In this document: positions 1-64,000 of the stretch, piece by piece
How the letters are laid out: the number at the start of each line of letters is the position of its first letter
Position numbering within the stretch: the first letter of the stretch is position 1
Source of the DNA: a virus
DNA: 64,000 nucleotides
Reading direction: 5' to 3' (one strand)
Virus record (IMG/VR): IMGVR_UViG_3300042460_000724
Coordinates: 1-64,000 of that record
Position numbers and translations under genes: made by a program
Notes under the pieces: generated by a model
Seen by the model: only the letters and a program-made list of their open reading frames with translations
Told to the model about the DNA's origin: nothing
Databases searched by the model: none

Positions 1-1593
1 GAAGTTGCGTCTGATGGTAATCTTCAGATTTGGGCTAACTCGGGCGGCAATACTGAATACAGTTGGACATTTGGCACAGATGGTACTCTAACATTGCCTC
101 AAGGTAGTCAAATAAGTGAAACTAGTAATACTAGTGTTAATATCACAGCCAATGCTAATACATGGGCTTTTGGTGTAGATGGTAAATTAACATTACCCGA
201 TATTGCTACTATTATTGCGCCGTGGACAGACGACCTAACATTAACAGCACAAGTTGAATATAATATTTGCACTATACAAAATGCAGGTAGTGGATATAGT
301 GGTGGTACTCCACTGCCGACCACAACAACAGGTGGTACAGGCTCAGGAATGACTGTAAACTTTGGATATGGTATAAGTGGTCAGTTGGTTAGTGTTAGTG
401 TAAGTAATCCTGGCACAGGTTATTCGAACGGTGATGTTATCGGAGTAGATGGTGGCACTGGCACATTTGTAATAACCAAATATAATATTTCAGCAAATCA
501 AGCCAATAATAATACTTTACCAACTGATTGGACATTTGGTACAGATGGCAACCTAACATTACCAACTGTTGGTAGTTTGGTTGGCAATCTTATTGTACCC
601 GGTTCTATTGTAAGTAGTGGGGCAAGTCCTGCTCCGTACATAAGTGGCTTCTCTAGTATTAGTGCATTAACATTAAGCGCACCAACATTGACTAACGGTA
701 ACTCAAATGTTACTGTCAATGTTAATTCAAACTTATGGAACTTTGATAGTACTGGTAATTTAACAATACCAGGATCATCAGGTGGATTCATTAAGACAGT
801 AGCAAATGCATCAATTGGTATTGCCGCAGTTGATAATGGTACAAACAATCCGGCACAATTGTTGTCAATGACTAATGCAGGCGCCGCAACTAGTATTATT
901 TCAGCATATGCTACTAATGCTACGATTCAAACTAATGCTACTGGTACATTAAAGACTTGGTCATTTGATAATGCAGGTAACTTAACATTACCAGGCAACA
1001 CATTTGCTGTTAACTATGCTAATGGTACTCAAGTACCAGTAGGAGTCACACAAGATATCACCTCCAACGGTGCTATGAGTATAATGCTCTATGATGGTAA
1101 CATAAAGTATAATAACTATGCTACTGTTGAACCAAGTACAGGCAATATTGCCGGTGGTAATATTAGTGCGTCTGGTAATATTTCAGCTAACAACTTTACT
1201 GGTAACGGTGGCAGTTTATCTAATGTTGCAACAAAAATATCAAGTAGTTGGACACTTGCGTCAGGTAATAACACCGTAAGCATTAGTGTCCCATTGAATG
1301 GAACTTATGCACTCTGGGTTAACGGTAATATTCCAAACGGTATTATAACATATACTGCTACCGCAGTTGTTACAAATACAAATGTACCAGTACTAGGTGA
1401 ACAATATGGTTGGTATTACGCAGTCGGAAATGCATTAGTGTTTACGTCAATACCTGATCAGTTTGTTGGCACTGTGGGCTCAATCAGCAATGTTAATACT
1501 TATGTAGGTAATACCGCAAATGTGTTTACATTCGGTATCACCAACAATAGTGGTAACACAGCAGTTGTTAATTATGGCTACACTAAACTGTAA
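1..1593 (+). CDS. Tail-fibre-like repeat protein, C-terminal part
   Basis: The frame is open from the first base, so the gene begins upstream and only the last 530 residues are seen. It carries at least five copies of a W-x-F-x3-G-x-LTLP motif (such as WTFGTDGNLTLP), separated by Thr/Asn/Gly-rich linkers. There is also a GSGYSGG...GTGYSNGD beta module of the kind common in virion proteins of marine T4-like phages. The last 130 residues are non-repetitive and may be a folding or binding head. No enzyme motif is visible. It is 33 nt from the peptidase gene that follows, probably co-transcribed. A fibre or other virion adhesin role is inferred from composition and repeats only. Confidence 0.7.
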   Translation, partial: EVASDGNLQIWANSGGNTEYSWTFGTDGTLTLPQGSQISETSNTSVNITANANTWAFGVDGKLTLPDIATIIAPWTDDLTLTAQVEYNICTIQNAGSGYSGGTPLPTTTTGGTGSGMTVNFGYGISGQLVSVSVSNPGTGYSNGDVIGVDGGTGTFVITKYNISANQANNNTLPTDWTFGTDGNLTLPTVGSLVGNLIVPGSIVSSGASPAPYISGFSSISALTLSAPTLTNGNSNVTVNVNSNLWNFDSTGNLTIPGSSGGFIKTVANASIGIAAVDNGTNNPAQLLSMTNAGAATSIISAYATNATIQTNATGTLKTWSFDNAGNLTLPGNTFAVNYANGTQVPVGVTQDITSNGAMSIMLYDGNIKYNNYATVEPSTGNIAGGNISASGNISANNFTGNGGSLSNVATKISSSWTLASGNNTVSISVPLNGTYALWVNGNIPNGIITYTATAVVTNTNVPVLGEQYGWYYAVGNALVFTSIPDQFVGTVGSISNVNTYVGNTANVFTFGITNNSGNTAVVNYGYTKL

Positions 1594-1626
1594 AACTAAC
1601 TGTTCACATTAATTTAAGGAATTATT

Positions 1627-2460
1627 ATGAAACAAGATCCTCGCTCAATAATAAACACAACTGAGGATCATACCTTTAATAAGCCTGCTGACAAAAAAGT
1701 CATACCTAGGACACTTGACAAATATAACCTAATATGGAAAACAGATAGACCAGATACAAGAGATTACAAATATCAAGTAACACAAAAAGTAAGTCCTAAT
1801 GTTGTAGATTTAAGAAGTTATTGCAGTTTAATAGAAAATCAAGGTAATCTTGGTAGCTGTACTGGTCAAGCAATTGCAGGAGCAATAGAACTACTAAACA
1901 AACGAAGTGGTAAACCAACCGATGTAAGTAGATTGTTTATATACTATTATGAACGATTAATATTAGGTACAGTCAACTACGATAGTGGTGCATACATACG
2001 TGATGGTATTAAAGCAACAAATCATTATGGTGCTAGTTTAGAAAGATATTGGCCATATGATATTAGGAAGTTTAGACAACAACCTATTAAAGAAGCAAAA
2101 AATGACGCACTTAATCGTAAAGTAACACGATACGAAAGAATAGCAGATTTCAATGGATGTATTGATGCATTATCAAACGGCTATCCAGTTATAATAGGAT
2201 TCCATGTATATACTAGCTTTATGTCTAATACAGTTGCTAGAACAGGTAATATGCCTTATCCAAATACAAAACGTGAAAAACTATTAGGCGGACATGCTGT
2301 ATTACTTGTTGGTTACGATAAAAACAAAAAAGTATTTATTGTACGAAACAGTTGGGGAACAAATTGGGGTATTAAGGGTTACTTTTATATGCCCTTCAAT
2401 GTAATAAATCCTAGTATGAGTAGTGATTATTGGATTATCAAATCAGTTAACAATCCATAA
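1627..2460 (+). CDS. Papain-like (C1 family) cysteine peptidase
   Basis: The 277-residue protein has the papain triad in order. QGNLGSCTGQA holds the oxyanion Gln and nucleophile Cys (about residues 71-80), GGHAVLLVGYD holds the His (about 220), and RNSWGTNWG holds the Asn (about 239). There is no signal peptide. The N-terminal 50 residues are polar and may be a short pro-region. The start ATG has AAGGA upstream. The gene follows a fibre-like gene and ends in a terminator, so it may process or associate with virion proteins. A host-directed role is equally possible. Confidence 0.85.
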   Translation: MKQDPRSIINTTEDHTFNKPADKKVIPRTLDKYNLIWKTDRPDTRDYKYQVTQKVSPNVVDLRSYCSLIENQGNLGSCTGQAIAGAIELLNKRSGKPTDVSRLFIYYYERLILGTVNYDSGAYIRDGIKATNHYGASLERYWPYDIRKFRQQPIKEAKNDALNRKVTRYERIADFNGCIDALSNGYPVIIGFHVYTSFMSNTVARTGNMPYPNTKREKLLGGHAVLLVGYDKNKKVFIVRNSWGTNWGIKGYFYMPFNVINPSMSSDYWIIKSVNNP

Positions 2461-2487
2461 GAAAAGCCCCAATAAGGGGCTTTTCTT
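2461..2487. terminator. Bidirectional Rho-independent terminator
   Basis: An AAAAGCCCC / GGGGCTTTT stem with a 5-nt loop is flanked by A-run and T-run, so it can end transcripts from both sides. It sits between the + strand peptidase gene and the convergent - strand genes. Confidence 0.85.
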
Positions 2488-2692
2488 ATTTCATCTTTTC
2501 TAACATATAAGAGGTATATTTGTTTTCACACATTGCTGGGATCTCAACAAAAGGATCCTCTAGATAGAATGGACAACCATTTTTCCATTTACCACTTTTC
2601 TTAAAGAATTTGAATTCTAGCAAATCTTTTTTATCTGCAGGATTAAATTCTCTACGAGGGTTAAACGAGCGACGGAATGTAGATAGATTCAT
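2486..2692 (-). CDS. Conserved small phage protein, unknown function
   Basis: A 68-residue basic protein with paired Cys and several Lys/Phe clusters (EFKFFKKSGKWKNG). It is the last gene before the shared terminator and lies 26 nt downstream of the next - strand gene, so it is probably co-transcribed from the promoter near 3164-3192. No catalytic motif is recognisable. Confidence 0.6.
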   Translation of the reverse strand: MNLSTFRRSFNPRREFNPADKKDLLEFKFFKKSGKWKNGCPFYLEDPFVEIPAMCENKYTSYMLEKMK

Positions 2693-2718
2693 AGTTAGAA
2701 GGGCCGAAGCCCTGTTAT

Positions 2719-3099
2719 TTAGAGGGGAGCGTCTTCAACTGCCGCAAGAATATCTTCTACGGACACTTCTTTAGATTTCTTTGCACGTGCTTTAATAGCA
2801 TCAAGACTTGGTTTTGTTTTAGAAGCTTTAACTTTAACTTCACTAGTACCTTTAGATTTATCTGCGATACTGTCAGCAATAGTTGCCTGATCTGCAGGAG
2901 ACTGGAAATCAGCGTGAAATGACAAATATGTAAGTGCTTCAAGTTTAGTCATTTCAGAAGGCAACTCTACCAAGTCAATGCGTGATGCACCACCCTTTGA
3001 GAATTGTTTGATTCGGCGCACCATGTCATCAGTGAAACGAACCTTTGTAGAAGTACCATGAGTTGTGATACCAGCGACTTTGAAAGTTTGATTAGCCAT
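2719..3099 (-). CDS. Conserved phage protein, unknown function
   Basis: 126 residues. The N-terminal part looks globular (FKVAGITTHG...VRFTDDMVRRIKQFSKGG); the C-terminal half is Lys/Ala/Glu-rich and probably extended or helical. AAGGAAA precedes the ATG. It is first in a unit behind a sigma70-type promoter 65 nt upstream, consistent with early expression. The fold was not identified. Confidence 0.65.
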   Translation of the reverse strand: MANQTFKVAGITTHGTSTKVRFTDDMVRRIKQFSKGGASRIDLVELPSEMTKLEALTYLSFHADFQSPADQATIADSIADKSKGTSEVKVKASKTKPSLDAIKARAKKSKEVSVEDILAAVEDAPL

Positions 3100-3163
3100 T
3101 TGAGTTTCCTTTATAAATTAAGCTAAGTTTAAAAATGTGCCGATATCACTCAGCACTGTTATA

Positions 3164-3192
3164 ATGATAACACAATCGGACATTATTGTCAA
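3164..3192 (-). promoter_or_regulatory. Sigma70-like promoter (TTGACA-17-TATCAT)
   Basis: Read on the - strand: TTGACA, a 17-bp spacer, then TATCAT. It faces the gene starting at 3099. One of a family of near-identical promoters in this window. Confidence 0.8.
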
Positions 3193-3214
3193 CCTTTGTG
3201 TTACCCATTATTCG

Positions 3215-3652
3215 TTAAACGGTGACAACTTCCCAAGAACCTTCCAGTTCATAGGGCTTGTCCCATTTGCCAATGTTAACATCAACATAGTATGCGGTGT
3301 TAAAATAATCTGTCATTGCATCGGATTCGTCATACCAATCGGCAGACTTTAATGCCTTGAATGCTTCGGTTAAGAATGCCTTAGCCTTGCCATCATAATG
3401 ATCCTGAAACCAGTAAGGGTTAACTTGATCGTAACCAGTAGTAGTAGGTTTGAAGCCACGTTGTACCTGATAAAAGTCATTACCGCAAACTCTGTTGCTA
3501 TTACCAATAAAGTCAATAGCACCTGATTTGAGGGTCAATACAATAGTACTATTATTACGTACACTCAAGGAACCTTTAACTTTGTACTTAGCCAAGATAG
3601 GCTTAAGTGCTTGAGTAATTTTTTGTTTGCGCTCTTGGTTCATGTAAGCCAT
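3215..3652 (-). CDS. Conserved phage protein, unknown function
   Basis: 145 residues, starting MAYMNQERKQKITQALKPIL, then an alternating beta-rich stretch (KGSLSVRNNSTIVLTLKSG) and an aromatic C-terminal half. The layout suggests a small alpha/beta fold. I recognise it as a recurrent phage hypothetical but cannot name a function. AAAGGA precedes the start and its own sigma70-like promoter lies 34 bp upstream. Confidence 0.65.
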   Translation of the reverse strand: MAYMNQERKQKITQALKPILAKYKVKGSLSVRNNSTIVLTLKSGAIDFIGNSNRVCGNDFYQVQRGFKPTTTGYDQVNPYWFQDHYDGKAKAFLTEAFKALKSADWYDESDAMTDYFNTAYYVDVNIGKWDKPYELEGSWEVVTV

Positions 3653-3685
3653 TTGTTAGTCCTTTATTTAACTGTCTAAGATTCT

Positions 3686-3714
3686 ATTATAGCACAATGC
3701 CCATTTAATGTCAA
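3686..3714 (-). promoter_or_regulatory. Sigma70-like promoter (TTGACA-17-TATAAT)
   Basis: Both hexamers are exact consensus with 17-bp spacing. The promoter starts 3 bp past the stop codon of the upstream 53-residue gene and drives the gene starting at 3652. Confidence 0.88.
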
Positions 3715-3716
3715 AT

Positions 3717-3878
3717 TTAGGAGTTGACCGTTTTGAATGGGCTATAGACTTCCTTATCCTGTAAGGAATCGGACACTTCATATACCCAAATTACGGGTAC
3801 TTCTAGTACAGCAGAGATGGTCGCAGGATGTGTACCTCTCTCTAACATTTCTAGGATATCAATTTCTAAATCACTCAT
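3717..3878 (-). CDS. Small helix-turn-helix-like phage protein
   Basis: A 53-residue reading frame beginning MSDLEIDILEMLERGTHP and continuing ATISAVLEVPVIWVYE. This reads as a compact helix-turn-helix with a typical second helix (ATISAVLEVP). Its ATG overlaps the stop of the upstream membrane-peptide gene (ATGA), so translation is probably coupled. A DNA-binding role is inferred from the pattern alone. Confidence 0.6.
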   Translation of the reverse strand: MSDLEIDILEMLERGTHPATISAVLEVPVIWVYEVSDSLQDKEVYSPFKTVNS

Positions 3879-4048
3879 TTTGTTTTCCTAATGTTAAACA
3901 ATCCACCCAAAATAATTACGGCTAGCCAGGACTCTAATGAGTACTTAATAGCTAATATTGGGAACAACACATTCAATGACCAAATAGTCAATAACGGGCC
4001 AATTGCAACGAGAGCAATGACAATCACAATTCCAACAAAATATTTCAT
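3875..4048 (-). CDS. Small two-helix membrane protein
   Basis: 57 residues. Two hydrophobic segments (about 4-33 and 41-52) are followed by a basic tail, FNIRKTK. GGAGGTG precedes the ATG. The start overlaps the end of the upstream gene by 4 nt and its stop overlaps the next start, making a three-gene coupled unit behind the 4350-4378 promoter. Function unknown. Confidence 0.6.
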   Translation of the reverse strand: MKYFVGIVIVIALVAIGPLLTIWSLNVLFPILAIKYSLESWLAVIILGGLFNIRKTK

Positions 4049-4320
4049 AACACCTCCAACATACTAGCAGGGACTCTCCAACTACGGTGCTGACTAGGTT
4101 GATCCACAATAATAAACTTACGATTGATTTTCTTTACAACACCGGAGATTGTACCACGGGTTGAACTAGTGAATTTAACATTGGAACCAATTGTCAATAC
4201 CGATTTGTTTCTTACCACTAGTTGGGCACGGGCAAAACGAATTGCATCGTTGATGCTATTCAATTGTTCATTAGTAAAGTCACCCTGCATAATAGCAGTA
4301 TTAATTTGCTTGATGTTCAT
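4045..4320 (-). CDS. Small phage protein with KOW/SH3-like C-terminus
   Basis: 91 residues. The N-terminal half is helical (MNIKQINTAIMQGDFTNEQL...). The C-terminal half is a small beta barrel, with GSNVKFTSSTRG...GVVKKINRKFIIVDQ resembling KOW/SH3-like nucleic-acid or protein binders. AAAGGAGT precedes the start. It is the first gene of its operon. The role is unknown. Confidence 0.65.
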   Translation of the reverse strand: MNIKQINTAIMQGDFTNEQLNSINDAIRFARAQLVVRNKSVLTIGSNVKFTSSTRGTISGVVKKINRKFIIVDQPSQHRSWRVPASMLEVL

Positions 4321-4349
4321 AAAAACTCCTTTTGACTGAATAAGACTCT

Positions 4350-4378
4350 ATTATATACCCAAAACCATTTATTGTCAA
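4350..4378 (-). promoter_or_regulatory. Sigma70-like promoter (TTGACA-17-TATAAT)
   Basis: Exact -35 and -10 hexamers with 17-bp spacing on the - strand, 30 bp upstream of the gene starting at 4320. Confidence 0.88.
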
Positions 4379-4381
4379 ATT

Positions 4382-4648
4382 TTAGACAATGTTAACCTGC
4401 ACATCGTGATCCACACCTTGGAAATTACTGCGAGTTCCGTAGCCTACTGGAATCTCTTTTTTGCCACAACTCTTGGCTAAATCACGGGAGCATTGCAAAT
4501 GTTGCAAGGCCGAAATAACTGCAACCCGGTGTGAACTAGTAGAAAAGTTCTCAATATCAGAAACCTTACAATACATACCAAATCCGTCAATGATAAAACG
4601 AATCTTTTGGCTGTTATTCATACCAGAAACTACTTGTTGTGTACGCAT
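4382..4648 (-). CDS. Phage protein of unknown function
   Basis: 88 residues with three Cys and no recognised motif. AAAGGACAT lies before the ATG. It is a single-gene unit between two sigma70-like promoters, which supports real expression. Confidence 0.55.
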   Translation of the reverse strand: MRTQQVVSGMNNSQKIRFIIDGFGMYCKVSDIENFSTSSHRVAVISALQHLQCSRDLAKSCGKKEIPVGYGTRSNFQGVDHDVQVNIV

Positions 4649-4680
4649 TTTATGTCCTTTATTTGACTGTCTAAGATTCT

Positions 4681-4709
4681 ATTATATACCCAAAACCATT
4701 TAATGTCAA
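4681..4709 (-). promoter_or_regulatory. Sigma70-like promoter (TTGACA-17-TATAAT)
   Basis: Consensus hexamers with 17-bp spacing, 33 bp upstream of the gene starting at 4648. It overlaps the last codons of the upstream gene by 4 bp. Confidence 0.87.
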
Positions 4710-4984
4710 CCTTTTTTCAGGTATAAAAAGACCTTTTTTGTGCTTGAAGGAACCCATTTTTTGGCATCAGGACCACAGGCTTCATATGTGCTACGCATTA
4801 ATCCAGCCGTATGAAAATAACCTTCTTTGGTCTCTCCTACTACCGGATCAAATTCGGGTTCGTTCCAACTCTCGGGAAGAGTACATTTAAACCCATAAGT
4901 AAAATTAGTTAGCCTAGACATAAAGCTAGCCTGAACATTCTTACAATCCTTACAAAGAAGGTCTTTGTTAAATTCTTTAGCCAT
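4706..4984 (-). CDS. Small Cys-rich (possible zinc-binding) protein
   Basis: 92 residues. CKDCKNVQ at the N-terminus (C-x2-C) plus two further Cys (FKCTLP and EACGPD) could form a Cys4 zinc site. Its own TTGACA/TACACT promoter sits upstream. No family identified. Confidence 0.6.
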   Translation of the reverse strand: MAKEFNKDLLCKDCKNVQASFMSRLTNFTYGFKCTLPESWNEPEFDPVVGETKEGYFHTAGLMRSTYEACGPDAKKWVPSSTKKVFLYLKKG

Positions 4985-5010
4985 ATGATTCCGTTAGTTG
5001 CAATACAAGT

Positions 5011-5039
5011 AGTGTATCAGAAAGAGGAATTATTGTCAA
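5011..5039 (-). promoter_or_regulatory. Sigma70-like promoter (TTGACA-17-TACACT)
   Basis: Exact -35, 17-bp spacer, weaker -10. It lies 27 bp upstream of the start at 4984. Confidence 0.75.
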
Positions 5040-5049
5040 ATTTTGGATA

Positions 5050-5781
5050 TTATTTAACTGCCAAGAATTCTTTAATTTTTGATTCCCATTCCGGGTCTGC
5101 CAGTGCTCGGTGTGAGAACACTTTTGAATGTACTGTAGTAAAATTTGAATAACCTTCACATTTAAATCTTAATCCCGGGCGGGTTAGTAAAGGATCGTTA
5201 AGTGAAACTAAATGTAAGTATTTTATTTTTGAATTATCGATATTCTCAAATTTAGGAACACAGCTCATAGAATGAACAACTACCGCATTTACATTTTCTT
5301 GAAGATATTGGACTACCATACCACCTTCACTATGACCGGTTGCATAAATTATAGCTATCCCGTTCTTTTTAAGAACATTAACATGGTGCTCAAGTTCTTT
5401 AAGTCTAGGTGGCAATCGTTTACGAGTATCAGCGTGGTATGTAAATCCACCATTTGATGTGCAAGATGCAGAAGCATCTCCTCTTTTATGAAAATCAAGC
5501 ATTACAAAATTAAATCCTAGACCTGTGTAAAAATTCTTTAAGTCTAGATCATCGGATGATACACCTGAACATCCATGTGAATGAATAACAGTTGGTTTAG
5601 TTTTATCTGCTCTTTTAATAAATTCTTCAAAATTAAATCCAAAATCAATTAGTGATTTAGTAGTATAATAGGATGATCGAAGGTGTGACTTATCAATGAT
5701 ATCATTACTCATATCATACGTTTGGCCCATTGTTGGTATAGCGGATGCCATCAATGCCAATGCAATAATACTACGTTTCAT
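5050..5781 (-). CDS. Exported alpha/beta hydrolase
   Basis: 243 residues. The N-terminus MKRSIIALALMASAIPTMGQ is a Sec signal peptide with a likely cut after about residue 19. The mature part has an alpha/beta-hydrolase core. VIHSHGCSG forms an oxyanion loop, GHSEGG is the nucleophile elbow (about residue 148), and a late Asp (SLNDPLL) and His (VFSHRALADPEW) complete a plausible triad. It is closest in style to dienelactone-hydrolase-like enzymes. A phage-encoded periplasmic hydrolase could modify the envelope or block superinfection; this is inference. AAAGGA precedes the ATG. Confidence 0.8.
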   Translation of the reverse strand: MKRSIIALALMASAIPTMGQTYDMSNDIIDKSHLRSSYYTTKSLIDFGFNFEEFIKRADKTKPTVIHSHGCSGVSSDDLDLKNFYTGLGFNFVMLDFHKRGDASASCTSNGGFTYHADTRKRLPPRLKELEHHVNVLKKNGIAIIYATGHSEGGMVVQYLQENVNAVVVHSMSCVPKFENIDNSKIKYLHLVSLNDPLLTRPGLRFKCEGYSNFTTVHSKVFSHRALADPEWESKIKEFLAVK

Positions 5782-5808
5782 GTTTTTCCTTTATTGAAAA
5801 TTTTAATG

Positions 5809-5967
5809 TTAAATTTCGTTACGGTTTGGATGCTTAGATTTACGAATGTACAGACCTTTTTTGGACTGTACAACCTTAGGTTTGAACGGAGTGTTACAAG
5901 AAAACAACACTCTATGAGCCCTATGTTTGGGCTGTTCAATAGTAAATGATAGGATTTTTTGTTTCAT
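5809..5967 (-). CDS. Small basic protein
   Basis: A 52-residue frame, strongly basic (KPKVVQSKKGLYIRKSKHP). It fits exactly between the hydrolase gene and a sigma70-type promoter. No Shine-Dalgarno is seen. The ATG lies 7-8 nt past the -10 box, so the predicted transcript would be leaderless. Function unknown; a nucleic-acid-binding role would suit the charge. Confidence 0.55.
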   Translation of the reverse strand: MKQKILSFTIEQPKHRAHRVLFSCNTPFKPKVVQSKKGLYIRKSKHPNRNEI

Positions 5968-5974
5968 AATGCAT

Positions 5975-6004
5975 ATTATAGCACAGAAACATATTTATTG
6001 TCAA
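5975..6004 (-). promoter_or_regulatory. Sigma70-like promoter (TTGACA-18-TATAAT)
   Basis: Consensus hexamers with an 18-bp spacer on the - strand. It abuts the start of the small basic gene at 5967, leaving essentially no leader. Confidence 0.78.
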
Positions 6005-6315
6005 AGGGCAAATCTTACGTGCTTGACAGATCTGGTTGTAAAACTGCGCCATTCATTTTTTTCAGTATCAAACACCCTCATTGATGTAGTTGATTCTTTG
6101 CGAGGCTTTGCATCTTCTTTGATTTCAACCTTAGGTAATATATTTGGATCTAATGTACATTTCATTAGACGTTCAGTGCCATCTTTTTTTATAAACGTAA
6201 CATCCACTATACTTGATTTTAATGCACCCTGTAGCCATACCGTAAATGAATTCCATTCATTGTCTCCCCAATTACCAGTATCAGCGTGAATTGGAAGTAC
6301 GTGTGTATCACTCAT
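6001..6315 (-). CDS. SH3-barrel (DUF2693-like) phage protein
   Basis: 104 residues. The pattern VDVTFIKKDGTERLMKCTL, then a charged linker, then MRVFDTEKNEWRSFTTRSVK matches the DUF2693/SH3-beta-barrel family found in T4-like phages. In that family the final VFD...W+SF strand block is conserved. Its start overlaps the end of the DUF805-like gene by 8 nt. Biochemical role unknown. Confidence 0.7.
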   Translation of the reverse strand: MSDTHVLPIHADTGNWGDNEWNSFTVWLQGALKSSIVDVTFIKKDGTERLMKCTLDPNILPKVEIKEDAKPRKESTTSMRVFDTEKNEWRSFTTRSVKHVRFAL

Positions 6316-6598
6316 CTTTTTTCTCCGTTTTTAAACAACCAAATACTACAACTGCAATTACTGCAATCCATGGAATTAAAATTGTTGCAGAAAACCATGG
6401 ATTAATACCAGCATCTCGACAACGCCTTGCGGTAGTAGATAGCAATGTCCATACTATTGCTAGTCCACCTAATATACCTGCAAAAAACAATGCAGGTATT
6501 GCAAGAACATAACAAATAAGACTGATTCCCCAGTATTCACTACGTGTTGCAGTTCCATCAAAATAAAAGTATTTTTTATAGTTTTTATAGTTTTCCAT
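6308..6598 (-). CDS. DUF805-like membrane protein
   Basis: 96 residues. YFYFDGTATRSEYWGISL followed by hydrophobic segments and TARRCRDAG is the DUF805 (YhaH-like) signature, somewhat short for that family. Two or three transmembrane helices are visible. The gene overlaps both neighbours by a few nt. Probably inner membrane; function unknown. Confidence 0.75.
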   Translation of the reverse strand: MENYKNYKKYFYFDGTATRSEYWGISLICYVLAIPALFFAGILGGLAIVWTLLSTTARRCRDAGINPWFSATILIPWIAVIAVVVFGCLKTEKKDE

Positions 6599-6885
6599 TA
6601 TGTCATCATCCTTATTAATCCCACACTATCAATTGTTACAAGTAGCAAGTAGTTAGCCAACATCCCAAAAGATTTCCTAGTAAAACTAGCCCAAGCATAG
6701 AGACCACAACCGAAGATCCAAATAGGGTAAAGAGCAAGTAACGGTGGATTGGGGACTGTAAGAGCCATGGCAATCGAACAGCCAATTGAAAGACCCCAAG
6801 CAAGCAACTCAACGACAAAGCGAAAAGGATGAGTACGGTAATCATCTTTGATCCAATTAAAAATTCCATAAAAAATATCGTTCAT
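6598..6885 (-). CDS. Membrane protein, unknown function
   Basis: 95 residues with three predicted membrane helices (about 24-45, 47-66, 75-92). It resembles small phage membrane proteins of unknown role. Stop and start codons touch the DUF805-like gene downstream, indicating a coupled pair. Confidence 0.6.
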   Translation of the reverse strand: MNDIFYGIFNWIKDDYRTHPFRFVVELLAWGLSIGCSIAMALTVPNPPLLALYPIWIFGCGLYAWASFTRKSFGMLANYLLLVTIDSVGLIRMMT

Positions 6886-6928
6886 TATATATTATACACT
6901 ATGAACGATACGATAACAAATGTTTTGG

Positions 6929-7240
6929 TCACTGATTGCAGGTTCGTGTACGAGTAATTGTTCCATCAGAGTTCTGTGTCTCAGTCCAAGGAGTGCAAAC
7001 TTGACCTAATGATGTAGTAGGATTTTGAATTACTACTTGAGTTTGCACGTGACGATTGTGTGCTTCGTTAATTGCGGCGCCAATAATCAATGCACCAACT
7101 GCAGGGGCAATCCAATTATCACGGTAGATAACACGCGGTCCGTGATAATTATGATGACGAAAGCCGTGACCATGATAATGTTGTGCCATTGCTGACCCAG
7201 TTACTGCTAGTAGTGATAATGCTAATAGAATTTTTTTCAT
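6929..7240 (-). CDS. Exported His-rich small protein
   Basis: 103 residues. MKKILLALSLLAVTGSAMAQ is a clear Sec signal peptide with an AMA-Q cleavage site. It is followed by an HYHGHGFRHHNYHG metal-binding-like segment, one hydrophobic glycine-rich stretch and a Cys pair near the C-terminus. It is probably periplasmic or envelope-associated. AGGAGATATTT precedes the ATG. Metal binding is a guess from the histidines. Confidence 0.65.
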   Translation of the reverse strand: MKKILLALSLLAVTGSAMAQHYHGHGFRHHNYHGPRVIYRDNWIAPAVGALIIGAAINEAHNRHVQTQVVIQNPTTSLGQVCTPWTETQNSDGTITRTRTCNQ

Positions 7241-7267
7241 AAATATCTCCTATATAGATATAACGTT

Positions 7268-7432
7268 TTATGCAAGTGTTTCGTTGACTTTATGTTTATC
7301 AATTACTTCCTGCAAAATACCCTCTATCATCTTATTTAGCGTAATATCACGTTTATGTGCTTCCATAGCCAACAAGTATATCTCATGTTCATCTAAATTC
7401 AATTCAATTTCAACTCTGTTATCTGCTATCAT
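7268..7432 (-). CDS. Small ribbon-helix-helix-like protein
   Basis: A 54-residue frame. RVEIELNLDEHEIYLLAMEA then HKRDITLNKMIEGILQEVI has the strand-helix-helix layout of ribbon-helix-helix regulators. Its ATG overlaps the stop of the upstream gene (ATGA). The DNA-binding role is inferred from pattern only. Confidence 0.6.
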   Translation of the reverse strand: MIADNRVEIELNLDEHEIYLLAMEAHKRDITLNKMIEGILQEVIDKHKVNETLA

Positions 7433-7626
7433 TTATGTTCTCCATAATGTTTTAATAGTGGTTCAATATTATTTTCATAAATCTGAGCCATTGTACTATA
7501 TAGTCCCCTACGTTCTTCCGGTGTCATTCCTGCACACCATGACGGGCTAGATGGATCTTTATCTAAACCATAATCATGACGGTACGTATAACACATATCG
7601 GTAATAATTTCTTCTTTACTTTTCAT
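7429..7626 (-). CDS. Conserved small phage protein
   Basis: 65 acidic residues with WCAGMTPEERRGLY in the middle. It overlaps the upstream 42-residue gene by 11 nt and the downstream gene by 4 nt, in a chain of coupled small genes. Function unknown. Confidence 0.6.
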   Translation of the reverse strand: MKSKEEIITDMCYTYRHDYGLDKDPSSPSWCAGMTPEERRGLYSTMAQIYENNIEPLLKHYGEHK

Positions 7627-7744
7627 TTTTTATTTCCACAATGTAATACTTACTAAAAGGATACGTTTGATTAAGCCATTCAATCATCCCGTCTTCGTAA
7701 GGTAGGAAAACAGTATTTGCTTTGTTAGTAATATATCGTTTCAT
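7616..7744 (-). CDS. Very small phage protein
   Basis: A 42-residue frame (MKRYITNKANTVFLPYEDGM...). It fills the space between two coupled genes and overlaps both. Its plausible composition and TAATG-type coupling support it. Function unknown. Confidence 0.5.
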   Translation of the reverse strand: MKRYITNKANTVFLPYEDGMIEWLNQTYPFSKYYIVEIKNEK

Positions 7745-7941
7745 TAAATTTTAATGTTATATTTTTTCAATATTGTTTCACCATACGTGCCGCCTCCTTG
7801 TTTATATACATCATTAACCTGTTTAGCACAATCTCGAATTAATAATTCTGCAAACTGTTCTAATGGAATGTACACCTCGTCTGACAAATTATCTAATTTA
7901 AATCCAGCCTGTTCTGCGAGTTCTTTAATTTTTTTGTTCAT
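7744..7941 (-). CDS. Conserved small phage protein
   Basis: 65 residues. KIKELAEQAGFKL...LEQFAELLIRDC is a layout seen in many phage early proteins of unknown function. The C-terminus ends KKYNIKI. Its stop overlaps the next ATG by 1 nt. Confidence 0.6.
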   Translation of the reverse strand: MNKKIKELAEQAGFKLDNLSDEVYIPLEQFAELLIRDCAKQVNDVYKQGGGTYGETILKKYNIKI

Positions 7942-7967
7942 TATAACGGTCCAAGTTGAATGATTAT

Positions 7968-8195
7968 TTAGCCCCAGGCTTTAGCTAAGCCAATAAAACA
8001 AGTAACGATTGCTACTAGATTAACAGTTAGTTGTGGTCGATTATTTACCCTAATAGTCCATATCATAAATGCAATTGTACCTAATGTAAATGCTACAATA
8101 TTGTAGGGATATGCATCAGGTCCTATTGAATTACAAATGTGTCCAATAATGATGAATACTGCACCTACCCATTGTAAACTGTCATTTAATTTCAT
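7968..8195 (-). CDS. Small membrane protein, three helices
   Basis: 75 residues that are almost entirely three hydrophobic helices joined by short polar loops (NSIGPDAYPYN, RVNNRPQ). It is start-stop coupled to the 27-residue gene upstream. Function unknown. Confidence 0.6.
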   Translation of the reverse strand: MKLNDSLQWVGAVFIIIGHICNSIGPDAYPYNIVAFTLGTIAFMIWTIRVNNRPQLTVNLVAIVTCFIGLAKAWG

Positions 8196-8278
8196 TAGAA
8201 TCCATCTTTCAACAGTATTGCTAGGCCCATCACAATGCCGGGCAACAGTACGATACCTAAATTAATATATGCTTGCAT
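8195..8278 (-). CDS. Putative 27-residue membrane peptide
   Basis: One hydrophobic helix with a KDGF tail. The stop overlaps the next ATG (TAATG), and AGGAG lies upstream within the preceding gene. The small size makes this tentative; coupling and the membrane-like sequence support it. Confidence 0.45.
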   Translation of the reverse strand: MQAYINLGIVLLPGIVMGLAILLKDGF

Positions 8279-8434
8279 TTATTTTGTCTCCTGTCTGGGC
8301 AAACATACTGCCCTTACGTTTTTGTCTGTTAATTCTTTAACCGCTTGTTTACAAACTGTTTCATCAGCATAACGATTTACCTGCTGTAAACTAGGCATTG
8401 TGTTACCTAAGATGATGTATAGAACCCAACTCAT
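8279..8434 (-). CDS. Small phage protein with N-terminal hydrophobic segment
   Basis: A 51-residue frame. MSWVLYIILGN is a short hydrophobic start, followed by a polar Cys-containing region (DETVCKQAVKE...RAVCLPRQ). It may be a secreted or membrane-anchored small protein. Tightly packed between neighbours; function unknown. Confidence 0.55.
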   Translation of the reverse strand: MSWVLYIILGNTMPSLQQVNRYADETVCKQAVKELTDKNVRAVCLPRQETK

Positions 8435-8435
8435 T

Positions 8436-8660
8436 CTACAATCCTACACTTTTCTTAATTACATAACGGGCAATCTTTTCATCAAAGTACATACGAACAC
8501 CATCTTTGACAGGATCCGCAACTACAATTTCACCTAGTTCTGTTGCAAGTGCTTGCGTAAACTTAAGTAGAATTGTATAAGTGTCCTCAGACTGACTCAG
8601 TGGATCACGATCCAAAATCTCTACCGTACTGTTAATCAATTTTTCAATTTGTTCGTTCAT
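8436..8660 (-). CDS. Conserved small phage protein
   Basis: 74 residues. An acidic helical N-terminal half precedes a short beta segment (DGVRMYFDEKIARYVIKK). Its ATG overlaps the stop of the GIY-YIG gene by 1 nt. Function unknown. Confidence 0.6.
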   Translation of the reverse strand: MNEQIEKLINSTVEILDRDPLSQSEDTYTILLKFTQALATELGEIVVADPVKDGVRMYFDEKIARYVIKKSVGL

Positions 8661-8998
8661 TACTTTACTCCAAATGTGTTAAGTGCGGGTTGCAATGTGT
8701 TAATTAATTCTGTTTCACGTGAATGAGCAGGACGCTTACCACGAATCACTTCCAATTTTCCAAATATAAATTGTTCGGCGCCACGCTCACGCAAGGCACG
8801 TGACAAACCCCAATCTTTATTTTCAGTCATAGCACGTTGCATATGTTTTTGCATACGACGGCGTAATGTTTTGAAAACATTACCTTTGAATGAAAGTGCA
8901 GTCAAACCAATATAGTACTCAAGTGTTACTGTATCTTGGATAAAATAAATCACTTGATTTCTATCAGTTCTACGTTTGCGGACGATTTTTGAGTTCAT
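8660..8998 (-). CDS. GIY-YIG family nuclease-like protein
   Basis: 112 residues from the chosen ATG. QVIYFIQDT...EYYIGLTAL gives the GIY and YIG halves. A basic segment with Arg follows (FKTLRRRMQKHMQRA), and then a Glu-containing region ending ETELINTLQPALN. The start at 8998 lies 7 nt past the -10 box of a consensus promoter, which rules out the earlier ATG at 9043 and implies a leaderless mRNA. It could be a free-standing homing or repair nuclease. Confidence 0.75.
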   Translation of the reverse strand: MNSKIVRKRRTDRNQVIYFIQDTVTLEYYIGLTALSFKGNVFKTLRRRMQKHMQRAMTENKDWGLSRALRERGAEQFIFGKLEVIRGKRPAHSRETELINTLQPALNTFGVK

Positions 8999-9004
8999 AG
9001 ATGA

Positions 9005-9033
9005 ATTATACACGGATATCCATTTATTGTCAA
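9005..9033 (-). promoter_or_regulatory. Sigma70-like promoter (TTGACA-17-TATAAT)
   Basis: Exact consensus on the - strand. The predicted +1 coincides with the A of the ATG at 8998. Confidence 0.87.
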
Positions 9034-9152
9034 ATATTGGCAAAAACCGCTAGAAGTGTATCAGAGTGTATCCCTGAATCCTCTAACGATTTTGAAGCGC
9101 CTGACTGGCTAAAATGAGTACTTTTGTTTCTTAAAAACGTAGTACTAAAGTA

Positions 9153-9443
9153 TTAGTGTACAACTTGGCCTACACTGGAATTAAGCCATATTTTAATTTC
9201 TTTTCTTAACTCTTTTTCGGTATATCCCATTTCACCTAAACGAGTTATTAATGAAATGAATAATCCATGACTTGCAATACCATATATATATTTGTCATCA
9301 TCATTATCATTTTCGAATTTATCTAATTGTTCTAGTAAAACATCATTAATAAAATCCGAAGCGATAATGGCACTGTGTTCATATTGCCACATTTCATAAT
9401 CTTCATCTTCTATTTCTTCAATTATTAGATTCTCTTTGTTCAT
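9153..9443 (-). CDS. Acidic phage protein, unknown function
   Basis: 96 residues with a strongly acidic start (EEIEDEDYE) and an internal acidic run, followed by a more ordinary helical C-terminus. It overlaps the GNAT-like gene by 26 nt, in the same transcript. The 109 bp downstream contain no gene I can support. Function unknown. Confidence 0.6.
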   Translation of the reverse strand: MNKENLIIEEIEDEDYEMWQYEHSAIIASDFINDVLLEQLDKFENDNDDDKYIYGIASHGLFISLITRLGEMGYTEKELRKEIKIWLNSSVGQVVH

Positions 9444-9912
9444 TATTATCCTCCGAGTTATCTGTATTTAACGTCGGTGTGTATTCATAATTAATTGTTT
9501 CTATGTTTTCTCTAAATATAATCGCACCATTACGTAAATGAAATCTTCTTGCCATATTAGTTTTAGGACTTAATGTTACAAATCTAGTAACACTTGGATA
9601 TTGTTCCTGAATACCCTTAACTGCTTTGTATAATAATTCAGCACCTTTTCCGGCTTTATAACTCCATATAGTGTAAAATACTGCTGTAGTTGGTACTTGT
9701 GTAGTATTATCTAAATCTTTTACATTTTCTGGAATAAAATCATGGAAACTAACACATACCATTGCATCCGGATTATCTGCTGATTCATCAGTTAATGCGG
9801 CAACTAATCTCCCATTACTTACTCTAAAATCGGTAGAAATTTCTGGTCTAACTGGATCGTCTTTAATAAAATTTAATAGTTTGTGTGTTAAGTCTGTTAT
9901 GAAGTGGAGCAT
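9418..9912 (-). CDS. GNAT-like acetyltransferase-fold phage protein
   Basis: 164 residues. TTAVFYTIWSYKAGKGAELL resembles the GNAT beta4/loop/helix with a G-x-G acyl-CoA pyrophosphate loop. The later FVTLSPKTNMARRFHLRNGA fits the beta5/alpha4 region. The N-terminal strand pair is less clear. I recall similar phage hypotheticals; the substrate is unknown. Confidence 0.6.
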   Translation of the reverse strand: MLHFITDLTHKLLNFIKDDPVRPEISTDFRVSNGRLVAALTDESADNPDAMVCVSFHDFIPENVKDLDNTTQVPTTAVFYTIWSYKAGKGAELLYKAVKGIQEQYPSVTRFVTLSPKTNMARRFHLRNGAIIFRENIETINYEYTPTLNTDNSEDNNEQRESNN

Positions 9913-9986
9913 TTTAATCCTACGGGGTGTTAATCGTATTTAGCATAAATTTAAAATATGCTATTATTTAGCGACATTTTTTAACC

Positions 9987-9994
9987 ACTAAATA
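9987..9994 (+). promoter_or_regulatory. Late-type promoter box ACTAAATA
   Basis: Related to the T4/cyanophage late box NATAAATA and placed exactly 5 nt before the ATG at 10000. GCTAAATA-like boxes on the opposite strand (near 9939 and 9967) could serve the divergent gene. Confidence 0.55.
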
Positions 9995-9999
9995 AAACT

Positions 10000-10905
10000 A
10001 TGAAAAATATCATTGAGTGGAATGTTGGATTAAATGGGTACAAAAAATGTACCTTAGAATTAGGGGAAGATTCTCATAAATTTACCACAGAATTATTAGA
10101 TGTTTCATTTGAAAATGGACGTAATATTAGTGATATATTTAATGACCATTTATCCATTAGACAGACCAAATATGTAGAAGTTTTATACAGTGGTGGATTG
10201 GATAGTGAATTAGTATTACTATCCTGTATAAAAAACAGTATACCAGTAATAGCAATAACGTTGATTATTAAAATAAAAGGGTTAATCATTAATACCCATG
10301 ATTTGTATTATGCTGAGAAATTCTGTAGACAAAATGATATAACTCATAAATTAGTTGAATTAGATGCTGATAATTTTTTTCAGAATGGAGATTATCTAAA
10401 ATATTTGACCCCGTATCATATCATAGAACCACATGTAGCAACACATTTATGGTTAATTGAAAAGTGTAGTTATTTTCCTATTATGGGTGGGGATTGGCCT
10501 TGGATACATACCCATATAGAAAATAAAGTATTATCACCATTTAGACTAGAGTTTGCTAGCTATGAAAGATTTATGAGGGATAAAGGTATACACGGAATTG
10601 GCAATATGGTTGGATATAGTTTGGAATCTAGTTGTAAACTAATAAAAATACATTTAGATAATCACATAGGCGAAGAGTCTATATCTAATTTTAAATCACG
10701 TATGTATCAAACCATGTATCCTGAATTAGAACCTAGATTAAGAAGTTATGGTTGGGAATATCATAAAACATTAAAATTTAACTTAATAACATATAAGATA
10801 GAATTAATTAAACAATTAAAACATACCCTTCCGTTTATTAAATGGAATAACACCATCAAGACTCTATTAAACACACAAGCCAATGAAAATGACAAATTTA
10901 AATAA
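10000..10905 (+). CDS. PP-loop ATPase (asparagine-synthase-like) protein
   Basis: 301 residues. LYSGGLDSELVL (about residue 64) is the SGGxDS PP-loop that binds ATP and releases pyrophosphate in asparagine synthetase, argininosuccinate synthetase and related enzymes. There is no N-terminal glutaminase domain. A second conserved block, YYAEKFCRQNDI, aligns with the paralogue at 28593-29519. The GGDWPW segment may be a substrate-pocket loop. It overlaps the methyltransferase-like gene that follows. The ATG is 5 nt after a late-type box and has no Shine-Dalgarno. Substrate unknown. Confidence 0.75.
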   Translation: MKNIIEWNVGLNGYKKCTLELGEDSHKFTTELLDVSFENGRNISDIFNDHLSIRQTKYVEVLYSGGLDSELVLLSCIKNSIPVIAITLIIKIKGLIINTHDLYYAEKFCRQNDITHKLVELDADNFFQNGDYLKYLTPYHIIEPHVATHLWLIEKCSYFPIMGGDWPWIHTHIENKVLSPFRLEFASYERFMRDKGIHGIGNMVGYSLESSCKLIKIHLDNHIGEESISNFKSRMYQTMYPELEPRLRSYGWEYHKTLKFNLITYKIELIKQLKHTLPFIKWNNTIKTLLNTQANENDKFK

Positions 10906-11479
10906 ATTTGATACCCATGAATCTTTTTATCATGGATTGATTAAAAGCAAACTATGGTTATGTGAGGAACTAGAAACTAGTATATACCATGAATGTTTAA
11001 GTAAACCTACATTACATATTCTGGGATGTTGGGATAATCTATTAGCATTTATTCTACTCACACGTAAACCTGAACTCTATAACGTTGTATATGGTTATGA
11101 TATAAATCCAGAAGCTATTGATAATGCTAATAAAATATGTGATATGTGGAAATATGAATCTCCTAAAGTTTATAATTATGTACAGGATGTAAACGATTAT
11201 GATTACAGTCTACATACTAATAGTATTTTTATTAATTGTAGTGTAGACCAAATGGAAAGTAATATTTGGTATAATTCAATACCTAAGGGTAGTTTAGTAT
11301 GTATTCAGGCCACTGATGTGACAGATAGAGAATTTCCCTGGCTAATTAAACAAACAACTGAAAATTTAAACGAGCTACTTGATAGATTTAATTTTAACAA
11401 TTTGCTGTATTCTGGAACAACTGAGTTAGTTTATAAAGATGGAATATATAACCGATTTATGATTATAGGCCACAAATAA
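10883..11479 (+). CDS. SAM-methyltransferase-like protein
   Basis: 198 residues. HILGCWDNLLAFILL is a degenerate motif I (G-x-G poorly kept). YGYDINPEAIDNA looks like motif II, with the acidic residue that binds the ribose of SAM. The final strand region ends MIIGHK. It overlaps the PP-loop gene by 23 nt, so the two probably act together. A second ATG 6 nt downstream is an alternative start. The weak motif I leaves activity uncertain. Confidence 0.6.
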   Translation: MKMTNLNKFDTHESFYHGLIKSKLWLCEELETSIYHECLSKPTLHILGCWDNLLAFILLTRKPELYNVVYGYDINPEAIDNANKICDMWKYESPKVYNYVQDVNDYDYSLHTNSIFINCSVDQMESNIWYNSIPKGSLVCIQATDVTDREFPWLIKQTTENLNELLDRFNFNNLLYSGTTELVYKDGIYNRFMIIGHK

Positions 11480-11507
11480 AAATAGGACCCGAAGGTCCTA
11501 TTTTTTT
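11478..11507. terminator. Bidirectional terminator
   Basis: AAAATAGGAC / GTCCTATTTT stem with a CCGAAG loop and a T-run. It separates the + strand pair from the convergent phosphoesterase gene. Confidence 0.85.
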
Positions 11508-12090
11508 ACATTACAGGTCCGTTACCGTTTTTAAATCCAACACTACCACCTTCATTTTCAATACGTTTGATAACGTCCTCAAACAGTATAGGTGTGTAAT
11601 CTGTATGCTCAACACATACGCAATGATACCTAGGATCAATTATAGGAATGCCATACTTGCCCACCGGTTCCATCATCACTCGGTTGGCGTGTAAGTGACC
11701 GTGAATGTTAGTGCCAAAACGACCTAACGATTCAGTATGAATAGGTATGTGACTTAATATCATTCCATTCATTACGTGGTAGGCACGTAATTCACGAAAG
11801 TATAACCTATATTCATCATCACGGAAGATATCGTGATTACCACGAATCAATACTTTATCACCGTTCAAGCGAGACATAATCTTTAATGCTTTACGATTGA
11901 TAACAACATCACCCAAGTGATATACTTTATCATTAGGTCTGACTGTTTCGTTCCAACGTTTAACCATTTCTTCATCCATCTGATCCGGATCAGTCCATGG
12001 ACGTAATTTGGTAACTCCGTCGTTACGGGTGAATCTACAAACTCCGGTATGCCCGAAGTGTGTGTCACTTGTTAAAAATACTGCAGGCAT
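11506..12090 (-). CDS. Calcineurin-like metallophosphoesterase
   Basis: 194 residues with the full binuclear-metal motif set: SDTHFGH (D-x-H), HLGDVV (GD), RGNHD, LSHIPIH and HGHLH. Length and layout match small bacterial and phage phosphoesterases of the MPP superfamily. It probably cleaves phosphoester bonds in nucleotides or nucleic acid ends; the substrate cannot be read. It is 10 nt downstream of the next gene in a two-gene unit. Confidence 0.88.
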   Translation of the reverse strand: MPAVFLTSDTHFGHTGVCRFTRNDGVTKLRPWTDPDQMDEEMVKRWNETVRPNDKVYHLGDVVINRKALKIMSRLNGDKVLIRGNHDIFRDDEYRLYFRELRAYHVMNGMILSHIPIHTESLGRFGTNIHGHLHANRVMMEPVGKYGIPIIDPRYHCVCVEHTDYTPILFEDVIKRIENEGGSVGFKNGNGPVM

Positions 12091-12100
12091 ATTATTTCCT

Positions 12101-12409
12101 TTACGCTATTAACCAACCTATGTCGTCTTTTACTTCAACAGATTCAGCACCATCGTACTCATTGATTTTGAATTCAGAGCCTTCGGGCAACCAAGCTACT
12201 TCTAGTTCCATCATTCCACCTTTGTAGATTTCAGGATACTTCAATGCCACATAAGTTTGTAGTTCGTCAAACTTTTCGTCCGCTACAAATTGAGCAATAG
12301 CAGGTTCGAAAATAAGTTCAGGCATTGTTGGGTTCCAAGTGAACCACCCTGCACCAAAGCCAGGTGAATACAATACTGCTACTTTTCCATTCTTAACTAA
12401 CTTATTCAT
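12101..12409 (-). CDS. Conserved phage protein, unknown function
   Basis: 102 residues, aromatic-rich N-terminus (SPGFGAGWFTWN) and acidic C-terminus. GGAGATAT lies upstream of the ATG, and a consensus promoter lies 24 bp further upstream. No fold identified. Confidence 0.6.
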   Translation of the reverse strand: MNKLVKNGKVAVLYSPGFGAGWFTWNPTMPELIFEPAIAQFVADEKFDELQTYVALKYPEIYKGGMMELEVAWLPEGSEFKINEYDGAESVEVKDDIGWLIA

Positions 12410-12432
12410 TATATATCTCCGTTCTAATTCTT

Positions 12433-12461
12433 ATTATACTACCAAAATGATTTATTGTCAA
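12433..12461 (-). promoter_or_regulatory. Sigma70-like promoter (TTGACA-17-TATAAT)
   Basis: Exact consensus on the - strand, driving the 12409 to 11506 pair. Confidence 0.88.
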
Positions 12462-12467
12462 ATGGAT

Positions 12468-12491
12468 AAAGGTGTAATTAATTACACCTTT
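12468..12491 (-). terminator. Terminator-like hairpin after the tRNA array
   Basis: Perfect 12-bp palindrome (AAAGGTGTAATT with its complement) just past the 3' end of tRNA-Trp and immediately before the next promoter. The following T-run is short, so it could also be a processing hairpin. Confidence 0.6.
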
Positions 12492-12495
12492 AATT

Positions 12496-12571
12496 TGGCA
12501 TCCCGGGTAAGCCTCGAACTTACAACCCCTGGTTTTGGAGACCAGTGCTCTGCCAATTGAGCTACCGAGAT
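12496..12571 (-). tRNA. tRNA-Trp(CCA)
   Basis: Cloverleaf with ATCTCGG/CCGGGAT acceptor, anticodon loop CTCCAAA, and encoded CCA. It is the last tRNA of the array, 2 nt from the MTA/SAH nucleosidase gene. Confidence 0.93.
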
Positions 12572-12572
12572 A

Positions 12573-13115
12573 TTACACCAAAGCGATATTTAATTCTTTC
12601 AATTTATTTATATAGTATTCTTGGCCTTGACTAACTGTAGTACGCCAGTCATTCAATGAGTCTTCATTCGCACCATCACTAACAAACTTATAACATAGAA
12701 ACTCTATGTTATGTTTCTTACATACTTTTGCAATAGCATATGCTTCCATATCTACTACATCAGCAGGTATCAATAGATTACTATCAGTAACAAAGTTATC
12801 ACCTGTACTACAGGTTAGTCCATCACCGTTGTCAATGATGATTGTATCTTCAAATGGTGTTTGACCTGGTAGACTACCTAACTCACAGCACATCATATCA
12901 CGTTGTACAAACTTTGACACTTGATGAAATCCTGACTTAACAGTAACTCCACCTGCAGTACCAAAGTTAATAACACGCTTTGGATTGTATTTTGCAATAC
13001 ATTCAGCCGCGGTCATTGCGGCATTGACCTTACCTACACCGGTGTAGAAGACCTTCATACTAAATGATAGTTCAGGTGCTTCGTCTTTAAGTGCGATAAG
13101 AATCAAATCACGCAT
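12573..13115 (-). CDS. MTA/SAH nucleosidase-like protein
   Basis: 180 residues. GVGKVNAAM, NFGTAGG, VDMEAYAIA and FVSDGAN match the 5'-methylthioadenosine / S-adenosylhomocysteine nucleosidase family (PNP/UDP-phosphorylase superfamily). The general-acid Asp (SDGA) and the substrate Glu (DMEA) are present. It is shorter than the bacterial enzyme (about 230), mostly in the N-terminal third. It could clear SAH made by the many SAM-dependent enzymes here. It overlaps the omega-like gene by 8 nt. Confidence 0.85.
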   Translation of the reverse strand: MRDLILIALKDEAPELSFSMKVFYTGVGKVNAAMTAAECIAKYNPKRVINFGTAGGVTVKSGFHQVSKFVQRDMMCCELGSLPGQTPFEDTIIIDNGDGLTCSTGDNFVTDSNLLIPADVVDMEAYAIAKVCKKHNIEFLCYKFVSDGANEDSLNDWRTTVSQGQEYYINKLKELNIALV

Positions 13116-13329
13116 TTTTTCTAATACGCTTTAAATAATCACGACCAACTAGTCCTGCTTCAATTTCCATTAATGCAGTTACAGTTGGACCTGCCTTTGT
13201 GTTAATCAATGATTTATGTCCACGCTTCAATTCTCTTACACGTTGTGAGGCGATAAGAACTAAATCAAATCGACTACCAACCATAAGTGCGGCTTCTTCA
13301 CTTGTATATCTTGCTCTGCTTTCAGTCAT
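13108..13329 (-). CDS. rpoZ: RNA polymerase omega-subunit homologue
   Basis: 73 residues. ARYTSEEAALMVGSRFDLVL then IASQRVREL and TVTALMEIEAGLV align closely with bacterial omega, where NRFDLVLVAARRAR and TVIALREIEEGLI are the conserved core. The C-terminal tail is shorter than in E. coli. The start was chosen at 13329 because the upstream in-frame residues are encoded inside the tRNA-Val gene. It probably joins host RNA polymerase by binding the beta' C-terminus. It sits between tRNA-Val and the nucleosidase gene. Confidence 0.85.
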   Translation of the reverse strand: MTESRARYTSEEAALMVGSRFDLVLIASQRVRELKRGHKSLINTKAGPTVTALMEIEAGLVGRDYLKRIRKNA

Positions 13330-13355
13330 ATCATCTTTCTGTTGTTGTAAAACTT

Positions 13356-13431
13356 TGGTGGGTCGTGAGAGACTCGAACTCCCGACATTCTGCGTGTAAG
13401 GCAGACGCTCTACCAACTGAGCTAACGACCC
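13356..13431 (-). tRNA. tRNA-Val(TAC)
   Basis: GGGTCGT/ACGACCC acceptor, anticodon loop CTTACAC, encoded CCA. It is just upstream of the omega-like gene. Confidence 0.93.
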
Positions 13432-13439
13432 AAATACTT

Positions 13440-13619
13440 TTAACCACCTTGGTTACTATCTTTAACTTCTGTTTCTCTAGCAATATTTTCAAATGCTTCA
13501 TCTTCATTCTTTTGATCCTCGATAATTCTTGGATCAGGCTTGCGAAAAATATTATCCCAATTATTGTTAAACGTATTTAAATCTACGCTATACGGTCTGG
13601 GCATACTTCCCTTGCTCAT
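13440..13619 (-). CDS. Small phage protein, unknown function
   Basis: A 59-residue frame (MSKGSMPRPYSVDLNTFNNN, then WDNIFRKPDP and an acidic tail). This start pattern is common in small T4-like phage proteins. It overlaps the upstream gene by 4 nt (ATGA). Function unknown. Confidence 0.6.
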   Translation of the reverse strand: MSKGSMPRPYSVDLNTFNNNWDNIFRKPDPRIIEDQKNEDEAFENIARETEVKDSNQGG

Positions 13620-13780
13620 TTGCTATCCTTACGAGAACTGGTACGTGAATTGCTTTTTTCAATCTCAACATAACTGCGAATAAAATCTCCACGCTTATGT
13701 GCATCACGAATAAGTGTTGCCGCACGTTTAACTGCTTGGGGGAGTTTAACTGCCCTTGAATCATAACCTCTACAAGTCAT
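13616..13780 (-). CDS. Small basic phage protein
   Basis: A 54-residue frame, helical and basic (AVKLPQAVKRAATLIRDAHK) with a Ser/Arg/Lys tail. AAGGAAA precedes the ATG. It is coupled to the next gene by ATGA overlap. Function unknown. Confidence 0.55.
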   Translation of the reverse strand: MTCRGYDSRAVKLPQAVKRAATLIRDAHKRGDFIRSYVEIEKSNSRTSSRKDSK

Positions 13781-13803
13781 ACTATTTTCCTTTTTAAAAA
13801 CTA

Positions 13804-13880
13804 TGGTCGGAGTACAAGGATTCGAACCTTGGACCTCATCGTCCCAAACGATGCGAACTACCGGGCTGTTCTACACTCCG
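13804..13880 (-). tRNA. tRNA-Pro(TGG)
   Basis: CGGAGTG/TACTCCG acceptor, anticodon stem CATCG/CGATG, loop TTTGGGA, encoded CCA. Confidence 0.92.
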
Positions 13881-13882
13881 AA

Positions 13883-14032
13883 TTAACTTGGTATTATATG
13901 TGGTATGTATGGAACATTTCTAGGACCATGTCGTTGTTCAAAAAGCTTTTTAGCTTCCTGTACATTAGGTGCAAAGACTTTATCTTTAGTATCACCTTGT
14001 GGTGTTCTGACTGTTGTTTCATACATTGGCAT
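13883..14032 (-). CDS. Small phage protein, unknown function
   Basis: A 49-residue frame (MPMYETTVRTPQGDTKDKVF...). AGGAG sits at proper distance from the ATG. It fills the gap between tRNA-fMet and tRNA-Pro exactly. Function unknown. Confidence 0.55.
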   Translation of the reverse strand: MPMYETTVRTPQGDTKDKVFAPNVQEAKKLFEQRHGPRNVPYIPHIIPS

Positions 14033-14046
14033 ATAATTCTCCTATT

Positions 14047-14121
14047 TGGATGCGGGGGACGGATTCGCACCGCCGATCTTCAGGTTATGAGCCTGATGAG
14101 TTACTACTTCTCCACCCCGCG
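14047..14121 (-). tRNA. Initiator-like tRNA-fMet(CAT)
   Basis: The 5' end CGCGGGG pairs with CCCCGC except for a C1-A72 mismatch, the bacterial initiator hallmark. The anticodon stem is TCAGG/CCTGA with loop CTCATAA. CCA is encoded. Confidence 0.9.
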
Positions 14122-14334
14122 GTAATTAGTGAGACTGCTACTACACCACATAGCCCAATCTCTGAGTTGTTACACTGTCCATAACATTTATTCTTTTGGA
14201 AAGGTGCTATACCTCACCTAATGCGTTCCCGCCACTCCACCACAGAGTACGGATGGTCAATGCACTACACACCTAGCACTTTCTTTGGTGACTGCCCCAC
14301 CCACTTTATAACGTCAAAGTGTAAACGGGTTTCT
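14122..14334 (-). other. Non-coding, hairpin-bearing spacer in the tRNA array
   Basis: 213 bp without a credible gene on either strand. The - strand can form small hairpins (GGTG...CACC around a GAGGTATAG core, and CACTTT...AAAGTG). It may be a stable RNA or tRNA-processing spacer. No known RNA family recognised. Confidence 0.35.
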
Positions 14335-14408
14335 TGGTGGAGGATAACAGAATCGAACTGTTACGAAGACCTTGCAAAGGTCCCAGGCTCCCATTACATC
14401 AATCCCCC
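14335..14408 (-). tRNA. tRNA-Ala(TGC), atypical D-arm
   Basis: GGGGGAT/ATCCTCC acceptor, anticodon stem GGACC/GGTCT, loop TTTGCAA, encoded CCA. The D-arm (GATGTAATGGGAGCC) does not form a normal 4-bp stem. Confidence 0.8.
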
Positions 14409-14418
14409 AATATTCTTT

Positions 14419-14495
14419 TGGTGCCCTAGGAGAGACTCGAACTCTCAGCTTACGGCTTCTAAGACCGCTGTGTTTACCAATTTCACCACCAGGGC
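14419..14495 (-). tRNA. tRNA-Leu(TAG)
   Basis: GCCCTGG/CTAGGGC acceptor, loop CTTAGAA, short type-II-like variable region, encoded CCA. First tRNA behind the promoter at 14504-14532. Confidence 0.9.
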
Positions 14496-14503
14496 ATTTA
14501 ACT

Positions 14504-14532
14504 ATTATAACAGAAAACTATTTATCTGTCAA
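14504..14532 (-). promoter_or_regulatory. Sigma70-like promoter for tRNAs
   Basis: TTGACA, 17-bp spacer, TATAAT on the - strand, directly upstream of tRNA-Leu(TAG) and tRNA-Ala. Confidence 0.88.
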
Positions 14533-14546
14533 TACTTGTTTTCCCG

Positions 14547-14554
14547 AATAAATA
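14547..14554 (+). promoter_or_regulatory. Late-type promoter box AATAAATA
   Basis: Ends 5 nt before the ATG of the + strand HNH gene at 14560. Confidence 0.6.
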
Positions 14555-14559
14555 TTTTC

Positions 14560-14838
14560 ATGCTACAAAAGAAAGAACGTATCCCTCTTAACCTACGCCG
14601 TAGAGTTATTGAACGTGATGGTAAATGGTGTGTTTATTGTGATGAAGACTTATCCGATAAAGAAATACATATGGATCATGTTATTGCTGAATCTAAAGGT
14701 GGAGAAACTACATATAACAATCTTCAAGTAACTTGTAGAAAATGTAATCTTGCTAAGGGTACTTTAACTGAATTAGAATTTGTTGAACGGTTAAGAACCA
14801 GAGCAATAAACATTTTAAATAGAATTGGAGCGGGATAG
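14560..14838 (+). CDS. HNH endonuclease
   Basis: 92 residues. CVYCDEDLSDKEIHMDHVI then NNLQVTCRKCNLAKG gives the paired C-x2-C zinc ribs around a DH...N HNH core. The start was chosen at 14560 because upstream in-frame sequence lies inside tRNA-Leu and a promoter. It is a + strand gene inserted in a - strand tRNA array, and its stop lies 13 nt inside tRNA-Gly on the other strand. Likely a homing-type nuclease. Confidence 0.85.
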   Translation: MLQKKERIPLNLRRRVIERDGKWCVYCDEDLSDKEIHMDHVIAESKGGETTYNNLQVTCRKCNLAKGTLTELEFVERLRTRAINILNRIGAG

Positions 14839-14900
14839 CGGATTCGAACCGCTGACGAACAGCTTGGAAGGCTGACACTCTACCCCTGAGTTAATCCCGC
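14826..14900 (-). tRNA. tRNA-Gly(TCC)
   Basis: GCGGGAT/ATCCCGC acceptor, loop CTTCCAA, encoded CCA. The 3' end overlaps the antisense HNH gene. Confidence 0.92.
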
Positions 14901-14928
14901 AAAAAAGCCCACAATATTTAGTGGGCCC
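14901..14928 (-). terminator. Rho-independent terminator
   Basis: GCCCAC/GTGGGC stem with an 8-nt loop followed by TTTTTT on the - strand. It ends the membrane-protein gene upstream of tRNA-Gly. Confidence 0.8.
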
Positions 14929-14949
14929 TTTGTATGTGTGTGAAAAGTT

Positions 14950-15189
14950 TTATTTCCTATCAAAGGCCCAGAATAAAACTCCTAGAGCTACAAGACCTAC
15001 TAGACCTTGACTACCCAATGCTGTCACAAATTTTAATACATTACCTAAAATGTCTAAACCGATGAATGGCACTGCCGCTCCGAAAATGATTTGTAAGATT
15101 ACACCCACTGCTAATAACTTAACTCCCATGTCAACTACGTGACCTAGAAATCCGCCAGCAATAGCGAATGCGTTATTCATTTTTTCCAT
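14950..15189 (-). CDS. Small glycine-rich membrane protein
   Basis: 79 residues with two hydrophobic helices and Gly-rich turns (AIAGGFLGHVVDMG...LVGLVALGVLFWAF). I chose the ATG at 15189 because AAAGGAAA precedes it, although an ATG 18 nt earlier is in frame. Followed by a terminator. Function unknown. Confidence 0.6.
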   Translation of the reverse strand: MEKMNNAFAIAGGFLGHVVDMGVKLLAVGVILQIIFGAAVPFIGLDILGNVLKFVTALGSQGLVGLVALGVLFWAFDRK

Positions 15190-15296
15190 GTTTTTGTTTC
15201 CTTTCACAAACTAATATTTACCTCTTTGTGAAGGCTTCAAAGCACATTCTCTTTACATTATTAGACTATTGTTATTACACAATAAATCTATATATT

Positions 15297-15372
15297 TGGA
15301 GTAGGTGACAGGAGTCGAACCTGCATAGCACGGATTTGCAATCCGCTACCTAACCATTCGGTACACACCTAC
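15297..15372 (-). tRNA. tRNA-Cys(GCA)
   Basis: GTAGGTG/CACCTAC acceptor, anticodon stem GCGGA/TCCGT, loop TTGCAAA, encoded CCA. Confidence 0.92.
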
Positions 15373-15373
15373 A

Positions 15374-15381
15374 TATAAATA
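15374..15381 (+). promoter_or_regulatory. Late-type promoter box TATAAATA
   Basis: Exact T4-type late box, 4 nt before an ATG at 15386, and 1 bp from the tRNA-Cys gene on the other strand. Confidence 0.6.
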
Positions 15382-15385
15382 CTAT

Positions 15386-15613
15386 ATGGAAATCAACGTG
15401 AACAACTTTTTATTGTTGTATGGAAACAATAAACATCCTTATCAACTAACTGGTAGTTGGGGTGTACACGATGGTTTTAAATTAAATGAGTTTTTACACC
15501 CGCCAAAAAAAGAATTTGTCCCTGACAAATTGCTTACAATAAGTTGCTCTGCATCCCCCGGCGGTACTATAGATATAACAACTTGGTTGTGCTTGCCATC
15601 CACCCATCGATGA
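15386..15613 (+). CDS. Short possible gene or gene remnant
   Basis: A 75-residue frame with plausible coding character only over its first 65 residues (NNFLLLYGNNKHPYQLTGSW...). The last part runs into a non-coding region. A late-type box sits 4 nt upstream of the ATG. It could be a truncated accessory gene. No family recognised. Confidence 0.35.
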   Translation: MEINVNNFLLLYGNNKHPYQLTGSWGVHDGFKLNEFLHPPKKEFVPDKLLTISCSASPGGTIDITTWLCLPSTHR

Positions 15614-15777
15614 ATAGGGCACTCAGCAAGTTTTTACGCTACATCCTTCCATCCGCTTCCCGACAGGGACCGTTCTCGCATTGCTAGCGGCCTTTGGGTT
15701 TAAAGACTACCACCCGTAGTTGTCACACTACTTCTCATCGTGCGGGTCACACTATCCGAAGACACTCGGAACGTTCT
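15614..15777 (-). other. Non-coding spacer in the tRNA array
   Basis: About 165 bp, more GC-rich than its surroundings, no credible gene. Short inverted repeats occur (TCCC-GACA-GGGA; GTAG...CTAC; CCCG...CGGG). It may be part of a stable RNA. Confidence 0.3.
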
Positions 15778-15785
15778 GATAAATA
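15778..15785 (+). promoter_or_regulatory. Late-type promoter box GATAAATA
   Basis: Ends 5 nt before the ATG at 15791. Confidence 0.58.
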
Positions 15786-15790
15786 ATTAT

Positions 15791-16402
15791 ATGAATAACT
15801 ATTATAAATTTATTGATATCTCTAATACTAACGAATATATAGATTATTTCTTAAATATATTTATAAAAGAACATAACTTTATGGAATTAGTTACAAAGTC
15901 AGTTAGTAAAAGATACATTGAATACCCAATAGATAAATATCACAATCCAATGACTGCTAAACTTAGTAATGAATTAACTAAAAAATACAAGTTTCCACCT
16001 ATTAGTCATTTTATATTATTTTATCATACATCCGATCAAGCTATACACGCTGATGGTTCTTTAGTTCCTAGATGGTGTAGTTTTAATTTACCATTAATAG
16101 GTTGGGAAGGTACTAGAATGAACTTTTATTCTCCTAAACCTGATGTAATATCTAAAGATAGAGAAGCTAGATACTATGCAGAAAATGATGTGATTTATCA
16201 GGATCATTTTGATTGTACTAATAATTGGGTACTATGTCATAGTGGTTTACCGCATAAAGTATGTAATATGACTACTGAAAATCCTAGGATCACTTTGGTG
16301 AATAGATTTCACGGTAATCCTACTTTTAAAGTATTAACTACTTTAGTTAACTTGTTTGGTGGAGAGTGTGGGATTCGAACCCACGCACCCATTACTGGAT
16401 GA
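15791..16402 (+). CDS. 2OG-Fe(II) oxygenase-like protein
   Basis: 203 residues. AIHADGSLVPRWCSFNLPLI supplies H-x-D, and LCHSGLPHKVCN plus PRITLVNRF supply the distal His and the 2-oxoglutarate-binding Arg. The pattern matches the protein at 32640-33200 (H-x-D...SLN...M-x-[FW]...PH-x2-x-N...R). It is probably a hydroxylase of unknown substrate. The ATG follows a late-type box by 5 nt. The last 15 codons are antisense to tRNA-Ser. Confidence 0.65.
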   Translation: MNNYYKFIDISNTNEYIDYFLNIFIKEHNFMELVTKSVSKRYIEYPIDKYHNPMTAKLSNELTKKYKFPPISHFILFYHTSDQAIHADGSLVPRWCSFNLPLIGWEGTRMNFYSPKPDVISKDREARYYAENDVIYQDHFDCTNNWVLCHSGLPHKVCNMTTENPRITLVNRFHGNPTFKVLTTLVNLFGGECGIRTHAPITG

Positions 16403-16444
16403 CAGATTAGCAATCTGTTGGTTTAACCACTCACCCAACTCTCC
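16357..16444 (-). tRNA. tRNA-Ser(GCT)
   Basis: Type II tRNA with long variable arm, GGAGAGT/ACTCTCC acceptor, loop TTGCTAA, encoded CCA. Its 3' half is antisense to the end of the oxygenase gene. Confidence 0.92.
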
Positions 16445-16451
16445 TAATACT

Positions 16452-16528
16452 TGGTGCCTCCACCTGGACTCGAACCAGGAACCAATGGATTATGAGTCCA
16501 CTGCGCTAACCAATTGCGCTATAGAGGC
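16452..16528 (-). tRNA. tRNA with CAT anticodon (Met or Ile2)
   Basis: GCCTCTA/TGGAGGC acceptor, anticodon stem GTGGA/TCCAT, loop CTCATAA, encoded CCA. It lacks the initiator C1-A72 mismatch. It is either elongator Met or lysidine-modified Ile2; the GGTTCGAGTCC arm leans to Ile2. Confidence 0.85.
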
Positions 16529-16537
16529 ATCATTCTT

Positions 16538-16622
16538 TGGTGCGAGTGGGCGGGGTCGAACCGCCATGCCTTGCGACGCCAGATTTTAAGTCTGGAGAGT
16601 ATACCGATTTCTCCACACTCGC
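16538..16622 (-). tRNA. tRNA-Leu(TAA)
   Basis: Type II with long variable arm, GCGAGTG/CACTCGC acceptor, anticodon stem CCAGA/TCTGG, loop CTTAAAA, encoded CCA. Confidence 0.92.
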
Positions 16623-16629
16623 ATTGTTT

Positions 16630-17052
16630 TTACTTATCACTCTTAAGACCAAGTGAAATATTCTTTTTATGTTCTTCAGTTTTGAGTTTACCCTTATTAC
16701 CTGAACCATGTGAATTACCAATCATCTTGTGACTATTCATCTTACAAGCTGTTTCATAACCATACTTATGTACAAGGGATTCCCAAGGACTCTTCCAAGT
16801 GCCATTATTTTTAGCATCCTGAATATTTTCTTTTCTTGTTCCCCAATAAAGATGTTTTGGATTTGAACATTTGTCATTATGACAAGCGTGACACAAATCA
16901 ACTTTACTAGGTAAATTCGTATTAAGATATTGTGCTAACACACCGCGATGAACTGTACTATTACCACCTCGTTCAATACAAGGTTCAGCCAATTCTAAAT
17001 GTTGCGTTCTTGCTTCTCTTGCTTCAGCTATCCAATTTTCAACTAAAATCAT
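16630..17052 (-). CDS. HNH homing endonuclease with NUMOD3-like tail
   Basis: 140 residues. VDLCHACHNDKCSNPKHLYW is an HNH core of the phage homing type (CHNDxCxNPxHL). The C-terminal GSGNKGKLKTEEHKKNISLG resembles a NUMOD3 DNA-binding motif. GGAG precedes the ATG, behind a CATAAATA box. It is wedged between tRNA-Leu(TAA) and tRNA-Asp. Confidence 0.85.
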   Translation of the reverse strand: MILVENWIAEAREARTQHLELAEPCIERGGNSTVHRGVLAQYLNTNLPSKVDLCHACHNDKCSNPKHLYWGTRKENIQDAKNNGTWKSPWESLVHKYGYETACKMNSHKMIGNSHGSGNKGKLKTEEHKKNISLGLKSDK

Positions 17053-17119
17053 TTTTGATCTCCTCTATGTTTATTTATGCTAAACACAAGTAAATAAATG
17101 ATTTTGTGATTACTAAACT

Positions 17120-17196
17120 TGGCGCACCGTAGGGGACTCGAACCCCTGGCCTCTTGCGTGACAGGCAAGCGATCTAACCAACTGAGCTAACGGTGC
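17120..17196 (-). tRNA. tRNA-Asp(GTC)
   Basis: GCACCGT/ACGGTGC acceptor, anticodon stem CTTGC/GCAAG, loop CTGTCAC, encoded CCA. Confidence 0.93.
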
Positions 17197-17207
17197 ATGT
17201 TCTTGTA

Positions 17208-17846
17208 TTATAAAAAACTATCAGAAGTAACTGTAAAGTCTTTATATTTTTCTATACTTTTTTCTATTAAAGACTTCTGAACAAGTCCATCAACAATTAC
17301 TAATAATTTTTCTCTATCAGGATTATAAGTAGTTCCGTGCCAACAATGTTTGTCATTGTATGAAAACCAATTAGTTTCTTTTGGTAAAGAAAGAGGAATA
17401 GTTTTATTACCGTCTGGTAAGCTAAAATGCCATTGTTGTTCTTCCCAAGGATGATATAACATTGCTCTTATTCTCCATATATCAAGACCGTCATCCGCAT
17501 GAGGGGAAAAATTCTTAAGGCTCTTAACTATACGTATTGTTCTTACATTTGAAAACGGTAAATTAATACATTGTTGATACAACTTTGGTAAACTATGACT
17601 GATATCAACGTACGGGGATTGCCACAATGTTCTTCTCTCGCTACTCGCAGTCTGAAATATGTCCATTCCAAACCAGATATCGTTCCTACCTAACATACTA
17701 TTGTTAGGTACAGGTCTTGATACAGGATTTTGAGGTACAAAATAAGTTTTTACTAAGTTGTCAGCATTCTTATGCCATATTTCCCAAAATACATTCCAAT
17801 CATCTGGAACTAGCGGTGGTATATCTAATGGTGTAGCGATAATCAT
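17208..17846 (-). CDS. 2OG-Fe(II) oxygenase-like protein (hydroxylase)
   Basis: 212 residues. FSPHADDGLDIWRIR holds H-x-D and a following Arg. DKHCWHGTTYNPDREKLLVI holds the distal His and an Arg, with core beta strands between. It differs from the other 2OG-like proteins in the window and may be closer to the aspartyl/asparaginyl hydroxylase type. The start at 17846 was chosen because it lies 5 nt after a TATAAATA box and upstream codons fall inside tRNA-Tyr. Confidence 0.6.
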   Translation of the reverse strand: MIIATPLDIPPLVPDDWNVFWEIWHKNADNLVKTYFVPQNPVSRPVPNNSMLGRNDIWFGMDIFQTASSERRTLWQSPYVDISHSLPKLYQQCINLPFSNVRTIRIVKSLKNFSPHADDGLDIWRIRAMLYHPWEEQQWHFSLPDGNKTIPLSLPKETNWFSYNDKHCWHGTTYNPDREKLLVIVDGLVQKSLIEKSIEKYKDFTVTSDSFL

Positions 17847-17851
17847 ATTAC

Positions 17852-17859
17852 TATTTATA
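17852..17859 (-). promoter_or_regulatory. Late-type promoter box TATAAATA
   Basis: Exact T4-type late box on the - strand, 5 nt before the ATG at 17846, and 4 bp from the 3' end of tRNA-Tyr. Confidence 0.62.
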
Positions 17860-17863
17860 TGCT

Positions 17864-17948
17864 TGGTGGAGATTACTGGGATCGAACCAGTCGTGCTATA
17901 AAGCGGCGGATTTACAGTCCACTGCATCACCATTGATGCTTCATCTCC
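17864..17948 (-). tRNA. tRNA-Tyr(GTA)
   Basis: Type II with long variable arm, anticodon stem GTGGA/TCCGC, loop CTGTAAA, encoded CCA. One mismatch at the base of the acceptor stem. Confidence 0.9.
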
Positions 17949-18202
17949 GAATACACATAGATATGTACAATAACATTACTATCATACACATCTATATTAA
18001 ATTAGTATAAGCTACTTGTTTCCACACAAGCCCTTAATTGAGCGGTTACTCTGTCCATCCTTTTTATTCTAATGTCTGTGTGCAGAAGGATACTGCCTAT
18101 CAGATTCCGAGGGGTAGTTTCCAGCCCTACACTTACGGTCTTCTGCCACCGGATCTCTATCGCTAATCAAACGCTATTTTAACGAAAATAGTAACGGGAT
18201 GC
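17949..18202 (-). other. Non-coding, hairpin-bearing spacer
   Basis: 254 bp without a credible gene. GCAGAAG (18082-18088) pairs with CTTCTGC (18140-18146) around smaller hairpins. CTATTTT-AACG-AAAATAG forms a hairpin at 18174-18191, just past the 3' end of tRNA-Glu. It may be a stable RNA between tRNA-Tyr and tRNA-Glu. Confidence 0.4.
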
Positions 18203-18278
18203 TGGAGCTCGGTACGGGATTCGAACCCGTGTGAATGCCGTGAAAGGGCACTATCCTAGGCCGCTAGATGAACCGAGC
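18203..18278 (-). tRNA. tRNA-Glu(TTC)
   Basis: GCTCGGT/ACCGAGC acceptor, anticodon stem GTGCC/GGCAT, loop CTTTCAC, encoded CCA. Confidence 0.93.
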
Positions 18279-18712
18279 ATTATGTTATTAGTTTTGCTGA
18301 CGCACTATTTGCTATGTCTCAACGGAATCGGTGGCCACACTACCGTTTATCGTCATAGTTACGTAGGGTTGACGTTTACCCAAGGGCTTACATCAGCAAA
18401 ACTAATAACACACTATATGAAAACACATTATGGGAACTATTAAACAAATAATCAGTACCGTCTACTGATGCAGTGTCATTCGTCATTACTGCCTGACTGC
18501 CCGTCACGTTCGTAACTTTCGTTATCATACGCTTCTTGTACTCTATGCGAAGCCAGTCCGTCAACTGGTTATGCTTCCATAGAGTACCTAACGGATCAGG
18601 TAACCCTTAATATGTTTACATATAGTCCCTGTAACTTAAACAGGGCTATATGATAACTTAACTTTTTAAAGAACTTTTTGCAACTGACTCTATCGTTTGT
18701 TGCTATGTGTCT
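18279..18712 (-). ncRNA. Putative structured phage RNA behind tandem promoters
   Basis: 434 bp with no credible gene but strong secondary structure. An 18-bp perfect inverted repeat lies at 18283-18300 and 18393-18410. A branched hairpin (TACTCTATG...CATAGAGTA with inner CCAG/CTGG) spans 18539-18586. A 13-bp hairpin with one bulge (CATATAG-CCCTGT) spans 18619-18652. Two consensus sigma70 promoters lie immediately upstream on the - strand. It may be a stable RNA co-transcribed with tRNA-Glu, similar in position to the small stable RNAs in the T4 tRNA cluster. Family unknown. Confidence 0.5.
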
Positions 18713-18741
18713 ATTATAACACCGTTTTGATTAATTGTCAA
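18713..18741 (-). promoter_or_regulatory. Sigma70-like promoter (TTGACA-17-TATAAT)
   Basis: Exact consensus. It faces the structured non-coding region and tRNA-Glu. Confidence 0.88.
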
Positions 18742-18794
18742 ATTCTTTTTTGTGTCTCTGTTTCCAAGAACTTCTTCAATCAATCTAAGTATCT

Positions 18795-18823
18795 ATTATA
18801 GCACCAAGTTGATTTATTGTCAA
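18795..18823 (-). promoter_or_regulatory. Sigma70-like promoter (TTGACA-17-TATAAT)
   Basis: Exact consensus, overlapping the stop of the gene at 18820-19053. There is no gene between it and the next promoter 54 bp on, so the two act in tandem. Confidence 0.87.
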
Positions 18824-19053
18824 ATTTTGAGTGCCTCTTTAAAGTTTTCAGAAATGATACCTTCTTTAACTCTAACATACTCACAATAAACTCTACCTTC
18901 ACCTAGGTGAAATTTCTTATCCTCGATTTGTTCTTCAATGTAGGACCAATCAAGATTATCATTTAAAACTTTCATCAATGCTTTTGCCGCATTGCGTGTT
19001 TGATATTTGTAACCTTGACCTAGCATCTCTCGGCGCCAATCATCATTCAACAT
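18820..19053 (-). CDS. Small phage protein, unknown function
   Basis: 77 residues, helical and charged (MLNDDWRREMLGQGYKYQTR...). AAAGGAGTTGG precedes the ATG, and a consensus promoter lies 30 bp upstream. No motif recognised. Confidence 0.6.
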   Translation of the reverse strand: MLNDDWRREMLGQGYKYQTRNAAKALMKVLNDNLDWSYIEEQIEDKKFHLGEGRVYCEYVRVKEGIISENFKEALKI

Positions 19054-19082
19054 ACCAACTCCTTTAGTTAATCTAAGTATCT

Positions 19083-19111
19083 ATTATAGCACCGATTGGA
19101 TTTATTGTCAA
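19083..19111 (-). promoter_or_regulatory. Sigma70-like promoter (TTGACA-17-TATAAT)
   Basis: Exact consensus, between tRNA-Arg(TCT) and the gene starting at 19053. Confidence 0.88.
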
Positions 19112-19115
19112 ATTC

Positions 19116-19190
19116 TGGTCCGGGGTACAGGAATCGAACCTGTATTGACTGCTTAGAAGGCAGCTGTATTATCCATTATACTAACCCCAG
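19116..19190 (-). tRNA. tRNA-Arg(TCT)
   Basis: CTGGGGT/ACCCCGG acceptor, anticodon stem GCTGC/GCAGT, loop CTTCTAA, encoded CCA. Confidence 0.92.
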
Positions 19191-19204
19191 CTACTTCAGT
19201 TGAT

Positions 19205-19280
19205 TGGCTCCCCTACGTGGGCTCGAACCACGGACATTTTGATTAACAGTCAAACGCTCTACCGACTGAGCTATAGGAGA
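19205..19280 (-). tRNA. tRNA-Asn(GTT)
   Basis: TCTCCTA/TAGGGGA acceptor, anticodon stem TTTGA/TCAAA, loop CTGTTAA, encoded CCA. Confidence 0.93.
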
Positions 19281-19287
19281 ATAATTT

Positions 19288-19362
19288 TGGTGCCGACTAT
19301 CGGATTCGAACTGATGACCTATCGCTTACAAGGCGATTGCACTACCACTGTGCTAAGTCGGC
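19288..19362 (-). tRNA. tRNA-Thr(TGT)
   Basis: GCCGACT/AGTCGGC acceptor, anticodon stem ATCGC/GCGAT, loop CTTGTAA, encoded CCA. Confidence 0.93.
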
Positions 19363-19379
19363 ATATTTTATTTAAGTGT

Positions 19380-19408
19380 ATTGTATCATAGGAAAACTTT
19401 TATGTCAA
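19380..19408 (-). promoter_or_regulatory. Sigma70-like promoter for Thr-Asn-Arg tRNAs
   Basis: TTGACA, 17-bp spacer, TACAAT on the - strand, directly upstream of tRNA-Thr. Confidence 0.78.
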
Positions 19409-19409
19409 C

Positions 19410-19970
19410 CTATGATAGCAATATTCTACTGTGTTTGGGAACACCTGCTAACAAGTATTCCATTTGGTCTGCAAGAATTGTTCTATGTTGTAGTATCATA
19501 TTTTCGTAGTGATTAGGTATGTACGGTGTGTACAATAATTCCATACGTGACTCTTTCAATGTCTTATGACCTTTACGGCTGTTACAATCTTTACAAGCGG
19601 TAACAACGTTCATCCAAATGTTTTCGCCACCTTTACTCTTTGGATGAATATGGTCACGACTTAACATATGATAGTTAAGGAATTGCTCACCGCAGTATGC
19701 ACATACGTGACGGTCACGACCAAACAATGTTTTATTAGTTAGTGCTACACAAGAATGTTTGTATGGATTGAATCCGTGACCTTTGATAGCGATAATGCTA
19801 TTAGTTTCTAAGTAACTTAATGTACCGTCTTTTTGTATGCCGCCACGATACTTAGCCACAACTTCCCCCATACTCCATGCTATGGCATCTTTTGCTTTAT
19901 AGGTAATTGCGTCATCATTTGAGATCCACTGCCGGGGAACTCCTGAGATATCTAGTGCTAATACCGCCAT
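19410..19970 (-). CDS. HNH endonuclease
   Basis: 186 residues. HVCAYCGEQ...SRDHIHPKSKGGENIWMN then CKDCNSRKG is a complete HNH site with two C-x2-C zinc knuckles. The N-terminal 85 residues form a separate domain that may contact DNA. AAGGAGT precedes the ATG. It lies between tRNA-Arg(TCG) and tRNA-Thr, and is longer than the other HNH genes of the array apart from the one at 21585-22163. Confidence 0.88.
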   Translation of the reverse strand: MAVLALDISGVPRQWISNDDAITYKAKDAIAWSMGEVVAKYRGGIQKDGTLSYLETNSIIAIKGHGFNPYKHSCVALTNKTLFGRDRHVCAYCGEQFLNYHMLSRDHIHPKSKGGENIWMNVVTACKDCNSRKGHKTLKESRMELLYTPYIPNHYENMILQHRTILADQMEYLLAGVPKHSRILLS

Positions 19971-20016
19971 TGTGTACTCCTTTTTGTTATTATCACTAAC
20001 TGTATTTAATGCCTAA

Positions 20017-20091
20017 TGGCGGGTCCTGCAGGAATTGAACCCACATCCCGAAGTTCGAAGCATCGTATTCTATCCATTGAACTAAGGACCC
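20017..20091 (-). tRNA. tRNA-Arg(TCG)
   Basis: GGGTCCT/AGGACCC acceptor, anticodon loop CTTCGAA with one T-T mismatch in the stem, encoded CCA. Confidence 0.85.
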
Positions 20092-20093
20092 AT

Positions 20094-20169
20094 TGGTACC
20101 AAGAGTTGGACTCGAACCAACCACACCTAGTGCTTCAAACTAGTGCTCTACCTGATGAGCTATCTTGGC
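20094..20169 (-). tRNA. tRNA-Phe(GAA)
   Basis: GCCAAGA/TCTTGGT acceptor, anticodon stem CTAGT/ACTAG, loop TTGAAGC, encoded CCA. 2 nt from tRNA-Arg(TCG). Confidence 0.92.
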
Positions 20170-20331
20170 TTATAAAAGAGGGAGCCTAACTATCTTATTG
20201 TTAGTAAGCCTTGCTAGATTGTCTCGTATAGTCAAGTTTAACACCGGCTTCAATCATACTGTAGTGTCAACATAGCTCGCCCCACTATGTCTAGATTGGC
20301 AGGGACTCAAAACTATCGTCTATCCCATAAC
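20170..20331 (-). other. Non-coding spacer with small hairpins
   Basis: 162 bp without a credible gene. ACATAG/CTATGT (20270-20290) forms a hairpin on either strand. It may be a structured RNA or spacer between tRNA-Phe and tRNA-Gln. Confidence 0.3.
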
Positions 20332-20409
20332 TGGCACCCCCTGATGGATTCGAACCACCGAATGTCGGAATCAAAATCCGAGGCCTTAGACCAACTTGGC
20401 GAAGGGGGT
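20332..20409 (-). tRNA. tRNA-Gln(TTG)
   Basis: ACCCCCT/AGGGGGT acceptor, anticodon stem TCGGA/TCCGA, loop TTTTGAT, encoded CCA. Confidence 0.92.
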
Positions 20410-20418
20410 ATTTTATCT

Positions 20419-20508
20419 TTAATAAAGACTCTCCTTGTACACATTACATAAATGTGTCCATGCTTCAATTTCTTGTTTATGTTTTTCTACTGATTGATTC
20501 CAATTCAT
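20419..20508 (-). CDS. Putative 29-residue peptide
   Basis: A short frame (MNWNQSVEKHKQEIEAWTHL...) with a strong AAGGAGACAG ribosome site. It exactly fills the gap between tRNA-Gln and tRNA-Ile. It is helical and amphipathic. Function unknown. Confidence 0.5.
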   Translation of the reverse strand: MNWNQSVEKHKQEIEAWTHLCNVYKESLY

Positions 20509-20526
20509 TTCTGTCTCCTTAAAATT

Positions 20527-20603
20527 TGGTAGCCTCACTCTGACTCGAACAGAGGACCTATGCGTTATCAACACATTGCTCTAACCAACTGAGCTATGAG
20601 GCT
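20527..20603 (-). tRNA. tRNA-Ile(GAT)
   Basis: AGCCTCA/TGAGGCT acceptor, anticodon stem ATGTG/CGCAT, loop TTGATAA, encoded CCA. Confidence 0.92.
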
Positions 20604-20610
20604 AAATGTT

Positions 20611-20685
20611 TGGTGGATGTAAGTAGATTTGAACTACTGACCTATTCCGTATGAAGGAATTGCACTACCGCTGTGCTATACATCC
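20611..20685 (-). tRNA. tRNA with CAT anticodon (probably elongator Met)
   Basis: GGATGTA/TACATCC acceptor fully paired, so not an initiator. Anticodon stem ATTCC/GGAAT, loop TTCATAC, encoded CCA. Ile2 is the alternative identity. Confidence 0.88.
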
Positions 20686-20686
20686 A

Positions 20687-20763
20687 TGGGGTGCTTGATG
20701 GGATTCGAACCCACGTATATCGGAATCACAATCCGAGGTCTTAACCGCTTGACGACAAGCACC
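20687..20763 (-). tRNA. tRNA-His(GTG)
   Basis: GTGCTTG/CAAGCAC acceptor with the extra G(-1):C73 pair typical of histidine tRNA. Anticodon stem TCGGA/TCCGA, loop TTGTGAT, encoded CCA. Confidence 0.92.
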
Positions 20764-20769
20764 ATATGT

Positions 20770-20859
20770 TGGAGGAAGATAACAGAATCGAACTGTCACC
20801 TATTCATCATAAGTGGGACGGTTTTCAAGACCGTGTCCGCGCCATGCAGCCTATCTTCC
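20770..20859 (-). tRNA. tRNA-Ser(TGA)
   Basis: Type II with long variable arm, GGAAGAT/ATCTTCC acceptor, anticodon stem ACGGT/ACCGT, loop CTTGAAA, encoded CCA. Its 5' end overlaps the end of the upstream HNH gene by 9 nt. Confidence 0.92.
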
Positions 20860-21303
20860 ATTTGTTCTATTTTTAGACTTGTATGTGGGAAGTTGTGAAT
20901 CACAGTTACTACACACAAACCTTAAGTTTTCTAAACGATTATCATTATTAACCCCGTTAATATGGTCAAGTATTAACGGCATAGGTTTATCGTGCCATTC
21001 GGGCCCAAGACCACAACAAGCACATTTATATTCTATTAAGTTGTTTGTTCTTATCCTAGCCTTAACACTATGTCGGGCATAAGTGGAATTCTCACAAAAC
21101 ACAACTTCATCGGGATATAACTTATCCCATTTAGGGTGTCTACCTACCTCTTTACCTACATTCCAAGGGGTCGACCCTTTTTGTGCACCGGCTTTGTCCG
21201 AATGTTTATGCTTGATTTTATTAGGGTTACTAATACACACCATTTCGTGCGATGTTAGTGACCCTTTATTATTTATTTCTCTGTTACAATGTTGGCAATT
21301 CAT
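20851..21303 (-). CDS. HNH endonuclease with N-terminal zinc finger
   Basis: 150 residues. An N-terminal CQHCNREI...HEMVC finger is followed by a basic linker. The HNH core is CACCGLGPEW...LILDHINGVNNDNRLENL, then CSNCDSQ. GAGGATAC precedes the ATG, behind a CATAAATA box. The stop lies inside the tRNA-Ser(TGA) gene on the same strand, a sign of insertion right beside a tRNA. Confidence 0.85.
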   Translation of the reverse strand: MNCQHCNREINNKGSLTSHEMVCISNPNKIKHKHSDKAGAQKGSTPWNVGKEVGRHPKWDKLYPDEVVFCENSTYARHSVKARIRTNNLIEYKCACCGLGPEWHDKPMPLILDHINGVNNDNRLENLRFVCSNCDSQLPTYKSKNRTNGR

Positions 21304-21367
21304 AATAGTATCCTCACTATTATTTATGCTTTATCGCAGAAAAACAGCAAATAAGTTCAATAAACCC

Positions 21368-21553
21368 TTAGGCTTTTTTGTCTATTTCATAGTTGTGATG
21401 CGTCGGCTCTAACTCACCGTCTCTATTATAAAGATATTGAACAACTTCAACAAGTTGTTTATTAGTTGCCGGATCTTTTACGATAGTGTACACCGTAGTA
21501 CGATATTGATGATTAATCATATCATTTATAGGTGTTGTGCTTTGTACTATCAT
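21368..21553 (-). CDS. Small phage protein, unknown function
   Basis: 61 residues (MIVQSTTPINDMINHQYRTT...). It has a beta-rich middle and acidic/His C-terminus. The ATG lies 4 nt after a late-type AATAAATA box and lacks a Shine-Dalgarno. Function unknown. Confidence 0.55.
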   Translation of the reverse strand: MIVQSTTPINDMINHQYRTTVYTIVKDPATNKQLVEVVQYLYNRDGELEPTHHNYEIDKKA

Positions 21554-21557
21554 ATAG

Positions 21558-21565
21558 TATTTATT
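21558..21565 (-). promoter_or_regulatory. Late-type promoter box AATAAATA
   Basis: On the - strand, 4 nt before the ATG at 21553, directly beside the tRNA-like 3' remnant. Confidence 0.58.
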
Positions 21566-21566
21566 A

Positions 21567-21584
21567 TGGTGGAAGCAGAGGGAT
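21567..21584 (-). pseudogene. Possible tRNA 3'-end remnant
   Basis: On the - strand the sequence ATCCCTCTGCTTCCACCA looks like the 3' T-stem strand, acceptor strand, discriminator A and CCA of a tRNA. It begins right after the HNH stop codon. No matching 5' half is seen, so it looks like what is left after an HNH insertion or deletion. Confidence 0.4.
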
Positions 21585-22163
21585 TTACCTACCTAAAAGT
21601 TTTTTTGATCTTGCATAGTTATTACCTTTTGCCGATAAGCCTGCTTTAAGTAATCCTTGCCTAATATTATTAGTTTCAGTTAAACACTGTAATAAAAACT
21701 CATCAGTAACTATATTCACACCATTTTTTGAAGGTTTATTTCTACCTCGCCAAGTATCAGTTATACTATGGCAGTTTGGACACAAACCTTCTAAATTTTC
21801 TCTAACATTGTTAGTAGAGTTGCCGTCTTTATGTTCAAGTTCAAGTGGAATTTTAAAGCCTTGCCATTCACTTATACCACACTTATTACAACAGTAATCT
21901 TGTTCTTCAAACACTCTGCGGCGTCTGTTCTCTATACCTAACTCAACAAACGGGGTAGCATTGTATTTTTCTAACCACCTCTGACGAGACTTAGCGGCTT
22001 GCGCCTCCTTATCATAATGGCTTCGAAAAGCTGGTTTTCCTTTAAGTGCTATGCTCTTTTTGAGTTTAGCTTCATCAGAAAATATTCTACTATTAGCACA
22101 CGACCTAGAACAATATGTTCCTGATTTTTCGTGTTGCTCTCCGCATTTTAGACACTGTTTCAT
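21585..22163 (-). CDS. HNH homing endonuclease
   Basis: 192 residues. An N-terminal zinc motif (CLKCGEQHEKSGTYCSRSC) is followed by a Lys-rich linker. The HNH core is CCNKCGISEW...LELEHKDGNSTNN...LEGLCPNCHS, and a helix-turn-helix-like tail follows. AAAGGT-type site upstream, behind a GATAAATA box. It is located between the possible tRNA remnant and tRNA-Lys. Confidence 0.88.
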   Translation of the reverse strand: MKQCLKCGEQHEKSGTYCSRSCANSRIFSDEAKLKKSIALKGKPAFRSHYDKEAQAAKSRQRWLEKYNATPFVELGIENRRRRVFEEQDYCCNKCGISEWQGFKIPLELEHKDGNSTNNVRENLEGLCPNCHSITDTWRGRNKPSKNGVNIVTDEFLLQCLTETNNIRQGLLKAGLSAKGNNYARSKKLLGR

Positions 22164-22223
22164 ATCGAACCTTTTTTAACTATAAAAGTATTTATCATAG
22201 TTCGATTATTTTGATTGTTTATA

Positions 22224-22297
22224 TGGTAGGCCTGCTCGGGAACGATCCGAGTTTTACTGGTTAAAAGCCAGTTACTTCACCTTAAAGTTTCAAGCCC
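22224..22297 (-). tRNA. tRNA-Lys(TTT)
   Basis: GGGCTTG/CAGGCCT acceptor with two G-T pairs, D-stem ACTT/AAGT, anticodon stem ACTGG/CCAGT, loop CTTTTAA, encoded CCA. Slightly short D-arm. Confidence 0.88.
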
Positions 22298-22307
22298 ATA
22301 TATATTC

Positions 22308-22384
22308 TGGTGCGACCGGAGAGATTCGAACTCCCGACTCCCAAGTTCGTAGCCTGGTACTCTATCCAACTGAGTTACGGTCGC
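22308..22384 (-). tRNA. tRNA-Arg(ACG)
   Basis: GCGACCG/CGGTCGC acceptor, anticodon stem CCAGG/CTTGG, loop CTACGAA, encoded CCA. First tRNA of the array; directly abuts a 20-bp hairpin. Confidence 0.9.
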
Positions 22385-22605
22385 ATTCTAAAATATACTA
22401 TGGCTTAACCCGTCAGAAGGGTCAGGGTACTGTTTATCCATAGTATATTTTAGAATGCCGTGTATCTCTACACGACATGATAGGGTTGATACCCTATCCA
22501 GTAGTCTTACTCTTTGTGTTATCGCCACAAATTTTATGTGTACTGTCCGCCCATTTTATACATTTTGCGTTGTATTACGGTTCTCGTTACCTATTCACGC
22601 TGTTA
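22384..22605 (-). ncRNA. Putative structured phage RNA (hairpin array)
   Basis: Four consecutive hairpins: a 20-bp perfect inverted repeat (22384-22403 with 22438-22457), CGTGTA/TACACG (22459-22474), an 8-bp GATAGGGT/ACCCTATC stem (22479-22498), and TTGTG/CACAA (22514-22530). No credible gene lies within. It precedes tRNA-Arg(ACG) in the transcript and ends at its first base. A stable RNA or processing leader is plausible. Confidence 0.5.
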
Positions 22606-22773
22606 TCAATCAGTGTAAGTTAGTCGGTTGACTTTCTTAACAGCCTCTTGATAGACTCTAGCACGGTCGATCTTATTTTGTATCAACTGTGCCACTTGCT
22701 CATTTGTCAAAACATATTTGCTAAACCAATCATGCTTTGTTTCAGAAGTTTTGTATTGTATCTCTTTATCCAT
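22606..22773 (-). CDS. Small phage protein, start uncertain
   Basis: A 55-residue frame (MDKEIQYKTSETKHDWFSKY...) with convincing coding character and AGAGGAA upstream. Its ATG lies inside the spacer of a sigma70-like promoter (22755-22783), so a transcript from that promoter would miss the start. Either the promoter is weak or another start is used. Function unknown. Confidence 0.5.
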   Translation of the reverse strand: MDKEIQYKTSETKHDWFSKYVLTNEQVAQLIQNKIDRARVYQEAVKKVNRLTYTD

Positions 22774-22783
22774 TTATTGTCAA
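22755..22783 (-). promoter_or_regulatory. Sigma70-like promoter (TTGACA-17-TACAAT)
   Basis: Good hexamers and spacing, placed just past a terminator and upstream of the hairpin array and tRNA-Arg(ACG). It conflicts with the start of the small gene at 22773. Confidence 0.6.
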
Positions 22784-22800
22784 ATTCCTCTCTGTACAAA

Positions 22801-22834
22801 CAAAAAACCCTGAGAGTCTTGCGATTCCCAGGGT
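22801..22834 (-). terminator. Rho-independent terminator
   Basis: ACCCTG/CAGGGT stem extended by partly paired bases, then TTTTTTG on the - strand. It closes the small unit behind the 23078-23106 promoter. Confidence 0.75.
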
Positions 22835-22863
22835 CTTGATAAATTAGTTATGATGTTAACTTC

Positions 22864-22998
22864 TTACCTAGTCCCCGGGCCTCGTTCTTGGTTATCATTT
22901 GAGCCGCGAATACTTGTTGGATATGCTGGTGTAAAGGATACACTGGCTAATGACTGCCATTGTCCCATATGCTTCAGCGTTTTACAAGTTTTATTCAT
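22864..22998 (-). CDS. Putative small phage protein
   Basis: A 44-residue frame (MNKTCKTLKHMGQWQSLASV...) between a promoter and a terminator, which supports expression. A competing frame in the same stretch ends QMITKNEARGLGKKLTS, so the true frame is unsure. A frameshift between the two is possible. Confidence 0.4.
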   Translation of the reverse strand: MNKTCKTLKHMGQWQSLASVSFTPAYPTSIRGSNDNQERGPGTR

Positions 22999-23077
22999 CA
23001 TAGTCTTTTATTTAGTCCTAGTTGTAAATTAGTACAAATAACAGATGTTTTTTGTACCTTTTCTCAATTCAGACTGA

Positions 23078-23106
23078 AGTATAACACGGTTATTGATTAA
23101 TGTCAA
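23078..23106 (-). promoter_or_regulatory. Sigma70-like promoter (TTGACA-17-TATACT)
   Basis: Exact -35, 17-bp spacer, near-consensus -10, upstream of the 44-residue frame on the - strand. Confidence 0.8.
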
Positions 23107-23148
23107 CTTTTGATGTGCCCAAATCATTTATGAATGTAGTGTTAGAGA

Positions 23149-23156
23149 TATAAATA
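23149..23156 (+). promoter_or_regulatory. Late-type promoter box TATAAATA
   Basis: Exact T4-type late box, 4 nt before the ATG at 23161. Confidence 0.62.
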
Positions 23157-23160
23157 CAGA

Positions 23161-23463
23161 ATGATCGTAAATTCTACTACTCTCCGAGTAATTACAGCCA
23201 AGACAGATTCCTCTATAGAATTCTACAAAGATGTATCTGTTATGAATTATGTATTAAACGAATACATATTACCCAGCAAACTAGTTGCAGTCACTCGTAA
23301 AGAAGATGATGGCCTTACTGTTATAACCACATTAAATTTTGCATCAATTGAGTATATGCGTGAGTTCCTTTCCGATCCGATAATTAAAGAGTTTGGTAAA
23401 GTAAAACAAGCATATAATCAACAACATAACATAACAACCAAAACTGAGGCAATTAATGACTAG
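23161..23463 (+). CDS. Small alpha/beta protein, paralogue 1 of 3
   Basis: 100 residues. The pattern EFYKD...YVLNEYI...DDGLTVITTLNFASIEYMREFL recurs in the proteins at 26166-26483 and 27101-27412. The layout (strand, helix, strand, DGL turn, strand, helix) suggests a ferredoxin-like or ABM-type dimeric barrel. It overlaps the 2OG-oxygenase-like gene by 8 nt. The predicted transcript starts at or next to the ATG. Function unknown. Confidence 0.6.
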   Translation: MIVNSTTLRVITAKTDSSIEFYKDVSVMNYVLNEYILPSKLVAVTRKEDDGLTVITTLNFASIEYMREFLSDPIIKEFGKVKQAYNQQHNITTKTEAIND

Positions 23464-23989
23464 AATAGTAAACGATTTTATATTAGAATTACCAGAAATA
23501 ATAGTAGATGTAGATGCTATATCAGATGATTGGATTAATGCTCATAAACCGAACAAAAGATTTGCTGTTTTAGATAAAATTCCTAGCGATCCTGTACTAA
23601 ATAAATTTGTAAAGTCATTTGATGAATCATTATTTGATGACCGAATTAAATTTATGATCCTTCGCTTTGACTCATATGATGAGTATGGTGCGCACGTAGA
23701 TGCTAGTAGGTATACCGGTATTAATTTGTTGATACGTGGAAATTCTCAATATAGCCCCATCAAATATTATTTAGATGATGATTTAACGAATCCAGTATTT
23801 GAATATCAATACAAAAATTACCCTATACTAATGACAAGTCAACGATATCATAGTATTAAAAATGATCATGAATCTGAAAGAATATTGTTTACCATACATT
23901 TTAAAACAGATTATACATTCCAAGGAATAAGAGATGAATGGTCTTTAGGTAATAAAGACTTGTTTTTTTCTAAAACAGGTTCTAAATAA
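23456..23989 (+). CDS. 2OG-Fe(II) oxygenase-like protein (prolyl-hydroxylase type)
   Basis: 177 residues. YGAHVDASRYTGINLLIRG supplies H-x-D; TSQRYHSIKNDHESERILFT supplies the distal His and the Arg that binds 2-oxoglutarate. It is paralogous to 30737-31249, which shares H-x-D, INxLx and FHSVxN...R. Its last 79 nt are antisense to the end of the radical SAM gene. Substrate unknown. Confidence 0.65.
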   Translation: MTRIVNDFILELPEIIVDVDAISDDWINAHKPNKRFAVLDKIPSDPVLNKFVKSFDESLFDDRIKFMILRFDSYDEYGAHVDASRYTGINLLIRGNSQYSPIKYYLDDDLTNPVFEYQYKNYPILMTSQRYHSIKNDHESERILFTIHFKTDYTFQGIRDEWSLGNKDLFFSKTGSK

Positions 23990-25656
23990 ATTTCATTTGT
24001 AATTTGTTGCATTTGTTGTCTAAACAAATTATAAATACCACTATTCATAATATGAATTGAGTGTACTGCAATAATATTATGCTGTAAAAAATGATCATAC
24101 ATATCATCAACCAATGAATGATATTTATAAAAATTGTCCAAGAATATATCAACTTTTCTATTCATTACTCCAAAAAAGTAATATTTGTATATATAATTTT
24201 TAACTATACCAGTATACCATTCTTTATTAGACATGCTATATGTAGATGTTATTAAGTTAGCTTCTGTAAAATAAGTTTGCAATATGTCCGGAGTTAACTC
24301 AGTAACCGTACTAGGTATTTGTAAATGTGCTACATAAACTTTTTCCACATTTATTTGATATTTTTTAATATATTCTGGGTCAGATGCCGGACTATTTGGT
24401 AACATCTCATAATAGAAATAATGTGTTTGAAATCCTAATTCAGTGGTCTCTATTAAGTTATAATCATAATGTGACAACGTTTGTCCTGGCAATCCCCAAA
24501 TATAATTAATTTTAGATTTAAAATGTCCTGCTACTTCCGGGAACTCATCAATAAATTCTTTAATCATTATCTTATGTTCTGACCATGGGATTTCGGGTCT
24601 ATCTAATTTAGCAATAACTTCTGGATCTAAATCTTGTACATCAAATTTTAACTTATTCTCTAATCCGGCTCTGATCATTTTTTTATACAATTCATGTGAT
24701 GCATCCTTCTTCACTTTAGACAACTGTAAAATAAAACTCTTAGGGCAAGTTGGATGAGTAGTTTTTAGTTTACACCAATAATCTACAATTTCACTATCTT
24801 GAGGACTTAACCCAACATTAGGATTAGACCATTGTACCATATGAAATTTTAAATCAGCAAACAACTCTAATTCTTGTTGATATGCAGGCCTTTCATTTTC
24901 AGGTAAAATGTCTTTTTTAATTCCCCAAAATCTAACTTTATTATGTAAACCCGAACTCCAATCACAAAATGAACACGCATACGGACAACCTTTTGTTGTT
25001 TCCCATACTCCTATTATAGTAGGATATCGCTTGAACCTATTAAACGAATCAGTTCGGAATTTGTTTATTACTATTTTAATTTCATCCTTATATGTTAAGT
25101 ATGGACTTTTTTTCAATGTTTCTTTATCATTAAAAACTGCATGCGGGTATACAGTCCCGTCACTTGATACAACATTAGTTAACTCTATTTGTTTTCCTGC
25201 TAAATGATCTAACAAATCAGTAAATGCTTTTTCTCCGTCCCCGTATACTACGTAATCATACCATGAATTTTTATTAAAGAATTCAGTGTCTTTGTGTGCA
25301 TCTAATTCAGGCCCGCCTGCAATAATAGTGATATTTGGTAATCTTTTCTTTATTTCTTGGCAAACTATTTTAAAGTAAACTTTATTCCATACATAAACAC
25401 TAACACCAATTATATCCACTTTATCATTTTGTAATCGTATACATAGATCATCCAAAAAGGCTGCATTAATGCCCTCACCTGGTTCAGGACCAATTAATAA
25501 ATCTTCAGGCGGTAACCAATTATATAAGTCTTTGCTTTTACTATTTGTATCAAAATACAATCTTAAAAAATAGTTAACAAAAGAGAAAAATTTTGAGTCT
25601 TGAATATTGGGGAAATAAATTCGGTATTCACTTGTTAGTATCTTTATATTACGCAT
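23911..25656 (-). CDS. B12-binding-type radical SAM protein
   Basis: 581 residues. The N-terminal 180 residues have a Rossmann-like cobalamin-binding layout (DIIGVSVYVWNKVYF...ITIIAGGPELDAH...YVVYGDGEKAF), although the classic D-x-H-x2-G is not kept. TKGCPYACSFCDWSSG (about residue 228) gives the C-x3-C-x2-C cluster site. A TIM-barrel region and a 150-residue C-terminal extension follow. The class is related to B12-dependent methyltransferases and cyclases. The ATG follows a GATAAATA box by 5 nt. The substrate is unknown. Confidence 0.82.
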   Translation of the reverse strand: MRNIKILTSEYRIYFPNIQDSKFFSFVNYFLRLYFDTNSKSKDLYNWLPPEDLLIGPEPGEGINAAFLDDLCIRLQNDKVDIIGVSVYVWNKVYFKIVCQEIKKRLPNITIIAGGPELDAHKDTEFFNKNSWYDYVVYGDGEKAFTDLLDHLAGKQIELTNVVSSDGTVYPHAVFNDKETLKKSPYLTYKDEIKIVINKFRTDSFNRFKRYPTIIGVWETTKGCPYACSFCDWSSGLHNKVRFWGIKKDILPENERPAYQQELELFADLKFHMVQWSNPNVGLSPQDSEIVDYWCKLKTTHPTCPKSFILQLSKVKKDASHELYKKMIRAGLENKLKFDVQDLDPEVIAKLDRPEIPWSEHKIMIKEFIDEFPEVAGHFKSKINYIWGLPGQTLSHYDYNLIETTELGFQTHYFYYEMLPNSPASDPEYIKKYQINVEKVYVAHLQIPSTVTELTPDILQTYFTEANLITSTYSMSNKEWYTGIVKNYIYKYYFFGVMNRKVDIFLDNFYKYHSLVDDMYDHFLQHNIIAVHSIHIMNSGIYNLFRQQMQQITNEIYLEPVLEKNKSLLPKDHSSLIPWNV

Positions 25657-25661
25657 AAATA
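25654..25661 (+). promoter_or_regulatory. Late-type promoter box CATAAATA
   Basis: The + strand box of a divergent pair, 22 bp before the cupin start at 25684. Confidence 0.5.
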
Positions 25662-25669
25662 TATTTATC
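25662..25669 (-). promoter_or_regulatory. Late-type promoter box GATAAATA
   Basis: The - strand box of the divergent pair, 5 nt before the radical SAM ATG. Confidence 0.6.
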
Positions 25670-25683
25670 TAGAAAAGATTTGT

Positions 25684-26169
25684 ATGAAAACATCACAAGA
25701 CATTGTAAAAGCGTTTATTCAGAGCGGGTATAAACACATGGAAAACATACCGAATAATCAGGTGTTTTATACCGATAATTCTTGTAGTACATTAGCCTGG
25801 GTAGAAGATAATATAGTTATTGAATATTACTTATTATTTCCTAATTTAGAAACACCATTACATCATCACCCATTTGATAATCAAATGATATACATAACAG
25901 GTGACTTAACTGCTTATAGACAAGAAGGAGGTAAGCCTGAAACTAGATTTACTGTAAAATTTAAAGATGAGATGAAAAATCATTTAAGCAAAATAATGCC
26001 AATTGGCGGTGAACATGGATTTACAGTAGGTGAGCGAGGGGCTGTTATTTATAATATACAGATTTGGCCAGATTTAGTAAAAAACGCATTAAGTGCGGCT
26101 ATTGAGTATTCCGGTACTTCAATGGGCCCTAAACACAAAAAACTCATTGAGAGTTTTAAATCTACTTAA
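25684..26169 (+). CDS. Cupin-like protein
   Basis: 161 residues. PLHHHPFDNQMIYITGDLTA is a cupin motif 1 with three His; MPIGGEHGFTVGE fits motif 2 with its His. The C-terminus (GTSMGPKHKKLIESF) resembles that of the cupin at 26512-27099 (GELQGPIQAKLIKEH), so the two are paralogues. It ends convergently with a small paralogue gene, 4 nt overlapping. It may be a metal-dependent enzyme or small-molecule binder. Confidence 0.7.
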   Translation: MKTSQDIVKAFIQSGYKHMENIPNNQVFYTDNSCSTLAWVEDNIVIEYYLLFPNLETPLHHHPFDNQMIYITGDLTAYRQEGGKPETRFTVKFKDEMKNHLSKIMPIGGEHGFTVGERGAVIYNIQIWPDLVKNALSAAIEYSGTSMGPKHKKLIESFKST

Positions 26170-26483
26170 ACTGTTTCTTCATTGACAACTACACCGGTAA
26201 TTCCATGTGCTGCCCAATAAATATCTCTTACAGAAAATAACCCACTATTTAAAGTAGCATCATTTTTGTAATCTAGGTAACTTTGTTGATCCGCCCATAT
26301 TTGAACTGTTTCTAATTCTAATTGATTTTCTGACAGGTTTACATTTATATGTATGCATTTTCCTGTTTCTTTATATTCTTGTACCCAGTACAAACGTATA
26401 TCATCCGAAACGATCGGATCCGCTATAGTATAAAATGAATCTGCTAAGGTTTGTCTAGTAATTTTTCCAGTCACAATGTACAT
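26166..26483 (-). CDS. Small alpha/beta protein, paralogue 2 of 3
   Basis: 105 residues. SFYTIADPIVSDDIRLYWVQ, then YKETGKCI...LELETVQIWADQQSYLDY, aligns with the proteins at 23161-23463 and 27101-27412. AGGAGATAT precedes the ATG, and a GATAAATA box lies 22 nt further up. Function unknown. Confidence 0.6.
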   Translation of the reverse strand: MYIVTGKITRQTLADSFYTIADPIVSDDIRLYWVQEYKETGKCIHINVNLSENQLELETVQIWADQQSYLDYKNDATLNSGLFSVRDIYWAAHGITGVVVNEETV

Positions 26484-26505
26484 GTGTATATCTCCTAATT
26501 CTATA

Positions 26506-26513
26506 TATTTATC
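26506..26513 (-). promoter_or_regulatory. Late-type promoter box GATAAATA
   Basis: Upstream of the gene starting at 26483, leaving a normal leader with AGGAG. Confidence 0.55.
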
Positions 26514-27099
26514 AATTTTTATTAATTGCTATGCTAACATCAGCATATCCATCTTTAACTAACGCAGTTTCTTGGTGTTCTTTTATTAATTTTGCTTGAA
26601 TAGGTCCCTGCAATTCACCTTTCCAATGTACAGCCGCACTAGTCATTTCTTCAGAATTTTCCCATTTTTGAAACGCTAAAGTACAAAAACCAGTACTTAA
26701 TACTGTAACAGTGTCTCCACCATGATACTCTCCGGGCATTAGCTTTTTGCGAGCGGTACCCCAAATTTTAGAAACATCGTTAGATTGTCTAGGACTAAGC
26801 CCACCGCCACCTAATTCCATTGTAATAACTTCCATTCTAGGATGTGCATGCCTACGAATGTACATTTTAGGGTATTCTAAATAAAATTCTACTTGGTAAT
26901 TACCTTTTCGGAATACACATATAGCAACTGCATCATCACTCCGTATTACTTCTGCATTGAATGGTATCATCATTGGCATTTTAGATTTCATATACCATTC
27001 TACAAAATCTTCTAATGTATTCCAATCATCTGGTATCGTTATTCCATTAAAAAATTCGGTTGCATCGTATTGTTTCCATATCTCTAACTGTGTTGGCAT
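26512..27099 (-). CDS. Cupin-like protein
   Basis: 195 residues. YIRRHAHPRMEVITMELGGG is a cupin motif 1 (H-x-H...E) and LMPGEYHGGDTV fits motif 2. The C-terminal AAVHWKGELQGP block is shared with the cupin at 25684-26169. It is 1 nt downstream of the small paralogue gene at 27101-27412, so a small protein and a cupin are paired here. Role unknown. Confidence 0.68.
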   Translation of the reverse strand: MPTQLEIWKQYDATEFFNGITIPDDWNTLEDFVEWYMKSKMPMMIPFNAEVIRSDDAVAICVFRKGNYQVEFYLEYPKMYIRRHAHPRMEVITMELGGGGLSPRQSNDVSKIWGTARKKLMPGEYHGGDTVTVLSTGFCTLAFQKWENSEEMTSAAVHWKGELQGPIQAKLIKEHQETALVKDGYADVSIAINKN

Positions 27100-27100
27100 T

Positions 27101-27412
27101 TTATTCCTCTATTATTGAAAATTCTGTTTCTATATCATTGCTTTTATTATAAGCATTACTCGGCTCAATTACATTATTGTAACAAACATCATCTGTCACA
27201 AACTCTAAGAAAATAAGATGCGATTGCCAAACTGTTGTACCAATCATAGTTAATCCATCATCAGTCATATGTTTTTCTGACTTAATGAATTTACCAGTCT
27301 TTATGTACTTTTCATGAAAATACATATTGTATTTTTCTACCGTAGGATACTTTTCTGTATAAAACAATGTTTCTTTATTTGGTCTTGTTTGTTTTTTAAT
27401 TACAGTGAACAT
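27101..27412 (-). CDS. Small alpha/beta protein, paralogue 3 of 3
   Basis: 103 residues. LFYTEKYPTVEKYNMYFHEK, YIKTGKFIKSEKHMTDDGLT and TTVWQSHLIFLEFVTDD match the other two paralogues. The ATG is 6 nt after an ACTAAATA box that overlaps the upstream stop codon. Function unknown. Confidence 0.6.
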   Translation of the reverse strand: MFTVIKKQTRPNKETLFYTEKYPTVEKYNMYFHEKYIKTGKFIKSEKHMTDDGLTMIGTTVWQSHLIFLEFVTDDVCYNNVIEPSNAYNKSNDIETEFSIIEE

Positions 27413-27418
27413 GATATC

Positions 27419-27426
27419 TATTTAGT
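27419..27426 (-). promoter_or_regulatory. Late-type promoter box ACTAAATA
   Basis: Overlaps the stop codon of the PP-loop gene and lies 6 nt before the ATG at 27412. Confidence 0.45.
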
Positions 27427-28606
27427 CATTACACAAGTAATGCCATTTAGTTTTACAAACCGATAAGGTATCTTGGTTTCGCATAAAACGCATATCAATT
27501 TGATTCAAGTAGCTTTTCCAATGATATTGCCATGCTTGCTGTATTCGTTCGAAATCAGGAACTTCTGTCAAAATATTATCCCACGCCCTTGTACCCAATT
27601 TAAAGCCATCTAATATTGCAAAAGGTTTATCTGCTTGAAAGCGATTGAAGTCCCAATATGGATAACAAACTAGTTTTGCAATTTCGGTTACTTGTGTATA
27701 TTCAAGGTAATGATGTTTATAACTCATATTAACAAATGACGGGTCTACTTTTATACGATCAGAAGTTGCCTGTACTAAGTATGCTTTGGTATTATTTATT
27801 TTAAAATAACGTTTCATCATATGAGCCTGTGCCACTGCAATATCAGGAAAATTAGGAGACCAATAAAAATACTCAGTACCGTGTGGATTATCGGGATTTG
27901 GTTGAGCCATACAAGCAGTATCAACAAAGTAAAAGAACCATTTACCTTCTTTATGAACCACACACGGCTTATCAACCCCAAATATACTAGCCACTTTTTT
28001 GCCCTGAAGTGCTAGTGTACCTTCTGTTACACTAAATGTGTTTTGTTTTTGCGCTCTGGCAATACTAGGTAAGTTACTAACATCATTGGCAAATATATCA
28101 TCTTTGTAAAATTGCTCTTTTACTGTATTAGTCCAATCTGCTATCTCAATTTTAATTTTAGGATGATTTTTACCTAGCCACTCTAAGTCTTTCTTTAAGA
28201 CTAAATCCCATTCACTGTGGAAATTTGCGTTGGTTCTGTCTAAACTATTAGGAGTATATATACCTTTATCCATTAGTTGTTCTGGCCATTGAACAAAAAT
28301 ATGATCTAATTTTATTCCATACTCTAAAAAAGTCATTAGTATATTATGACTATCGCTACCACCACTATAGTTTAGGATTAGATAGTCATTACTATCTCTT
28401 AATTGCTGGGCTCTTGCTCTATATAATTCTTTAAGCAATATGTGATTGCTATTGAATTTAATACTGGCTGCAGAAAATACATCATCATAGAAGTTCCAAC
28501 TTAATTCCGATTTTGTTTTGCTGGCCTCAAGTATTGCTTGCAATTTGTTGCCAGTAGAGACACCATTGACAATGTAATGACCATTGGTTTTATTACTTAA
28601 TATCAT
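27422..28606 (-). CDS. PP-loop ATPase (asparagine-synthase-like) protein
   Basis: 394 residues. YLILNYSGGSDSHNILMTFL (about residue 87) is the SGGxDS ATP-pyrophosphatase loop. There is no glutaminase domain. A following FVQWPEQ and a long aromatic C-terminal half distinguish it from the other PP-loop proteins here. The start at 28606 (ATG) was preferred over an in-frame TTG 12 nt upstream. It overlaps the next PP-loop gene by 14 nt. It may adenylate an acid for amide or thio-transfer chemistry; substrate unknown. Confidence 0.75.
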   Translation of the reverse strand: MILSNKTNGHYIVNGVSTGNKLQAILEASKTKSELSWNFYDDVFSAASIKFNSNHILLKELYRARAQQLRDSNDYLILNYSGGSDSHNILMTFLEYGIKLDHIFVQWPEQLMDKGIYTPNSLDRTNANFHSEWDLVLKKDLEWLGKNHPKIKIEIADWTNTVKEQFYKDDIFANDVSNLPSIARAQKQNTFSVTEGTLALQGKKVASIFGVDKPCVVHKEGKWFFYFVDTACMAQPNPDNPHGTEYFYWSPNFPDIAVAQAHMMKRYFKINNTKAYLVQATSDRIKVDPSFVNMSYKHHYLEYTQVTEIAKLVCYPYWDFNRFQADKPFAILDGFKLGTRAWDNILTEVPDFERIQQAWQYHWKSYLNQIDMRFMRNQDTLSVCKTKWHYLCND

Positions 28607-29519
28607 GCGGGATTCCAATTATCTCCGTCAATAGTTCATCTAACGTTCTATTTACTAGTTGTCTATAAGGTAAACCTTTATATTTTTGTTTGAGGAAAGA
28701 TTCAAATTCATTTATCAATTCATCAGTCTTTTCAAAACCAGTTTGTTTTTCTCTAGTTATCAGATCGGGATATGCTTCTCTAAATCCTGATAGTTTTGAG
28801 GAATTAAGTCCTAATTTTCCTATTATTTCATCATTGACTAATTGTTTAAACCATTTAAGTTGAGTATAAGATATTACTAAGCCGGGCGTCCATTTCCACC
28901 ATTGATAAATTGCAGGACGATTGTGCAATATATTGTATTTGTCGCAACCAATATCATGCTCAAAATCTTGTGCCAACCACGTAGCTTTTTTAGTATAATC
29001 ATCATGCGGCCTATACCATCGTATATCGCTATGACCTACAATGATTAATCCATCTGCACATTCGGTAAATTTAATATGAGGTAACATTCTAGGACGATCT
29101 ATCTGAGCATCCTCTGCTATTTTTTCAGCATCATTTTCATAAAATTGTTGTAAATTAAAATCTATTAAATTATATTCAACTTTTAATATTGTACAAATGG
29201 TTATAGCATAACTTACATCATAAATGTTTAAATCGTTTTCATATCGTACAATGTATACTTTAGGATTAGCACCTATATCTAAATAAGCACGTAGAATCAA
29301 TTCACTATCTACCCCACCACTAAAGAATATGCAAGGTTTTAATCCGGGGTAATGATCCAATGTACTTTTTGCTGCCTTCTGTAATTCTTCCTTAAAGGAA
29401 CCAATTGGCGTATTTGATTTACCGTAGAATGTGTTAAACGGCAAATTACTTGTTTGACGACCAAATAGTGGTTCATCACCATATTGCCATTGATACCAAT
29501 TGTTTTCACTTGTGTACAC
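28593..29519 (-). CDS. PP-loop ATPase (asparagine-synthase-like) protein
   Basis: 308 residues. CIFFSGGVDSELILRAYLDI (about residue 65) is the ATP-binding loop. IYDVSYAITICTILKVEYNL matches a block in the PP-loop protein at 10000-10905, making those two close paralogues. GTG start at 29519, overlapping the hydroxylase gene by 14 nt. It is in the middle of an overlapping gene series, which argues for joint function with its neighbours. Confidence 0.75.
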   Translation of the reverse strand: MYTSENNWYQWQYGDEPLFGRQTSNLPFNTFYGKSNTPIGSFKEELQKAAKSTLDHYPGLKPCIFFSGGVDSELILRAYLDIGANPKVYIVRYENDLNIYDVSYAITICTILKVEYNLIDFNLQQFYENDAEKIAEDAQIDRPRMLPHIKFTECADGLIIVGHSDIRWYRPHDDYTKKATWLAQDFEHDIGCDKYNILHNRPAIYQWWKWTPGLVISYTQLKWFKQLVNDEIIGKLGLNSSKLSGFREAYPDLITREKQTGFEKTDELINEFESFLKQKYKGLPYRQLVNRTLDELLTEIIGIPHDIK

Positions 29520-29937
29520 GTGTATATGTCCTAAATATTATATCCCATAAGGGAGTAAACAACCCGTAATTAAAAGTAGAGCGGTGATGTATTAAATGCC
29601 ATTTGCCACTAGTTAATATAGGAATGTTAAAATTTTCATTGTGTTCAATTGTTTCTTGAATAAACGCTGCCCAAACATAATAAAATAATAGTATCCACCA
29701 TTGTCCTGTTACCATTGAAAAAAGAATTGTGGGGATAACTTCAGTAAGCCACAAATCTATAGTACTAGTCCAATCATCATTGAACAAGAACAGATTAGAC
29801 CAATGCCATGTGGTCTTATATTGTAGCACAAATCTATGATGATGCATATGTACATTACGCATCACAGGTAGATAATGACCTATTCTATGAATCCAATATA
29901 ACATTAGAGTCCATAGTAAAAAATACAAAACAAACAT
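29506..29937 (-). CDS. Fatty-acid hydroxylase superfamily membrane protein
   Basis: 143 residues. The three His boxes of the sterol desaturase / fatty-acid hydroxylase family are present: HRIGH, HMHHH and HLIHH. Two or three membrane helices separate them. The protein is short for the family (usually 200-300) and keeps mainly the di-iron core. It follows the desaturase gene with no gap. Confidence 0.8.
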   Translation of the reverse strand: MFVLYFLLWTLMLYWIHRIGHYLPVMRNVHMHHHRFVLQYKTTWHWSNLFLFNDDWTSTIDLWLTEVIPTILFSMVTGQWWILLFYYVWAAFIQETIEHNENFNIPILTSGKWHLIHHRSTFNYGLFTPLWDIIFRTYTRVHK

Positions 29938-30711
29938 TTAAATTTTTATCAGTTTTATGATAAGTCCGGATATATCAAATTCCCACCACTGCTTTTTAAA
30001 TGTGTAGTCTTTGGGGAATCTGTGATGATTATTGTGCCACGCTTCTCCCCAACTAGGGATGGCCCATAACCAATTATTAGCACTTTGGTCATTTAAATTG
30101 TAGCTACGATAGCTTCCCCACCATGCAGGTTTATGTCCAACATAATTAACTACGTTACTCATTACACCAGTAAGTAATGCAGGAGCCCAATGTAGGAATA
30201 TCATTAGCCAAAAGCCACCAATCATATACAATATTATACTATAAAATGCAATTATAGCAAAGTAATAACGGTGCAACAACTGTTGGAACTTATCGGTAAC
30301 AAGCCCACGCATACGCCATTTAGTATCGGTATCTACTTCATTTACATAGTCGAGTTTGAAAATGCTTAAGCCTTTATATAAAGGACTATGAGGATCTGAT
30401 GGCTTATCACTTTTTAAATGATGATTAATATGTATAGCAACCCAAGCTAGTGGACTACCTGTACCCGCAAAACAACCAAACACGGATAAAATTTTAGTTA
30501 ATAAAGGATAGGTAGTATAGCTATTATGAGTTAATCTTCTATGATACGTGACTACTATCCCCAAACATCCGTACATAAAATATCCTATAAGTATTAATAA
30601 TAATGCATTAGCCGTTATGCCATATATTCCAAAGGCTGCGATAGTACCTATCAATGATAGGATCATAAATATTTGTGCACCTTTTGTGCTTGATGATAGG
30701 TAGTGTGTCAT
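29938..30711 (-). CDS. Acyl desaturase (delta-9 type), membrane
   Basis: 257 residues. The His boxes HRRLTH, HINHH and HNNHH with four hydrophobic segments define the acyl-CoA/acyl-lipid desaturase family. GEAWHNNHHRFPKD is typical of bacterial delta-9 enzymes. It inserts a double bond in membrane acyl chains using a di-iron centre and an electron donor. A paralogue lies at 31246-32001. Confidence 0.88.
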   Translation of the reverse strand: MTHYLSSSTKGAQIFMILSLIGTIAAFGIYGITANALLLILIGYFMYGCLGIVVTYHRRLTHNSYTTYPLLTKILSVFGCFAGTGSPLAWVAIHINHHLKSDKPSDPHSPLYKGLSIFKLDYVNEVDTDTKWRMRGLVTDKFQQLLHRYYFAIIAFYSIILYMIGGFWLMIFLHWAPALLTGVMSNVVNYVGHKPAWWGSYRSYNLNDQSANNWLWAIPSWGEAWHNNHHRFPKDYTFKKQWWEFDISGLIIKLIKI

Positions 30712-30736
30712 AAAAGTATTTTATAGTGTCACTTAT

Positions 30737-31249
30737 TTAGTCGAGGTGTATTCTGTTTTTATACATAGCATCTTTTTTAAACTTATTTTTTACTGACTCA
30801 AATGATTCTTCAGTTGAACCCAATGATAGCAAATATCTCACATCCGTTTTACTATTATTTGATACACTATGAAATTGTTTGGTGTTAAGTAATACTAATT
30901 TATTTTTAGCATATGGGATAAGTTCTTTATTTTTTAAATTATTATTGTACACAAACGCACAAAAGTTATTAGAATTTTCAACCATTAGCATATTAACTGC
31001 GGCAAATCGTTTGCTATCTTTATGTATTCCATAATCCCATCCAGGTTCATTTTTAAAGAATCCAGCATCGTCAATTTTAAAAGGCATCACATTTTGAATT
31101 AAGAATCTTAGGTCTTTACTAATGTCAGCCCGACATTGCCTGTGTTTACTAGTATACCATTCTGCCTTATTCAATTCTGTGTATATGTCATCAATAAATG
31201 TAAATTCTAAGTCAATGTGATAAAAAAAATCTTCTAAATTTTCTATCAT
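30737..31249 (-). CDS. 2OG-Fe(II) oxygenase-like protein (prolyl-hydroxylase type)
   Basis: 170 residues. YGIHKDSKRFAAVNMLMVEN holds H-x-D; NTKQFHSVSNNSKTDVRYLL holds the distal His and Arg. Closest in pattern to 23456-23989. It lies between two desaturase genes, overlapping the upstream one by 4 nt, which ties it to lipid or small-molecule chemistry by context. Confidence 0.65.
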   Translation of the reverse strand: MIENLEDFFYHIDLEFTFIDDIYTELNKAEWYTSKHRQCRADISKDLRFLIQNVMPFKIDDAGFFKNEPGWDYGIHKDSKRFAAVNMLMVENSNNFCAFVYNNNLKNKELIPYAKNKLVLLNTKQFHSVSNNSKTDVRYLLSLGSTEESFESVKNKFKKDAMYKNRIHLD

Positions 31250-32001
31250 GTTTTTTTCCTAAAAATATCAATACAATATCCAATTGGGTCAACTTCCCAA
31301 TATTTTATTTTAGTAGTAAAATTTCCAGGATTTTTATGATGGTTATTATGCCATCCTTCACCCCATAATATCAATGATATAAACCAGTTGTTTTTACTTG
31401 AGTCTTTAGTTTCAAAGTTTCTATATCCAAACGTATGGGACAAGAATACAAACAAGTCAAGCGCAATGTATGACAAAGTAAATGGTATCACGTAGAAGAA
31501 ATAGAATAATGCAGGTGATATCATCAGTAATGCAACCGACCAAAGAATAATAAACAGCAAGTAATACTTGTTAATATTGATATGTGGTTTATTCAACATA
31601 TCAATAATTATGCGTTTATTAATAGTATCTCCATAATGTATCAAATGCGGAAAGAATATCTTCCAACCTACAGTTGATGGATCATGTGGATCTTGCGGGG
31701 TGTCTGAAAACTTATGATGAGTTCTATGGACGTATACCCAACCTAATGGGCTACCACGACCAGCAACAATAGCAAACCAAGTGCATACCCATTTAAGAAA
31801 ATTACTCTTAAATTCAAAGGAATGGTGCGAATAATAACGATGTAGCATCATACTTACACCTATACCACTGAGTAGAAAATAACCTATTAATACGTACGGT
31901 AATGCTTCCCAAGTAAATTCAAAGACAAAAAATCCAGCAATAGTCAATACTAGCGATAATAGTTGAAGTATTGAAAGATTTTTTGCGCTGGCAGTGAACA
32001 T
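31246..32001 (-). CDS. Acyl desaturase, membrane
   Basis: 251 residues. His boxes HRYYSH, HRTHH and HNNHH are present, with four to five hydrophobic segments. It is related to the desaturase at 29938-30711 (shared GRGSPLGWV/GTGSPLAWV and GEGWHNNHH/GEAWHNNHH). The ATG follows a GATAAATA box by 5 nt and has no Shine-Dalgarno. Confidence 0.88.
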   Translation of the reverse strand: MFTASAKNLSILQLLSLVLTIAGFFVFEFTWEALPYVLIGYFLLSGIGVSMMLHRYYSHHSFEFKSNFLKWVCTWFAIVAGRGSPLGWVYVHRTHHKFSDTPQDPHDPSTVGWKIFFPHLIHYGDTINKRIIIDMLNKPHININKYYLLFIILWSVALLMISPALFYFFYVIPFTLSYIALDLFVFLSHTFGYRNFETKDSSKNNWFISLILWGEGWHNNHHKNPGNFTTKIKYWEVDPIGYCIDIFRKKT

Positions 32002-32006
32002 AAATA
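31999..32006 (+). promoter_or_regulatory. Late-type promoter box CATAAATA
   Basis: The + strand box of a divergent pair, 26 bp before the ATG at 32033. Confidence 0.5.
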
Positions 32007-32014
32007 TATTTATC
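32007..32014 (-). promoter_or_regulatory. Late-type promoter box GATAAATA
   Basis: The - strand box, 5 nt before the desaturase ATG at 32001. The sequence from box to ATG is identical to that at 25654-25669. Confidence 0.6.
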
Positions 32015-32032
32015 TTGAAAAGTATCTACCCA

Positions 32033-32638
32033 ATGAAAATAGTACGTTATAGTGATTTAGCTGATGATGCTGAGTTTTTTAATTTTTTAAAAACACAATC
32101 ACTTGAGGTAGATCAACCTGCAAGCGTAAACCTTTGGACAGAAGATTGGGAAACAAATGTAAGTACTCTACCTTACATATTAAATAATACCAAACGATTC
32201 GACGGTACTAACGGCGAGTTTTATATACTATACGAGAATGATTTAATCATAGCGTGTGGCGGAGTGTATATTAGTGATTTCAGTAAGGATATTGCAATTG
32301 CAGGTGTTCGTACTTGGGTTAGTAAAAATTATCGGCATTTAGCGTTAAACAAAGACTATCTATTAGTAGAACATAAAAAATGGGCTATGAATAAGAATAT
32401 AAAAATGATAGCTCTTTCATTCAATGAATATAACAAGAATATTATCCAAATTTTCAAACGTAATAGATTAGGTGAGAAGCCAGGAAGAATCAACAGTCGA
32501 GAACCTCATAATATATTTTATAGTGGTCTGCATGAAGTTAACTTTCCAGTAACTATACAATATACTCGACAATGGATAATATACGAAAAAATTGACAATA
32601 CATTTAACTTTGATTGGTCAAAACTAATGAAAGTATAA
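32033..32638 (+). CDS. GNAT-like acyltransferase
   Basis: 201 residues. DLIIACGGVYISDFSKDIAI, then RTWVSKNYRHLALNKDYLLV and MIALSFNEYNKNIIQIFKRN, fit the beta2-beta5 / alpha4 core of GNAT enzymes. The Q/R-x2-G-x-G/A loop is degenerate. ATG at 32033 was preferred over an in-frame GTG at 31994 that would overlap the divergent promoter. It abuts the 2OG-like gene downstream. Confidence 0.6.
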   Translation: MKIVRYSDLADDAEFFNFLKTQSLEVDQPASVNLWTEDWETNVSTLPYILNNTKRFDGTNGEFYILYENDLIIACGGVYISDFSKDIAIAGVRTWVSKNYRHLALNKDYLLVEHKKWAMNKNIKMIALSFNEYNKNIIQIFKRNRLGEKPGRINSREPHNIFYSGLHEVNFPVTIQYTRQWIIYEKIDNTFNFDWSKLMKV

Positions 32639-32639
32639 A

Positions 32640-33200
32640 ATGACAGCAATGAAGTATCATCATCTTTTAGATTTACCAACATCTTATTTTATTAAAGATT
32701 TTAATGTAATACCTGAACTACCAGAAAATAAAGAATTTCATGTATCTAGGTGTGATCCTAAACTTTATTTGCAAGATAACATATACAAAAAACTATCAGA
32801 ATTAGGAACATTGTATAGTCTAGTATTTTCTATGATTCCGGGAGCAGATAAAAAAAGTATTCATATAGATTTAGATGCCTCTACACTAGAACCATATTGG
32901 CCTAGTCTTAATATTATAATTAACGGTCAGGGTGTTATGAGATGGTTTAATCCAGCTGCCATCGGAGTTACTTTAAAAAACAACAATGCAGGAGTGTTTT
33001 ATAAAGCATGGTTTAATAATTACGGAGAACCAATTGATGAATGGAATCACGGAAAAGTAGCATTAGTACGAACTGACACTCCGCATCAGGCTTGGAATTT
33101 TGACAATGATATTAGAAGAATAGTAACTATTCGTTGGAGTAATAGGAGATCATGGGAAGAAACTATTGATTGGTTTAATAGAAACTTCCCTGATAGTTAA
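32640..33200 (+). CDS. 2OG-Fe(II) oxygenase-like protein
   Basis: 186 residues. SIHIDLDAS holds H-x-D. NIIINGQGVMRWFNP is the central strand pair. VRTDTPHQAWNFDNDIRRIV holds the distal His and the Arg. It is paralogous to 15791-16402. One nt after the GNAT-like stop. It ends 4 nt into the convergent AhpD-like gene. Confidence 0.65.
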   Translation: MTAMKYHHLLDLPTSYFIKDFNVIPELPENKEFHVSRCDPKLYLQDNIYKKLSELGTLYSLVFSMIPGADKKSIHIDLDASTLEPYWPSLNIIINGQGVMRWFNPAAIGVTLKNNNAGVFYKAWFNNYGEPIDEWNHGKVALVRTDTPHQAWNFDNDIRRIVTIRWSNRRSWEETIDWFNRNFPDS

Positions 33201-33736
33201 ATAGAAACTTTACCTATAGAATTAACAACCGCCGCAATGCGACCAATTGCCATTAATTCTTGAGTAGTCATTCCTTCTTTTTTTAGTGTATCATAATGTG
33301 CTTTTACACAGAAATGACATTTACCAATGATACTTGCGGCTAATGAATACATTTCAAATTTCTTCTTAGATACACCACCGTGTGTAGCATACGCATTCAT
33401 ACGCAAGCCAGCTGGTAAACCCTTCATGCCTTCATCTCCTGCCATCTCAACGAATGGGTACCATACGTTGTTTTGACCCATGAGACTTGCGGCTGTCTTT
33501 GCGGCTTCACGCTCTGCTTCATTACTGAACAATGGACTGTTATGTTCAATCTCAAACGCTAAACCACCATTGCCTGCGGCTAATGCTGATACATAAGCAA
33601 TAGCGTGTGTGTCTACTGGATCTAGCCCTGAACGATTAATAACTGCATCAATGTTTAGTTTGATATCTTTAGAGTGATCTGGGATACTATCTTTTACAGA
33701 TTGTACCCAATCACCATTTAAGGTGATTGGATTCAT
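33197..33736 (-). CDS. ahpD: Alkylhydroperoxidase AhpD
   Basis: 179 residues, the usual AhpD length. ASIIGKCHFCVKAHYDTLKK carries the redox-active C-x2-C followed by the conserved His. The all-alpha carboxymuconolactone-decarboxylase fold is consistent. AhpD reduces AhpC in mycobacteria and others. Here its start overlaps the ahpC stop by 4 nt (ATGA), so the two are translated together. Confidence 0.87.
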   Translation of the reverse strand: MNPITLNGDWVQSVKDSIPDHSKDIKLNIDAVINRSGLDPVDTHAIAYVSALAAGNGGLAFEIEHNSPLFSNEAEREAAKTAASLMGQNNVWYPFVEMAGDEGMKGLPAGLRMNAYATHGGVSKKKFEMYSLAASIIGKCHFCVKAHYDTLKKEGMTTQELMAIGRIAAVVNSIGKVSI

Positions 33737-34320
33737 AGTGTTTCACCACCAATTGGACGACTGCAAGGGCATAGTTCACCGGTTTGCAATGCATCTAATA
33801 CACGCAATGTTTCTTCTGGGCTACGACCAACATCTAAATTATTAACAGTAACGTGTTGAATAACATTATTTGGGTCAACAATGAAGGTTGCTCTCAATGC
33901 CGCTCCTGCAGGTTTGTAAAAGATACCAAGTTGATTTGCTAGACCTTCTGGAAGTTTCTTTGTCCATTTATCTGTTTCTTGATCATAACCTTCGTCTGCT
34001 TCTCTTGCGGTATCAGCAAATTGATTATGACTAATCTTTGCTAAGTCTGGATGTGCTTTTTGCCAAGCTACTTTACAGAACTCATTATCAGTAGAACCTG
34101 TTAGTAATACTGCATCACGATCAGCAAAGTCTTGTGTCAATTTGTCATATGCTACAATTTCTGTTGGGCATACAAATGTAAAGTCTTTTGGATAGTAAAC
34201 GATAATTTTCCATTTACCTGCAAAACTTTCTTCTGTAATTGGGAAGAACGCATCTTCCGGTTGTCCTGGCTTAACACCTGTTATTACAAATTTTTCTAAT
34301 TTATCACCGACTGTTTTCAT
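33733..34320 (-). CDS. ahpC: Peroxiredoxin AhpC
   Basis: 195 residues. FTFVCPTEIVAYDKL holds the peroxidatic Cys; ELCPCSRPIGGETL at the C-terminus holds the resolving Cys in a C-x-C setting like the AhpD-linked AhpC type. It reduces peroxides in the cytoplasm with electrons passed from AhpD. A TATAAATA late box lies at 34367-34374 and AAGGAGAAAAT precedes the ATG. Confidence 0.9.
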   Translation of the reverse strand: MKTVGDKLEKFVITGVKPGQPEDAFFPITEESFAGKWKIIVYYPKDFTFVCPTEIVAYDKLTQDFADRDAVLLTGSTDNEFCKVAWQKAHPDLAKISHNQFADTAREADEGYDQETDKWTKKLPEGLANQLGIFYKPAGAALRATFIVDPNNVIQHVTVNNLDVGRSPEETLRVLDALQTGELCPCSRPIGGETL

Positions 34321-34366
34321 ATTTTCTCCTTGTGTGTAGTCTGTATGAGTATAACATACTCAGTAT

Positions 34367-34374
34367 TATTTATA
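34367..34374 (-). promoter_or_regulatory. Late-type promoter box TATAAATA
   Basis: Exact late box 46 bp upstream of ahpC. A GAGTAT/ATACTC hairpin sits in the leader between box and start. Confidence 0.6.
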
Positions 34375-34390
34375 CATTGAAACGGGTACC

Positions 34391-34693
34391 TTATTCTTCA
34401 CTAGATGGTAAGCCGTTACTATGTTTATCTGTAGTTTTCTCTACATCTTGGTACAATCGTTTTTCTTGTGCTGTTAATGTGTCTTTGTGTGTCCTACGAG
34501 GGTTGCCACATAGATAGCACTCTGGATTGCCGCAATCCATAGCGTGATGTTTAGCTAAACGATGAGGTTCTTTTACTGCTTTATCTTTATTAGTCAATCC
34601 GTGTGCTTTTGCTATCTTAACTTGTTTTTTAACTGCTGTTTCGTCCCTATGACGGCGTTGTGAATTTAAAAATTTTGCTAAATCATTGGCCAT
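34391..34693 (-). CDS. Conserved small Cys-rich protein
   Basis: 100 residues. KHHAMDCGNPECYLCGNPRR has a C-x4-C-x2-C cluster and a preceding His, a likely metal site. The start at 34693 fits a GAGAGAAA site and overlaps the IscU C-terminal frame by 11 nt. This motif recurs in small bacterial and phage proteins of unknown function. Confidence 0.65.
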   Translation of the reverse strand: MANDLAKFLNSQRRHRDETAVKKQVKIAKAHGLTNKDKAVKEPHRLAKHHAMDCGNPECYLCGNPRRTHKDTLTAQEKRLYQDVEKTTDKHSNGLPSSEE

Positions 34694-34952
34694 TATATTT
34701 CTCTCTATAATCATTTACTGCGGCTTTGATGGCGTCTTCGGCAAGGATACTGCAGTGGATTTTGACTGGGGGGAGGCTGAGTTCTTCGGCAATATGGGAG
34801 TTTTTAATTGATGTTGCTTCATCCAATGTTTTACCCTTGACCCAGTCTGTGACAAGACTTGAGCTAGCAATTGCTGACCCGCACCCATATGTTTTAAATT
34901 TGGCATCTGTTATAATTCCTGTTTCTTTATTCACTTTTATTTGGAGTTTCAT
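34683..34952 (-). CDS. iscU: IscU-type Fe-S scaffold, C-terminal fragment
   Basis: 89 residues from ATG at 34952. FKTYGCGSAIASSSLVTDWV and LPPVKIHCSILAEDAIKAAV are almost the bacterial IscU sequence, with the second and third ligand Cys and the neighbouring His. The N-terminal third, with the first ligand Cys, is in another frame (34927-35079) because of a 7-nt insertion. GGAG, created by that insertion, lies 5 nt before this ATG. An in-frame GTG at 34970 is an alternative start. Confidence 0.8.
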   Translation of the reverse strand: MKLQIKVNKETGIITDAKFKTYGCGSAIASSSLVTDWVKGKTLDEATSIKNSHIAEELSLPPVKIHCSILAEDAIKAAVNDYREKYNGQ

Positions 34953-35079
34953 TACATCTCCAACAACCACACGCCGGGGCTCCTACCATACCAGTCCCAA
35001 CGTGCGTGTCCTCCTTATCAAAAGTTCCCACATTTCGTGGGTTTTCGTAGTGGTCAACTACTTTATCTGAATATGCCAT
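34927..35079 (-). CDS. iscU: IscU-type scaffold, N-terminal fragment (frameshifted)
   Basis: A 50-residue frame. MAYSDKVVDHYENPRNVGTF...GTGMVGAPACG matches the start of IscU up to the first ligand Cys. The frame then leaves the family after ACG, where bacterial IscU continues GDVMKLQ, and stops after 12 unrelated residues. GGAGAACTATA precedes the ATG. Either a split two-subunit scaffold, a +1 programmed frameshift, or a damaged gene. Confidence 0.75.
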   Translation of the reverse strand: MAYSDKVVDHYENPRNVGTFDKEDTHVGTGMVGAPACGCWRCNETPNKSE

Positions 35080-35668
35080 TATAGTTCTCCAATATACTAT
35101 TAACTATTTCCTCAGATTGAAACGTGTCCCATTTCTTTCTGTTTTCTTCACCTGTTATAAATCTTAAATTACATAGATGTCCTATAATCATAGGATCAAT
35201 TTTAAGTTCATATCCCTGTTTAAAAGGTATGATATGATCCAATTGAATATCTGTTTTCCTTTTGCCAGTAACTGGCATTAGATTTTGCTCTCTAAGTCTA
35301 TATAGAGTCCGGCGTGTTGCTTTATTACATTCTCTCTTGTATTTAACTAACTCATCATTTATTTGTTTTTTAGGTCGTTGAACGTTTAATTTTCCTTCCC
35401 AATTTGGATTTGATGAACCAGTCCATTTTTCTTTTTGTCTTGGATTATCTTTCCCCTTGTTCCATCCATGACCCTTTTTAAGACCTTCTGTGTTTAATTT
35501 AGACTTTTGGTCAGGTGTCATTTTTATACCCTTGTTCCAAGGTATATTGCCTACTCGATTTATCGGGTTTTTGCAAGGAGTTGAACAAAACTCTAAAAAT
35601 CTAGGTTTAGTTATAAACCCAATTCCACAATGCGAGCAACATATTAATAAGCCATATTTATTTTTCAT
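35063..35668 (-). CDS. HNH-like homing endonuclease with NUMOD3-like repeats
   Basis: 201 residues. CCSHCGIGF...CSTPCKN is an N-terminal zinc site. IPWNKGIKMTPDQKSKLN and NPNWEGK-type blocks resemble NUMOD3. IQLDHIIPFKQGY...LCNLRFITGEENRKK is an HNH-type core. The ATG is 5 nt after a GATAAATA box. Its stop lies 17 nt inside the iscU N-terminal frame, as expected for an endonuclease inserted beside its target. Confidence 0.8.
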   Translation of the reverse strand: MKNKYGLLICCSHCGIGFITKPRFLEFCSTPCKNPINRVGNIPWNKGIKMTPDQKSKLNTEGLKKGHGWNKGKDNPRQKEKWTGSSNPNWEGKLNVQRPKKQINDELVKYKRECNKATRRTLYRLREQNLMPVTGKRKTDIQLDHIIPFKQGYELKIDPMIIGHLCNLRFITGEENRKKWDTFQSEEIVNSILENYNGIFR

Positions 35669-35673
35669 ATAAC

Positions 35674-35681
35674 TATTTATC
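35674..35681 (-). promoter_or_regulatory. Late-type promoter box GATAAATA
   Basis: On the - strand, 5 nt before the HNH ATG at 35668. Confidence 0.58.
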
Positions 35682-35706
35682 TAGGTGCGCCCGTTTGTGA
35701 GGATTA

Positions 35707-35823
35707 TCAATCCTTTTTGAACATAGTCAAAATCTTTGTTTGAATGTTCTTTGCAAACTGAGGTTGAGGGAAATTCCAACCAATAAAAGCACCTAGTGCT
35801 AACCAAAATAATGTTTCTAACAT
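35707..35823 (-). CDS. Small membrane-anchored peptide
   Basis: A 38-residue frame. An N-terminal helix (LETLFWLALGAFIGW) precedes a basic tail ending MFKKD. AAGGAGTATATATC precedes the ATG. Function unknown. Confidence 0.5.
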   Translation of the reverse strand: MLETLFWLALGAFIGWNFPQPQFAKNIQTKILTMFKKD

Positions 35824-35850
35824 GATATATACTCCTTGTATGTATTGTAT

Positions 35851-36417
35851 TTAGTATGCTTCAGCTTCTTCGTCTACTACTATCCAACCTAACTTTAACA
35901 AATCTTCTCGTATTTCATCAGTTACACAACTTTCTGGTACAAACTTTTTACTTTGTATATATGCTTCTTGCAGTTCCTTAGTAAGGGCACGAAATTCATC
36001 ATCATCTAGTATCTTGGCATCCCTGATACCACTGCAGTACCAGTCAATGTAATCACCCTTGCCTTGCATATCAGCAATAATACCGCCGGCGTGTCTCCAA
36101 CTACAACTCCAACGTTTCTCAGTTAGTATGGGCCACACATCATTTTTAATAAAATCATTGTTACACATTGAGGCATACAAATGTTGTGCATAAACATCGT
36201 CTAATTTAGCTTTGTCTACGATCCATTGAGTACTACGAAGGTCATACTCCATGTTGTCTTTTTGCCAGTCGGGATCTACGATATTAGCTTCATCTTGTTC
36301 TTGCCAAGTTTTATACATTTGAATATAGTCGGGATTAGGCTCTTCACCTTTTTCTTCACAACGTTTAATATAACCTTCTTTTTGAAAAGTATTTCTATCT
36401 GGACTACTACTTATCAT
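35851..36417 (-). CDS. Conserved phage protein, unknown function
   Basis: 188 residues, acidic. WSCSWRHAGGIIADMQGKGD followed by YIDWYCSGI, and a C-terminal REDLLKLGWIVVDEE, form a pattern I recognise from other phage and bacterial hypotheticals. No catalytic assignment. It overlaps the DUF2452-like gene by 11 nt. Confidence 0.65.
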   Translation of the reverse strand: MISSSPDRNTFQKEGYIKRCEEKGEEPNPDYIQMYKTWQEQDEANIVDPDWQKDNMEYDLRSTQWIVDKAKLDDVYAQHLYASMCNNDFIKNDVWPILTEKRWSCSWRHAGGIIADMQGKGDYIDWYCSGIRDAKILDDDEFRALTKELQEAYIQSKKFVPESCVTDEIREDLLKLGWIVVDEEAEAY

Positions 36418-36883
36418 CTTCTACCTCTATCCAAGTGTGGTCACCTAACCATTTAACTTTGCAAATATATTCATAGTCAATCGGCTTACCAGCAGACCAA
36501 TCATTAGGTCCATGAATACTTAATCTTGTAAACTGTTTACGTATATCAAAGAGTAACCAATATATGTTACCATTTGATAATTGAAAATCATATTTAGCGG
36601 CGTGAACCATATCAGTCAAATCAAGTCTATGTTTAATCTGTTCAGCTTGCTTTTGTAATACTTCAACCAGTTCCATGATTCTATCATACTCTTGTTTGGC
36701 ATGTAAACGTGCTACATTAAGCATAATGTCTTTATGTTTTTCTACTGGTACTAAATCAAATTTAGGTCCTGAACTTTCAGTAGCATATGGTGTTACGTTG
36801 CGATTAAAGAAATGTATCAACGATCCGGAACTAGTAGAATCATAACTACTGACACCGTTAGCTGAATTTGGTTTTTCAATCAT
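36407..36883 (-). CDS. DUF2452-like protein
   Basis: 158 residues. GPKFDLVPVEKHKDIMLNVA then ARLHAKQEYDRIMELVEVLQ is typical of DUF2452, with a long helix followed by a small beta domain (FQLSNGNIYWLLFD...WIEVEDDK). Cytoplasmic, function unknown. Confidence 0.7.
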   Translation of the reverse strand: MIEKPNSANGVSSYDSTSSGSLIHFFNRNVTPYATESSGPKFDLVPVEKHKDIMLNVARLHAKQEYDRIMELVEVLQKQAEQIKHRLDLTDMVHAAKYDFQLSNGNIYWLLFDIRKQFTRLSIHGPNDWSAGKPIDYEYICKVKWLGDHTWIEVEDDK

Positions 36884-36889
36884 TGTATA

Positions 36890-37507
36890 TTATATCTTAT
36901 TTTCATTAGAAGCTACAGTCTTTTGGGAATTTTTTGTCTTCTTATTTTTACTGTAAAAGATATGATTACCGATCTTAGCTACTTGCTTATATGGCCATAA
37001 TGGATCCACTTGCAAGTTATGAAAAAACAATGCTGTTTTTGGCAGTACATCTATATAAGCATCATATGCTAATACTTCATATGCAACACGTTCAGCTTGT
37101 TTATATGTTGGGTTGTTTTGATTAGGTTCCCCTTTACCTTCACAAACCCAACTAAACTGACATAGTTTTACTTTTTGTATTTCATCGTCAACTAACCTAT
37201 CTATCATATTTGATTGATATATAACTGCACAAGGGTTCTTTTCAAAACCGTATGCTATTCTATTCATCACTACCCGTGCTACTGCCGCTTGCCCAATCAA
37301 CGGTTCACCACCTGCTTCATAGAATATATTTTTAGCTAAACATTTTAATTGTTTTGGATCTACTAATTTAGCAACAACTTCAACAACTTTTTCTTCTTGT
37401 TTTTCCTTAGCCAAATTTATATTAGTTGATCCTGCAGTTAATAGACCCATACACAATACTATTATAGTTAGTATTTTTTGAGGGAGGTTGAATTTCCATA
37501 AAAACAT
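36890..37507 (-). CDS. SleB-like cell-wall hydrolase
   Basis: 205 residues. An N-terminal hydrophobic segment (ILTIIVLCMGLLTAG) may be a signal anchor. NIFYEAGGEPLIGQAAVARV, VMNRIAYGF and FSWVCEGKG match the SleB / Hydrolase_2 family, with the catalytic Glu in YEAGGE. It cleaves peptidoglycan glycan strands in that family, so it is a lysin candidate. The start at 37507 follows AAAGGAAA; the longer frame would begin 30 nt earlier without a ribosome site. Confidence 0.82.
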   Translation of the reverse strand: MFLWKFNLPQKILTIIVLCMGLLTAGSTNINLAKEKQEEKVVEVVAKLVDPKQLKCLAKNIFYEAGGEPLIGQAAVARVVMNRIAYGFEKNPCAVIYQSNMIDRLVDDEIQKVKLCQFSWVCEGKGEPNQNNPTYKQAERVAYEVLAYDAYIDVLPKTALFFHNLQVDPLWPYKQVAKIGNHIFYSKNKKTKNSQKTVASNENKI

Positions 37508-37544
37508 AATGTTTCCTTTCTGCTTATTACTAAGCAATATGGTA

Positions 37545-39047
37545 TTAAATGTTATCCCAACAATCGCAATTACAACGAATTACTTCATCAATTGCTTCTT
37601 GTACAGGATAAGTTGCGGGTAATAATATATCAGAAGTATATATTACTGAAAGTTCAGGACTTATTAAGTTCTGATAACGTGAACCAGCAAAGCTGCCTGG
37701 TTCATTTGCTTGACCGGTATCTATTGCAACACCGTCACTATAATAAAGTTCAGTAGTTGGGTCATAATAACCATATGGATCAGGAGATCCAATGTCAGTT
37801 ATTAATGTTGCCGGTGCACTACCTGCCAATGTACCGTTTGCAATTAACTCTGATTGTTGATTTTTAGTTAATGTATTATCTATGTTGTTATCTAATGGAA
37901 TACCAGCTTCTTGTAATCTAGCTTGATTACGTGCTTGACGTAACATTGCTACTATACTTCTTCCGCCGACCGTATTATAATTTGCAATAGCTTCTAATGT
38001 TTGTGAATACATATTAGGTTGAGTAAACATTGCATAATTAGGTATAGTATCAACAAATGCATATTGAGTGCCAGGATAGCTAGCTATCGTAGGTTCTCTC
38101 TCATAATCAGGAGAACTATTAGGTACACCAATTGCTAATCCTGTTGCAATTGCACGTTGTTCTATTGATAATAATGTTCCAGTGGTATTCCAATTAGTTA
38201 TTAATTGTTGCGCAAGTGCAGGTTGTGCATTTCTGATACTTGCTATCTCTGCATTAGCGGCATCAATATAAGTCTGTACCGTAGTATTCATAGTAGGCCA
38301 ACCACCACCGGGAGGTGCATTAATCACCACAGTGCCGGCTACGCCTGAATAACTTATAGATATAATTCTTCCAAAAGTAGTTATATTATTAGGATCTGTA
38401 CCTATTGTTGCTGTTGCTGGATTGCCACCTACTGTAACTGTTGGTGCAGATGCATATCCACCACCTTTGTTTGTATAAGTAAATGTTGTACCATTCCAAG
38501 TAGCAGTTGCTTGTTCCCAAGTTACTGCTAGATATAAATTTTTATAAATCGTATATAGATTAGTTGTTTCTAATTGCTGAATGAGAGGTGTAATGTTTAT
38601 ACCAAGATAGGGTAATCCACTCATACATCCTAAGAAGTTACTCATCGTATATGTATTATACGGTCCATTGCCTAACGCAATTAACGCTAATCCCTGACTT
38701 GCTAACGTTGTATCAGTAGGAACACTAGAGCCATTGACATTTAATCCCTTAGTTGTTTCTAAACTATTAACTACTTGTGCAAACTTTTCAATTGGTATAC
38801 TTGATATGTTTTTAATCTGTTGCATTGATACACTAAACGAACCGGCAGCTGTAGCAATATCAGGAGGTAATATGCCATCTAAATATGCACCAAATCCTTG
38901 TGGGATAACTTGAATGTTTGTTATGTTTGATTGTGTTGTTCCTGAATCAGGTAATACGTTGGTAGTGGATGTGCCGGTAGTTGCATATGCGCTACTACTA
39001 GGTGCACTTATATCATCTCTTAAATTTTGATTAAAAATGCCTGCCAT
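37545..39047 (-). CDS. Probable virion (baseplate/tail) protein
   Basis: 500 residues, Thr/Asn/Gln-rich, low in Lys and Cys. GGGYASAPTVTVGGNPATAT is the repeated beta module of marine T4-like virion proteins, also seen in the fibre-like protein at 1-1593. The C-terminus CNCDCWDNI is unusual in its three Cys. It is adjoined to another virion protein and a PAAR gene, which places it at the tail tip or baseplate by context. Confidence 0.6.
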   Translation of the reverse strand: MAGIFNQNLRDDISAPSSSAYATTGTSTTNVLPDSGTTQSNITNIQVIPQGFGAYLDGILPPDIATAAGSFSVSMQQIKNISSIPIEKFAQVVNSLETTKGLNVNGSSVPTDTTLASQGLALIALGNGPYNTYTMSNFLGCMSGLPYLGINITPLIQQLETTNLYTIYKNLYLAVTWEQATATWNGTTFTYTNKGGGYASAPTVTVGGNPATATIGTDPNNITTFGRIISISYSGVAGTVVINAPPGGGWPTMNTTVQTYIDAANAEIASIRNAQPALAQQLITNWNTTGTLLSIEQRAIATGLAIGVPNSSPDYEREPTIASYPGTQYAFVDTIPNYAMFTQPNMYSQTLEAIANYNTVGGRSIVAMLRQARNQARLQEAGIPLDNNIDNTLTKNQQSELIANGTLAGSAPATLITDIGSPDPYGYYDPTTELYYSDGVAIDTGQANEPGSFAGSRYQNLISPELSVIYTSDILLPATYPVQEAIDEVIRCNCDCWDNI

Positions 39048-40306
39048 TACACTATTCCTTGCGCTGTAGGAGAAGTTAAATTACTATTCAGGCCACCATT
39101 ACTATATATAGGATAATATATCTTACTATTAGCAGGTCCACCTACTGTATTATACACTGGAACTGTTAATGTTGCATAGCTATTTGGGAATAATTTTATG
39201 GGATTGAGTAAATCACACAATGATTCTAACCCTATAGTCTTACAATTTAATGATACTAATATATCTTTTAAATCTTGTCCCAAAATAATACCAAATGCTC
39301 CGTATATTTTACGTTCTTGTTCTTTGGTAACTGGTTGTATGTTACCTAATATTTCTCCCAATTCAGCTACTGTTATGCCACTTGCAATTAATGCAAGACT
39401 TACTGATTTAGTGACTGCATTATTTTGTTGTAACGTTGATAATAAATTACTAGGTAAACCAAATGTTGATATAGATTGTAAATTTATAGCTTTGCCACTA
39501 GCAATTAAATCTTGACCAAATACAGTTGTTGCTATACTTACACCGGCAATATCACCGGTAATTAAGTCATCCATATTACTATAAGTACCATCTAAAAATT
39601 CTTGTGAATTATTTACTGCTAGTATAGTACTATTACTGTATTCAATAAAACTATATGCTGTCATAAACCCAGATAGAAAATCTTTATAGGCTCCACTATC
39701 GGCTGATATTCCGCTGTTGTAATTAAACTCGTTATAACCTTGCAATGCAAATAATCTAGTATAACCCCATCGTGTTACTTCATTAGTGTAATTGTAGTTA
39801 CTTGCCCAATTAGGATAACCAGTCCAATTAAACGTTGACGGAGGACTATTACCTAATGCAGGAATACTATTAGATCCGATAGATATTAAATTATTGTATG
39901 TTGTGCTATCAACTGTATATGACGTAGTGGTAGTTGCTGTGCCTGTACCAGATCCTATACCGGATGCAGTAAATGTCACTCCCACTGTATTACTAGATGC
40001 ACCAATAGCTACAAAGTTAGTAGTACCTATATATGTAATAGTATAACTGGATCCCACAGTAAAGTTTCCTGCAACAACAGTAACATTTGGTGCGCCTCTA
40101 CTATAAGCATCATTAATAGCATATGTAAGTAATCGTAAACAGGTATCGTTAACAATATTACCCAAGTTGGCAGCAGATGATGTACTAGTACTAGATCCAA
40201 CAAAGTTTACCATTATGGGATTAATATTAAACCCAATATTTTGCAATAATGAGCTTAATGTATTAACACCTAATGGACTTTGTTTAGCTGAATCACTCAT
40301 GGACAA
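39047..40306 (-). CDS. Probable virion (baseplate/tail) protein
   Basis: 419 residues. The stretch AGNFTVGSSYTITYIGTTNF...IGASSNTVGVTFTASGIGSG followed by Thr repeats is a module common in structural proteins of marine T4-like phages. The rest is Ser/Asn/Leu-rich. Its end and the next gene's start share one base, and its start overlaps the PAAR gene by 10 nt. Confidence 0.6.
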   Translation of the reverse strand: MSMSDSAKQSPLGVNTLSSLLQNIGFNINPIMVNFVGSSTSTSSAANLGNIVNDTCLRLLTYAINDAYSRGAPNVTVVAGNFTVGSSYTITYIGTTNFVAIGASSNTVGVTFTASGIGSGTGTATTTTSYTVDSTTYNNLISIGSNSIPALGNSPPSTFNWTGYPNWASNYNYTNEVTRWGYTRLFALQGYNEFNYNSGISADSGAYKDFLSGFMTAYSFIEYSNSTILAVNNSQEFLDGTYSNMDDLITGDIAGVSIATTVFGQDLIASGKAINLQSISTFGLPSNLLSTLQQNNAVTKSVSLALIASGITVAELGEILGNIQPVTKEQERKIYGAFGIILGQDLKDILVSLNCKTIGLESLCDLLNPIKLFPNSYATLTVPVYNTVGGPANSKIYYPIYSNGGLNSNLTSPTAQGIV

Positions 40307-40590
40307 AATACATCAGGACTACCCTGTACGATACTATGACCGCAACTGTTTCCTGATCCTACTCTAAGTACCGGACTACCTTCGGCAAAAACTGTAGGAC
40401 TACCTTCTGTAGTAGTTGCTGCCGCGTGTGGTGGATGGGGGTTGTTTCTTTTTTGTGGCCAAGGAGCGTGTGGAGTGATTTGACTAACGTGTAATCCAAC
40501 AGAAATTCCATTGGCAAACACAGTGCCGGCACCTCTAATGATAGTACCGCCAACTTGATTTGCATCACCTATACGACTTAATTGTGCCAT
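40297..40590 (-). CDS. PAAR-domain tail-spike tip protein
   Basis: 97 residues. SRIGDANQVGGTI, GTVFANGISVGLHVS, HPPH and GSPTVFAEGSPVLRVGS form the repeated PAAR pattern with several His/Cys metal ligands. PAAR proteins cap the central membrane-piercing spike (as T4 gp5.4). It heads an overlapping set of virion genes. Confidence 0.85.
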   Translation of the reverse strand: MAQLSRIGDANQVGGTIIRGAGTVFANGISVGLHVSQITPHAPWPQKRNNPHPPHAAATTTEGSPTVFAEGSPVLRVGSGNSCGHSIVQGSPDVFCP

Positions 40591-40591
40591 T

Positions 40592-40897
40592 TTATCCCAA
40601 TACGATTTTTTTACTAGGTACTTTAATACCAGTTGTTGCTTCTAAGTACTTGTCTTTGATGTTATCATCAGTTTCAGCATACATTGCAACACTAGTAGTA
40701 TTTAGCTTAAATTCACCCTTTGGATTTGCAGTAAAAATACTTGGAATCATTTGCATACCCTGTTGTGATGGGGCAATAGATACTGGTTCTTCAATCTGAA
40801 TAAACTCTGAACCTGATTGAATTACCTTTGCAATTAATTCCTCCCCGGAATTAAGCTTAAATGTGTACACTGTATTTGGATGGATTGCTATTTGCAT
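40592..40897 (-). CDS. Sm-like small-barrel phage protein
   Basis: 101 residues. TVYTFKLNSGEELIAKVIQS, then GSEFIQIEEPVSIAPS, resembles the Sm1 half of an LSm/Hfq-like barrel. The C-terminal YAETDDNIKDKYLEATTGI is characteristic of T4-like phage homologues. An RNA-binding role is possible but unproven. One nt from the PAAR gene and touching the glutaredoxin stop. Confidence 0.6.
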   Translation of the reverse strand: MQIAIHPNTVYTFKLNSGEELIAKVIQSGSEFIQIEEPVSIAPSQQGMQMIPSIFTANPKGEFKLNTTSVAMYAETDDNIKDKYLEATTGIKVPSKKIVLG

Positions 40898-41127
40898 TAA
40901 TTACTTTCTGTTAATTTTTGTTTTAGTTCGGTGAAACCACCGATCAGTACACCATCTAAGATGATTTGAGGTACTGTTCTTGCTGATGGAATTTCTTCTA
41001 ATAGTTCTTCTTTTGTATACCCGTCTCCGATTTTCTTTTCTTCAAATTGGATACCTTTTTGATTTAACAATGCCTTTGCTTGGTCGCAGTAAGGGCAGTG
41101 ATATTTACTCCATACGATTGCTTTCAT
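40897..41127 (-). CDS. Glutaredoxin
   Basis: 76 residues. CPYC at residues 12-15, the cis-Pro TVPQI and the GG-F glutathione loop (LIGGFTELK) define a dithiol glutaredoxin. It is 12 nt downstream of nrdB and presumably supplies electrons to the phage ribonucleotide reductase. Confidence 0.92.
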   Translation of the reverse strand: MKAIVWSKYHCPYCDQAKALLNQKGIQFEEKKIGDGYTKEELLEEIPSARTVPQIILDGVLIGGFTELKQKLTESN

Positions 41128-41139
41128 TTTTTATTCTCC

Positions 41140-42240
41140 TTATATATTTGGCAAGTCATCATAGTTTAATGATTCACTCATTACACCTATAACGTAATTT
41201 GTTGATTCGGTTTCCTGCAATGCAGATTGTTTTTTACTTGTGTCACTATGTTTATTGAACCAAGGAATAGGTGTACTCTTTGGCGCAGGATTATTATATC
41301 GTATACCGATTTCTTTCAATGCTCCTACAGCAGTATAATCTACAAAGTCTTTTAACACAGTTGCATTCAATCCAATAACTGGTCCCAGTTTAAACAAATA
41401 GTCAGCCCAATCTTTTTCTTCTTTAATTACATCTAGGTAAAGTTGATATACTTCAGCTTCACATTCTGATTTTACTTGTGCAAATCTGCTATCTTCTTTT
41501 ACTACTTGATTAATAAGGTAAGCAGTCCAGCCTTTATGTAACAATTCATCTTGGAGAATTAAACTGATAATGTTACCATTACCAATAAAGATTTTGTTCT
41601 CAACCATTGCTAGACTTGTAGCAAATGATACCATAAAGCGGAATGCTTCTAATGCGTAACTAGCGTGTAATGCCATATAGATGGCTTTGATGTGTTCTTT
41701 TTCATTTACATCTATACCTAACTCTTTACGGCAATTAACTTGATGTAACTCATCATAATAAAGTCCAACACTACTTGCCATATCTACAATTTCTTTTGTG
41801 TCGTGGATAGTGTTGAATACATCTTTAGGCACATTGTAGATATTACGAATGATGTGACTATACGAACGACTATGGATGTTAGTCTCAAAGAAGCTCCAGT
41901 TATAGATCAATGCTTCTAGTTCGGGTAATGATACAACAGGAGTAAACACTTGACTTGGTGCTCGTCCTTGCAAACTATCTAATGCTGTTTGTCGTAATAG
42001 ATTACTAGTAAAGATATGCTTTACCGCATCGCTTGCATCTTTGAAATCATTGGCATCCTTGGTTAGAGAAATTTCTTCTGGAATCCAAAAGAAACCACGT
42101 GCCGTTGTTTCAAAGTCTGCAATCTTTTTATATTTCACCTCCTCAAACCTTTGAATGGTTACGGGACCTTCCGGGTCCAAAAACATTTTTCTATTCAAAT
42201 AATCTGTCTTAGTGTTTAGGTTGTATTGTTGTTTTGACAT
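41140..42240 (-). CDS. nrdB: Ribonucleotide reductase class Ia, beta subunit
   Basis: 366 residues, typical length. The iron-ligand segments are seen in SFFETNIHSRSYSHI (Glu and His) and LILQDELLHKGW (Glu and His). ASSVGLYYDELHQ is also conserved. It holds the di-iron tyrosyl-radical cofactor. AAGGAAAAA precedes the ATG. Organised with nrdA upstream and glutaredoxin downstream, as in many T4-like phages. Confidence 0.93.
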   Translation of the reverse strand: MSKQQYNLNTKTDYLNRKMFLDPEGPVTIQRFEEVKYKKIADFETTARGFFWIPEEISLTKDANDFKDASDAVKHIFTSNLLRQTALDSLQGRAPSQVFTPVVSLPELEALIYNWSFFETNIHSRSYSHIIRNIYNVPKDVFNTIHDTKEIVDMASSVGLYYDELHQVNCRKELGIDVNEKEHIKAIYMALHASYALEAFRFMVSFATSLAMVENKIFIGNGNIISLILQDELLHKGWTAYLINQVVKEDSRFAQVKSECEAEVYQLYLDVIKEEKDWADYLFKLGPVIGLNATVLKDFVDYTAVGALKEIGIRYNNPAPKSTPIPWFNKHSDTSKKQSALQETESTNYVIGVMSESLNYDDLPNI

Positions 42241-42249
42241 TGTTTTTCC

Positions 42250-44571
42250 TTAAAGCTTGCAGGACAAGCAATCTTCCTCTTCATCCATATCATTAAAGCC
42301 GCTTGGCAAATCTAATACAGTTTCATCTTGACTCTTACTACCTGCTTTGTTAATCAAGCTATAGTAGAATGTTTTTAATCCCCACATATGTGCCTGCATC
42401 AAGTTCTTAGCAATCAATGTTGTTGGGACTTTACGTTCAGGGAAATGTGCTGGATTGTAGAAAGTATTAGTTGATATACTTTGATCCACATAGGCTGCAA
42501 TCACAGCCGCTGTCTTTAAGTAACCATCACAATCTTTTTGATCCCACATCAATTGATATTTGTTTTTTAACTTATGATATTCTGGAACAACTTGTACAAA
42601 ACTTCCTGCTTTACTTTCTTTTACACTAATTAAACTCATTGGCATTTCAATACCATTAGTAGAGTTAATTACTACTGAACTAGATTCTACAGGAGCTACA
42701 GCCATTTGTGTAGCATTACGGACACCATGACTACGCATCATAGCACGTAGTCCTTCCCAGTTTAATTCGGGTTCAAAGTTAGCTAATTCGTTAACACCTT
42801 TAGCTCTTAGTTCCCAGGGGAAGATACCTTGACCATATCTTGTTTTATCACTATGTTCACATCTACCGCGTTCCTGTGCTAGTTCTACACTTGCTTCAGT
42901 TAAGTAGAAGGATAAGTGTTCCATCCACGTCTTGACTTCAGCCAAGGAGTCTTTTTCTCCGTACTTAAGACTTCGCTTGGCGTGCCAGTAGGCAAGATTA
43001 GTAATTCCAATTCCAAGAGGTCTGATTTCATCGTTTGATAGTTTAGACTGAATGGATAGAAAGTCTTGATAGTCAAGAATGTTATTGAGGCTACGATGCA
43101 ATATGCGACAAGCACGGCGCATATCTTCTGGGTTACGGAACGCACCCCAATTGATACTGCCCAATGTGCAAAGAGCGATACGACCATCGCTGTCATCCAA
43201 ACGTTTAAAGGATTTAGTAGGTAAAAGAATTTCACAGCATAAATTACTCTGGTAAATTGTATGATATTCAGGATCAAATGGACCTTGATTCATAACGTTA
43301 TCAACGAACACTAAGTAGATACGTCCTGTATCTGTTCGTTCTTTTAATATGCCTGACTTGAATACTTCTTCAGCAGACATTGTTTTCTTTCTTAAGTCTT
43401 TACGTTTTTCATATTTTACGTATAGTTCTTCAAATAGTTCTGTGTTTTTGTAAAATGCTTCGTATAAATCAGGAACTTCATTGGGGTCAAAGAATGTTAT
43501 TTGTTCTTTGTTTTTAAATCGTCTCCAGAAGAATGCACTAAGCACAACCCCATAATCCATATGACGGACTCGGGTTTCTTCTGTTCCTTGATTGTTTTTA
43601 AGGACAATAAGATCATCAAACTGATGATGCCAAATAGGATAAAAAACAGTAGCACTTGCATTGCGGATACCTCCTTGTGAGCAACTTCTTAAATCACCGA
43701 ACCATTTCTTTAAGAACGGAATCATGCCGGTGTGCATAATTTCGCCACCGCGAATGGGTGATCCTAATGGTCGTAGTCTACCAATTTCGAGACCAATGCC
43801 AGCACGTTTGCTAGCATATTTTGCCATCATTTCACCAGAAGCAAAAATACTATCCAAGTCATCATCACTGCGAATAAGTACACACGAACTGAATTGTTTA
43901 GTAGGGGTGCCGAGACCAGCAAGGACGGGAGTAGCCAGAGTAAATAATCCATCACTTGCGGCATTATAATATTCCTTTATATAGCGCAGCCTTGCGTTGT
44001 TAGGTTCTTCTTTATGAAATACTGTTGCGGCTGCGATCATATATCTAACTTGTGGTGTTTCATATGTTTGTTTTGTTGAACGGTTGCGGACAAGATATTT
44101 TTCAATCAATTGTTCAATAGCGGCATAACTATATTGTTCATCCTTAGAGTGGTCAAGCAGGTCATCCATTTTGTTCCAATCTTCTTCAGTATACCATTCT
44201 AGTAACTCCGGTGTATATAAACCAGTAGCTACATTAGTTGTTACAATATTATAAAGACTGGGAGGTGAATAATCCCCATAAACATCTTTACGTAACATAG
44301 ACAGACGTTGTTTACCTGCTACATATTGATAATTTGTATGTCCTACATCTGGATTATTTTCTACGTCAATCAAGTCAACTACAGCACGTAGAGTAATTTC
44401 GTCAATTTGTCTGGTTGAAATCCCATCATAGAAGTGTAGTTGTGATTTTATTTCTACCATTGACGGGCTAACATCTGCTATCCCTACACATATTTTTGCC
44501 ACTTGTGCTTGCCATTTTTCTAACATTAATGGCTCTTTTGTCCCATCTCGTTTGGTGACGTGTATTTTCAT
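42250..44571 (-). CDS. nrdA: Ribonucleotide reductase class Ia, alpha subunit
   Basis: 773 residues. An N-terminal ATP-cone (about 1-90, KRDGTKEPLMLEKW) suggests allosteric overall-activity control. KQFSSCVLI and SNLCCEILLPT hold the active-site Cys residues; KTFYYSLINKAGS holds the radical-relay Tyr pair. The tail DCLSCKL is the C-x2-C shuttle re-reduced by glutaredoxin. It makes deoxynucleotides for phage DNA. Confidence 0.95.
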   Translation of the reverse strand: MKIHVTKRDGTKEPLMLEKWQAQVAKICVGIADVSPSMVEIKSQLHFYDGISTRQIDEITLRAVVDLIDVENNPDVGHTNYQYVAGKQRLSMLRKDVYGDYSPPSLYNIVTTNVATGLYTPELLEWYTEEDWNKMDDLLDHSKDEQYSYAAIEQLIEKYLVRNRSTKQTYETPQVRYMIAAATVFHKEEPNNARLRYIKEYYNAASDGLFTLATPVLAGLGTPTKQFSSCVLIRSDDDLDSIFASGEMMAKYASKRAGIGLEIGRLRPLGSPIRGGEIMHTGMIPFLKKWFGDLRSCSQGGIRNASATVFYPIWHHQFDDLIVLKNNQGTEETRVRHMDYGVVLSAFFWRRFKNKEQITFFDPNEVPDLYEAFYKNTELFEELYVKYEKRKDLRKKTMSAEEVFKSGILKERTDTGRIYLVFVDNVMNQGPFDPEYHTIYQSNLCCEILLPTKSFKRLDDSDGRIALCTLGSINWGAFRNPEDMRRACRILHRSLNNILDYQDFLSIQSKLSNDEIRPLGIGITNLAYWHAKRSLKYGEKDSLAEVKTWMEHLSFYLTEASVELAQERGRCEHSDKTRYGQGIFPWELRAKGVNELANFEPELNWEGLRAMMRSHGVRNATQMAVAPVESSSVVINSTNGIEMPMSLISVKESKAGSFVQVVPEYHKLKNKYQLMWDQKDCDGYLKTAAVIAAYVDQSISTNTFYNPAHFPERKVPTTLIAKNLMQAHMWGLKTFYYSLINKAGSKSQDETVLDLPSGFNDMDEEEDCLSCKL

Positions 44572-44574
44572 TTT

Positions 44575-45012
44575 TTACCCTATATTCTTATTAATTGTTG
44601 TTATATCTAACTTGCGTACTATTTTAAAATCTTTTAGATTATTACTTATCACCGTATCTGGCCAGTAATTCAGTATATATTTTGCGTTGTCAACCAAGAC
44701 TAATGATATGTCATCGCCCTGTACATCCGTTGCTAATACAAATTCTATATCAGAAATATCCATTAACAGTAGAGTATAACACATTCCTAGACCCCTTGCA
44801 AGTGTACAGTAGGTGTTTTCTACCAAAAGATCCCAAGGACCGGGCCACTCACTGACTTCATTTGGGTGAAGATGATAGTTAATTAATGGTGCATTTTGCC
44901 ACCATTTATCTACTTCTACACATTGTTGAGATAAATCAAGATTTTTGATTTTATTGCGTAATTTGTACCAGCTTTGTAATCTATTGTCATAAGACGATTG
45001 AAATATATTCAT
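44575..45012 (-). CDS. Conserved phage protein, unknown function
   Basis: 145 residues. WWQNAPLINYHLHPNEVSEW, WDLLVENTYCTLARGLGMCY and the later DISLVLVD include well-placed Cys, His and Asp that recall transglutaminase-like folds, but the match is weak. It is between HldD and NrdA. An AGATAA-GTAG-TTATCT hairpin lies directly upstream of the ATG. Confidence 0.55.
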   Translation of the reverse strand: MNIFQSSYDNRLQSWYKLRNKIKNLDLSQQCVEVDKWWQNAPLINYHLHPNEVSEWPGPWDLLVENTYCTLARGLGMCYTLLLMDISDIEFVLATDVQGDDISLVLVDNAKYILNYWPDTVISNNLKDFKIVRKLDITTINKNIG

Positions 45013-45023
45013 TAGATAACTAC

Positions 45024-45800
45024 TTATCTTTTTTCAATATTAGCTAACGTTTTCCTTGTTTTAGTCATATCAGCACACGTATACTTCTGATAACTAGCTT
45101 TCAATATCTCCGGCATAGGAATCTCTACTACTTTTACATTAAATGTGTTTGCTACATCTAAAAAGCTAATAGGTTTCCCACTACCTATATTAAATATACC
45201 TGATTCTTTAATATTTAAAAACTGTAAATGCGTATCTATCACTTCTTCTACCGGTACAAAATCTCTTTTATGATCTGCACTATTCTCAAATACACGTATT
45301 TCACCTGTTTTTGATTGTTCATAAAACTGAAAGAATGGACTTGCTTGCTTATCTTTGTGTTCTTCGCCTACACCATTAGATGCGTATACATTGAAATATC
45401 TAAATCCTTGTACTATACTGCCTGTAGGATGTTTCTCTACATATCTTTCAAACAAATACTTGCTCCAAGCGTATGGATTTCTTGGATCTACAGGTGCTGT
45501 TTCACTAAAATCAGTCCCTAATCCATACACGCTTGCACTACTAGAATATTGCATATTAACTCCAAACGTCTTACATTCTTCATATAAGTCTATGCTAAAC
45601 TCTGTATTCTGTCTAAGTATCTTATCTATATCACGCTCAGTGGTGCTACTGATTCCTCCCATATGAATGACCCATTCGAATTCCATTACGCTAGGTCTAA
45701 TTCCATCTGACCATTCAAATGTCGTAACATCGTGTTCTTTTAGTGCTTTAAGCATATAACTGCCAATAAAGCCGTTGTGTCCAGTTAATAGTATTTTCAT
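45024..45800 (-). CDS. hldD: ADP-heptose epimerase-like (HldD family)
   Basis: 258 residues. TGHNGFIGSYML is the NAD(P)-binding G-x2-G-x2-G. HMGGISSTTERD, the YAWSKYLFERY catalytic Tyr-x3-Lys, RYFNVY and ADHKRDFVPVEEV match HldD (ADP-L-glycero-D-manno-heptose 6-epimerase) closely. It is about 50 residues short of the usual 308. Coupled by ATGA overlap to the HAD gene and near two HldE-like proteins. Confidence 0.82.
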   Translation of the reverse strand: MKILLTGHNGFIGSYMLKALKEHDVTTFEWSDGIRPSVMEFEWVIHMGGISSTTERDIDKILRQNTEFSIDLYEECKTFGVNMQYSSSASVYGLGTDFSETAPVDPRNPYAWSKYLFERYVEKHPTGSIVQGFRYFNVYASNGVGEEHKDKQASPFFQFYEQSKTGEIRVFENSADHKRDFVPVEEVIDTHLQFLNIKESGIFNIGSGKPISFLDVANTFNVKVVEIPMPEILKASYQKYTCADMTKTRKTLANIEKR

Positions 45801-46090
45801 CTAAAATATGTACCTACATTAAAAGCTTTATCATCTATCCACATATCATATGCAGGTTTACCTACCTCAGCCGTAGTATACTTAACACCCCAATCATTCA
45901 ATTGTTTAAGTGTAAGTTCAAGCCAATTCTTACCTGTATTACTGCCACGTGCTGTCCAATAATGTATCTCGTTGCCTGCGTCATATAACTTATTAAAATG
46001 TTCTATACGTGATAGATACGGTTCTGCGTTTGCATAATCTCCATTAGTTGTAGTACAAATAGTACCATCAATATCTACTATAATTTTCAT
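45797..46090 (-). CDS. HAD-family phosphatase
   Basis: 97 residues. IIVDIDGTICTT is HAD motif I (D-x-D-G-T), YWTARGS fits motif II, and GKPAYDMWIDDKAFN gives motifs III/IV. It is a small cap-less HAD. Such proteins appear in capsule and LPS gene clusters. In this operon it may remove the phosphate from a heptose bisphosphate, as GmhB does, though it lacks the GmhB zinc loop. Confidence 0.75.
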   Translation of the reverse strand: MKIIVDIDGTICTTTNGDYANAEPYLSRIEHFNKLYDAGNEIHYWTARGSNTGKNWLELTLKQLNDWGVKYTTAEVGKPAYDMWIDDKAFNVGTYFR

Positions 46091-46443
46091 TTCTGACTGT
46101 CTCCCGGTAATACTCTATAGTTATCTTCTACACTATCAGGTGTACTAACTTCAATAATAGTACCTTCTTCTAAGCATATAACCTGATGAGGTTGAAGTGG
46201 TCTATTGCGCCATACTTCACCCTCTTTTAATGTAACATCGTGTAAGCTAGCATCTTGCGTTTCAATGAATTTAATCATAAATAATCCACTTAATATATAC
46301 CAACTTTCATCCTTTTCAGCGTGAAAATGCATACTGAATTTTGCACCCTTATTGAATTTCAATAACTTGCCGCAATACTTATCAGTAGTAGCCCATATCA
46401 ATTCGTGGCCCCAACCTTTTTCTACAAATCCTTCAAGTCGCAT
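46087..46443 (-). CDS. Cupin, sugar-phosphate-isomerase type
   Basis: 118 residues. KFSMHFHAEKDESWYILSG holds the H-x-H...E metal site and RPLQPHQVICLEEGT holds the second His motif. It resembles the C-terminal cupin of mannose-6-phosphate isomerase / guanylyltransferase proteins. Coupled on both sides by short overlaps in the heptose operon. Possible sugar-phosphate isomerase or binder. Confidence 0.72.
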   Translation of the reverse strand: MRLEGFVEKGWGHELIWATTDKYCGKLLKFNKGAKFSMHFHAEKDESWYILSGLFMIKFIETQDASLHDVTLKEGEVWRNRPLQPHQVICLEEGTIIEVSTPDSVEDNYRVLPGDSQK

Positions 46444-47188
46444 TTATTTCCTCCAATGTAGGTGCGTATACACCAACGTGTTGCACTGTAATAGAACTAG
46501 CTCTGATGGCAAACTCTATTGCTTGTTCCATATCGTCTGCTACTAAGTAGCCATATGTTAACGCTGATAAGAAGGTGTCCCCCGCTCCACAAACATCAAA
46601 CACATCTACTTTAGGTACACTAAATGTTTTATTATTATATGATACCCCGCTACTACCACGTGTTAATACCATATTAGAACAATCACTAATTCTACTAGAA
46701 TATTCTGTTTCGTTAATCTTTACAATGCAACCTTCAAATAGTTTTAAATCACGTTTCTTGGTATCAACAAAGATAGGACCTTCATACTGTTGTCTAATAC
46801 CCTTAATAAAATCTTCTGTGACAAATCCTTTAGCATAATCAGATATAACTACAGCATCACTACCTTCTAGAAATTTCATTACATAATCTAAATTGCAGGG
46901 ATTAGACTTTACATCATCATCTATACGCATTAAATGTTGCTTAGACTTTGCATCTATTAAACGTTTCTTTTTAGATGGGTCTCCCAAGAATGAGGTGACA
47001 TTTAGTCCCAATGCTAATAGATTTTCTTTAACATTACTTCCCATACCTGATTTAGTTTCAGTGTGTTTAGGAACAAAAACAGGTACAGGAGCTTCAGGGC
47101 TCATTCTATCTACTGTACCATATTGATATTCATCAATGCAGGTGTCGCCTATTAATATAATTTTCAATTGTCTTTGTGGTTGATTCAT
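46433..47188 (-). CDS. hldE: Heptose-7-phosphate kinase-like (HldE kinase domain)
   Basis: 251 residues. IGDTCIDEYQYGTVDRMSPE then APVPVF, the ISDYAKGF motif and VCGAGDTFLSALTYG place it in the PfkB family next to the HldE N-terminal kinase. It phosphorylates heptose-7-phosphate at O-1 in that pathway. It is a separate protein from the cytidylyltransferase, with a 56-nt gene overlap; an in-frame TTG further in may be the real start. Confidence 0.82.
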   Translation of the reverse strand: MNQPQRQLKIILIGDTCIDEYQYGTVDRMSPEAPVPVFVPKHTETKSGMGSNVKENLLALGLNVTSFLGDPSKKKRLIDAKSKQHLMRIDDDVKSNPCNLDYVMKFLEGSDAVVISDYAKGFVTEDFIKGIRQQYEGPIFVDTKKRDLKLFEGCIVKINETEYSSRISDCSNMVLTRGSSGVSYNNKTFSVPKVDVFDVCGAGDTFLSALTYGYLVADDMEQAIEFAIRASSITVQHVGVYAPTLEEINAT

Positions 47189-47540
47189 CTATTACCCTAT
47201 CAAAGAATACTAATTCCTCAGCATACTCCGAACCTATTACTTTTTTATTCTTCCAATCACTTCCGACTATCATAATGTTCGGCTTGTATTGTTCAATGAT
47301 ACTCTCTAACTCAAAATCAGTATTGAATACTAATACCTTATCTACTGCTTTTAAATTACTGAGTAATGCTACCCTATTATCTATTTTGTTGAATGGTCTA
47401 TCACTACCTTTTTTCTCGGTTACACGATTATCAGAATCAATTGCAACCAATAGATATGTGCCTAAACTCTTTGCATAGTTTAATAAGTCTAAATGACCCA
47501 TATGTAATATATCAAACGTTCCATTAACAAAAACTTTCAT
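47133..47540 (-). CDS. hldE: Cytidylyltransferase-like (HldE C-terminal type)
   Basis: 135 residues. NGTFDILHMGHLDLLNYAKS is the nucleotidyltransferase H-x-G-H motif. AIDSDNRVTEKKGSDRPFN and IESTT-type ending DESTTKTIENYI match HldE-C and related glycerol-3-phosphate cytidylyltransferases. In context it most likely adenylylates heptose-1-phosphate. Confidence 0.8.
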   Translation of the reverse strand: MKVFVNGTFDILHMGHLDLLNYAKSLGTYLLVAIDSDNRVTEKKGSDRPFNKIDNRVALLSNLKAVDKVLVFNTDFELESIIEQYKPNIMIVGSDWKNKKVIGSEYAEELVFFDRVIDESTTKTIENYINRRHLH

Positions 47541-47570
47541 ACACTATTCTAACATAACCTGTAGTAAATA

Positions 47571-48575
47571 TCAAGCTTTTTGTTCCAAAAATTGATGGGC
47601 AGTTTCTAATGATGAACTAATAGCCATATGCATATCAATATACACATACATTCCACAACGTCCAATAAACGTATTTTTTGTATTTTCGATAGCTTTATAC
47701 TTCTTATATAACTCTCTATATGTATCAATTGGATAATAACGTTCATTATTATTGTCTTTATAATCACAAGGTTCTTCAAATGTTAATGTTGTATTACCCG
47801 TATTAATATTATTGGGTAGTTTATTCCATTCAGTCATTCTGGTAAACGAACCATTATCAGTAAAATTAACTACGGTAGTAGGTAACATACTGGGTGAGGG
47901 AAACGTTATTGAATGAAATTTAATAGACCTATATGGTAATTCCCCGTATATGAAATCATAATATACATCTATGGGCATAGAATTAAAGATATGATCATAA
48001 TTATCTTCCATACTCTTATCAAACATCGTATTCAACTTAACGGTAATGTTTGGATGATTTAATATATTAGTGAATAATGTCGTATATCCGTGTGTCGGTA
48101 GATATTGATATTCATCTCTAAAATATCTACTGTCGTCATTATCTCTAGTACTAACTCGATTTAATACGTCTTTGCTTAGTGTTTTATAATGTTCTCCCCA
48201 CATCTTTTTACTGTAGGGTTCAAAAAATGTATTGTTTATATCTTCTTTTTTTACTGTTTCTAATGTGATTGTGTTAACCGGAAACGGTACATATTTGCCA
48301 CTTTCCAGTAACGCCAACACGTGATGTTCATAGAATGTCCACTCGGTAAATTTACTAACCCAATCAAATACTTTTTTGTTACTAGTATGAAAGATATGCG
48401 GTCCATATTTATGAATGCGTAATCCGTGTTCATTGATATAGTCATATGCATTACCACCAATATGGTCTCTATTATCAATAACTATTACGTTGTAATTGTT
48501 TTCTGCAAGTTCTCTCGCTACTACACTACCAGCAAAGCCTGCCCCTACTATTAAGATATTTTGTTTTGTTCCCAT
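47571..48575 (-). CDS. glf: UDP-galactopyranose mutase
   Basis: 334 residues, a little short of the usual 370-390. ILIVGAGFAGSVVARELAEN is the FAD-binding Rossmann motif. IGGNAYDYI, HKYGPHIFHTS and PYRSIKFHS are conserved family blocks. It converts UDP-galactopyranose to the furanose form for surface glycans. Followed within 31 bp by the heptose genes. Confidence 0.9.
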   Translation of the reverse strand: MGTKQNILIVGAGFAGSVVARELAENNYNVIVIDNRDHIGGNAYDYINEHGLRIHKYGPHIFHTSNKKVFDWVSKFTEWTFYEHHVLALLESGKYVPFPVNTITLETVKKEDINNTFFEPYSKKMWGEHYKTLSKDVLNRVSTRDNDDSRYFRDEYQYLPTHGYTTLFTNILNHPNITVKLNTMFDKSMEDNYDHIFNSMPIDVYYDFIYGELPYRSIKFHSITFPSPSMLPTTVVNFTDNGSFTRMTEWNKLPNNINTGNTTLTFEEPCDYKDNNNERYYPIDTYRELYKKYKAIENTKNTFIGRCGMYVYIDMHMAISSSLETAHQFLEQKA

Positions 48576-49351
48576 AATTCTTCCAAATCTTTTACATAAA
48601 AAGATATATCTTTAGCTTCCCCTAAATGAATAGCTAAAGTTTTCATAGGCATCATCATCCTAACTTCAGGTTGTTGCCATACTTTACTTATTGTGTTACC
48701 TTCCCAATAGCCTTCTATTGTGCCGATATCCAATAAACTATAAAATTCTTCTTTATATTTTTTAAATAAATTTACTGGTATTAAAAATGATTCGTGTGTA
48801 AACCAAGTATTTCTATAATATCTATCTGGTCCTGGTATAACCATACAGGGATAAACATATGTTCCGTTGAAGGGATTCTGTGGATGATAGTATAGTTGAT
48901 TAAAATCTTGAGGAAAAATACATATAGTTAACTCAGGACTAATAGATTCTAAATAGTTTCTTGCATCTATCATTGTAGCAATACTATTTGGATAATGCAA
49001 ATAGTCATCTTCTACTAGATAAACAAGTTCATCGTCCGGTAACTGACTAATGTAGTCTAATGCAATCTTTAAACTATATCTAGATTTTTGTTTAATATCT
49101 TTAAATTCAATTGTTGGATCAACTACTACATCTTGTATTGTAGCATTAGCAAAATGGTTATGTAAGAACTGTTTAGTCTCAATGGAAGAATCATCATCAA
49201 TTACGTGTAAACTAAAAGGGTTATTATAATTAGTTAATGACGTTACTAGTGAGTTATAACATCTTTTTACACATTCGTCTTTTGGCACAATGCGATTACT
49301 TGCCAATGAGGCTTTATCACAGGTCCTTAATACCACATTTAGTTTTTGCAT
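48551..49351 (-). CDS. Glycosyltransferase-like protein (GT-A type)
   Basis: 266 residues. MQKLNVVLRTCDKASLAS..., HVIDDDSSIETKQF and LVYLVEDDYLHYP fit a GT-A fold with an EDD metal motif. PDRYYRNTWFTHESFLI suggests an acceptor region. The ATG at 49351 was chosen because it overlaps the stop of the upstream 28-residue frame (TAATG). Donor and acceptor unknown. Confidence 0.7.
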   Translation of the reverse strand: MQKLNVVLRTCDKASLASNRIVPKDECVKRCYNSLVTSLTNYNNPFSLHVIDDDSSIETKQFLHNHFANATIQDVVVDPTIEFKDIKQKSRYSLKIALDYISQLPDDELVYLVEDDYLHYPNSIATMIDARNYLESISPELTICIFPQDFNQLYYHPQNPFNGTYVYPCMVIPGPDRYYRNTWFTHESFLIPVNLFKKYKEEFYSLLDIGTIEGYWEGNTISKVWQQPEVRMMMPMKTLAIHLGEAKDISFYVKDLEELWEQNKIS

Positions 49352-49437
49352 TACTTCAAGCCTAAACTCTTGCAAATATGTGCTAGATGGATTTTGTCCG
49401 AGCTCGGTAAGCCCGTAATAAGAATACGTGGTGTCAT
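49351..49437 (-). CDS. 28-residue vestigial P-loop frame (leader-like)
   Basis: MTPRILITGLPSSDKIHLAH looks like the first strand and P-loop of an NTP kinase (GLPGSGKTTLA) with the key Gly/Lys-Thr spacing decayed, followed by a stop. AGGAAA precedes the ATG and a TATAAATA late box lies upstream. Its stop overlaps the glycosyltransferase start, so it may now act as a translated leader. Confidence 0.45.
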   Translation of the reverse strand: MTPRILITGLPSSDKIHLAHICKSLGLK

Positions 49438-49453
49438 ACTATTTCCTGTAAAA

Positions 49454-49461
49454 TATTTATA
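49454..49461 (-). promoter_or_regulatory. Late-type promoter box TATAAATA
   Basis: Exact late box upstream of the 28-residue frame and the glycosyltransferase operon. Confidence 0.6.
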
Positions 49462-49485
49462 ATAGAGACAGTATAACCATTTATT

Positions 49486-49905
49486 TTACATCAAAGCGTC
49501 TACTTCTTCATGTGTCGTAGCGGCTTCAATTTGAGCTATTTTTGCTAATAATGTTTCTTTGGCAGCACTAACCAAACTAGTATCAAATTCTTCTGCAGGA
49601 TTAGCACTCAGTTGTAGTTGTATTTGTTGGTAAACAACCTGCTGAAATAATCCATTAGCTTGTCCGATTAACGAACCTTTGCGTTCATCTATTTCTAAAT
49701 CACGTTTACCCCAAATAATTTCAACTGGACTTTTACTAAGATCAAATGTGTGTGTGGTCATTATTTCACGATTTTGTATTAGATCAGGGATTATTTCAAC
49801 TGCTTCATTCCAACCATCTTGACCTGCAGGTGGTGCGGAGTCCCAGCAGTCTGTTACTGAATTATCTATTACCCTTACCCAATATCCTGTTTTAATTGTA
49901 CTCAT
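49486..49905 (-). CDS. Phage structural or chaperone-like protein, unknown
   Basis: 139 residues. MSTIKTGYWVRVIDNSVTDC...PPAGQDGWNEA, then a central TTHTFDLSKSPVEIIWG and a long C-terminal helix, is a layout typical of small T4-like phage tail-related or assembly proteins. AAGGAA precedes the ATG, and a TATAAATA box lies further upstream. Function inferred weakly. Confidence 0.55.
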   Translation of the reverse strand: MSTIKTGYWVRVIDNSVTDCWDSAPPAGQDGWNEAVEIIPDLIQNREIMTTHTFDLSKSPVEIIWGKRDLEIDERKGSLIGQANGLFQQVVYQQIQLQLSANPAEEFDTSLVSAAKETLLAKIAQIEAATTHEEVDALM

Positions 49906-49925
49906 TTTAAATGTTCCTTATATTA

Positions 49926-49933
49926 TATTTATA
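49926..49933 (-). promoter_or_regulatory. Late-type promoter box TATAAATA
   Basis: Exact late box 21 bp upstream of the start at 49905. Confidence 0.6.
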
Positions 49934-49967
49934 TTAACTTTTCTTGTTTTTTTGTATAACTAAAATA

Positions 49968-50792
49968 TCAGTTAGGTGGATTTTTTCCTAAAGTTTCTAA
50001 TAATTTTGATTTCAATAATATGTCTAATGGTACATTCTGATAGATGTAAGTTAATATGCCGCGTACCTGTGTATATCTTTCATCTTTGTGAGTGTGATTG
50101 ATAAACACTATCCCGCAAGTAACATAGTTTTCTAAATCTTCTATTTTATAATAATGCGCCAACAAGTACCATAAAGTCCAACAGTTAGTTGGATTGCTTT
50201 CAAACTCATCTTTTAACATTTTTATATACAATTCAGGGCGAGATTGTTTTTTAAAATCTTGGTCATGTATTAGATAGATATTTTCATTATATATTTCAAC
50301 TTCATATCTATCTTTGTGCTTAAACCAAAGATGTTCATAGATAGGTTGTGCCCAAGTATAATCGTGTCTACGATGTATTTTGTTTGTACCTAAAAAGTTA
50401 GGAGGACCTACTCTAACATTTTCTGTATATAAATCTAATCTATCACACGATATGTTAGTAACAGTAGGATTAGCTTCCATTGTGTTTTTCATTTCAGCTA
50501 ACACATTGATACTGAAATATTCATCTAGATCCGGACTTAAACACCAATCTACGTCAGTAGGAATCATATCTAAGTTGTAGTTACGTGCTACATTAAATAT
50601 CCATGGGGTGAATATCTTTTGCTCAATAATCAGATTAGGATCGACCTTTGCAGCCTCTTGAAACATTTCCCAAGTCCCGTCAGTTGAACCGGTATCAAGT
50701 ATCACTCTATATGTAAATTTTTTGGTATAGTATAACCACTTCTCTACGTATTGAAGTTCATTTTTACAGATTGTATATGCTGCCGTTTTCAT
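49968..50792 (-). CDS. Family 2 glycosyltransferase
   Basis: 274 residues. YTICKNELQYVEKWLYYTKK, ILDTGSTDGTWEMF and WCLSPDLDEYF (D-x-D) define a GT2-type enzyme. The C-terminal 80 residues carry a helical, TPR-like region. Overlaps the upstream methyltransferase gene by 4 nt. Probably modifies a surface glycan or a glycoprotein. Confidence 0.85.
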   Translation of the reverse strand: MKTAAYTICKNELQYVEKWLYYTKKFTYRVILDTGSTDGTWEMFQEAAKVDPNLIIEQKIFTPWIFNVARNYNLDMIPTDVDWCLSPDLDEYFSINVLAEMKNTMEANPTVTNISCDRLDLYTENVRVGPPNFLGTNKIHRRHDYTWAQPIYEHLWFKHKDRYEVEIYNENIYLIHDQDFKKQSRPELYIKMLKDEFESNPTNCWTLWYLLAHYYKIEDLENYVTCGIVFINHTHKDERYTQVRGILTYIYQNVPLDILLKSKLLETLGKNPPN

Positions 50793-51394
50793 TCTTGTGT
50801 CTTAATAAATGATGTCTGTGATCCGTCTGGAATATTCAATATGTTTAACTTATGCCAATTGCATTGTATAAACATCTCCACTGCCATTCGCACACTCATC
50901 TGTGCTGATTGTGTGCCATTTTTGTCGGTATAACGCCAAGTAGTGGTATCGTCACATAAAATAACTCCACCTACACGTAGTATTTTCCAAGCTAATACCA
51001 AGTCTGTTAATACTTCGCTTGCTTTGTGATCTCCGTCAATATATATAAACTCTGCGTTGACGTTGTTATTAATCAAATCAATTAGTCCATCTGTACTATG
51101 TTTTTGTATATAAGTTACATTGTTATTTTTATTGAACCCAAGATTATCTAAGAAGTTTTGTTTTACAATATTAAAATCCTCGCTCATATCATTACTACCA
51201 ATATGCGGGTCTATTGCATATATTTTCAGGTTAGGATTATACGGTGTAAGTTGGTCACTCATCCAAAATGTTGTAGAGCCTTCAAACACACCAATTTCTA
51301 CAATTGTATTTGGTACTCCGTATGTGTTTACTAAGTGACCAACATTAGTCATTGCACCCTTACCACAATTAAAATCCATGCTAAATTTGTACAT
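50789..51394 (-). CDS. SAM methyltransferase (Methyltransf_24-like)
   Basis: 201 residues. IVEIGVFEGSTTFWM is motif I, IYAIDPHIG motif II, and AEFIYIDGDHKASEVLTDLV with GGVILCDDT are typical of the class that includes cephalosporin-hydroxylase-like and sugar O-methyltransferases. Coupled to both neighbours. Confidence 0.8.
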   Translation of the reverse strand: MYKFSMDFNCGKGAMTNVGHLVNTYGVPNTIVEIGVFEGSTTFWMSDQLTPYNPNLKIYAIDPHIGSNDMSEDFNIVKQNFLDNLGFNKNNNVTYIQKHSTDGLIDLINNNVNAEFIYIDGDHKASEVLTDLVLAWKILRVGGVILCDDTTTWRYTDKNGTQSAQMSVRMAVEMFIQCNWHKLNILNIPDGSQTSFIKTQE

Positions 51395-51999
51395 TATTGC
51401 TTTCTATATATAACTATATTCTTCTCAGGATTGATATAGGGTGTTTCTTTTACTTTAGTTAAGAGTTTCTCTATTGCAGTAAACACATTGAAGTAGTCAT
51501 TATCCCAGATAACAAAGCCCTTAGAGTCTACATCACTGGGTATGAATCTGTTATCTTCATTTATTAAAACTAAGTAACCGTTTGGTTTTAGCGTATTGAC
51601 TATCTTTTCTATCTCTTGTTGTGGGTTCTCTACGTGTTGTAATACAAATACCGCTAAACATACATCTACTGAATTTTCATCGGGTAGTTGTGATATTATT
51701 TTAAACTTCCTTGGGTTAGAAACATATAGGGTAGCAAAAGTTTTCATACTTTCACTGATATCAAAACCCAATACAGAGCAATCAAACTTAGTAATTAGTT
51801 CTTTACTAACACGACCCATACCACAACCAAAGTCTAATACAGTTGATTGATTAGTAATAATGTTTTCATTATATATTGTATCAACTAAGAAATGTGTTTC
51901 TTTGTGGAACTTTTCTGGTTTATCAGATTCAAAGCTGAGAACCACATTCATTGCCTGAGTGATTGTGGTTACATCAAATGCTTCTTTAACATATCTCAT
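51394..51999 (-). CDS. Class I SAM methyltransferase
   Basis: 201 residues. VLDFGCGMGRVSKEL is motif I, LGFDISESM motif II, VDVCLAVFVLQHVENP motif IV, and LKPNGYLVLINED the post-motif strand. Probably methylates a sugar or other small molecule in the glycan operon. Shares stop/start bases with neighbours. Confidence 0.85.
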   Translation of the reverse strand: MRYVKEAFDVTTITQAMNVVLSFESDKPEKFHKETHFLVDTIYNENIITNQSTVLDFGCGMGRVSKELITKFDCSVLGFDISESMKTFATLYVSNPRKFKIISQLPDENSVDVCLAVFVLQHVENPQQEIEKIVNTLKPNGYLVLINEDNRFIPSDVDSKGFVIWDNDYFNVFTAIEKLLTKVKETPYINPEKNIVIYRKQ

Positions 52000-52715
52000 G
52001 TTTTAAGTTTATCGTTACGTTCCGTAGTTCTACCGGTTAATGGTCTAGCTAGAATTGTAGTGTCAGTAGTTACGTTTATGTTTTTATCATAAGCGAACAT
52101 ACCTTGATGTGTAATATTAAACAAGTCTGCTCTCATCATAATATCTAACGGAGCACATATACCCATTTTTAATACGTGCGAGATTAAGTTCTTTGCCATT
52201 AATGGGTCTAATGCATATGCGTGGGCACGACAGATAAACAGATAATTAGGTCCTTCACTAGCGTGAGGTGGTATAGTTGGATGTATTTTCCATCCTTGCT
52301 CTGCCCACTCAGCACCGCCTAGGTAACATATTGAGTTAACTGAATCATATGAAGTAAACTTCTTAGTCATAATGCTATCGTGTTCTAAGATAACAATAGG
52401 CTTATCAATCTTGGCGCAATGAACCCACAGGCTGATGTGACTTAATGCACAAGCAACTTCACCTCTAGTTAAGTAATGGTCTGTAATCTTTAGCATTTTG
52501 ATTACTGAATCACCTACGCTGTGGTCAGGTACTGTAATTTCAGAGCCAATGCCGTTGAAGGCATCCCATACTTTATATTGCATACCTACATTCATACAAC
52601 TGAGTTGGCATCGTTTAGAATACCGTTCAGATGATTCATTACCTTTTACAGTAATGATGTAAGCGTGTTCTACTTCAAAATCACGTTTATAGAATAAATT
52701 AAGATTTGTGTCCAT
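51996..52715 (-). CDS. LPS-type glycosyltransferase (GT25)
   Basis: 239 residues. AYIITVKGNESSERYSKRCQ at the N-terminus, GEVACALSHISLWVHC, PIVILEHDSIM (E-x-D) and the later SHVLKMGICAPLD match glycosyltransferase family 25, common in LPS synthesis. It overlaps the GT9-methyltransferase gene by 17 nt. Confidence 0.82.
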   Translation of the reverse strand: MDTNLNLFYKRDFEVEHAYIITVKGNESSERYSKRCQLSCMNVGMQYKVWDAFNGIGSEITVPDHSVGDSVIKMLKITDHYLTRGEVACALSHISLWVHCAKIDKPIVILEHDSIMTKKFTSYDSVNSICYLGGAEWAEQGWKIHPTIPPHASEGPNYLFICRAHAYALDPLMAKNLISHVLKMGICAPLDIMMRADLFNITHQGMFAYDKNINVTTDTTILARPLTGRTTERNDKLKT

Positions 52716-54420
52716 CTAATGCCCGTTTAAATTCACTGTAGTCAATACGACCAGGTTTGTGTACTTGAATTAACATTCTAGTTGATAATGCTACATTATT
52801 CAAGTGATTTAGGGCATGAGTAAGTTCTTCTTGCGTTATTTTGCCATTAGATAGACGTTGTTGATATGGATCAGTATACTCAAACTGAGTATCACATACT
52901 TCGATATCAATATCTTCTTCAAATGCTAGTAATGAATCACTTTCACCTTTATTTGCTTTTTCAAACATATGACGTTTGTTAAACAAGTTAAACATAGCAA
53001 CAGTAATCAATCGTTTATGTGTTGGGTCATCTAATGCAGTATCACAGCGCCAATGTGGAGTTTGTATTTCCCAAACAGCACCATTCTCACTTACACGATA
53101 TAGTTCTTTAATAACATCAATGAAGTCTCTACCAGTTTCTCCTAGATGTTCTAATATATCTTTAGCTACAACGTGTGAGTATTCGTTGTCTTTCCATGGC
53201 CAAGGTAGAACACTTAAATCAACCTGTTCATCGGCATCAATGAATGGTGATTTATCAACGTTAACAAATCCATCAAATTTCTTAAAGCCACAACCCAAGT
53301 TAAGTTTCTTAGTGACACGATCCTCATTTGGTTGATCGATATGTTTTAAGTTGAAACGTGCTTCTAGTGCAGTGTAAAGACTTTGGAATGTTGGGTCCCA
53401 TTTCTTTGGATCTGTTTGTCTAAAGATTTGTACACATTTGTAGTATGGGCTTGTGTTAGCATCAGGTGAGCCTGGTGTCCACGTATGATACGGGAGTATA
53501 GGAACGATGACCCATGTTTCTTTACCCATTGCGGCTGCTAAGTGTGCTACACTTGTACAAGATGAGATAACGATATCCATATTAGCAATAGCTGCCATTG
53601 TATCTTCCCAGCTTAACAAGAAGTGTTGCAAGTCAGTTACATTTTCAGGTAGTTGAATAATGTTATGATCCTTTTGCAAACTATATACCTGTAGTTCATC
53701 ATATTTTGCTAAGTTAGTGATAAAGTTCTCTGGAAACTTTCTAAATTGTTGATGTTCAAATTTAGGATTGCCTGCCCAACGAATACCAACTTTAATTTTT
53801 TCGCTGTTGACGAATGTTTTCCAAATTTCAATACTATCAGCTTTAGCAGTTAGATAAGGATCGTTTGGAAAGTTTGAGAATTCGTGACCAGCTACCCATC
53901 CGGCACTAAATCCAGGAACCCAATAATCATGAGGTACAGTATGTGATTGATTTCGTAGTATAACTTTATCTACACCTTCAATACGTTCAAATACTGATAC
54001 TAGTTCAGGTGCACAAGCGATGTATACTGATTTTGCACCTTGTTTTTTAAAGCTAGTAGCAAAACGTGCGTGAATGATTTCATCTCCGTACCCACCTTCT
54101 AGTGATACAATAATAGATTTATCGTTGATAGAATGTTTTTCTGGGTTAAAAATAGGTGCATCTGTTTTAAGAGGAGGGCTACCGTATACATTTAAGAAGC
54201 GACCATTCTCTAATAGTTGACAGCCTTTTCTATAGTCACCGTCTTGAATCATAAACCAACCACGGTTAAAGCAATGACGCATCCAAATATCTTCTGTATT
54301 TTGTCCTTTAGCGTCTACTATTTTTTCAGGGCCTATGTTTTCTAATTTATCTGATAATATTCTGGCTTCTAGATGTTTACCTTCTAATTGAAGCTTGAGC
54401 ATCATATCTATTTCGTGCAT
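52699..54420 (-). CDS. GT9-like glycosyltransferase fused to a methyltransferase
   Basis: 573 residues. Residues about 1-360 resemble heptosyltransferase-type GT-B enzymes (SLEGGYGDEIIHARFATSF; VGIRWAGNP; ISSCTSVAHLAAAMGKETWV). Residues about 375-560 hold a SAM methyltransferase (KLNLGCGFKKFDGFVNVD; DILEHL). The fusion sits first in the glycan operon, after a terminator. GGAG precedes the ATG. A heptose acceptor or donor would fit the HldD/HldE genes. Confidence 0.8.
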   Translation of the reverse strand: MHEIDMMLKLQLEGKHLEARILSDKLENIGPEKIVDAKGQNTEDIWMRHCFNRGWFMIQDGDYRKGCQLLENGRFLNVYGSPPLKTDAPIFNPEKHSINDKSIIVSLEGGYGDEIIHARFATSFKKQGAKSVYIACAPELVSVFERIEGVDKVILRNQSHTVPHDYWVPGFSAGWVAGHEFSNFPNDPYLTAKADSIEIWKTFVNSEKIKVGIRWAGNPKFEHQQFRKFPENFITNLAKYDELQVYSLQKDHNIIQLPENVTDLQHFLLSWEDTMAAIANMDIVISSCTSVAHLAAAMGKETWVIVPILPYHTWTPGSPDANTSPYYKCVQIFRQTDPKKWDPTFQSLYTALEARFNLKHIDQPNEDRVTKKLNLGCGFKKFDGFVNVDKSPFIDADEQVDLSVLPWPWKDNEYSHVVAKDILEHLGETGRDFIDVIKELYRVSENGAVWEIQTPHWRCDTALDDPTHKRLITVAMFNLFNKRHMFEKANKGESDSLLAFEEDIDIEVCDTQFEYTDPYQQRLSNGKITQEELTHALNHLNNVALSTRMLIQVHKPGRIDYSEFKRALDGHKS

Positions 54421-54445
54421 ATTTTCTCCGTTATGTGTTGTGTTG

Positions 54446-54489
54446 GTTTTTTGTATATAAAACTGTAAAGTTATTTATATACAAAAAAC
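54446..54489. terminator. Bidirectional terminator
   Basis: A perfect 15-bp stem (GTTTTTTGTATATAA with its complement) and 14-nt loop. The outer A/T runs serve as U-tract in either direction. It separates the RCC1 gene from the glycan operon. Confidence 0.75.
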
Positions 54490-54504
54490 GAAATTAATTA
54501 ATTT

Positions 54505-57500
54505 TTACTTAGTAAACCCGAAGTGATTAAAGCCATTTGATACGGTCACTGCAGAGTAACCAACCGACGTAATTGCCGGTATTAATGGGCGATTGTCGTT
54601 GAATCCCCATTCGTATAATACATTGTTAGGATCTATGACAAAAGTACTATTAAAATTCGCAGATACCTGTGTCCAAGATGATGTACCAATTTGTGTAGGC
54701 ACACTATACATATTAGGAGGAGTATATGCTTGATTAGTGCCTAATTGAACTGGGCTGGATTTAGAGATCCTATCATTTAGACCAAGTTGACCACTAGTAT
54801 TAAGACCCCAAACATAAAGTTTGTTATCATTGCGAGTAGCCATCGATGAATTTATATTGGATCCACCTTTATTTAAATTAGTATATATAGAAGTACCAAG
54901 TTGTACCGGAGCTGATCTAGATAGAATGTCTAATAATCCTAATTGACCATTAGCATTATTACCCCAAGTAAACAAATAGCCATCACTACGTATAGCAAAT
55001 TGACTTGCACCAGTTGTTGAAGTGATAGTCCAAGAATCGGTTGCTGTGGGCAAGAATATTGGACTTAATGCAGATGTTACTGAATTAATTCCCAATTCAC
55101 CATTGGTATTAGTTCCCCAAGTATATAAACCATATAACTGATCTAATCCAATAGTAAATAGACCACCAGCTGAGACCATAGCCCATGAACTTGTACCAAT
55201 TTGTATTGGGCTTGATTTTGAAATTATTGTACTATCCCCTAATTGACCACTAGTACCTAATCCCCATGTAAATAATAAGTTATCGCTACGTACACCAGCC
55301 ATATAGTTTACACCAGAACTAACAGATGTCCAACTAATAGTGCCTAGTTGTACCGGACTACTTCTTAGTATCACATCGTTTGTTCCTAGTTGTCCGCTAG
55401 CATTATTTCCCCAAACATATAATAGTCCATCACTAGTAATGGCTGCTGTTGCAACACTACCGGCTGAAATAATACTCCAGCTATTTGTACCTATTTGCAC
55501 AGGACTACTTCTGCTTAATATAGCATTGTCACCTATTTGACCATTAGTACCAAGTCCCCACATAAATAGTGCACCATCACTACGTATTGCACCACGTGAT
55601 GTATTTTTAGAAATACTTGTCCAAACAGTACCAACGCCAATTTGTACTGGACTACTACGAGAGACTGTATCATTTTGTGCTAATTCACCGTTTGTATTAA
55701 TACCCCAAGCCCATAGTTTATTAGTAGCATCAAGAGCCATAAAGTTTGCAAGACCTGTTGATGAAGATACGGTGGTCCAACTACTTGTACCAACTTGTAC
55801 TGGACTACTACGATGTACTAAATTATTTGATGCTAGTTGTCCTGATGCGTTATCACCCCAAGTAAACAATCCACCGTCAATACGAATAGCGACGGTTGAT
55901 GTAGTAAATAAACCAACAGCAGTCCAAGAGCTTGTGCCAATTTGTACTGGACTGCTACGAGATATTGTATCATTTAGACCTAGTTGTCCACTAGTACCTA
56001 AACCCCACATAAACAATGCACCGTCACTACGAATGGCAGCACTAGTAGACAGTCCAGTTGATATTGTATTCCAGCTTAAGGCTGCAGGTTTGCTTGTAGT
56101 AGTCAAGTATGTCTGTTGTATCTCTGCACTTGTGAATGAATTTACTTGTACTGGACTAGACCTATTAGCAATGGATCTATCTCCTAATTGTCCACTAGCA
56201 TTACCGCCCCAAACATATAATAAATTATTTGTATTAATTGCAGAAGTTGAGCTTTGTCCAGCACTTACTATATTCCAGCTTGTACCAACTTGAACTGGAC
56301 TACTGCGGGATAATACTGTAGTATCTCCAAGTTGTCCTGTAGTATTAATACCCCAAGTAAACAATCTATTATCAGATGTAATTCCACCCACAAAAGTTAC
56401 GCCTGCACTTATTTGTGCCCAACTACTTGCGCCAATTTGTACCGGAGCAGATCGAGATATGATAGTAGTATCACCTATTTGACCACTAGCGTTAAGACCC
56501 CAAGCAAATAACAAGTTATCAATACGTATACCATATGATGTAGTTCCACCTGAGCTTACTGCATTCCATGACTCATTTATTGATCGGATAAATACTGGAC
56601 TACTTCTGGCTCCAAGAGATTCACTTAATCCAAGCTGTCCATTATTATTTTGTCCCCAAATGAAAAGTTGATTATCAGTATAAGTCAACGCCATAGTTAC
56701 TCCAGGAGACGTGCCTATACTAACCTGTGACCAACTGCTTGTACCAATTTGTACTGGACTACTACGAGGTAATATTGTATTGTCTCCTAGTTGACCATTA
56801 GTATTAATACCCCAAGACCAAAGAGTGTTGTCAAGACGTAAGGCAGTGGTTGTAGCAAATCCAGTTGATATAACAGACCAACTGCTTGTACCAATTTGTA
56901 CTGGACTACTACGAGGTAATATTGTATTGTCTCCTAGTTGACCATTAGCATTAATACCCCAAGACCACAGTGTAGAGTTAGTTCGGATAGCCATAGCATA
57001 CGACAGTCCGGCTGACACACTAGACCAACTGCTTGTACCTATTTGTACTGGACTACTGCGTGGCACGATAGTAGTTGATCCTAATTGTCCACTAGTATTA
57101 TCTCCCCAGGAGAAAAGAGCACCATCCAAACGTATAGCATATACACTTACATCTCCGGCACTAACCTTTGTCCAACTACTTGTACCAACTTGTACAGGAC
57201 TACTACGATGTAGTATAGTGCCATCACCTAATTGTCCGGCGTTATTATTACCCCAAGTAAACAATGCACCATCACTACGTATTGCACCAACACAAGCCAG
57301 AGTACTTACAAGAGTTCCTGTTGCAACACTTCCTGAAACTATAGTCCAGCTACTTGTACCAACTTGTACAGGACTACTGCGATGTACTAAGTCATTTTGA
57401 CCTAATTGTCCTATTGTATTTAATCCCCATGACCACAACGTATTATCATTACGGATTGCATACATTGCATTATTGCCTATTGATATCTGAGACCAGCTAG

Positions 57501-60500
57501 TTGTACCCAATTGTATTGGACTATTTGTATTAACAGTCGAATTTTGTCCTAGCTGTCCAAATGAATTAATTCCCCAAGTAAACAATGCTCCGTCACTACG
57601 TATTGCCGCTGAACTCCCAATAGACCCACCTGCATTGATTTTGGTCCAACTGAATCCTGTTTTACCGGTAGCAGTTAAGTAAGTACTTTGTAGAGTGTTA
57701 TTTGTAAATGAACTAATTTGTACTGGGCTACTCTTGTTAGCCACAAACAGTTGACCAAGTTGTCCACTAGCACCTGCACCCCAACCATATAATACGTTGT
57801 CTGCGGTTAATGCTAAAGTTGTAAAGTCGGTTCCTGCTGTTATTCCACCTGCACTAACAGTAGTCCAACTACTTGTACCTATTTGAACTGGGCTACTACG
57901 ATGTAATATAGTGTCATCACCCAAATTACCAACTGCGTTATTACCCCAAGTAAATAGTGCACCATCACTACGTATACCTGCAAAATGTCCGGCTGAGCTA
58001 GATAATGCAGTCCAACTATATGCGGTAAACGTATTAGCGGCAGGGTTACCCCAACCATACAATTTGTTATTTGTCTTTATACCTACATTATGGCTATAAC
58101 CTGCACTAATTTTACTCCATGTATCTCCTGTGATTTGTGTAGGCATTGGTTGGTAGCTAGCAATTTGTACTGGACTAGATTTACTTACTACAGTATTATC
58201 ACCAATAGCGCCGTAGCTAGCACCCGAACCCCAACCATAAAACAATAGATTACCATCGAGCACACCGTAACTATTAGTAGATCCAGTACCAATTATAGAC
58301 CAACTACTTAAACTTACTAATGTTGGGCTAGATGTAGCAACAACAGAGTTAATACCTAATTCTCCGCTGCCGTTACCACCCCAAGTATATAGTAACTTAG
58401 TAGAAGTTAACCCTACCATATGGCTTTGACCAACAGTAATTTGTGACCAGCTACTTGTACCAAGTTGGGTTGCACTACTACGGTGGACTAGATCACCTAA
58501 ACCTAATTGTCCATTAGCATTTTGCCCCCATACAAATAATAAACTATCACTGCGTATTGCAGCCGCAGTGTTTACATTCATTGATACTTGTGACCAAGAC
58601 TCATTAGCAGTACGAATGAACACCGGGCTAGTAGATTGTGTAACAGTATTATTGCCTATTGCACCAACAGCATTTTGCCCCCATACAAATAATTGCCTGC
58701 TTGTGTTATCTATAGCTGCCGTATTAATATATAATCCACTAACCTTATACCAAGTACTAGTACCAATTTGTACCGGACTAGATCGGGAGATAGCAGTACT
58801 ATCTCCTAATTGACCGTTTGTGTTTAGTCCCCAGCCCCATAATGTATTATCACTACGAATAGCAACTGAGTATTGATTACCTGCGTTAACACTTGTCCAA
58901 CTACTAGTACCAATCTGTACTGGACTACTTCTAGGGAGAACATTAGTTAAACCTAAACCACCATTAGTATTAATGCCCCATGACCACAATGTATTATTGT
59001 TTAGTAGTCCTACCATGTGTGAGTAACCAACTGCTATTTGACTCCAACTACCTGCACCAAGTTTTACAGGACTAGATTTACTTACTACGGTATTATCACC
59101 TAACTGTCCGTTTGTATTAATTCCCCAAGTGAATAGTCCGCCGTCACTACGCAATGCGGCAGTTATAGCACCATTAGTACTAACCTGTGTCCAACTACTT
59201 GTACCAACTTGTACAGGACTACTACGAGCTACAAGATCACCTAGTCCTAGTTGACCACTAGCATTAATTCCCCAGGCAAATAAAGCACCACCAAGTCGTA
59301 TTGCAGTTACAGTCGATATCCCTGCCGCAACACTTGTCCAACTACTAGTACCAATCTGTACTGGACTACTGCGTGGCAATACATCAGTTGTACCTAATTG
59401 TCCACTAGTATTTAGACCCCACACAAATAATGCTCCATCGTTACGTATAGCATATGTAGAAAAATCTCCCACTGCTACCTGAGTCCAACTGCTTGTGCCA
59501 ATTTGTACTGGACTACTACGATGGATGATAGTATTATCTCCTACACCGCCGTTGTTATTAGTTCCCCACGTGAATAATGCTCCATCATTACGTATGGCTG
59601 CAGTCATACCATTTACACCACCGGAGCTTATTACAGACCAACTAAATGTTGTTGTTCCAGTTGCAGTTAAATAACTATTTTGCTGTGCAAGAGAATATAT
59701 CGATCCTACTTGGGTTGGACTACTTTTATTGACAGTATCATTTAAACCAAGACCACCGATGCCGTTAATACCCCATGTAAATAACAAACCATCACTACGT
59801 ATACCAGCCATAGTTGTAGCTGCCTTACTATTAATTAAAGTCCAACTACTTGTACCAATTTGTACTGGGCTACTTCTACTAAGTATTGTACTATCCCCTA
59901 GTTGACCACTAGTACCTAATCCCCAAGTCCATAAACTACCATCATTACGTATAGCCCCAAGTCCACCTACTTTACTCCAAGTAGTATCGGTACCAATTTG
60001 AACTGGACTACTGCGGTGGACTAAATCATTTAACCCTAAATATCCGTCAGTGTTGTTACCCCAAGCCCACAATGTACCATCACTGCGTATAGCTGTAGTC
60101 CAAGATGTTTCCGAATTAACCTGTATCCAACTACTAGAACCAACTTGTACTGGACTGCTTCTATGAAATATATCACTCAGTCCTAATTGTCCAGATTCGT
60201 TAGCTCCCCAAGTCCATAAACTACCGTCACTACGAATACCAGTGAATCGTAAATTTTGTCCAGTCAATATTGACCAAGATGTTGGAGAATTAACCGGCAA
60301 TATAAAGTTTGTGGGACTTAATGTTGGATTATATGGCCATTGTTGATATTGTAATCCCCACCCATACAATGTATTATCTGATGCAATAGCAAGTGAATGT
60401 ACGTTGCCAGCACTTATTTGTGACCAACTACTAGTACCAAGTTGTACTGGACTACTACGATGTAATCCCTCATTATTTACCTGATATGAACTATTATTAC

Positions 60501-63500
60501 CCCAGGCAAATAATTTATTAGTACTAGAAATAGCAAGCACGTGACTTATACCTGCACTAACTTGTGACCAACTGCTAGCACCTATTTGTGTTGGGCTATT
60601 TGAGTATGGTGTTGCACCAACTTGTACTGGGCTACTACGATGTTCTAACCAACTACCTGATATAGTTGTTGGATTAAATGCTAATCCTAGTGCTCCATTA
60701 GTGTTATTACCCCATATATATGCTATACCAGTAGTTGTGATTGCATTGGTTATTCCTGAACCGGCAGCACTAACACTTGCCCAGTCGCTATTATTACCTA
60801 TTTGAGTAGGATATGATTTACTAGTTGTAGAATTATCACCCAACTGTCCAAAAGTTGTATTAATTCCCCAAGTAAATAGTTTTCCATCGGATCTAATAGC
60901 TGATGACAAGCTTTGTCCAGCGCCAACGCTAATCCAGGAATCATTCATTGAGCGAATGAATACCGGGCTACTGCGGCTGGTAATTCCTAATATACCCAAT
61001 TCTCCACTAGTACCAAGTCCCCAAGTAAATAATGCGTTACCTGTATCGGCTGCAGTAATACCTAAAATGTTAGTATAGCCAGTTACCATTGTCCAACTAT
61101 TTGCACCAATTTGTACAGGGAATGATTTAGCAACTGTGGTACCATCACCCAATGATCCAGCAGTATTATTTCCCCAAGCAAACAGTAAACCATCACTTCG
61201 TATTCCTGATAATCCTGCAACAACTGTACCAATTGCAGTCCAAGAATCTGCTACTGAACGAATGAATACTGGGCTGGATCTACCGGCAACAACACCATTA
61301 CCAATAACGCCATCCCCACCTGCAGTAGTTCCCCATGTAAACATTTGCCCATTTGCATCAAGTGCGACTATTGCACTACCTGCATTAACGGTAGTCCAAC
61401 TACTTGTACCTGTAGTAAGTGTTGGACTAAAATATGTGTTCACTAGTGAGTTATTACCAAACTGTGCATTAGCTCCACTACCCCACATATATAGTAAATT
61501 ACCACTTATACCGGCTGTGACTGTGCCGCCTGCAGTTACTACACTCCAACTACTTGTACCAATTTGTACAGGACTACTACGATGTTGGGTAGAATCCGGA
61601 GTTCCTAACACACCACTAGTACCTGCACCCCAAGTGAATAATGAACCATCACTGAGAATTGCTACTGTCCATGATAAACCAGATGCTACTGCAGTCCAAC
61701 TGCTACTACCAATTTGTACTGGGCTACTACGATTTAGAGCAGTGCCATCACCTAGTTGTCCAAATGTGTTTACTCCCCATGCATATAATGCGCCAGTAGT
61801 ACGTATAGCATTACTTCTATTATTTGCAGAATAAACTTTTGACCATGTGTTTTCAGTACCGATTTGTACTGGACTACTACGAGCTACTACTGTGTTTAAT
61901 CCCAGTTGACCTACATCATTAGCACCCCAACTCCATAATGTACCATCACTACGAACCGCTAATACTGTACCGCCGGTAGTGTTAAACGGTCCTGTTGCAA
62001 CAGCAGTCCAACTACTTGTACCAACTTGTACCGGGCTACTACGATGAGCCTGTGTACCATCACCTACAGTACCTGCAGTGTTAACTCCCCAAGTCCATAA
62101 TGTATTATCACTACGTATGGCAGCCGTGAATGATGCTCCTGCTGATACTGTCAACCAGCTATTAGTACCAACTTGTACAGGACTACTACGATGCACTATG
62201 TCATTTAGACCTAATGCGCCATTGATGTTATTACCCCATGCAAACAATAAGCCGTCATTACGAATAGCAAACATTGTATTATTGGTATTTACCACAGTAG
62301 ACCAACTGTAACCAGTCTTACTTGTCTTTGTCAAATATGCCTGTTGTTCTGCAGGTGAAGAGAACGAAACAATTTGTACAGGGCTATTACGAGCAACTAC
62401 AGTTCTATCCCCTAATGCACCACCTGAACCAGAACCCCACGTGTACAATGTATTGTTAGCCATTATACCTGCTGTTGTACCAGATGCTTGTGTAGCAACA
62501 ATATTCCAATTACTTGTACCAAGTTGTACAGGGCTACTGCGTGAAATTGAGTCACCGATGCCAAGCTCACCGGCTGTATTTAATCCCCATGCAAATAATT
62601 TACTATCAGTTCGTATTGCAAATGTGCTGTTACCATTTGCTGTTACTAATGTCCAGCTGTTACCCGTACCTACTTGTACTGGGCTACTTCTAGCGATAAT
62701 ATCGTTTACTCCAAGATTACCAGAACCATTGACTCCCCAACCATATAATTTTCCATCCAACGTAATAGCAAAGGTAGATGTAGCGTTAGTTGTACTATTA
62801 GATGGTACAACTGACCAACTACTTGTGCCTAGTTGAACTGGGCTACTACGATGTACTAAATCATTTAGACCAAGTTGACCATTAAAATTGCCACCCCAAA
62901 CAAATAATAGTCCGTCACTTCTAATAGCGTAAGTATGGCTTATGCCAGCAGCAATACCACTCCAATTACTTGTTCCTATTTGTACCGGACTACTTCTGTG
63001 TAGAATATCATTTAAACCAAGTTGTCCGATACTGTTAGTTCCCCATGCAAATAACTTACTATCGCTACGAATAGCAAATGAAGTAGATGCACCTGCGGTT
63101 ACTGTAGTCCAACTCAATGTTCTAGGTTTACCTGTACTAGTTGACCAAGCAATTTCATCAGCTAATGTAATTAGTGATGAAATTATTACAGGTAATAAGA
63201 TTGTTCCTGGAGCATTACCTGTACCCAATTGACCATTATCATTATTGCCCCAACCGTATAAAACATTGTCCATGGTTAAAGCTAATGTATGAGTAGAGCC
63301 GGTGCTTATCATAGTCCAGCTACTTGTACCAACTTGTACTGGACTTGATTTTAGTATGACGGTGTTGTCCCCCAATTGACCAACATCATTATTACCCCAT
63401 GACCATAATGTTTTATCATTACGAATGGCCGCGGTAAATGTATCACCCTGTGCAACTTGGTACCAAGTATTAATAGTTGCATTTACTTGCACTGGGCTAC

Positions 63501-64000
63501 TAGTATCTACTACACTGTTAATACCTAATTCACCGACTGTATTACCGCCCCATGCGTATAAATACCCATTACCATTAGTGTAGTCCTGTATTATTCCCAT
63601 GCGTCCAGCAACCATAGTCCAACTACTTGAACCAATTTGTACTGGACTAGATTTATTTACAATTGAGTTGTCACCTAATCCACCATACGTATTATTACCC
63701 CAAGTAAATAAGGCTCCATCACTTCTTATTGCAGAAACAACGTATGCATTTCCAATATCACCAGATTGTCCTGCACTAACCATAATCCAGCTACTTGTAC
63801 CAACCTGTACTGGACTACTGCGATGTACTGTGTCATTAAGGCCCAATTGTCCTTGGCTATTAAGTCCCCATGACCACAAATAATTATTAGTGTCAATACT
63901 AAAAGCATTACCGAAGCCTGCCGCTAGTTGTTTCCAACTACCGGTACCTATTTGTACTGGACTACTTCTATTAATACCATCATTCTCTCCTAACTCCCCT
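54505..64000 (-). CDS. Giant RCC1-repeat protein (start outside window)
   Basis: At least 3,164 residues; the frame is open to the window edge. It is built of RCC1/BNR-like repeats about 50 residues long, with the pattern W-x-W-G-x-N-x2-G-Q-L-G...RSSPVQIGTSSW...V-x-A-G...AIRSDG. Length implies about 60 repeats, enough for several seven-bladed propellers. Five linkers of the form Q-x2-YLT-x-T-x-K...SW break the array. No signal peptide, catalytic or anchor motif is visible. The C-terminus ends FNHFGFTK. It is probably a virion fibre or adhesin, by analogy with repeat-built phage fibres; a toxin-like role cannot be excluded. Confidence 0.85.
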   Translation of the reverse strand, partial: GELGENDGINRSSPVQIGTGSWKQLAAGFGNAFSIDTNNYLWSWGLNSQGQLGLNDTVHRSSPVQVGTSSWIMVSAGQSGDIGNAYVVSAIRSDGALFTWGNNTYGGLGDNSIVNKSSPVQIGSSSWTMVAGRMGIIQDYTNGNGYLYAWGGNTVGELGINSVVDTSSPVQVNATINTWYQVAQGDTFTAAIRNDKTLWSWGNNDVGQLGDNTVILKSSPVQVGTSSWTMISTGSTHTLALTMDNVLYGWGNNDNGQLGTGNAPGTILLPVIISSLITLADEIAWSTSTGKPRTLSWTTVTAGASTSFAIRSDSKLFAWGTNSIGQLGLNDILHRSSPVQIGTSNWSGIAAGISHTYAIRSDGLLFVWGGNFNGQLGLNDLVHRSSPVQLGTSSWSVVPSNSTTNATSTFAITLDGKLYGWGVNGSGNLGVNDIIARSSPVQVGTGNSWTLVTANGNSTFAIRTDSKLFAWGLNTAGELGIGDSISRSSPVQLGTSNWNIVATQASGTTAGIMANNTLYTWGSGSGGALGDRTVVARNSPVQIVSFSSPAEQQAYLTKTSKTGYSWSTVVNTNNTMFAIRNDGLLFAWGNNINGALGLNDIVHRSSPVQVGTNSWLTVSAGASFTAAIRSDNTLWTWGVNTAGTVGDGTQAHRSSPVQVGTSSWTAVATGPFNTTGGTVLAVRSDGTLWSWGANDVGQLGLNTVVARSSPVQIGTENTWSKVYSANNRSNAIRTTGALYAWGVNTFGQLGDGTALNRSSPVQIGSSSWTAVASGLSWTVAILSDGSLFTWGAGTSGVLGTPDSTQHRSSPVQIGTSSWSVVTAGGTVTAGISGNLLYMWGSGANAQFGNNSLVNTYFSPTLTTGTSSWTTVNAGSAIVALDANGQMFTWGTTAGGDGVIGNGVVAGRSSPVFIRSVADSWTAIGTVVAGLSGIRSDGLLFAWGNNTAGSLGDGTTVAKSFPVQIGANSWTMVTGYTNILGITAADTGNALFTWGLGTSGELGILGITSRSSPVFIRSMNDSWISVGAGQSLSSAIRSDGKLFTWGINTTFGQLGDNSTTSKSYPTQIGNNSDWASVSAAGSGITNAITTTGIAYIWGNNTNGALGLAFNPTTISGSWLEHRSSPVQVGATPYSNSPTQIGASSWSQVSAGISHVLAISSTNKLFAWGNNSSYQVNNEGLHRSSPVQLGTSSWSQISAGNVHSLAIASDNTLYGWGLQYQQWPYNPTLSPTNFILPVNSPTSWSILTGQNLRFTGIRSDGSLWTWGANESGQLGLSDIFHRSSPVQVGSSSWIQVNSETSWTTAIRSDGTLWAWGNNTDGYLGLNDLVHRSSPVQIGTDTTWSKVGGLGAIRNDGSLWTWGLGTSGQLGDSTILSRSSPVQIGTSSWTLINSKAATTMAGIRSDGLLFTWGINGIGGLGLNDTVNKSSPTQVGSIYSLAQQNSYLTATGTTTFSWSVISSGGVNGMTAAIRNDGALFTWGTNNNGGVGDNTIIHRSSPVQIGTSSWTQVAVGDFSTYAIRNDGALFVWGLNTSGQLGTTDVLPRSSPVQIGTSSWTSVAAGISTVTAIRLGGALFAWGINASGQLGLGDLVARSSPVQVGTSSWTQVSTNGAITAALRSDGGLFTWGINTNGQLGDNTVVSKSSPVKLGAGSWSQIAVGYSHMVGLLNNNTLWSWGINTNGGLGLTNVLPRSSPVQIGTSSWTSVNAGNQYSVAIRSDNTLWGWGLNTNGQLGDSTAISRSSPVQIGTSTWYKVSGLYINTAAIDNTSRQLFVWGQNAVGAIGNNTVTQSTSPVFIRTANESWSQVSMNVNTAAAIRSDSLLFVWGQNANGQLGLGDLVHRSSATQLGTSSWSQITVGQSHMVGLTSTKLLYTWGGNGSGELGINSVVATSSPTLVSLSSWSIIGTGSTNSYGVLDGNLLFYGWGSGASYGAIGDNTVVSKSSPVQIASYQPMPTQITGDTWSKISAGYSHNVGIKTNNKLYGWGNPAANTFTAYSWTALSSSAGHFAGIRSDGALFTWGNNAVGNLGDDTILHRSSPVQIGTSSWTTVSAGGITAGTDFTTLALTADNVLYGWGAGASGQLGQLFVANKSSPVQISSFTNNTLQSTYLTATGKTGFSWTKINAGGSIGSSAAIRSDGALFTWGINSFGQLGQNSTVNTNSPIQLGTTSWSQISIGNNAMYAIRNDNTLWSWGLNTIGQLGQNDLVHRSSPVQVGTSSWTIVSGSVATGTLVSTLACVGAIRSDGALFTWGNNNAGQLGDGTILHRSSPVQVGTSSWTKVSAGDVSVYAIRLDGALFSWGDNTSGQLGSTTIVPRSSPVQIGTSSWSSVSAGLSYAMAIRTNSTLWSWGINANGQLGDNTILPRSSPVQIGTSSWSVISTGFATTTALRLDNTLWSWGINTNGQLGDNTILPRSSPVQIGTSSWSQVSIGTSPGVTMALTYTDNQLFIWGQNNNGQLGLSESLGARSSPVFIRSINESWNAVSSGGTTSYGIRIDNLLFAWGLNASGQIGDTTIISRSAPVQIGASSWAQISAGVTFVGGITSDNRLFTWGINTTGQLGDTTVLSRSSPVQVGTSWNIVSAGQSSTSAINTNNLLYVWGGNASGQLGDRSIANRSSPVQVNSFTSAEIQQTYLTTTSKPAALSWNTISTGLSTSAAIRSDGALFMWGLGTSGQLGLNDTISRSSPVQIGTSSWTAVGLFTTSTVAIRIDGGLFTWGDNASGQLASNNLVHRSSPVQVGTSSWTTVSSSTGLANFMALDATNKLWAWGINTNGELAQNDTVSRSSPVQIGVGTVWTSISKNTSRGAIRSDGALFMWGLGTNGQIGDNAILSRSSPVQIGTNSWSIISAGSVATAAITSDGLLYVWGNNASGQLGTNDVILRSSPVQLGTISWTSVSSGVNYMAGVRSDNLLFTWGLGTSGQLGDSTIISKSSPIQIGTSSWAMVSAGGLFTIGLDQLYGLYTWGTNTNGELGINSVTSALSPIFLPTATDSWTITSTTGASQFAIRSDGYLFTWGNNANGQLGLLDILSRSAPVQLGTSIYTNLNKGGSNINSSMATRNDNKLYVWGLNTSGQLGLNDRISKSSPVQLGTNQAYTPPNMYSVPTQIGTSSWTQVSANFNSTFVIDPNNVLYEWGFNDNRPLIPAITSVGYSAVTVSNGFNHFGFTK

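Follow-up and report, generated by a model that had tools for sequence, protein, structure and literature searches.

Gene content and organization of the locus

The window, the whole 64,000-nt stretch analysed (positions 1 to 64,000 of IMG/VR virus record IMGVR_UViG_3300042460_000724), contains a dense series of genes that a sequence-only reading had proposed to be one undescribed biosynthetic or lipid-tailoring system. Every open reading frame named in that reading was found at its position, with catalytic motifs intact in most, and the gene overlaps it had described are real, spanning 4–26 nt between many adjoining genes and 79 nt between the convergent OG1 (2OG-oxygenase-like) and rSAM. The cassette runs past position 33200 to about 34970, adding AhpD-like, AhpC and IscU-like genes, and further paralogs of cassette families occur elsewhere in the window. 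The features are as follows.

10000–10905, plus strand: outlying PP2-family PP-loop protein (HMM 1.1e-81)
15740–16402, plus: outlying OGa-type 2OG-like protein, by family relationship
17208–17933, minus: outlying OGc0-type 2OG-like protein, by family relationship
23161–23463, plus: SMALL paralog 1, ~100 aa, predicted ABM-type ferredoxin-like domain (SMALL HMM 3.9e-25); late-type box just upstream
23456–23989, plus: 2OG-oxygenase-like, OGa family; H80, D82, H132 and R142 invariant in the family alignment; akin to Asp_Arg_Hydrox-type relatives
23911–25656, minus: rSAM, putatively cobalamin-dependent, TokK/KedN5/CysS type (Pfam; TokK 3.3e-28; CysS 2.5e-12; KedN5 2.3e-33, below cut-off); CxxxCxxC at residue 224
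25657–25683, no strand: divergent palindromic late-type box ATAAATATATTTAT common to rSAM and cupA (box enrichment)
25684–26169, plus: putative cupin cupA; H60, H62 and H111 conserved (family HMM)
26166–26483, minus: SMALL paralog 2 (family HMM); box upstream
26512–27099, minus: putative cupin cupB; relatives are fusions with SMALL
27101–27412, minus: SMALL paralog 3 (AlphaFold2 pLDDT 97; Foldseek matches FasU, SnoaB and ActVA-Orf6)
27422–28618, minus: PP1, PP-loop ATP-dependent ligase-like, TTG start; SGGSDS
28593–29519, minus: PP2, PP-loop ATP-dependent ligase-like, core gene; SGGVDS
29506–29937, minus: FAH, membrane diiron hydroxylase-like, core gene (PF04116 3.6e-12); 14-nt overlap with PP2
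29938–30711, minus: DES1, acyl desaturase-like (PF00487 3e-16; His set)
30737–31249, minus: 2OG-oxygenase-like, OGa family (family HMM, motif)
31246–32001, minus: DES2, acyl desaturase-like (PF00487 4.6e-17); late-type box upstream
31994–32638, plus: GNAT-family acyltransferase-like; weak alone (0.021), recognised via relatives
32640–33200, plus: 2OG-oxygenase-like, OGb family (HMM, motif)
33197–33736, minus: AhpD/CMD-like alkylhydroperoxidase, conserved neighbor (PF02627 9.3e-14; AhpD family 7.9e-32, below subfamily cut-off)
33733–34320, minus: AhpC peroxiredoxin, conserved neighbor (PF00578 2.5e-19); late-type box upstream
34683–34970, minus: IscU-like Fe-S scaffold (NifU_N; PF01592 5.1e-39); frame interrupted upstream

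Several genes at this locus had been described as diverging from shared late-type boxes, and the boxes proved to be placed accordingly. Of the 72 window genes, 12 had ATAAATA no more than 60 nt upstream, compared with a mean of 1.25 (maximum 4) in shifted windows and 1 in the reverse orientation, and six of these 12 genes lie in or beside the cassette region, where cupA and rSAM are transcribed apart from the single palindromic box. Unlike ATAAATA in this position-specific test, TATAAATA by itself showed no window-wide enrichment. The cassette is probably expressed late in infection.

Conservation of the core among phages

A scan of viral contigs anchored on the FAH gene alone yielded 52 dereplicated phages, 50 of which carried a PP-loop ligase gene within 8 genes of FAH; in 31 it lay directly 3' of FAH. 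PP-loop genes made up 106/729 genes at distances of 1–8 genes and 0/376 at 9–16. PP1 was paired with a following TctC gene in 18 of the 52 phages and DES was present in 21. Thirteen dereplicated loci each had 7 or more of the 14 families that define the cassette. The sequence-only reading had named the lack of a conserved neighborhood in related phages as the result that would speak against it; the FAH-anchored neighborhood is conserved, and the reading survives. Values of dN/dS between 0.06 and 0.2 for PP2 (0.07), PP1, FAH, DES1, cupB, AhpD and AhpC indicate purifying selection on these genes; P103 was fast-evolving (0.51).

None of the core proteins tested was matched in 50,697 catalogued phage genomes, a near-identity DNA search in phages gave none, a single-protein scan of viral contigs with rSAM found no relatives, and no description of the FAH–PP-loop pairing was found in the open-licence PMC papers searched. 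The sole whole-genome match was in a Nitrososphaerales MAG, absence from bacterial genomes being the result of one pattern-based scan. An archaeal origin, considered on account of this match, is less likely: about 100 relatives gave just weak PP-loop matches. The two matching MAG contigs are short and made of cassette, which makes misbinned phage DNA the likelier source, although they carry no phage hallmark gene. A fatty-acid desaturase match in an 'Acinetobacter phage' record was surrounded by ordinary bacterial genes and was dropped.

Predicted functions of the cassette proteins

FAH scored 47.3 bits against PF04116 (cut-off 31), and its three His boxes were present in 56/57 family members. 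Both DES1 and DES2 exceeded the Pfam FA_desaturase cut-off, and their family profile matched stearoyl-CoA desaturase 4ymk (1.8e-22) with an SCD1-type histidine set including NxxxH, the Asn of which occurs in 17/20 members and is missing from window DES2. By profile and His boxes, both are predicted SCD1/DesA-type acyl desaturases.

PP1 and PP2 belong to the PP-loop ATPase superfamily, having the PP-loop fold and the SGGxDS motif, which is intact in 70/70 PP1 and 74/77 PP2 family members as well as in both window proteins. The predicted PP2 fold (mean pLDDT 83) was nearest to beta-lactam synthetase, NMN synthetase and asparagine synthetase B (AsnB), with carbapenam synthetase among the matches, all at a low TM-score of ~0.4. 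Although PP2 shares the synthetase fold and SGGxDS with beta-lactam synthetase and AsnB, PP2 has 308 residues with the motif already at residue 67, too near the N-terminus for the Ntn/glutaminase-type domain that precedes the synthetase domain in those enzymes, and it lacks that domain.

The rSAM protein contains a B12-binding domain (4.5e-10, above cut-off) and a radical SAM domain with CxxxCxxC (Radical_SAM 5.4e-06, just below the curated cut-off). It resembles in sequence the cobalamin-dependent natural-product C-methylases TokK, KedN5 and CysS, with which it has both domains in common; however, it falls far below the curated NCBIfam cut-off of the KedN5 subfamily (115 bits vs 700), and no carbapenem or enediyne pathway was recognised around it.

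The 2OG, cupin and SMALL proteins were assigned by means of motifs, a predicted fold and profile comparison with relatives. HxD...H is retained in the three 2OG-like proteins, as an HxD...H...R triad in OGa and as HxD and H in OGb; no window 2OG-like protein matched Pfam Asp_Arg_Hydrox singly, and 4/24 aligned proteins did. The paralogs cupA and cupB conserve HxH...H, and neither had a significant Pfam cupin match. The three SMALL proteins are also paralogous, with near-invariant F17, D52, L54, D74 and Y88. They had no Pfam ABM match, and the monomer model (pLDDT 97) shows a ferredoxin-like alpha+beta fold (best Foldseek hit 4.5e-05, TM about 0.45–0.63), suggesting a predicted ABM-type fold related to ABM oxygenases/cyclases. 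Real SMALL-cupin fusions occur in several contigs of relatives, and they account for the reach of iterative SMALL-family HMMs into cupins. For GNAT, 5/24 aligned proteins matched Acetyltransf_1 (best 2.5e-05).

In relatives the gene set also includes a cytochrome P450, a CoA-transferase and, paired with PP1, periplasmic binding proteins of the TctC type. The P450 is nearest to a cyclodipeptide-associated P450 and TxtE. Signal-peptide-like N-termini were found in 61/62 TctC proteins. The CoA-transferase III is encoded on a single contig (L089) of uncertain, likely phage, origin, and no CoA-transferase occurred in 12 phage records. That a carrier protein is lacking is confirmed by these 12 records, one of them of 348.7 kb, none of which contains PF00550. 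The accompanying claim that there is no transporter applies to the window record, which has none of the TctC/Bug type, and fails for relatives, since such binding proteins are present in 7/12 records.

Comparison with known systems

In the ornithine-lipid pathway, OlsB is a GNAT protein, OlsC a 2OG hydroxylase and OlsE an FA_hydroxylase, and the cassette similarly combines an N-acyltransferase, an Asp_Arg_Hydrox-type oxygenase and an FA_hydroxylase. In contrast to that pathway, no PlsC (PF01553, OlsA-type acyltransferase) homolog was found in the 12 records, where the host could supply it, and PP-loop ligases, desaturases and radical SAM proteins are not known to belong to ornithine-lipid synthesis.

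Cyanophage lipid desaturases were reportedly described by Roitman et al. in 2018, as cited in PMC11480375. Lake Baikal Nitrospirota phages carry fatty-acid/acyl-CoA desaturase auxiliary genes (PMC7678222). These phage-encoded enzymes are likewise of the SCD/DesA type, but they were described singly, whereas the two desaturases in the window are clustered with a hydroxylase, ligases, oxygenases and a methylase. A similar arrangement already described is the host recognition cluster that pelagimyophages carry, a hypervariable, tail-fibre-linked region in which glycosyltransferases accompany radical-SAM cassettes and freshwater members have a stearoyl-CoA desaturase; its authors proposed surface alteration against co-infection (PMC7029224). 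That cluster and isolate Mosig EXVC030M (MT647606) have, near tail fibres, genes of kinds that also occur in the window (radical SAM, Asp_Arg_Hydrox, desaturase, peroxiredoxin and GNAT); the Mosig stretch had no matches to FAH, PP1/PP2, SMALL or the cupin family, and the FAH–PP-loop core is not described in the cluster paper (PMC7029224).

A proposed phage-encoded tailoring pathway

FAH-anchored conservation, SMALL-cupin fusions, purifying selection, intact motifs and late-type boxes all support the proposal of a single system. Its novelty is qualified by the pelagimyophage region already described (PMC7029224), and its assignment to a natural-product or lipid role goes further than genes that reveal neither substrate nor product. 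We tentatively favor, with not quite even confidence, a tailoring pathway encoded by the phage and probably transcribed late, in which FAH and the co-encoded PP2, often together with PP1, form the core. The conserved oxidising, methylating and amide-forming set, found in many uncultivated aquatic phages, looks like a pathway that makes or remodels a lipid-like molecule in the course of infection, although the rSAM, P450 and ABM families would indicate natural-product chemistry as much as lipids.

We infer the substrates, order of steps, amide, product and benefit as follows. At the membrane, DES1, DES2 and FAH would desaturate and hydroxylate a substrate provided by the host, either acyl or another carboxylate, PP2/PP1 would adenylate the carboxylate and then form an amide, and GNAT may attach an acyl group to an amine. 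Phage-specific enzymes (the Asp_Arg_Hydrox-like 2OG oxygenases, the cobalamin radical SAM methylase, the ABM-cupin module and, in relatives, the P450) would then oxidise, methylate or rearrange the product, these outer steps being swapped between phages. In relatives, the TctC proteins and CoA-transferase would serve to provide or activate the carboxylate; peroxide removal would be aided by AhpC/AhpD and Fe-S supply by IscU. The likely benefit, judging from location and the literature, would be an altered envelope of the infected cell, for example against competing phages.

It is conceivable that infected cells instead release a diffusible natural product, such as an acyl amide or lactam resembling an antibiotic or a signal, with no change to their own membrane. 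The nearest relatives of rSAM (carbapenem, cystobactamid and kedarcidin methylases), of the PP2 fold and of the P450, together with the ABM-cupin fusion and the rapid swapping of tailoring genes among close relatives, are consistent with this; nevertheless, no PKS/NRPS carrier, precursor peptide or exporter was seen, a lytic phage would gain no clear benefit, and the core enzymes are membrane acyl-type oxidases, so that we consider it rather unlikely. Less likely again is an island for alteration of the host surface (LPS/lipid A) of the host recognition cluster type, modifying the receptor against superinfection and requiring no single linear pathway. The pelagimyophage regions, the Mosig genes of the OGa, DES and GNAT families, which lie close to tail fibres, and the recurrence of tail-fibre-like genes next to FAH loci point in this direction, but the cassette has no glycosyltransferases inside and does not lie directly among tail fibres in the window, and the fixed FAH–PP-loop pairing across phages favors a defined reaction over a loose island.

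A mere collection of auxiliary genes in a hypervariable region, unrelated to one another and separate in function, would fit the strong mosaicism between the window and its relative L001, in which PP2 is 97% and PP1 89% identical, GNAT only 48%, rSAM is replaced and a P450 is gained. The FAH–PP-loop linkage, PP1–TctC pairs, SMALL-cupin fusions and recurrence of the same families in the 13 dereplicated loci make this improbable, and for the core the linkage largely refutes it. Finally, nucleic-acid hypermodification (7-deazaguanine in DNA or tRNA) by a QueC-like PP2, suggested by a weak PP2–QueC match, by FolE and QueE near FAH-PP2 in one class of relatives and by 25 tRNA genes in the window, is very improbable and was rejected, since the QueC-type C-terminal zinc-binding Cys motif occurs in 0/77 PP2 (and 0/70 PP1), FolE lies near FAH in 7/52 phages, neither FolE nor QueE families occur in the window cassette region, and FAH and DES are membrane proteins.

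Phage auxiliary genes are commonly interpreted singly, as boosts to host metabolism. The tailoring pathway we favor, with a fixed hydroxylase-ligase pair and swappable oxygenases and methylases in at least 50 dereplicated uncultivated phages, and with no match in catalogued phage genomes for the core proteins tested, suggests instead a multi-step late chemistry of the phages' own. A bolder form of the proposal, held with somewhat less confidence, is that lytic aquatic phages encode a self-contained, combinatorially diversified small-molecule pathway of undescribed chemistry in which membrane diiron oxidation and PP-loop amide/lactam formation on a TctC-/CoA-supplied carboxylate would yield a phage-specific product acting on phage competition or the host envelope. 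The chemistry becomes testable as a new lipid, a superinfection barrier or a phage-made bioactive compound, and the minimal sets for expression, FAH+PP2 and FAH+PP1+PP2+TctC, are compact.

Conservation of the cassette

All of the genes named in the sequence-only reading were found in the window, which covers the initial 64 kb of a virus record 110,305 bases long and contains 25 tRNA genes. Pfam searches of the window proteins identified B12-binding and Radical_SAM domains, FA_hydroxylase and two FA_desaturase genes. The PP-loop, cupin, 2OG-oxygenase (2OG), GNAT and 100-aa assignments were weak when each protein was searched alone, and these identities were settled, as far as possible, from relatives, motifs and folds.

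Related loci were found among viral contigs using the PP-loop ligase-like proteins PP2 (seven loci, then sixteen) and PP1 (nine) and the cupins (forty-three) as queries. After the loci were clustered and families labeled by strict HMM, at least 7 of 14 cassette families were present in 13 dereplicated loci, the window counted among them. The window's closest relative, L001, is located in a 348.7-kb contig and has the following gene order (DES, acyl desaturase-like; FAH, fatty-acid-hydroxylase-like membrane protein; SMALL, paralogous ~100-aa protein; CUP, cupin; OGa and OGc0, 2OG-like; rSAM, cobalamin radical SAM protein):

IscU-P107-AhpC-AhpD-GNAT-OGa-rSAM-DES-OGc0-DES-FAH-PP2-PP1-SMALL-CUP-SMALL-P450-CUP-CUP

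Core genes of the window and L001 remain close (PP2 97% identity, FAH 92%, PP1 89%, DES1 85%), while tailoring genes diverge (GNAT 48%, DES2 43%, SMALL 37%) or are replaced, L001 having a different rSAM and having gained the P450. In the same comparison, dN/dS was 0.06–0.2 for PP2, PP1, FAH, DES1, cupB, AhpD and AhpC, and 0.51 for P103.

Because PP2 had been the first anchor, a fresh scan of viral contigs was anchored on FAH alone, yielding 72 loci in 54 dereplicated groups, with FAH called in 52. A PP-loop gene lay within eight genes of FAH in 50 of these 52 groups, and the PP-loop share of the surrounding genes fell from 50/104 at a distance of one gene to 0/376 at 9–16 genes. This linkage and its decay with distance therefore contradict the absence of a conserved neighborhood in related phages, the outcome that the sequence-only reading had named as counting against its proposal. 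PP2 was immediately 3' of FAH in 31 of the 52 groups and PP1 immediately 5' in 18; TctC, a periplasmic binding protein, was nearby in 22 and DES in 21, and PP1>TctC pairs occurred in 18. Among cupin-anchored groups, mostly from other phages, 7 of 29 had a PP-loop gene nearby.

The cassette is a real, conserved and hitherto undescribed phage gene system, predicted to be biosynthetic or lipid-tailoring in kind. Conservation and the FAH–PP-loop linkage support the earlier proposal as regards the system.

In a test of sequence motifs, an ATAAATA box precedes 12 of the 72 window genes, compared to a shifted-window expectation of 1.25, and six of the 12 lie within or adjoin the cassette region, a pattern consistent with late expression.

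In a second phage type (L007, L018, L020, L021, L023 and the FAH loci L099 and L110), FAH-PP2 is flanked by a glycosyltransferase-like gene and FolE and QueE-like genes, and in some also by a SAM-synthetase gene.

Predicted functions of the cassette proteins

PP1 and PP2 clearly belong to the PP-loop superfamily. SGGxDS was present in 70/70 PP1 and 74/77 PP2 sequences, and no QueC zinc motif was found in either set. The nearest folds to the PP2 structure model (pLDDT 83) were beta-lactam synthetase, NMN synthetase, AsnB and LarE, at a TM of about 0.4, a level at which the superfamily is clear and the PP2 reaction putative. The three His boxes of FAH were kept in 56 of 57 family members. DES1 and DES2 have hydrophobic segments and a complete SCD1-type histidine set, and the DES family profile matched 4ymk (1.8e-22).

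The rSAM protein matched TokK (3.3e-28) and CysS (2.5e-12), and also KedN5 (2.3e-33), yet far under the KedN5 cut-off. SMALL is confidently modeled as ferredoxin-like, its nearest predicted folds being ABM cyclases and oxygenases, and is naturally fused to a cupin in loci L064, L016, L036/L037 and L061. OGa proteins keep HxD...H...R, Asp_Arg_Hydrox was matched by 4 of 24 aligned 2OG-like proteins, and a P450 was present in 3 of 12 phage records.

TctC was found in 7 of the 12 records, and 61 of 62 TctC proteins had signal-peptide-like N-termini. The L089 cassette contains CoA-transferase III. In the 12 phage records, searches for a carrier protein, for PlsC and for CoA-transferase all gave no hit, extending the earlier remark that no carrier protein was visible.

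Other phages (L030, L058) have a different biosynthetic-looking island adjoining a tail-fibre-like gene. It encodes as many as three B12 radical SAM proteins, together with a PP-loop protein, two cupins, a methyltransferase, an SDR and 2OG-like proteins. Many smaller phage contigs (several of L031-L070) have the cupin family directly 3' of tail-fibre-like genes, with neither FAH nor PP-loop genes.

Proposed function and relation to known systems

Because the oxidases are predicted membrane diiron enzymes, the substrate would be aliphatic and held in the membrane. A PP-loop ligase encoded with FAH suggests ATP-dependent carboxylate activation, probably followed by amide formation. The occurrence of TctC and CoA-transferase in relatives suggests that the carboxylate would be supplied, and the variable oxygenases, methylase and ABM-cupin may diversify the product. 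Location, mosaicism and the literature suggest that the phage could benefit from an envelope change against competitors, or from a released compound.

Desaturases have already been described as phage auxiliary genes (PMC7678222), and lipid desaturases of cyanophages are cited in PMC11480375. In pelagimyophages, radical-SAM cassettes occur in a hypervariable host recognition cluster, and freshwater members encode stearoyl-CoA desaturase and a 2OG oxygenase; surface alteration has been proposed as the role (PMC7029224). The cultivated pelagiphage isolate Mosig shares with the cassette OGa-, DES- and GNAT-family genes, located near its tail fibres alongside peroxiredoxin, MoaA-like and carbamoyltransferase genes. 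A search of 50,697 phage records with PP1, PP2, FAH (two versions), cupB, a SMALL-cupin fusion and the P450 gave no match. The wider known kind for the cassette is phage auxiliary metabolic cassettes, with categorically new chemistry as the alternative reading.

One scan of GTDB genomes with PP2 matched a single MAG contig, and a later search matched a second contig of the same MAG. L071 and L089, short contigs consisting of this cassette, are binned to one Nitrososphaerales (archaeal) MAG and are probably misbinned phage DNA.

Other genes in the window

10000-11479, plus strand: second PP2-family PP-loop gene, overlapping a 198-aa ORF that is Rossmann methyltransferase-like by eye and has no Pfam match
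34683-34970, minus strand: interrupted IscU-like gene
54505-63879, minus strand: ORF of 3124 aa close to the window end

The IscU-like gene is interrupted directly 3' of its GAPACG codons, by 7 extra nt in the window; in L001 and L064 the extra stretch is 9 nt long and includes an in-frame TAG, and the genes of L011, L019 and L024 have no extra nt at this site. Given the HNH-like endonuclease gene immediately upstream, the interruption is possibly a homing-related scar or a site of recoding.
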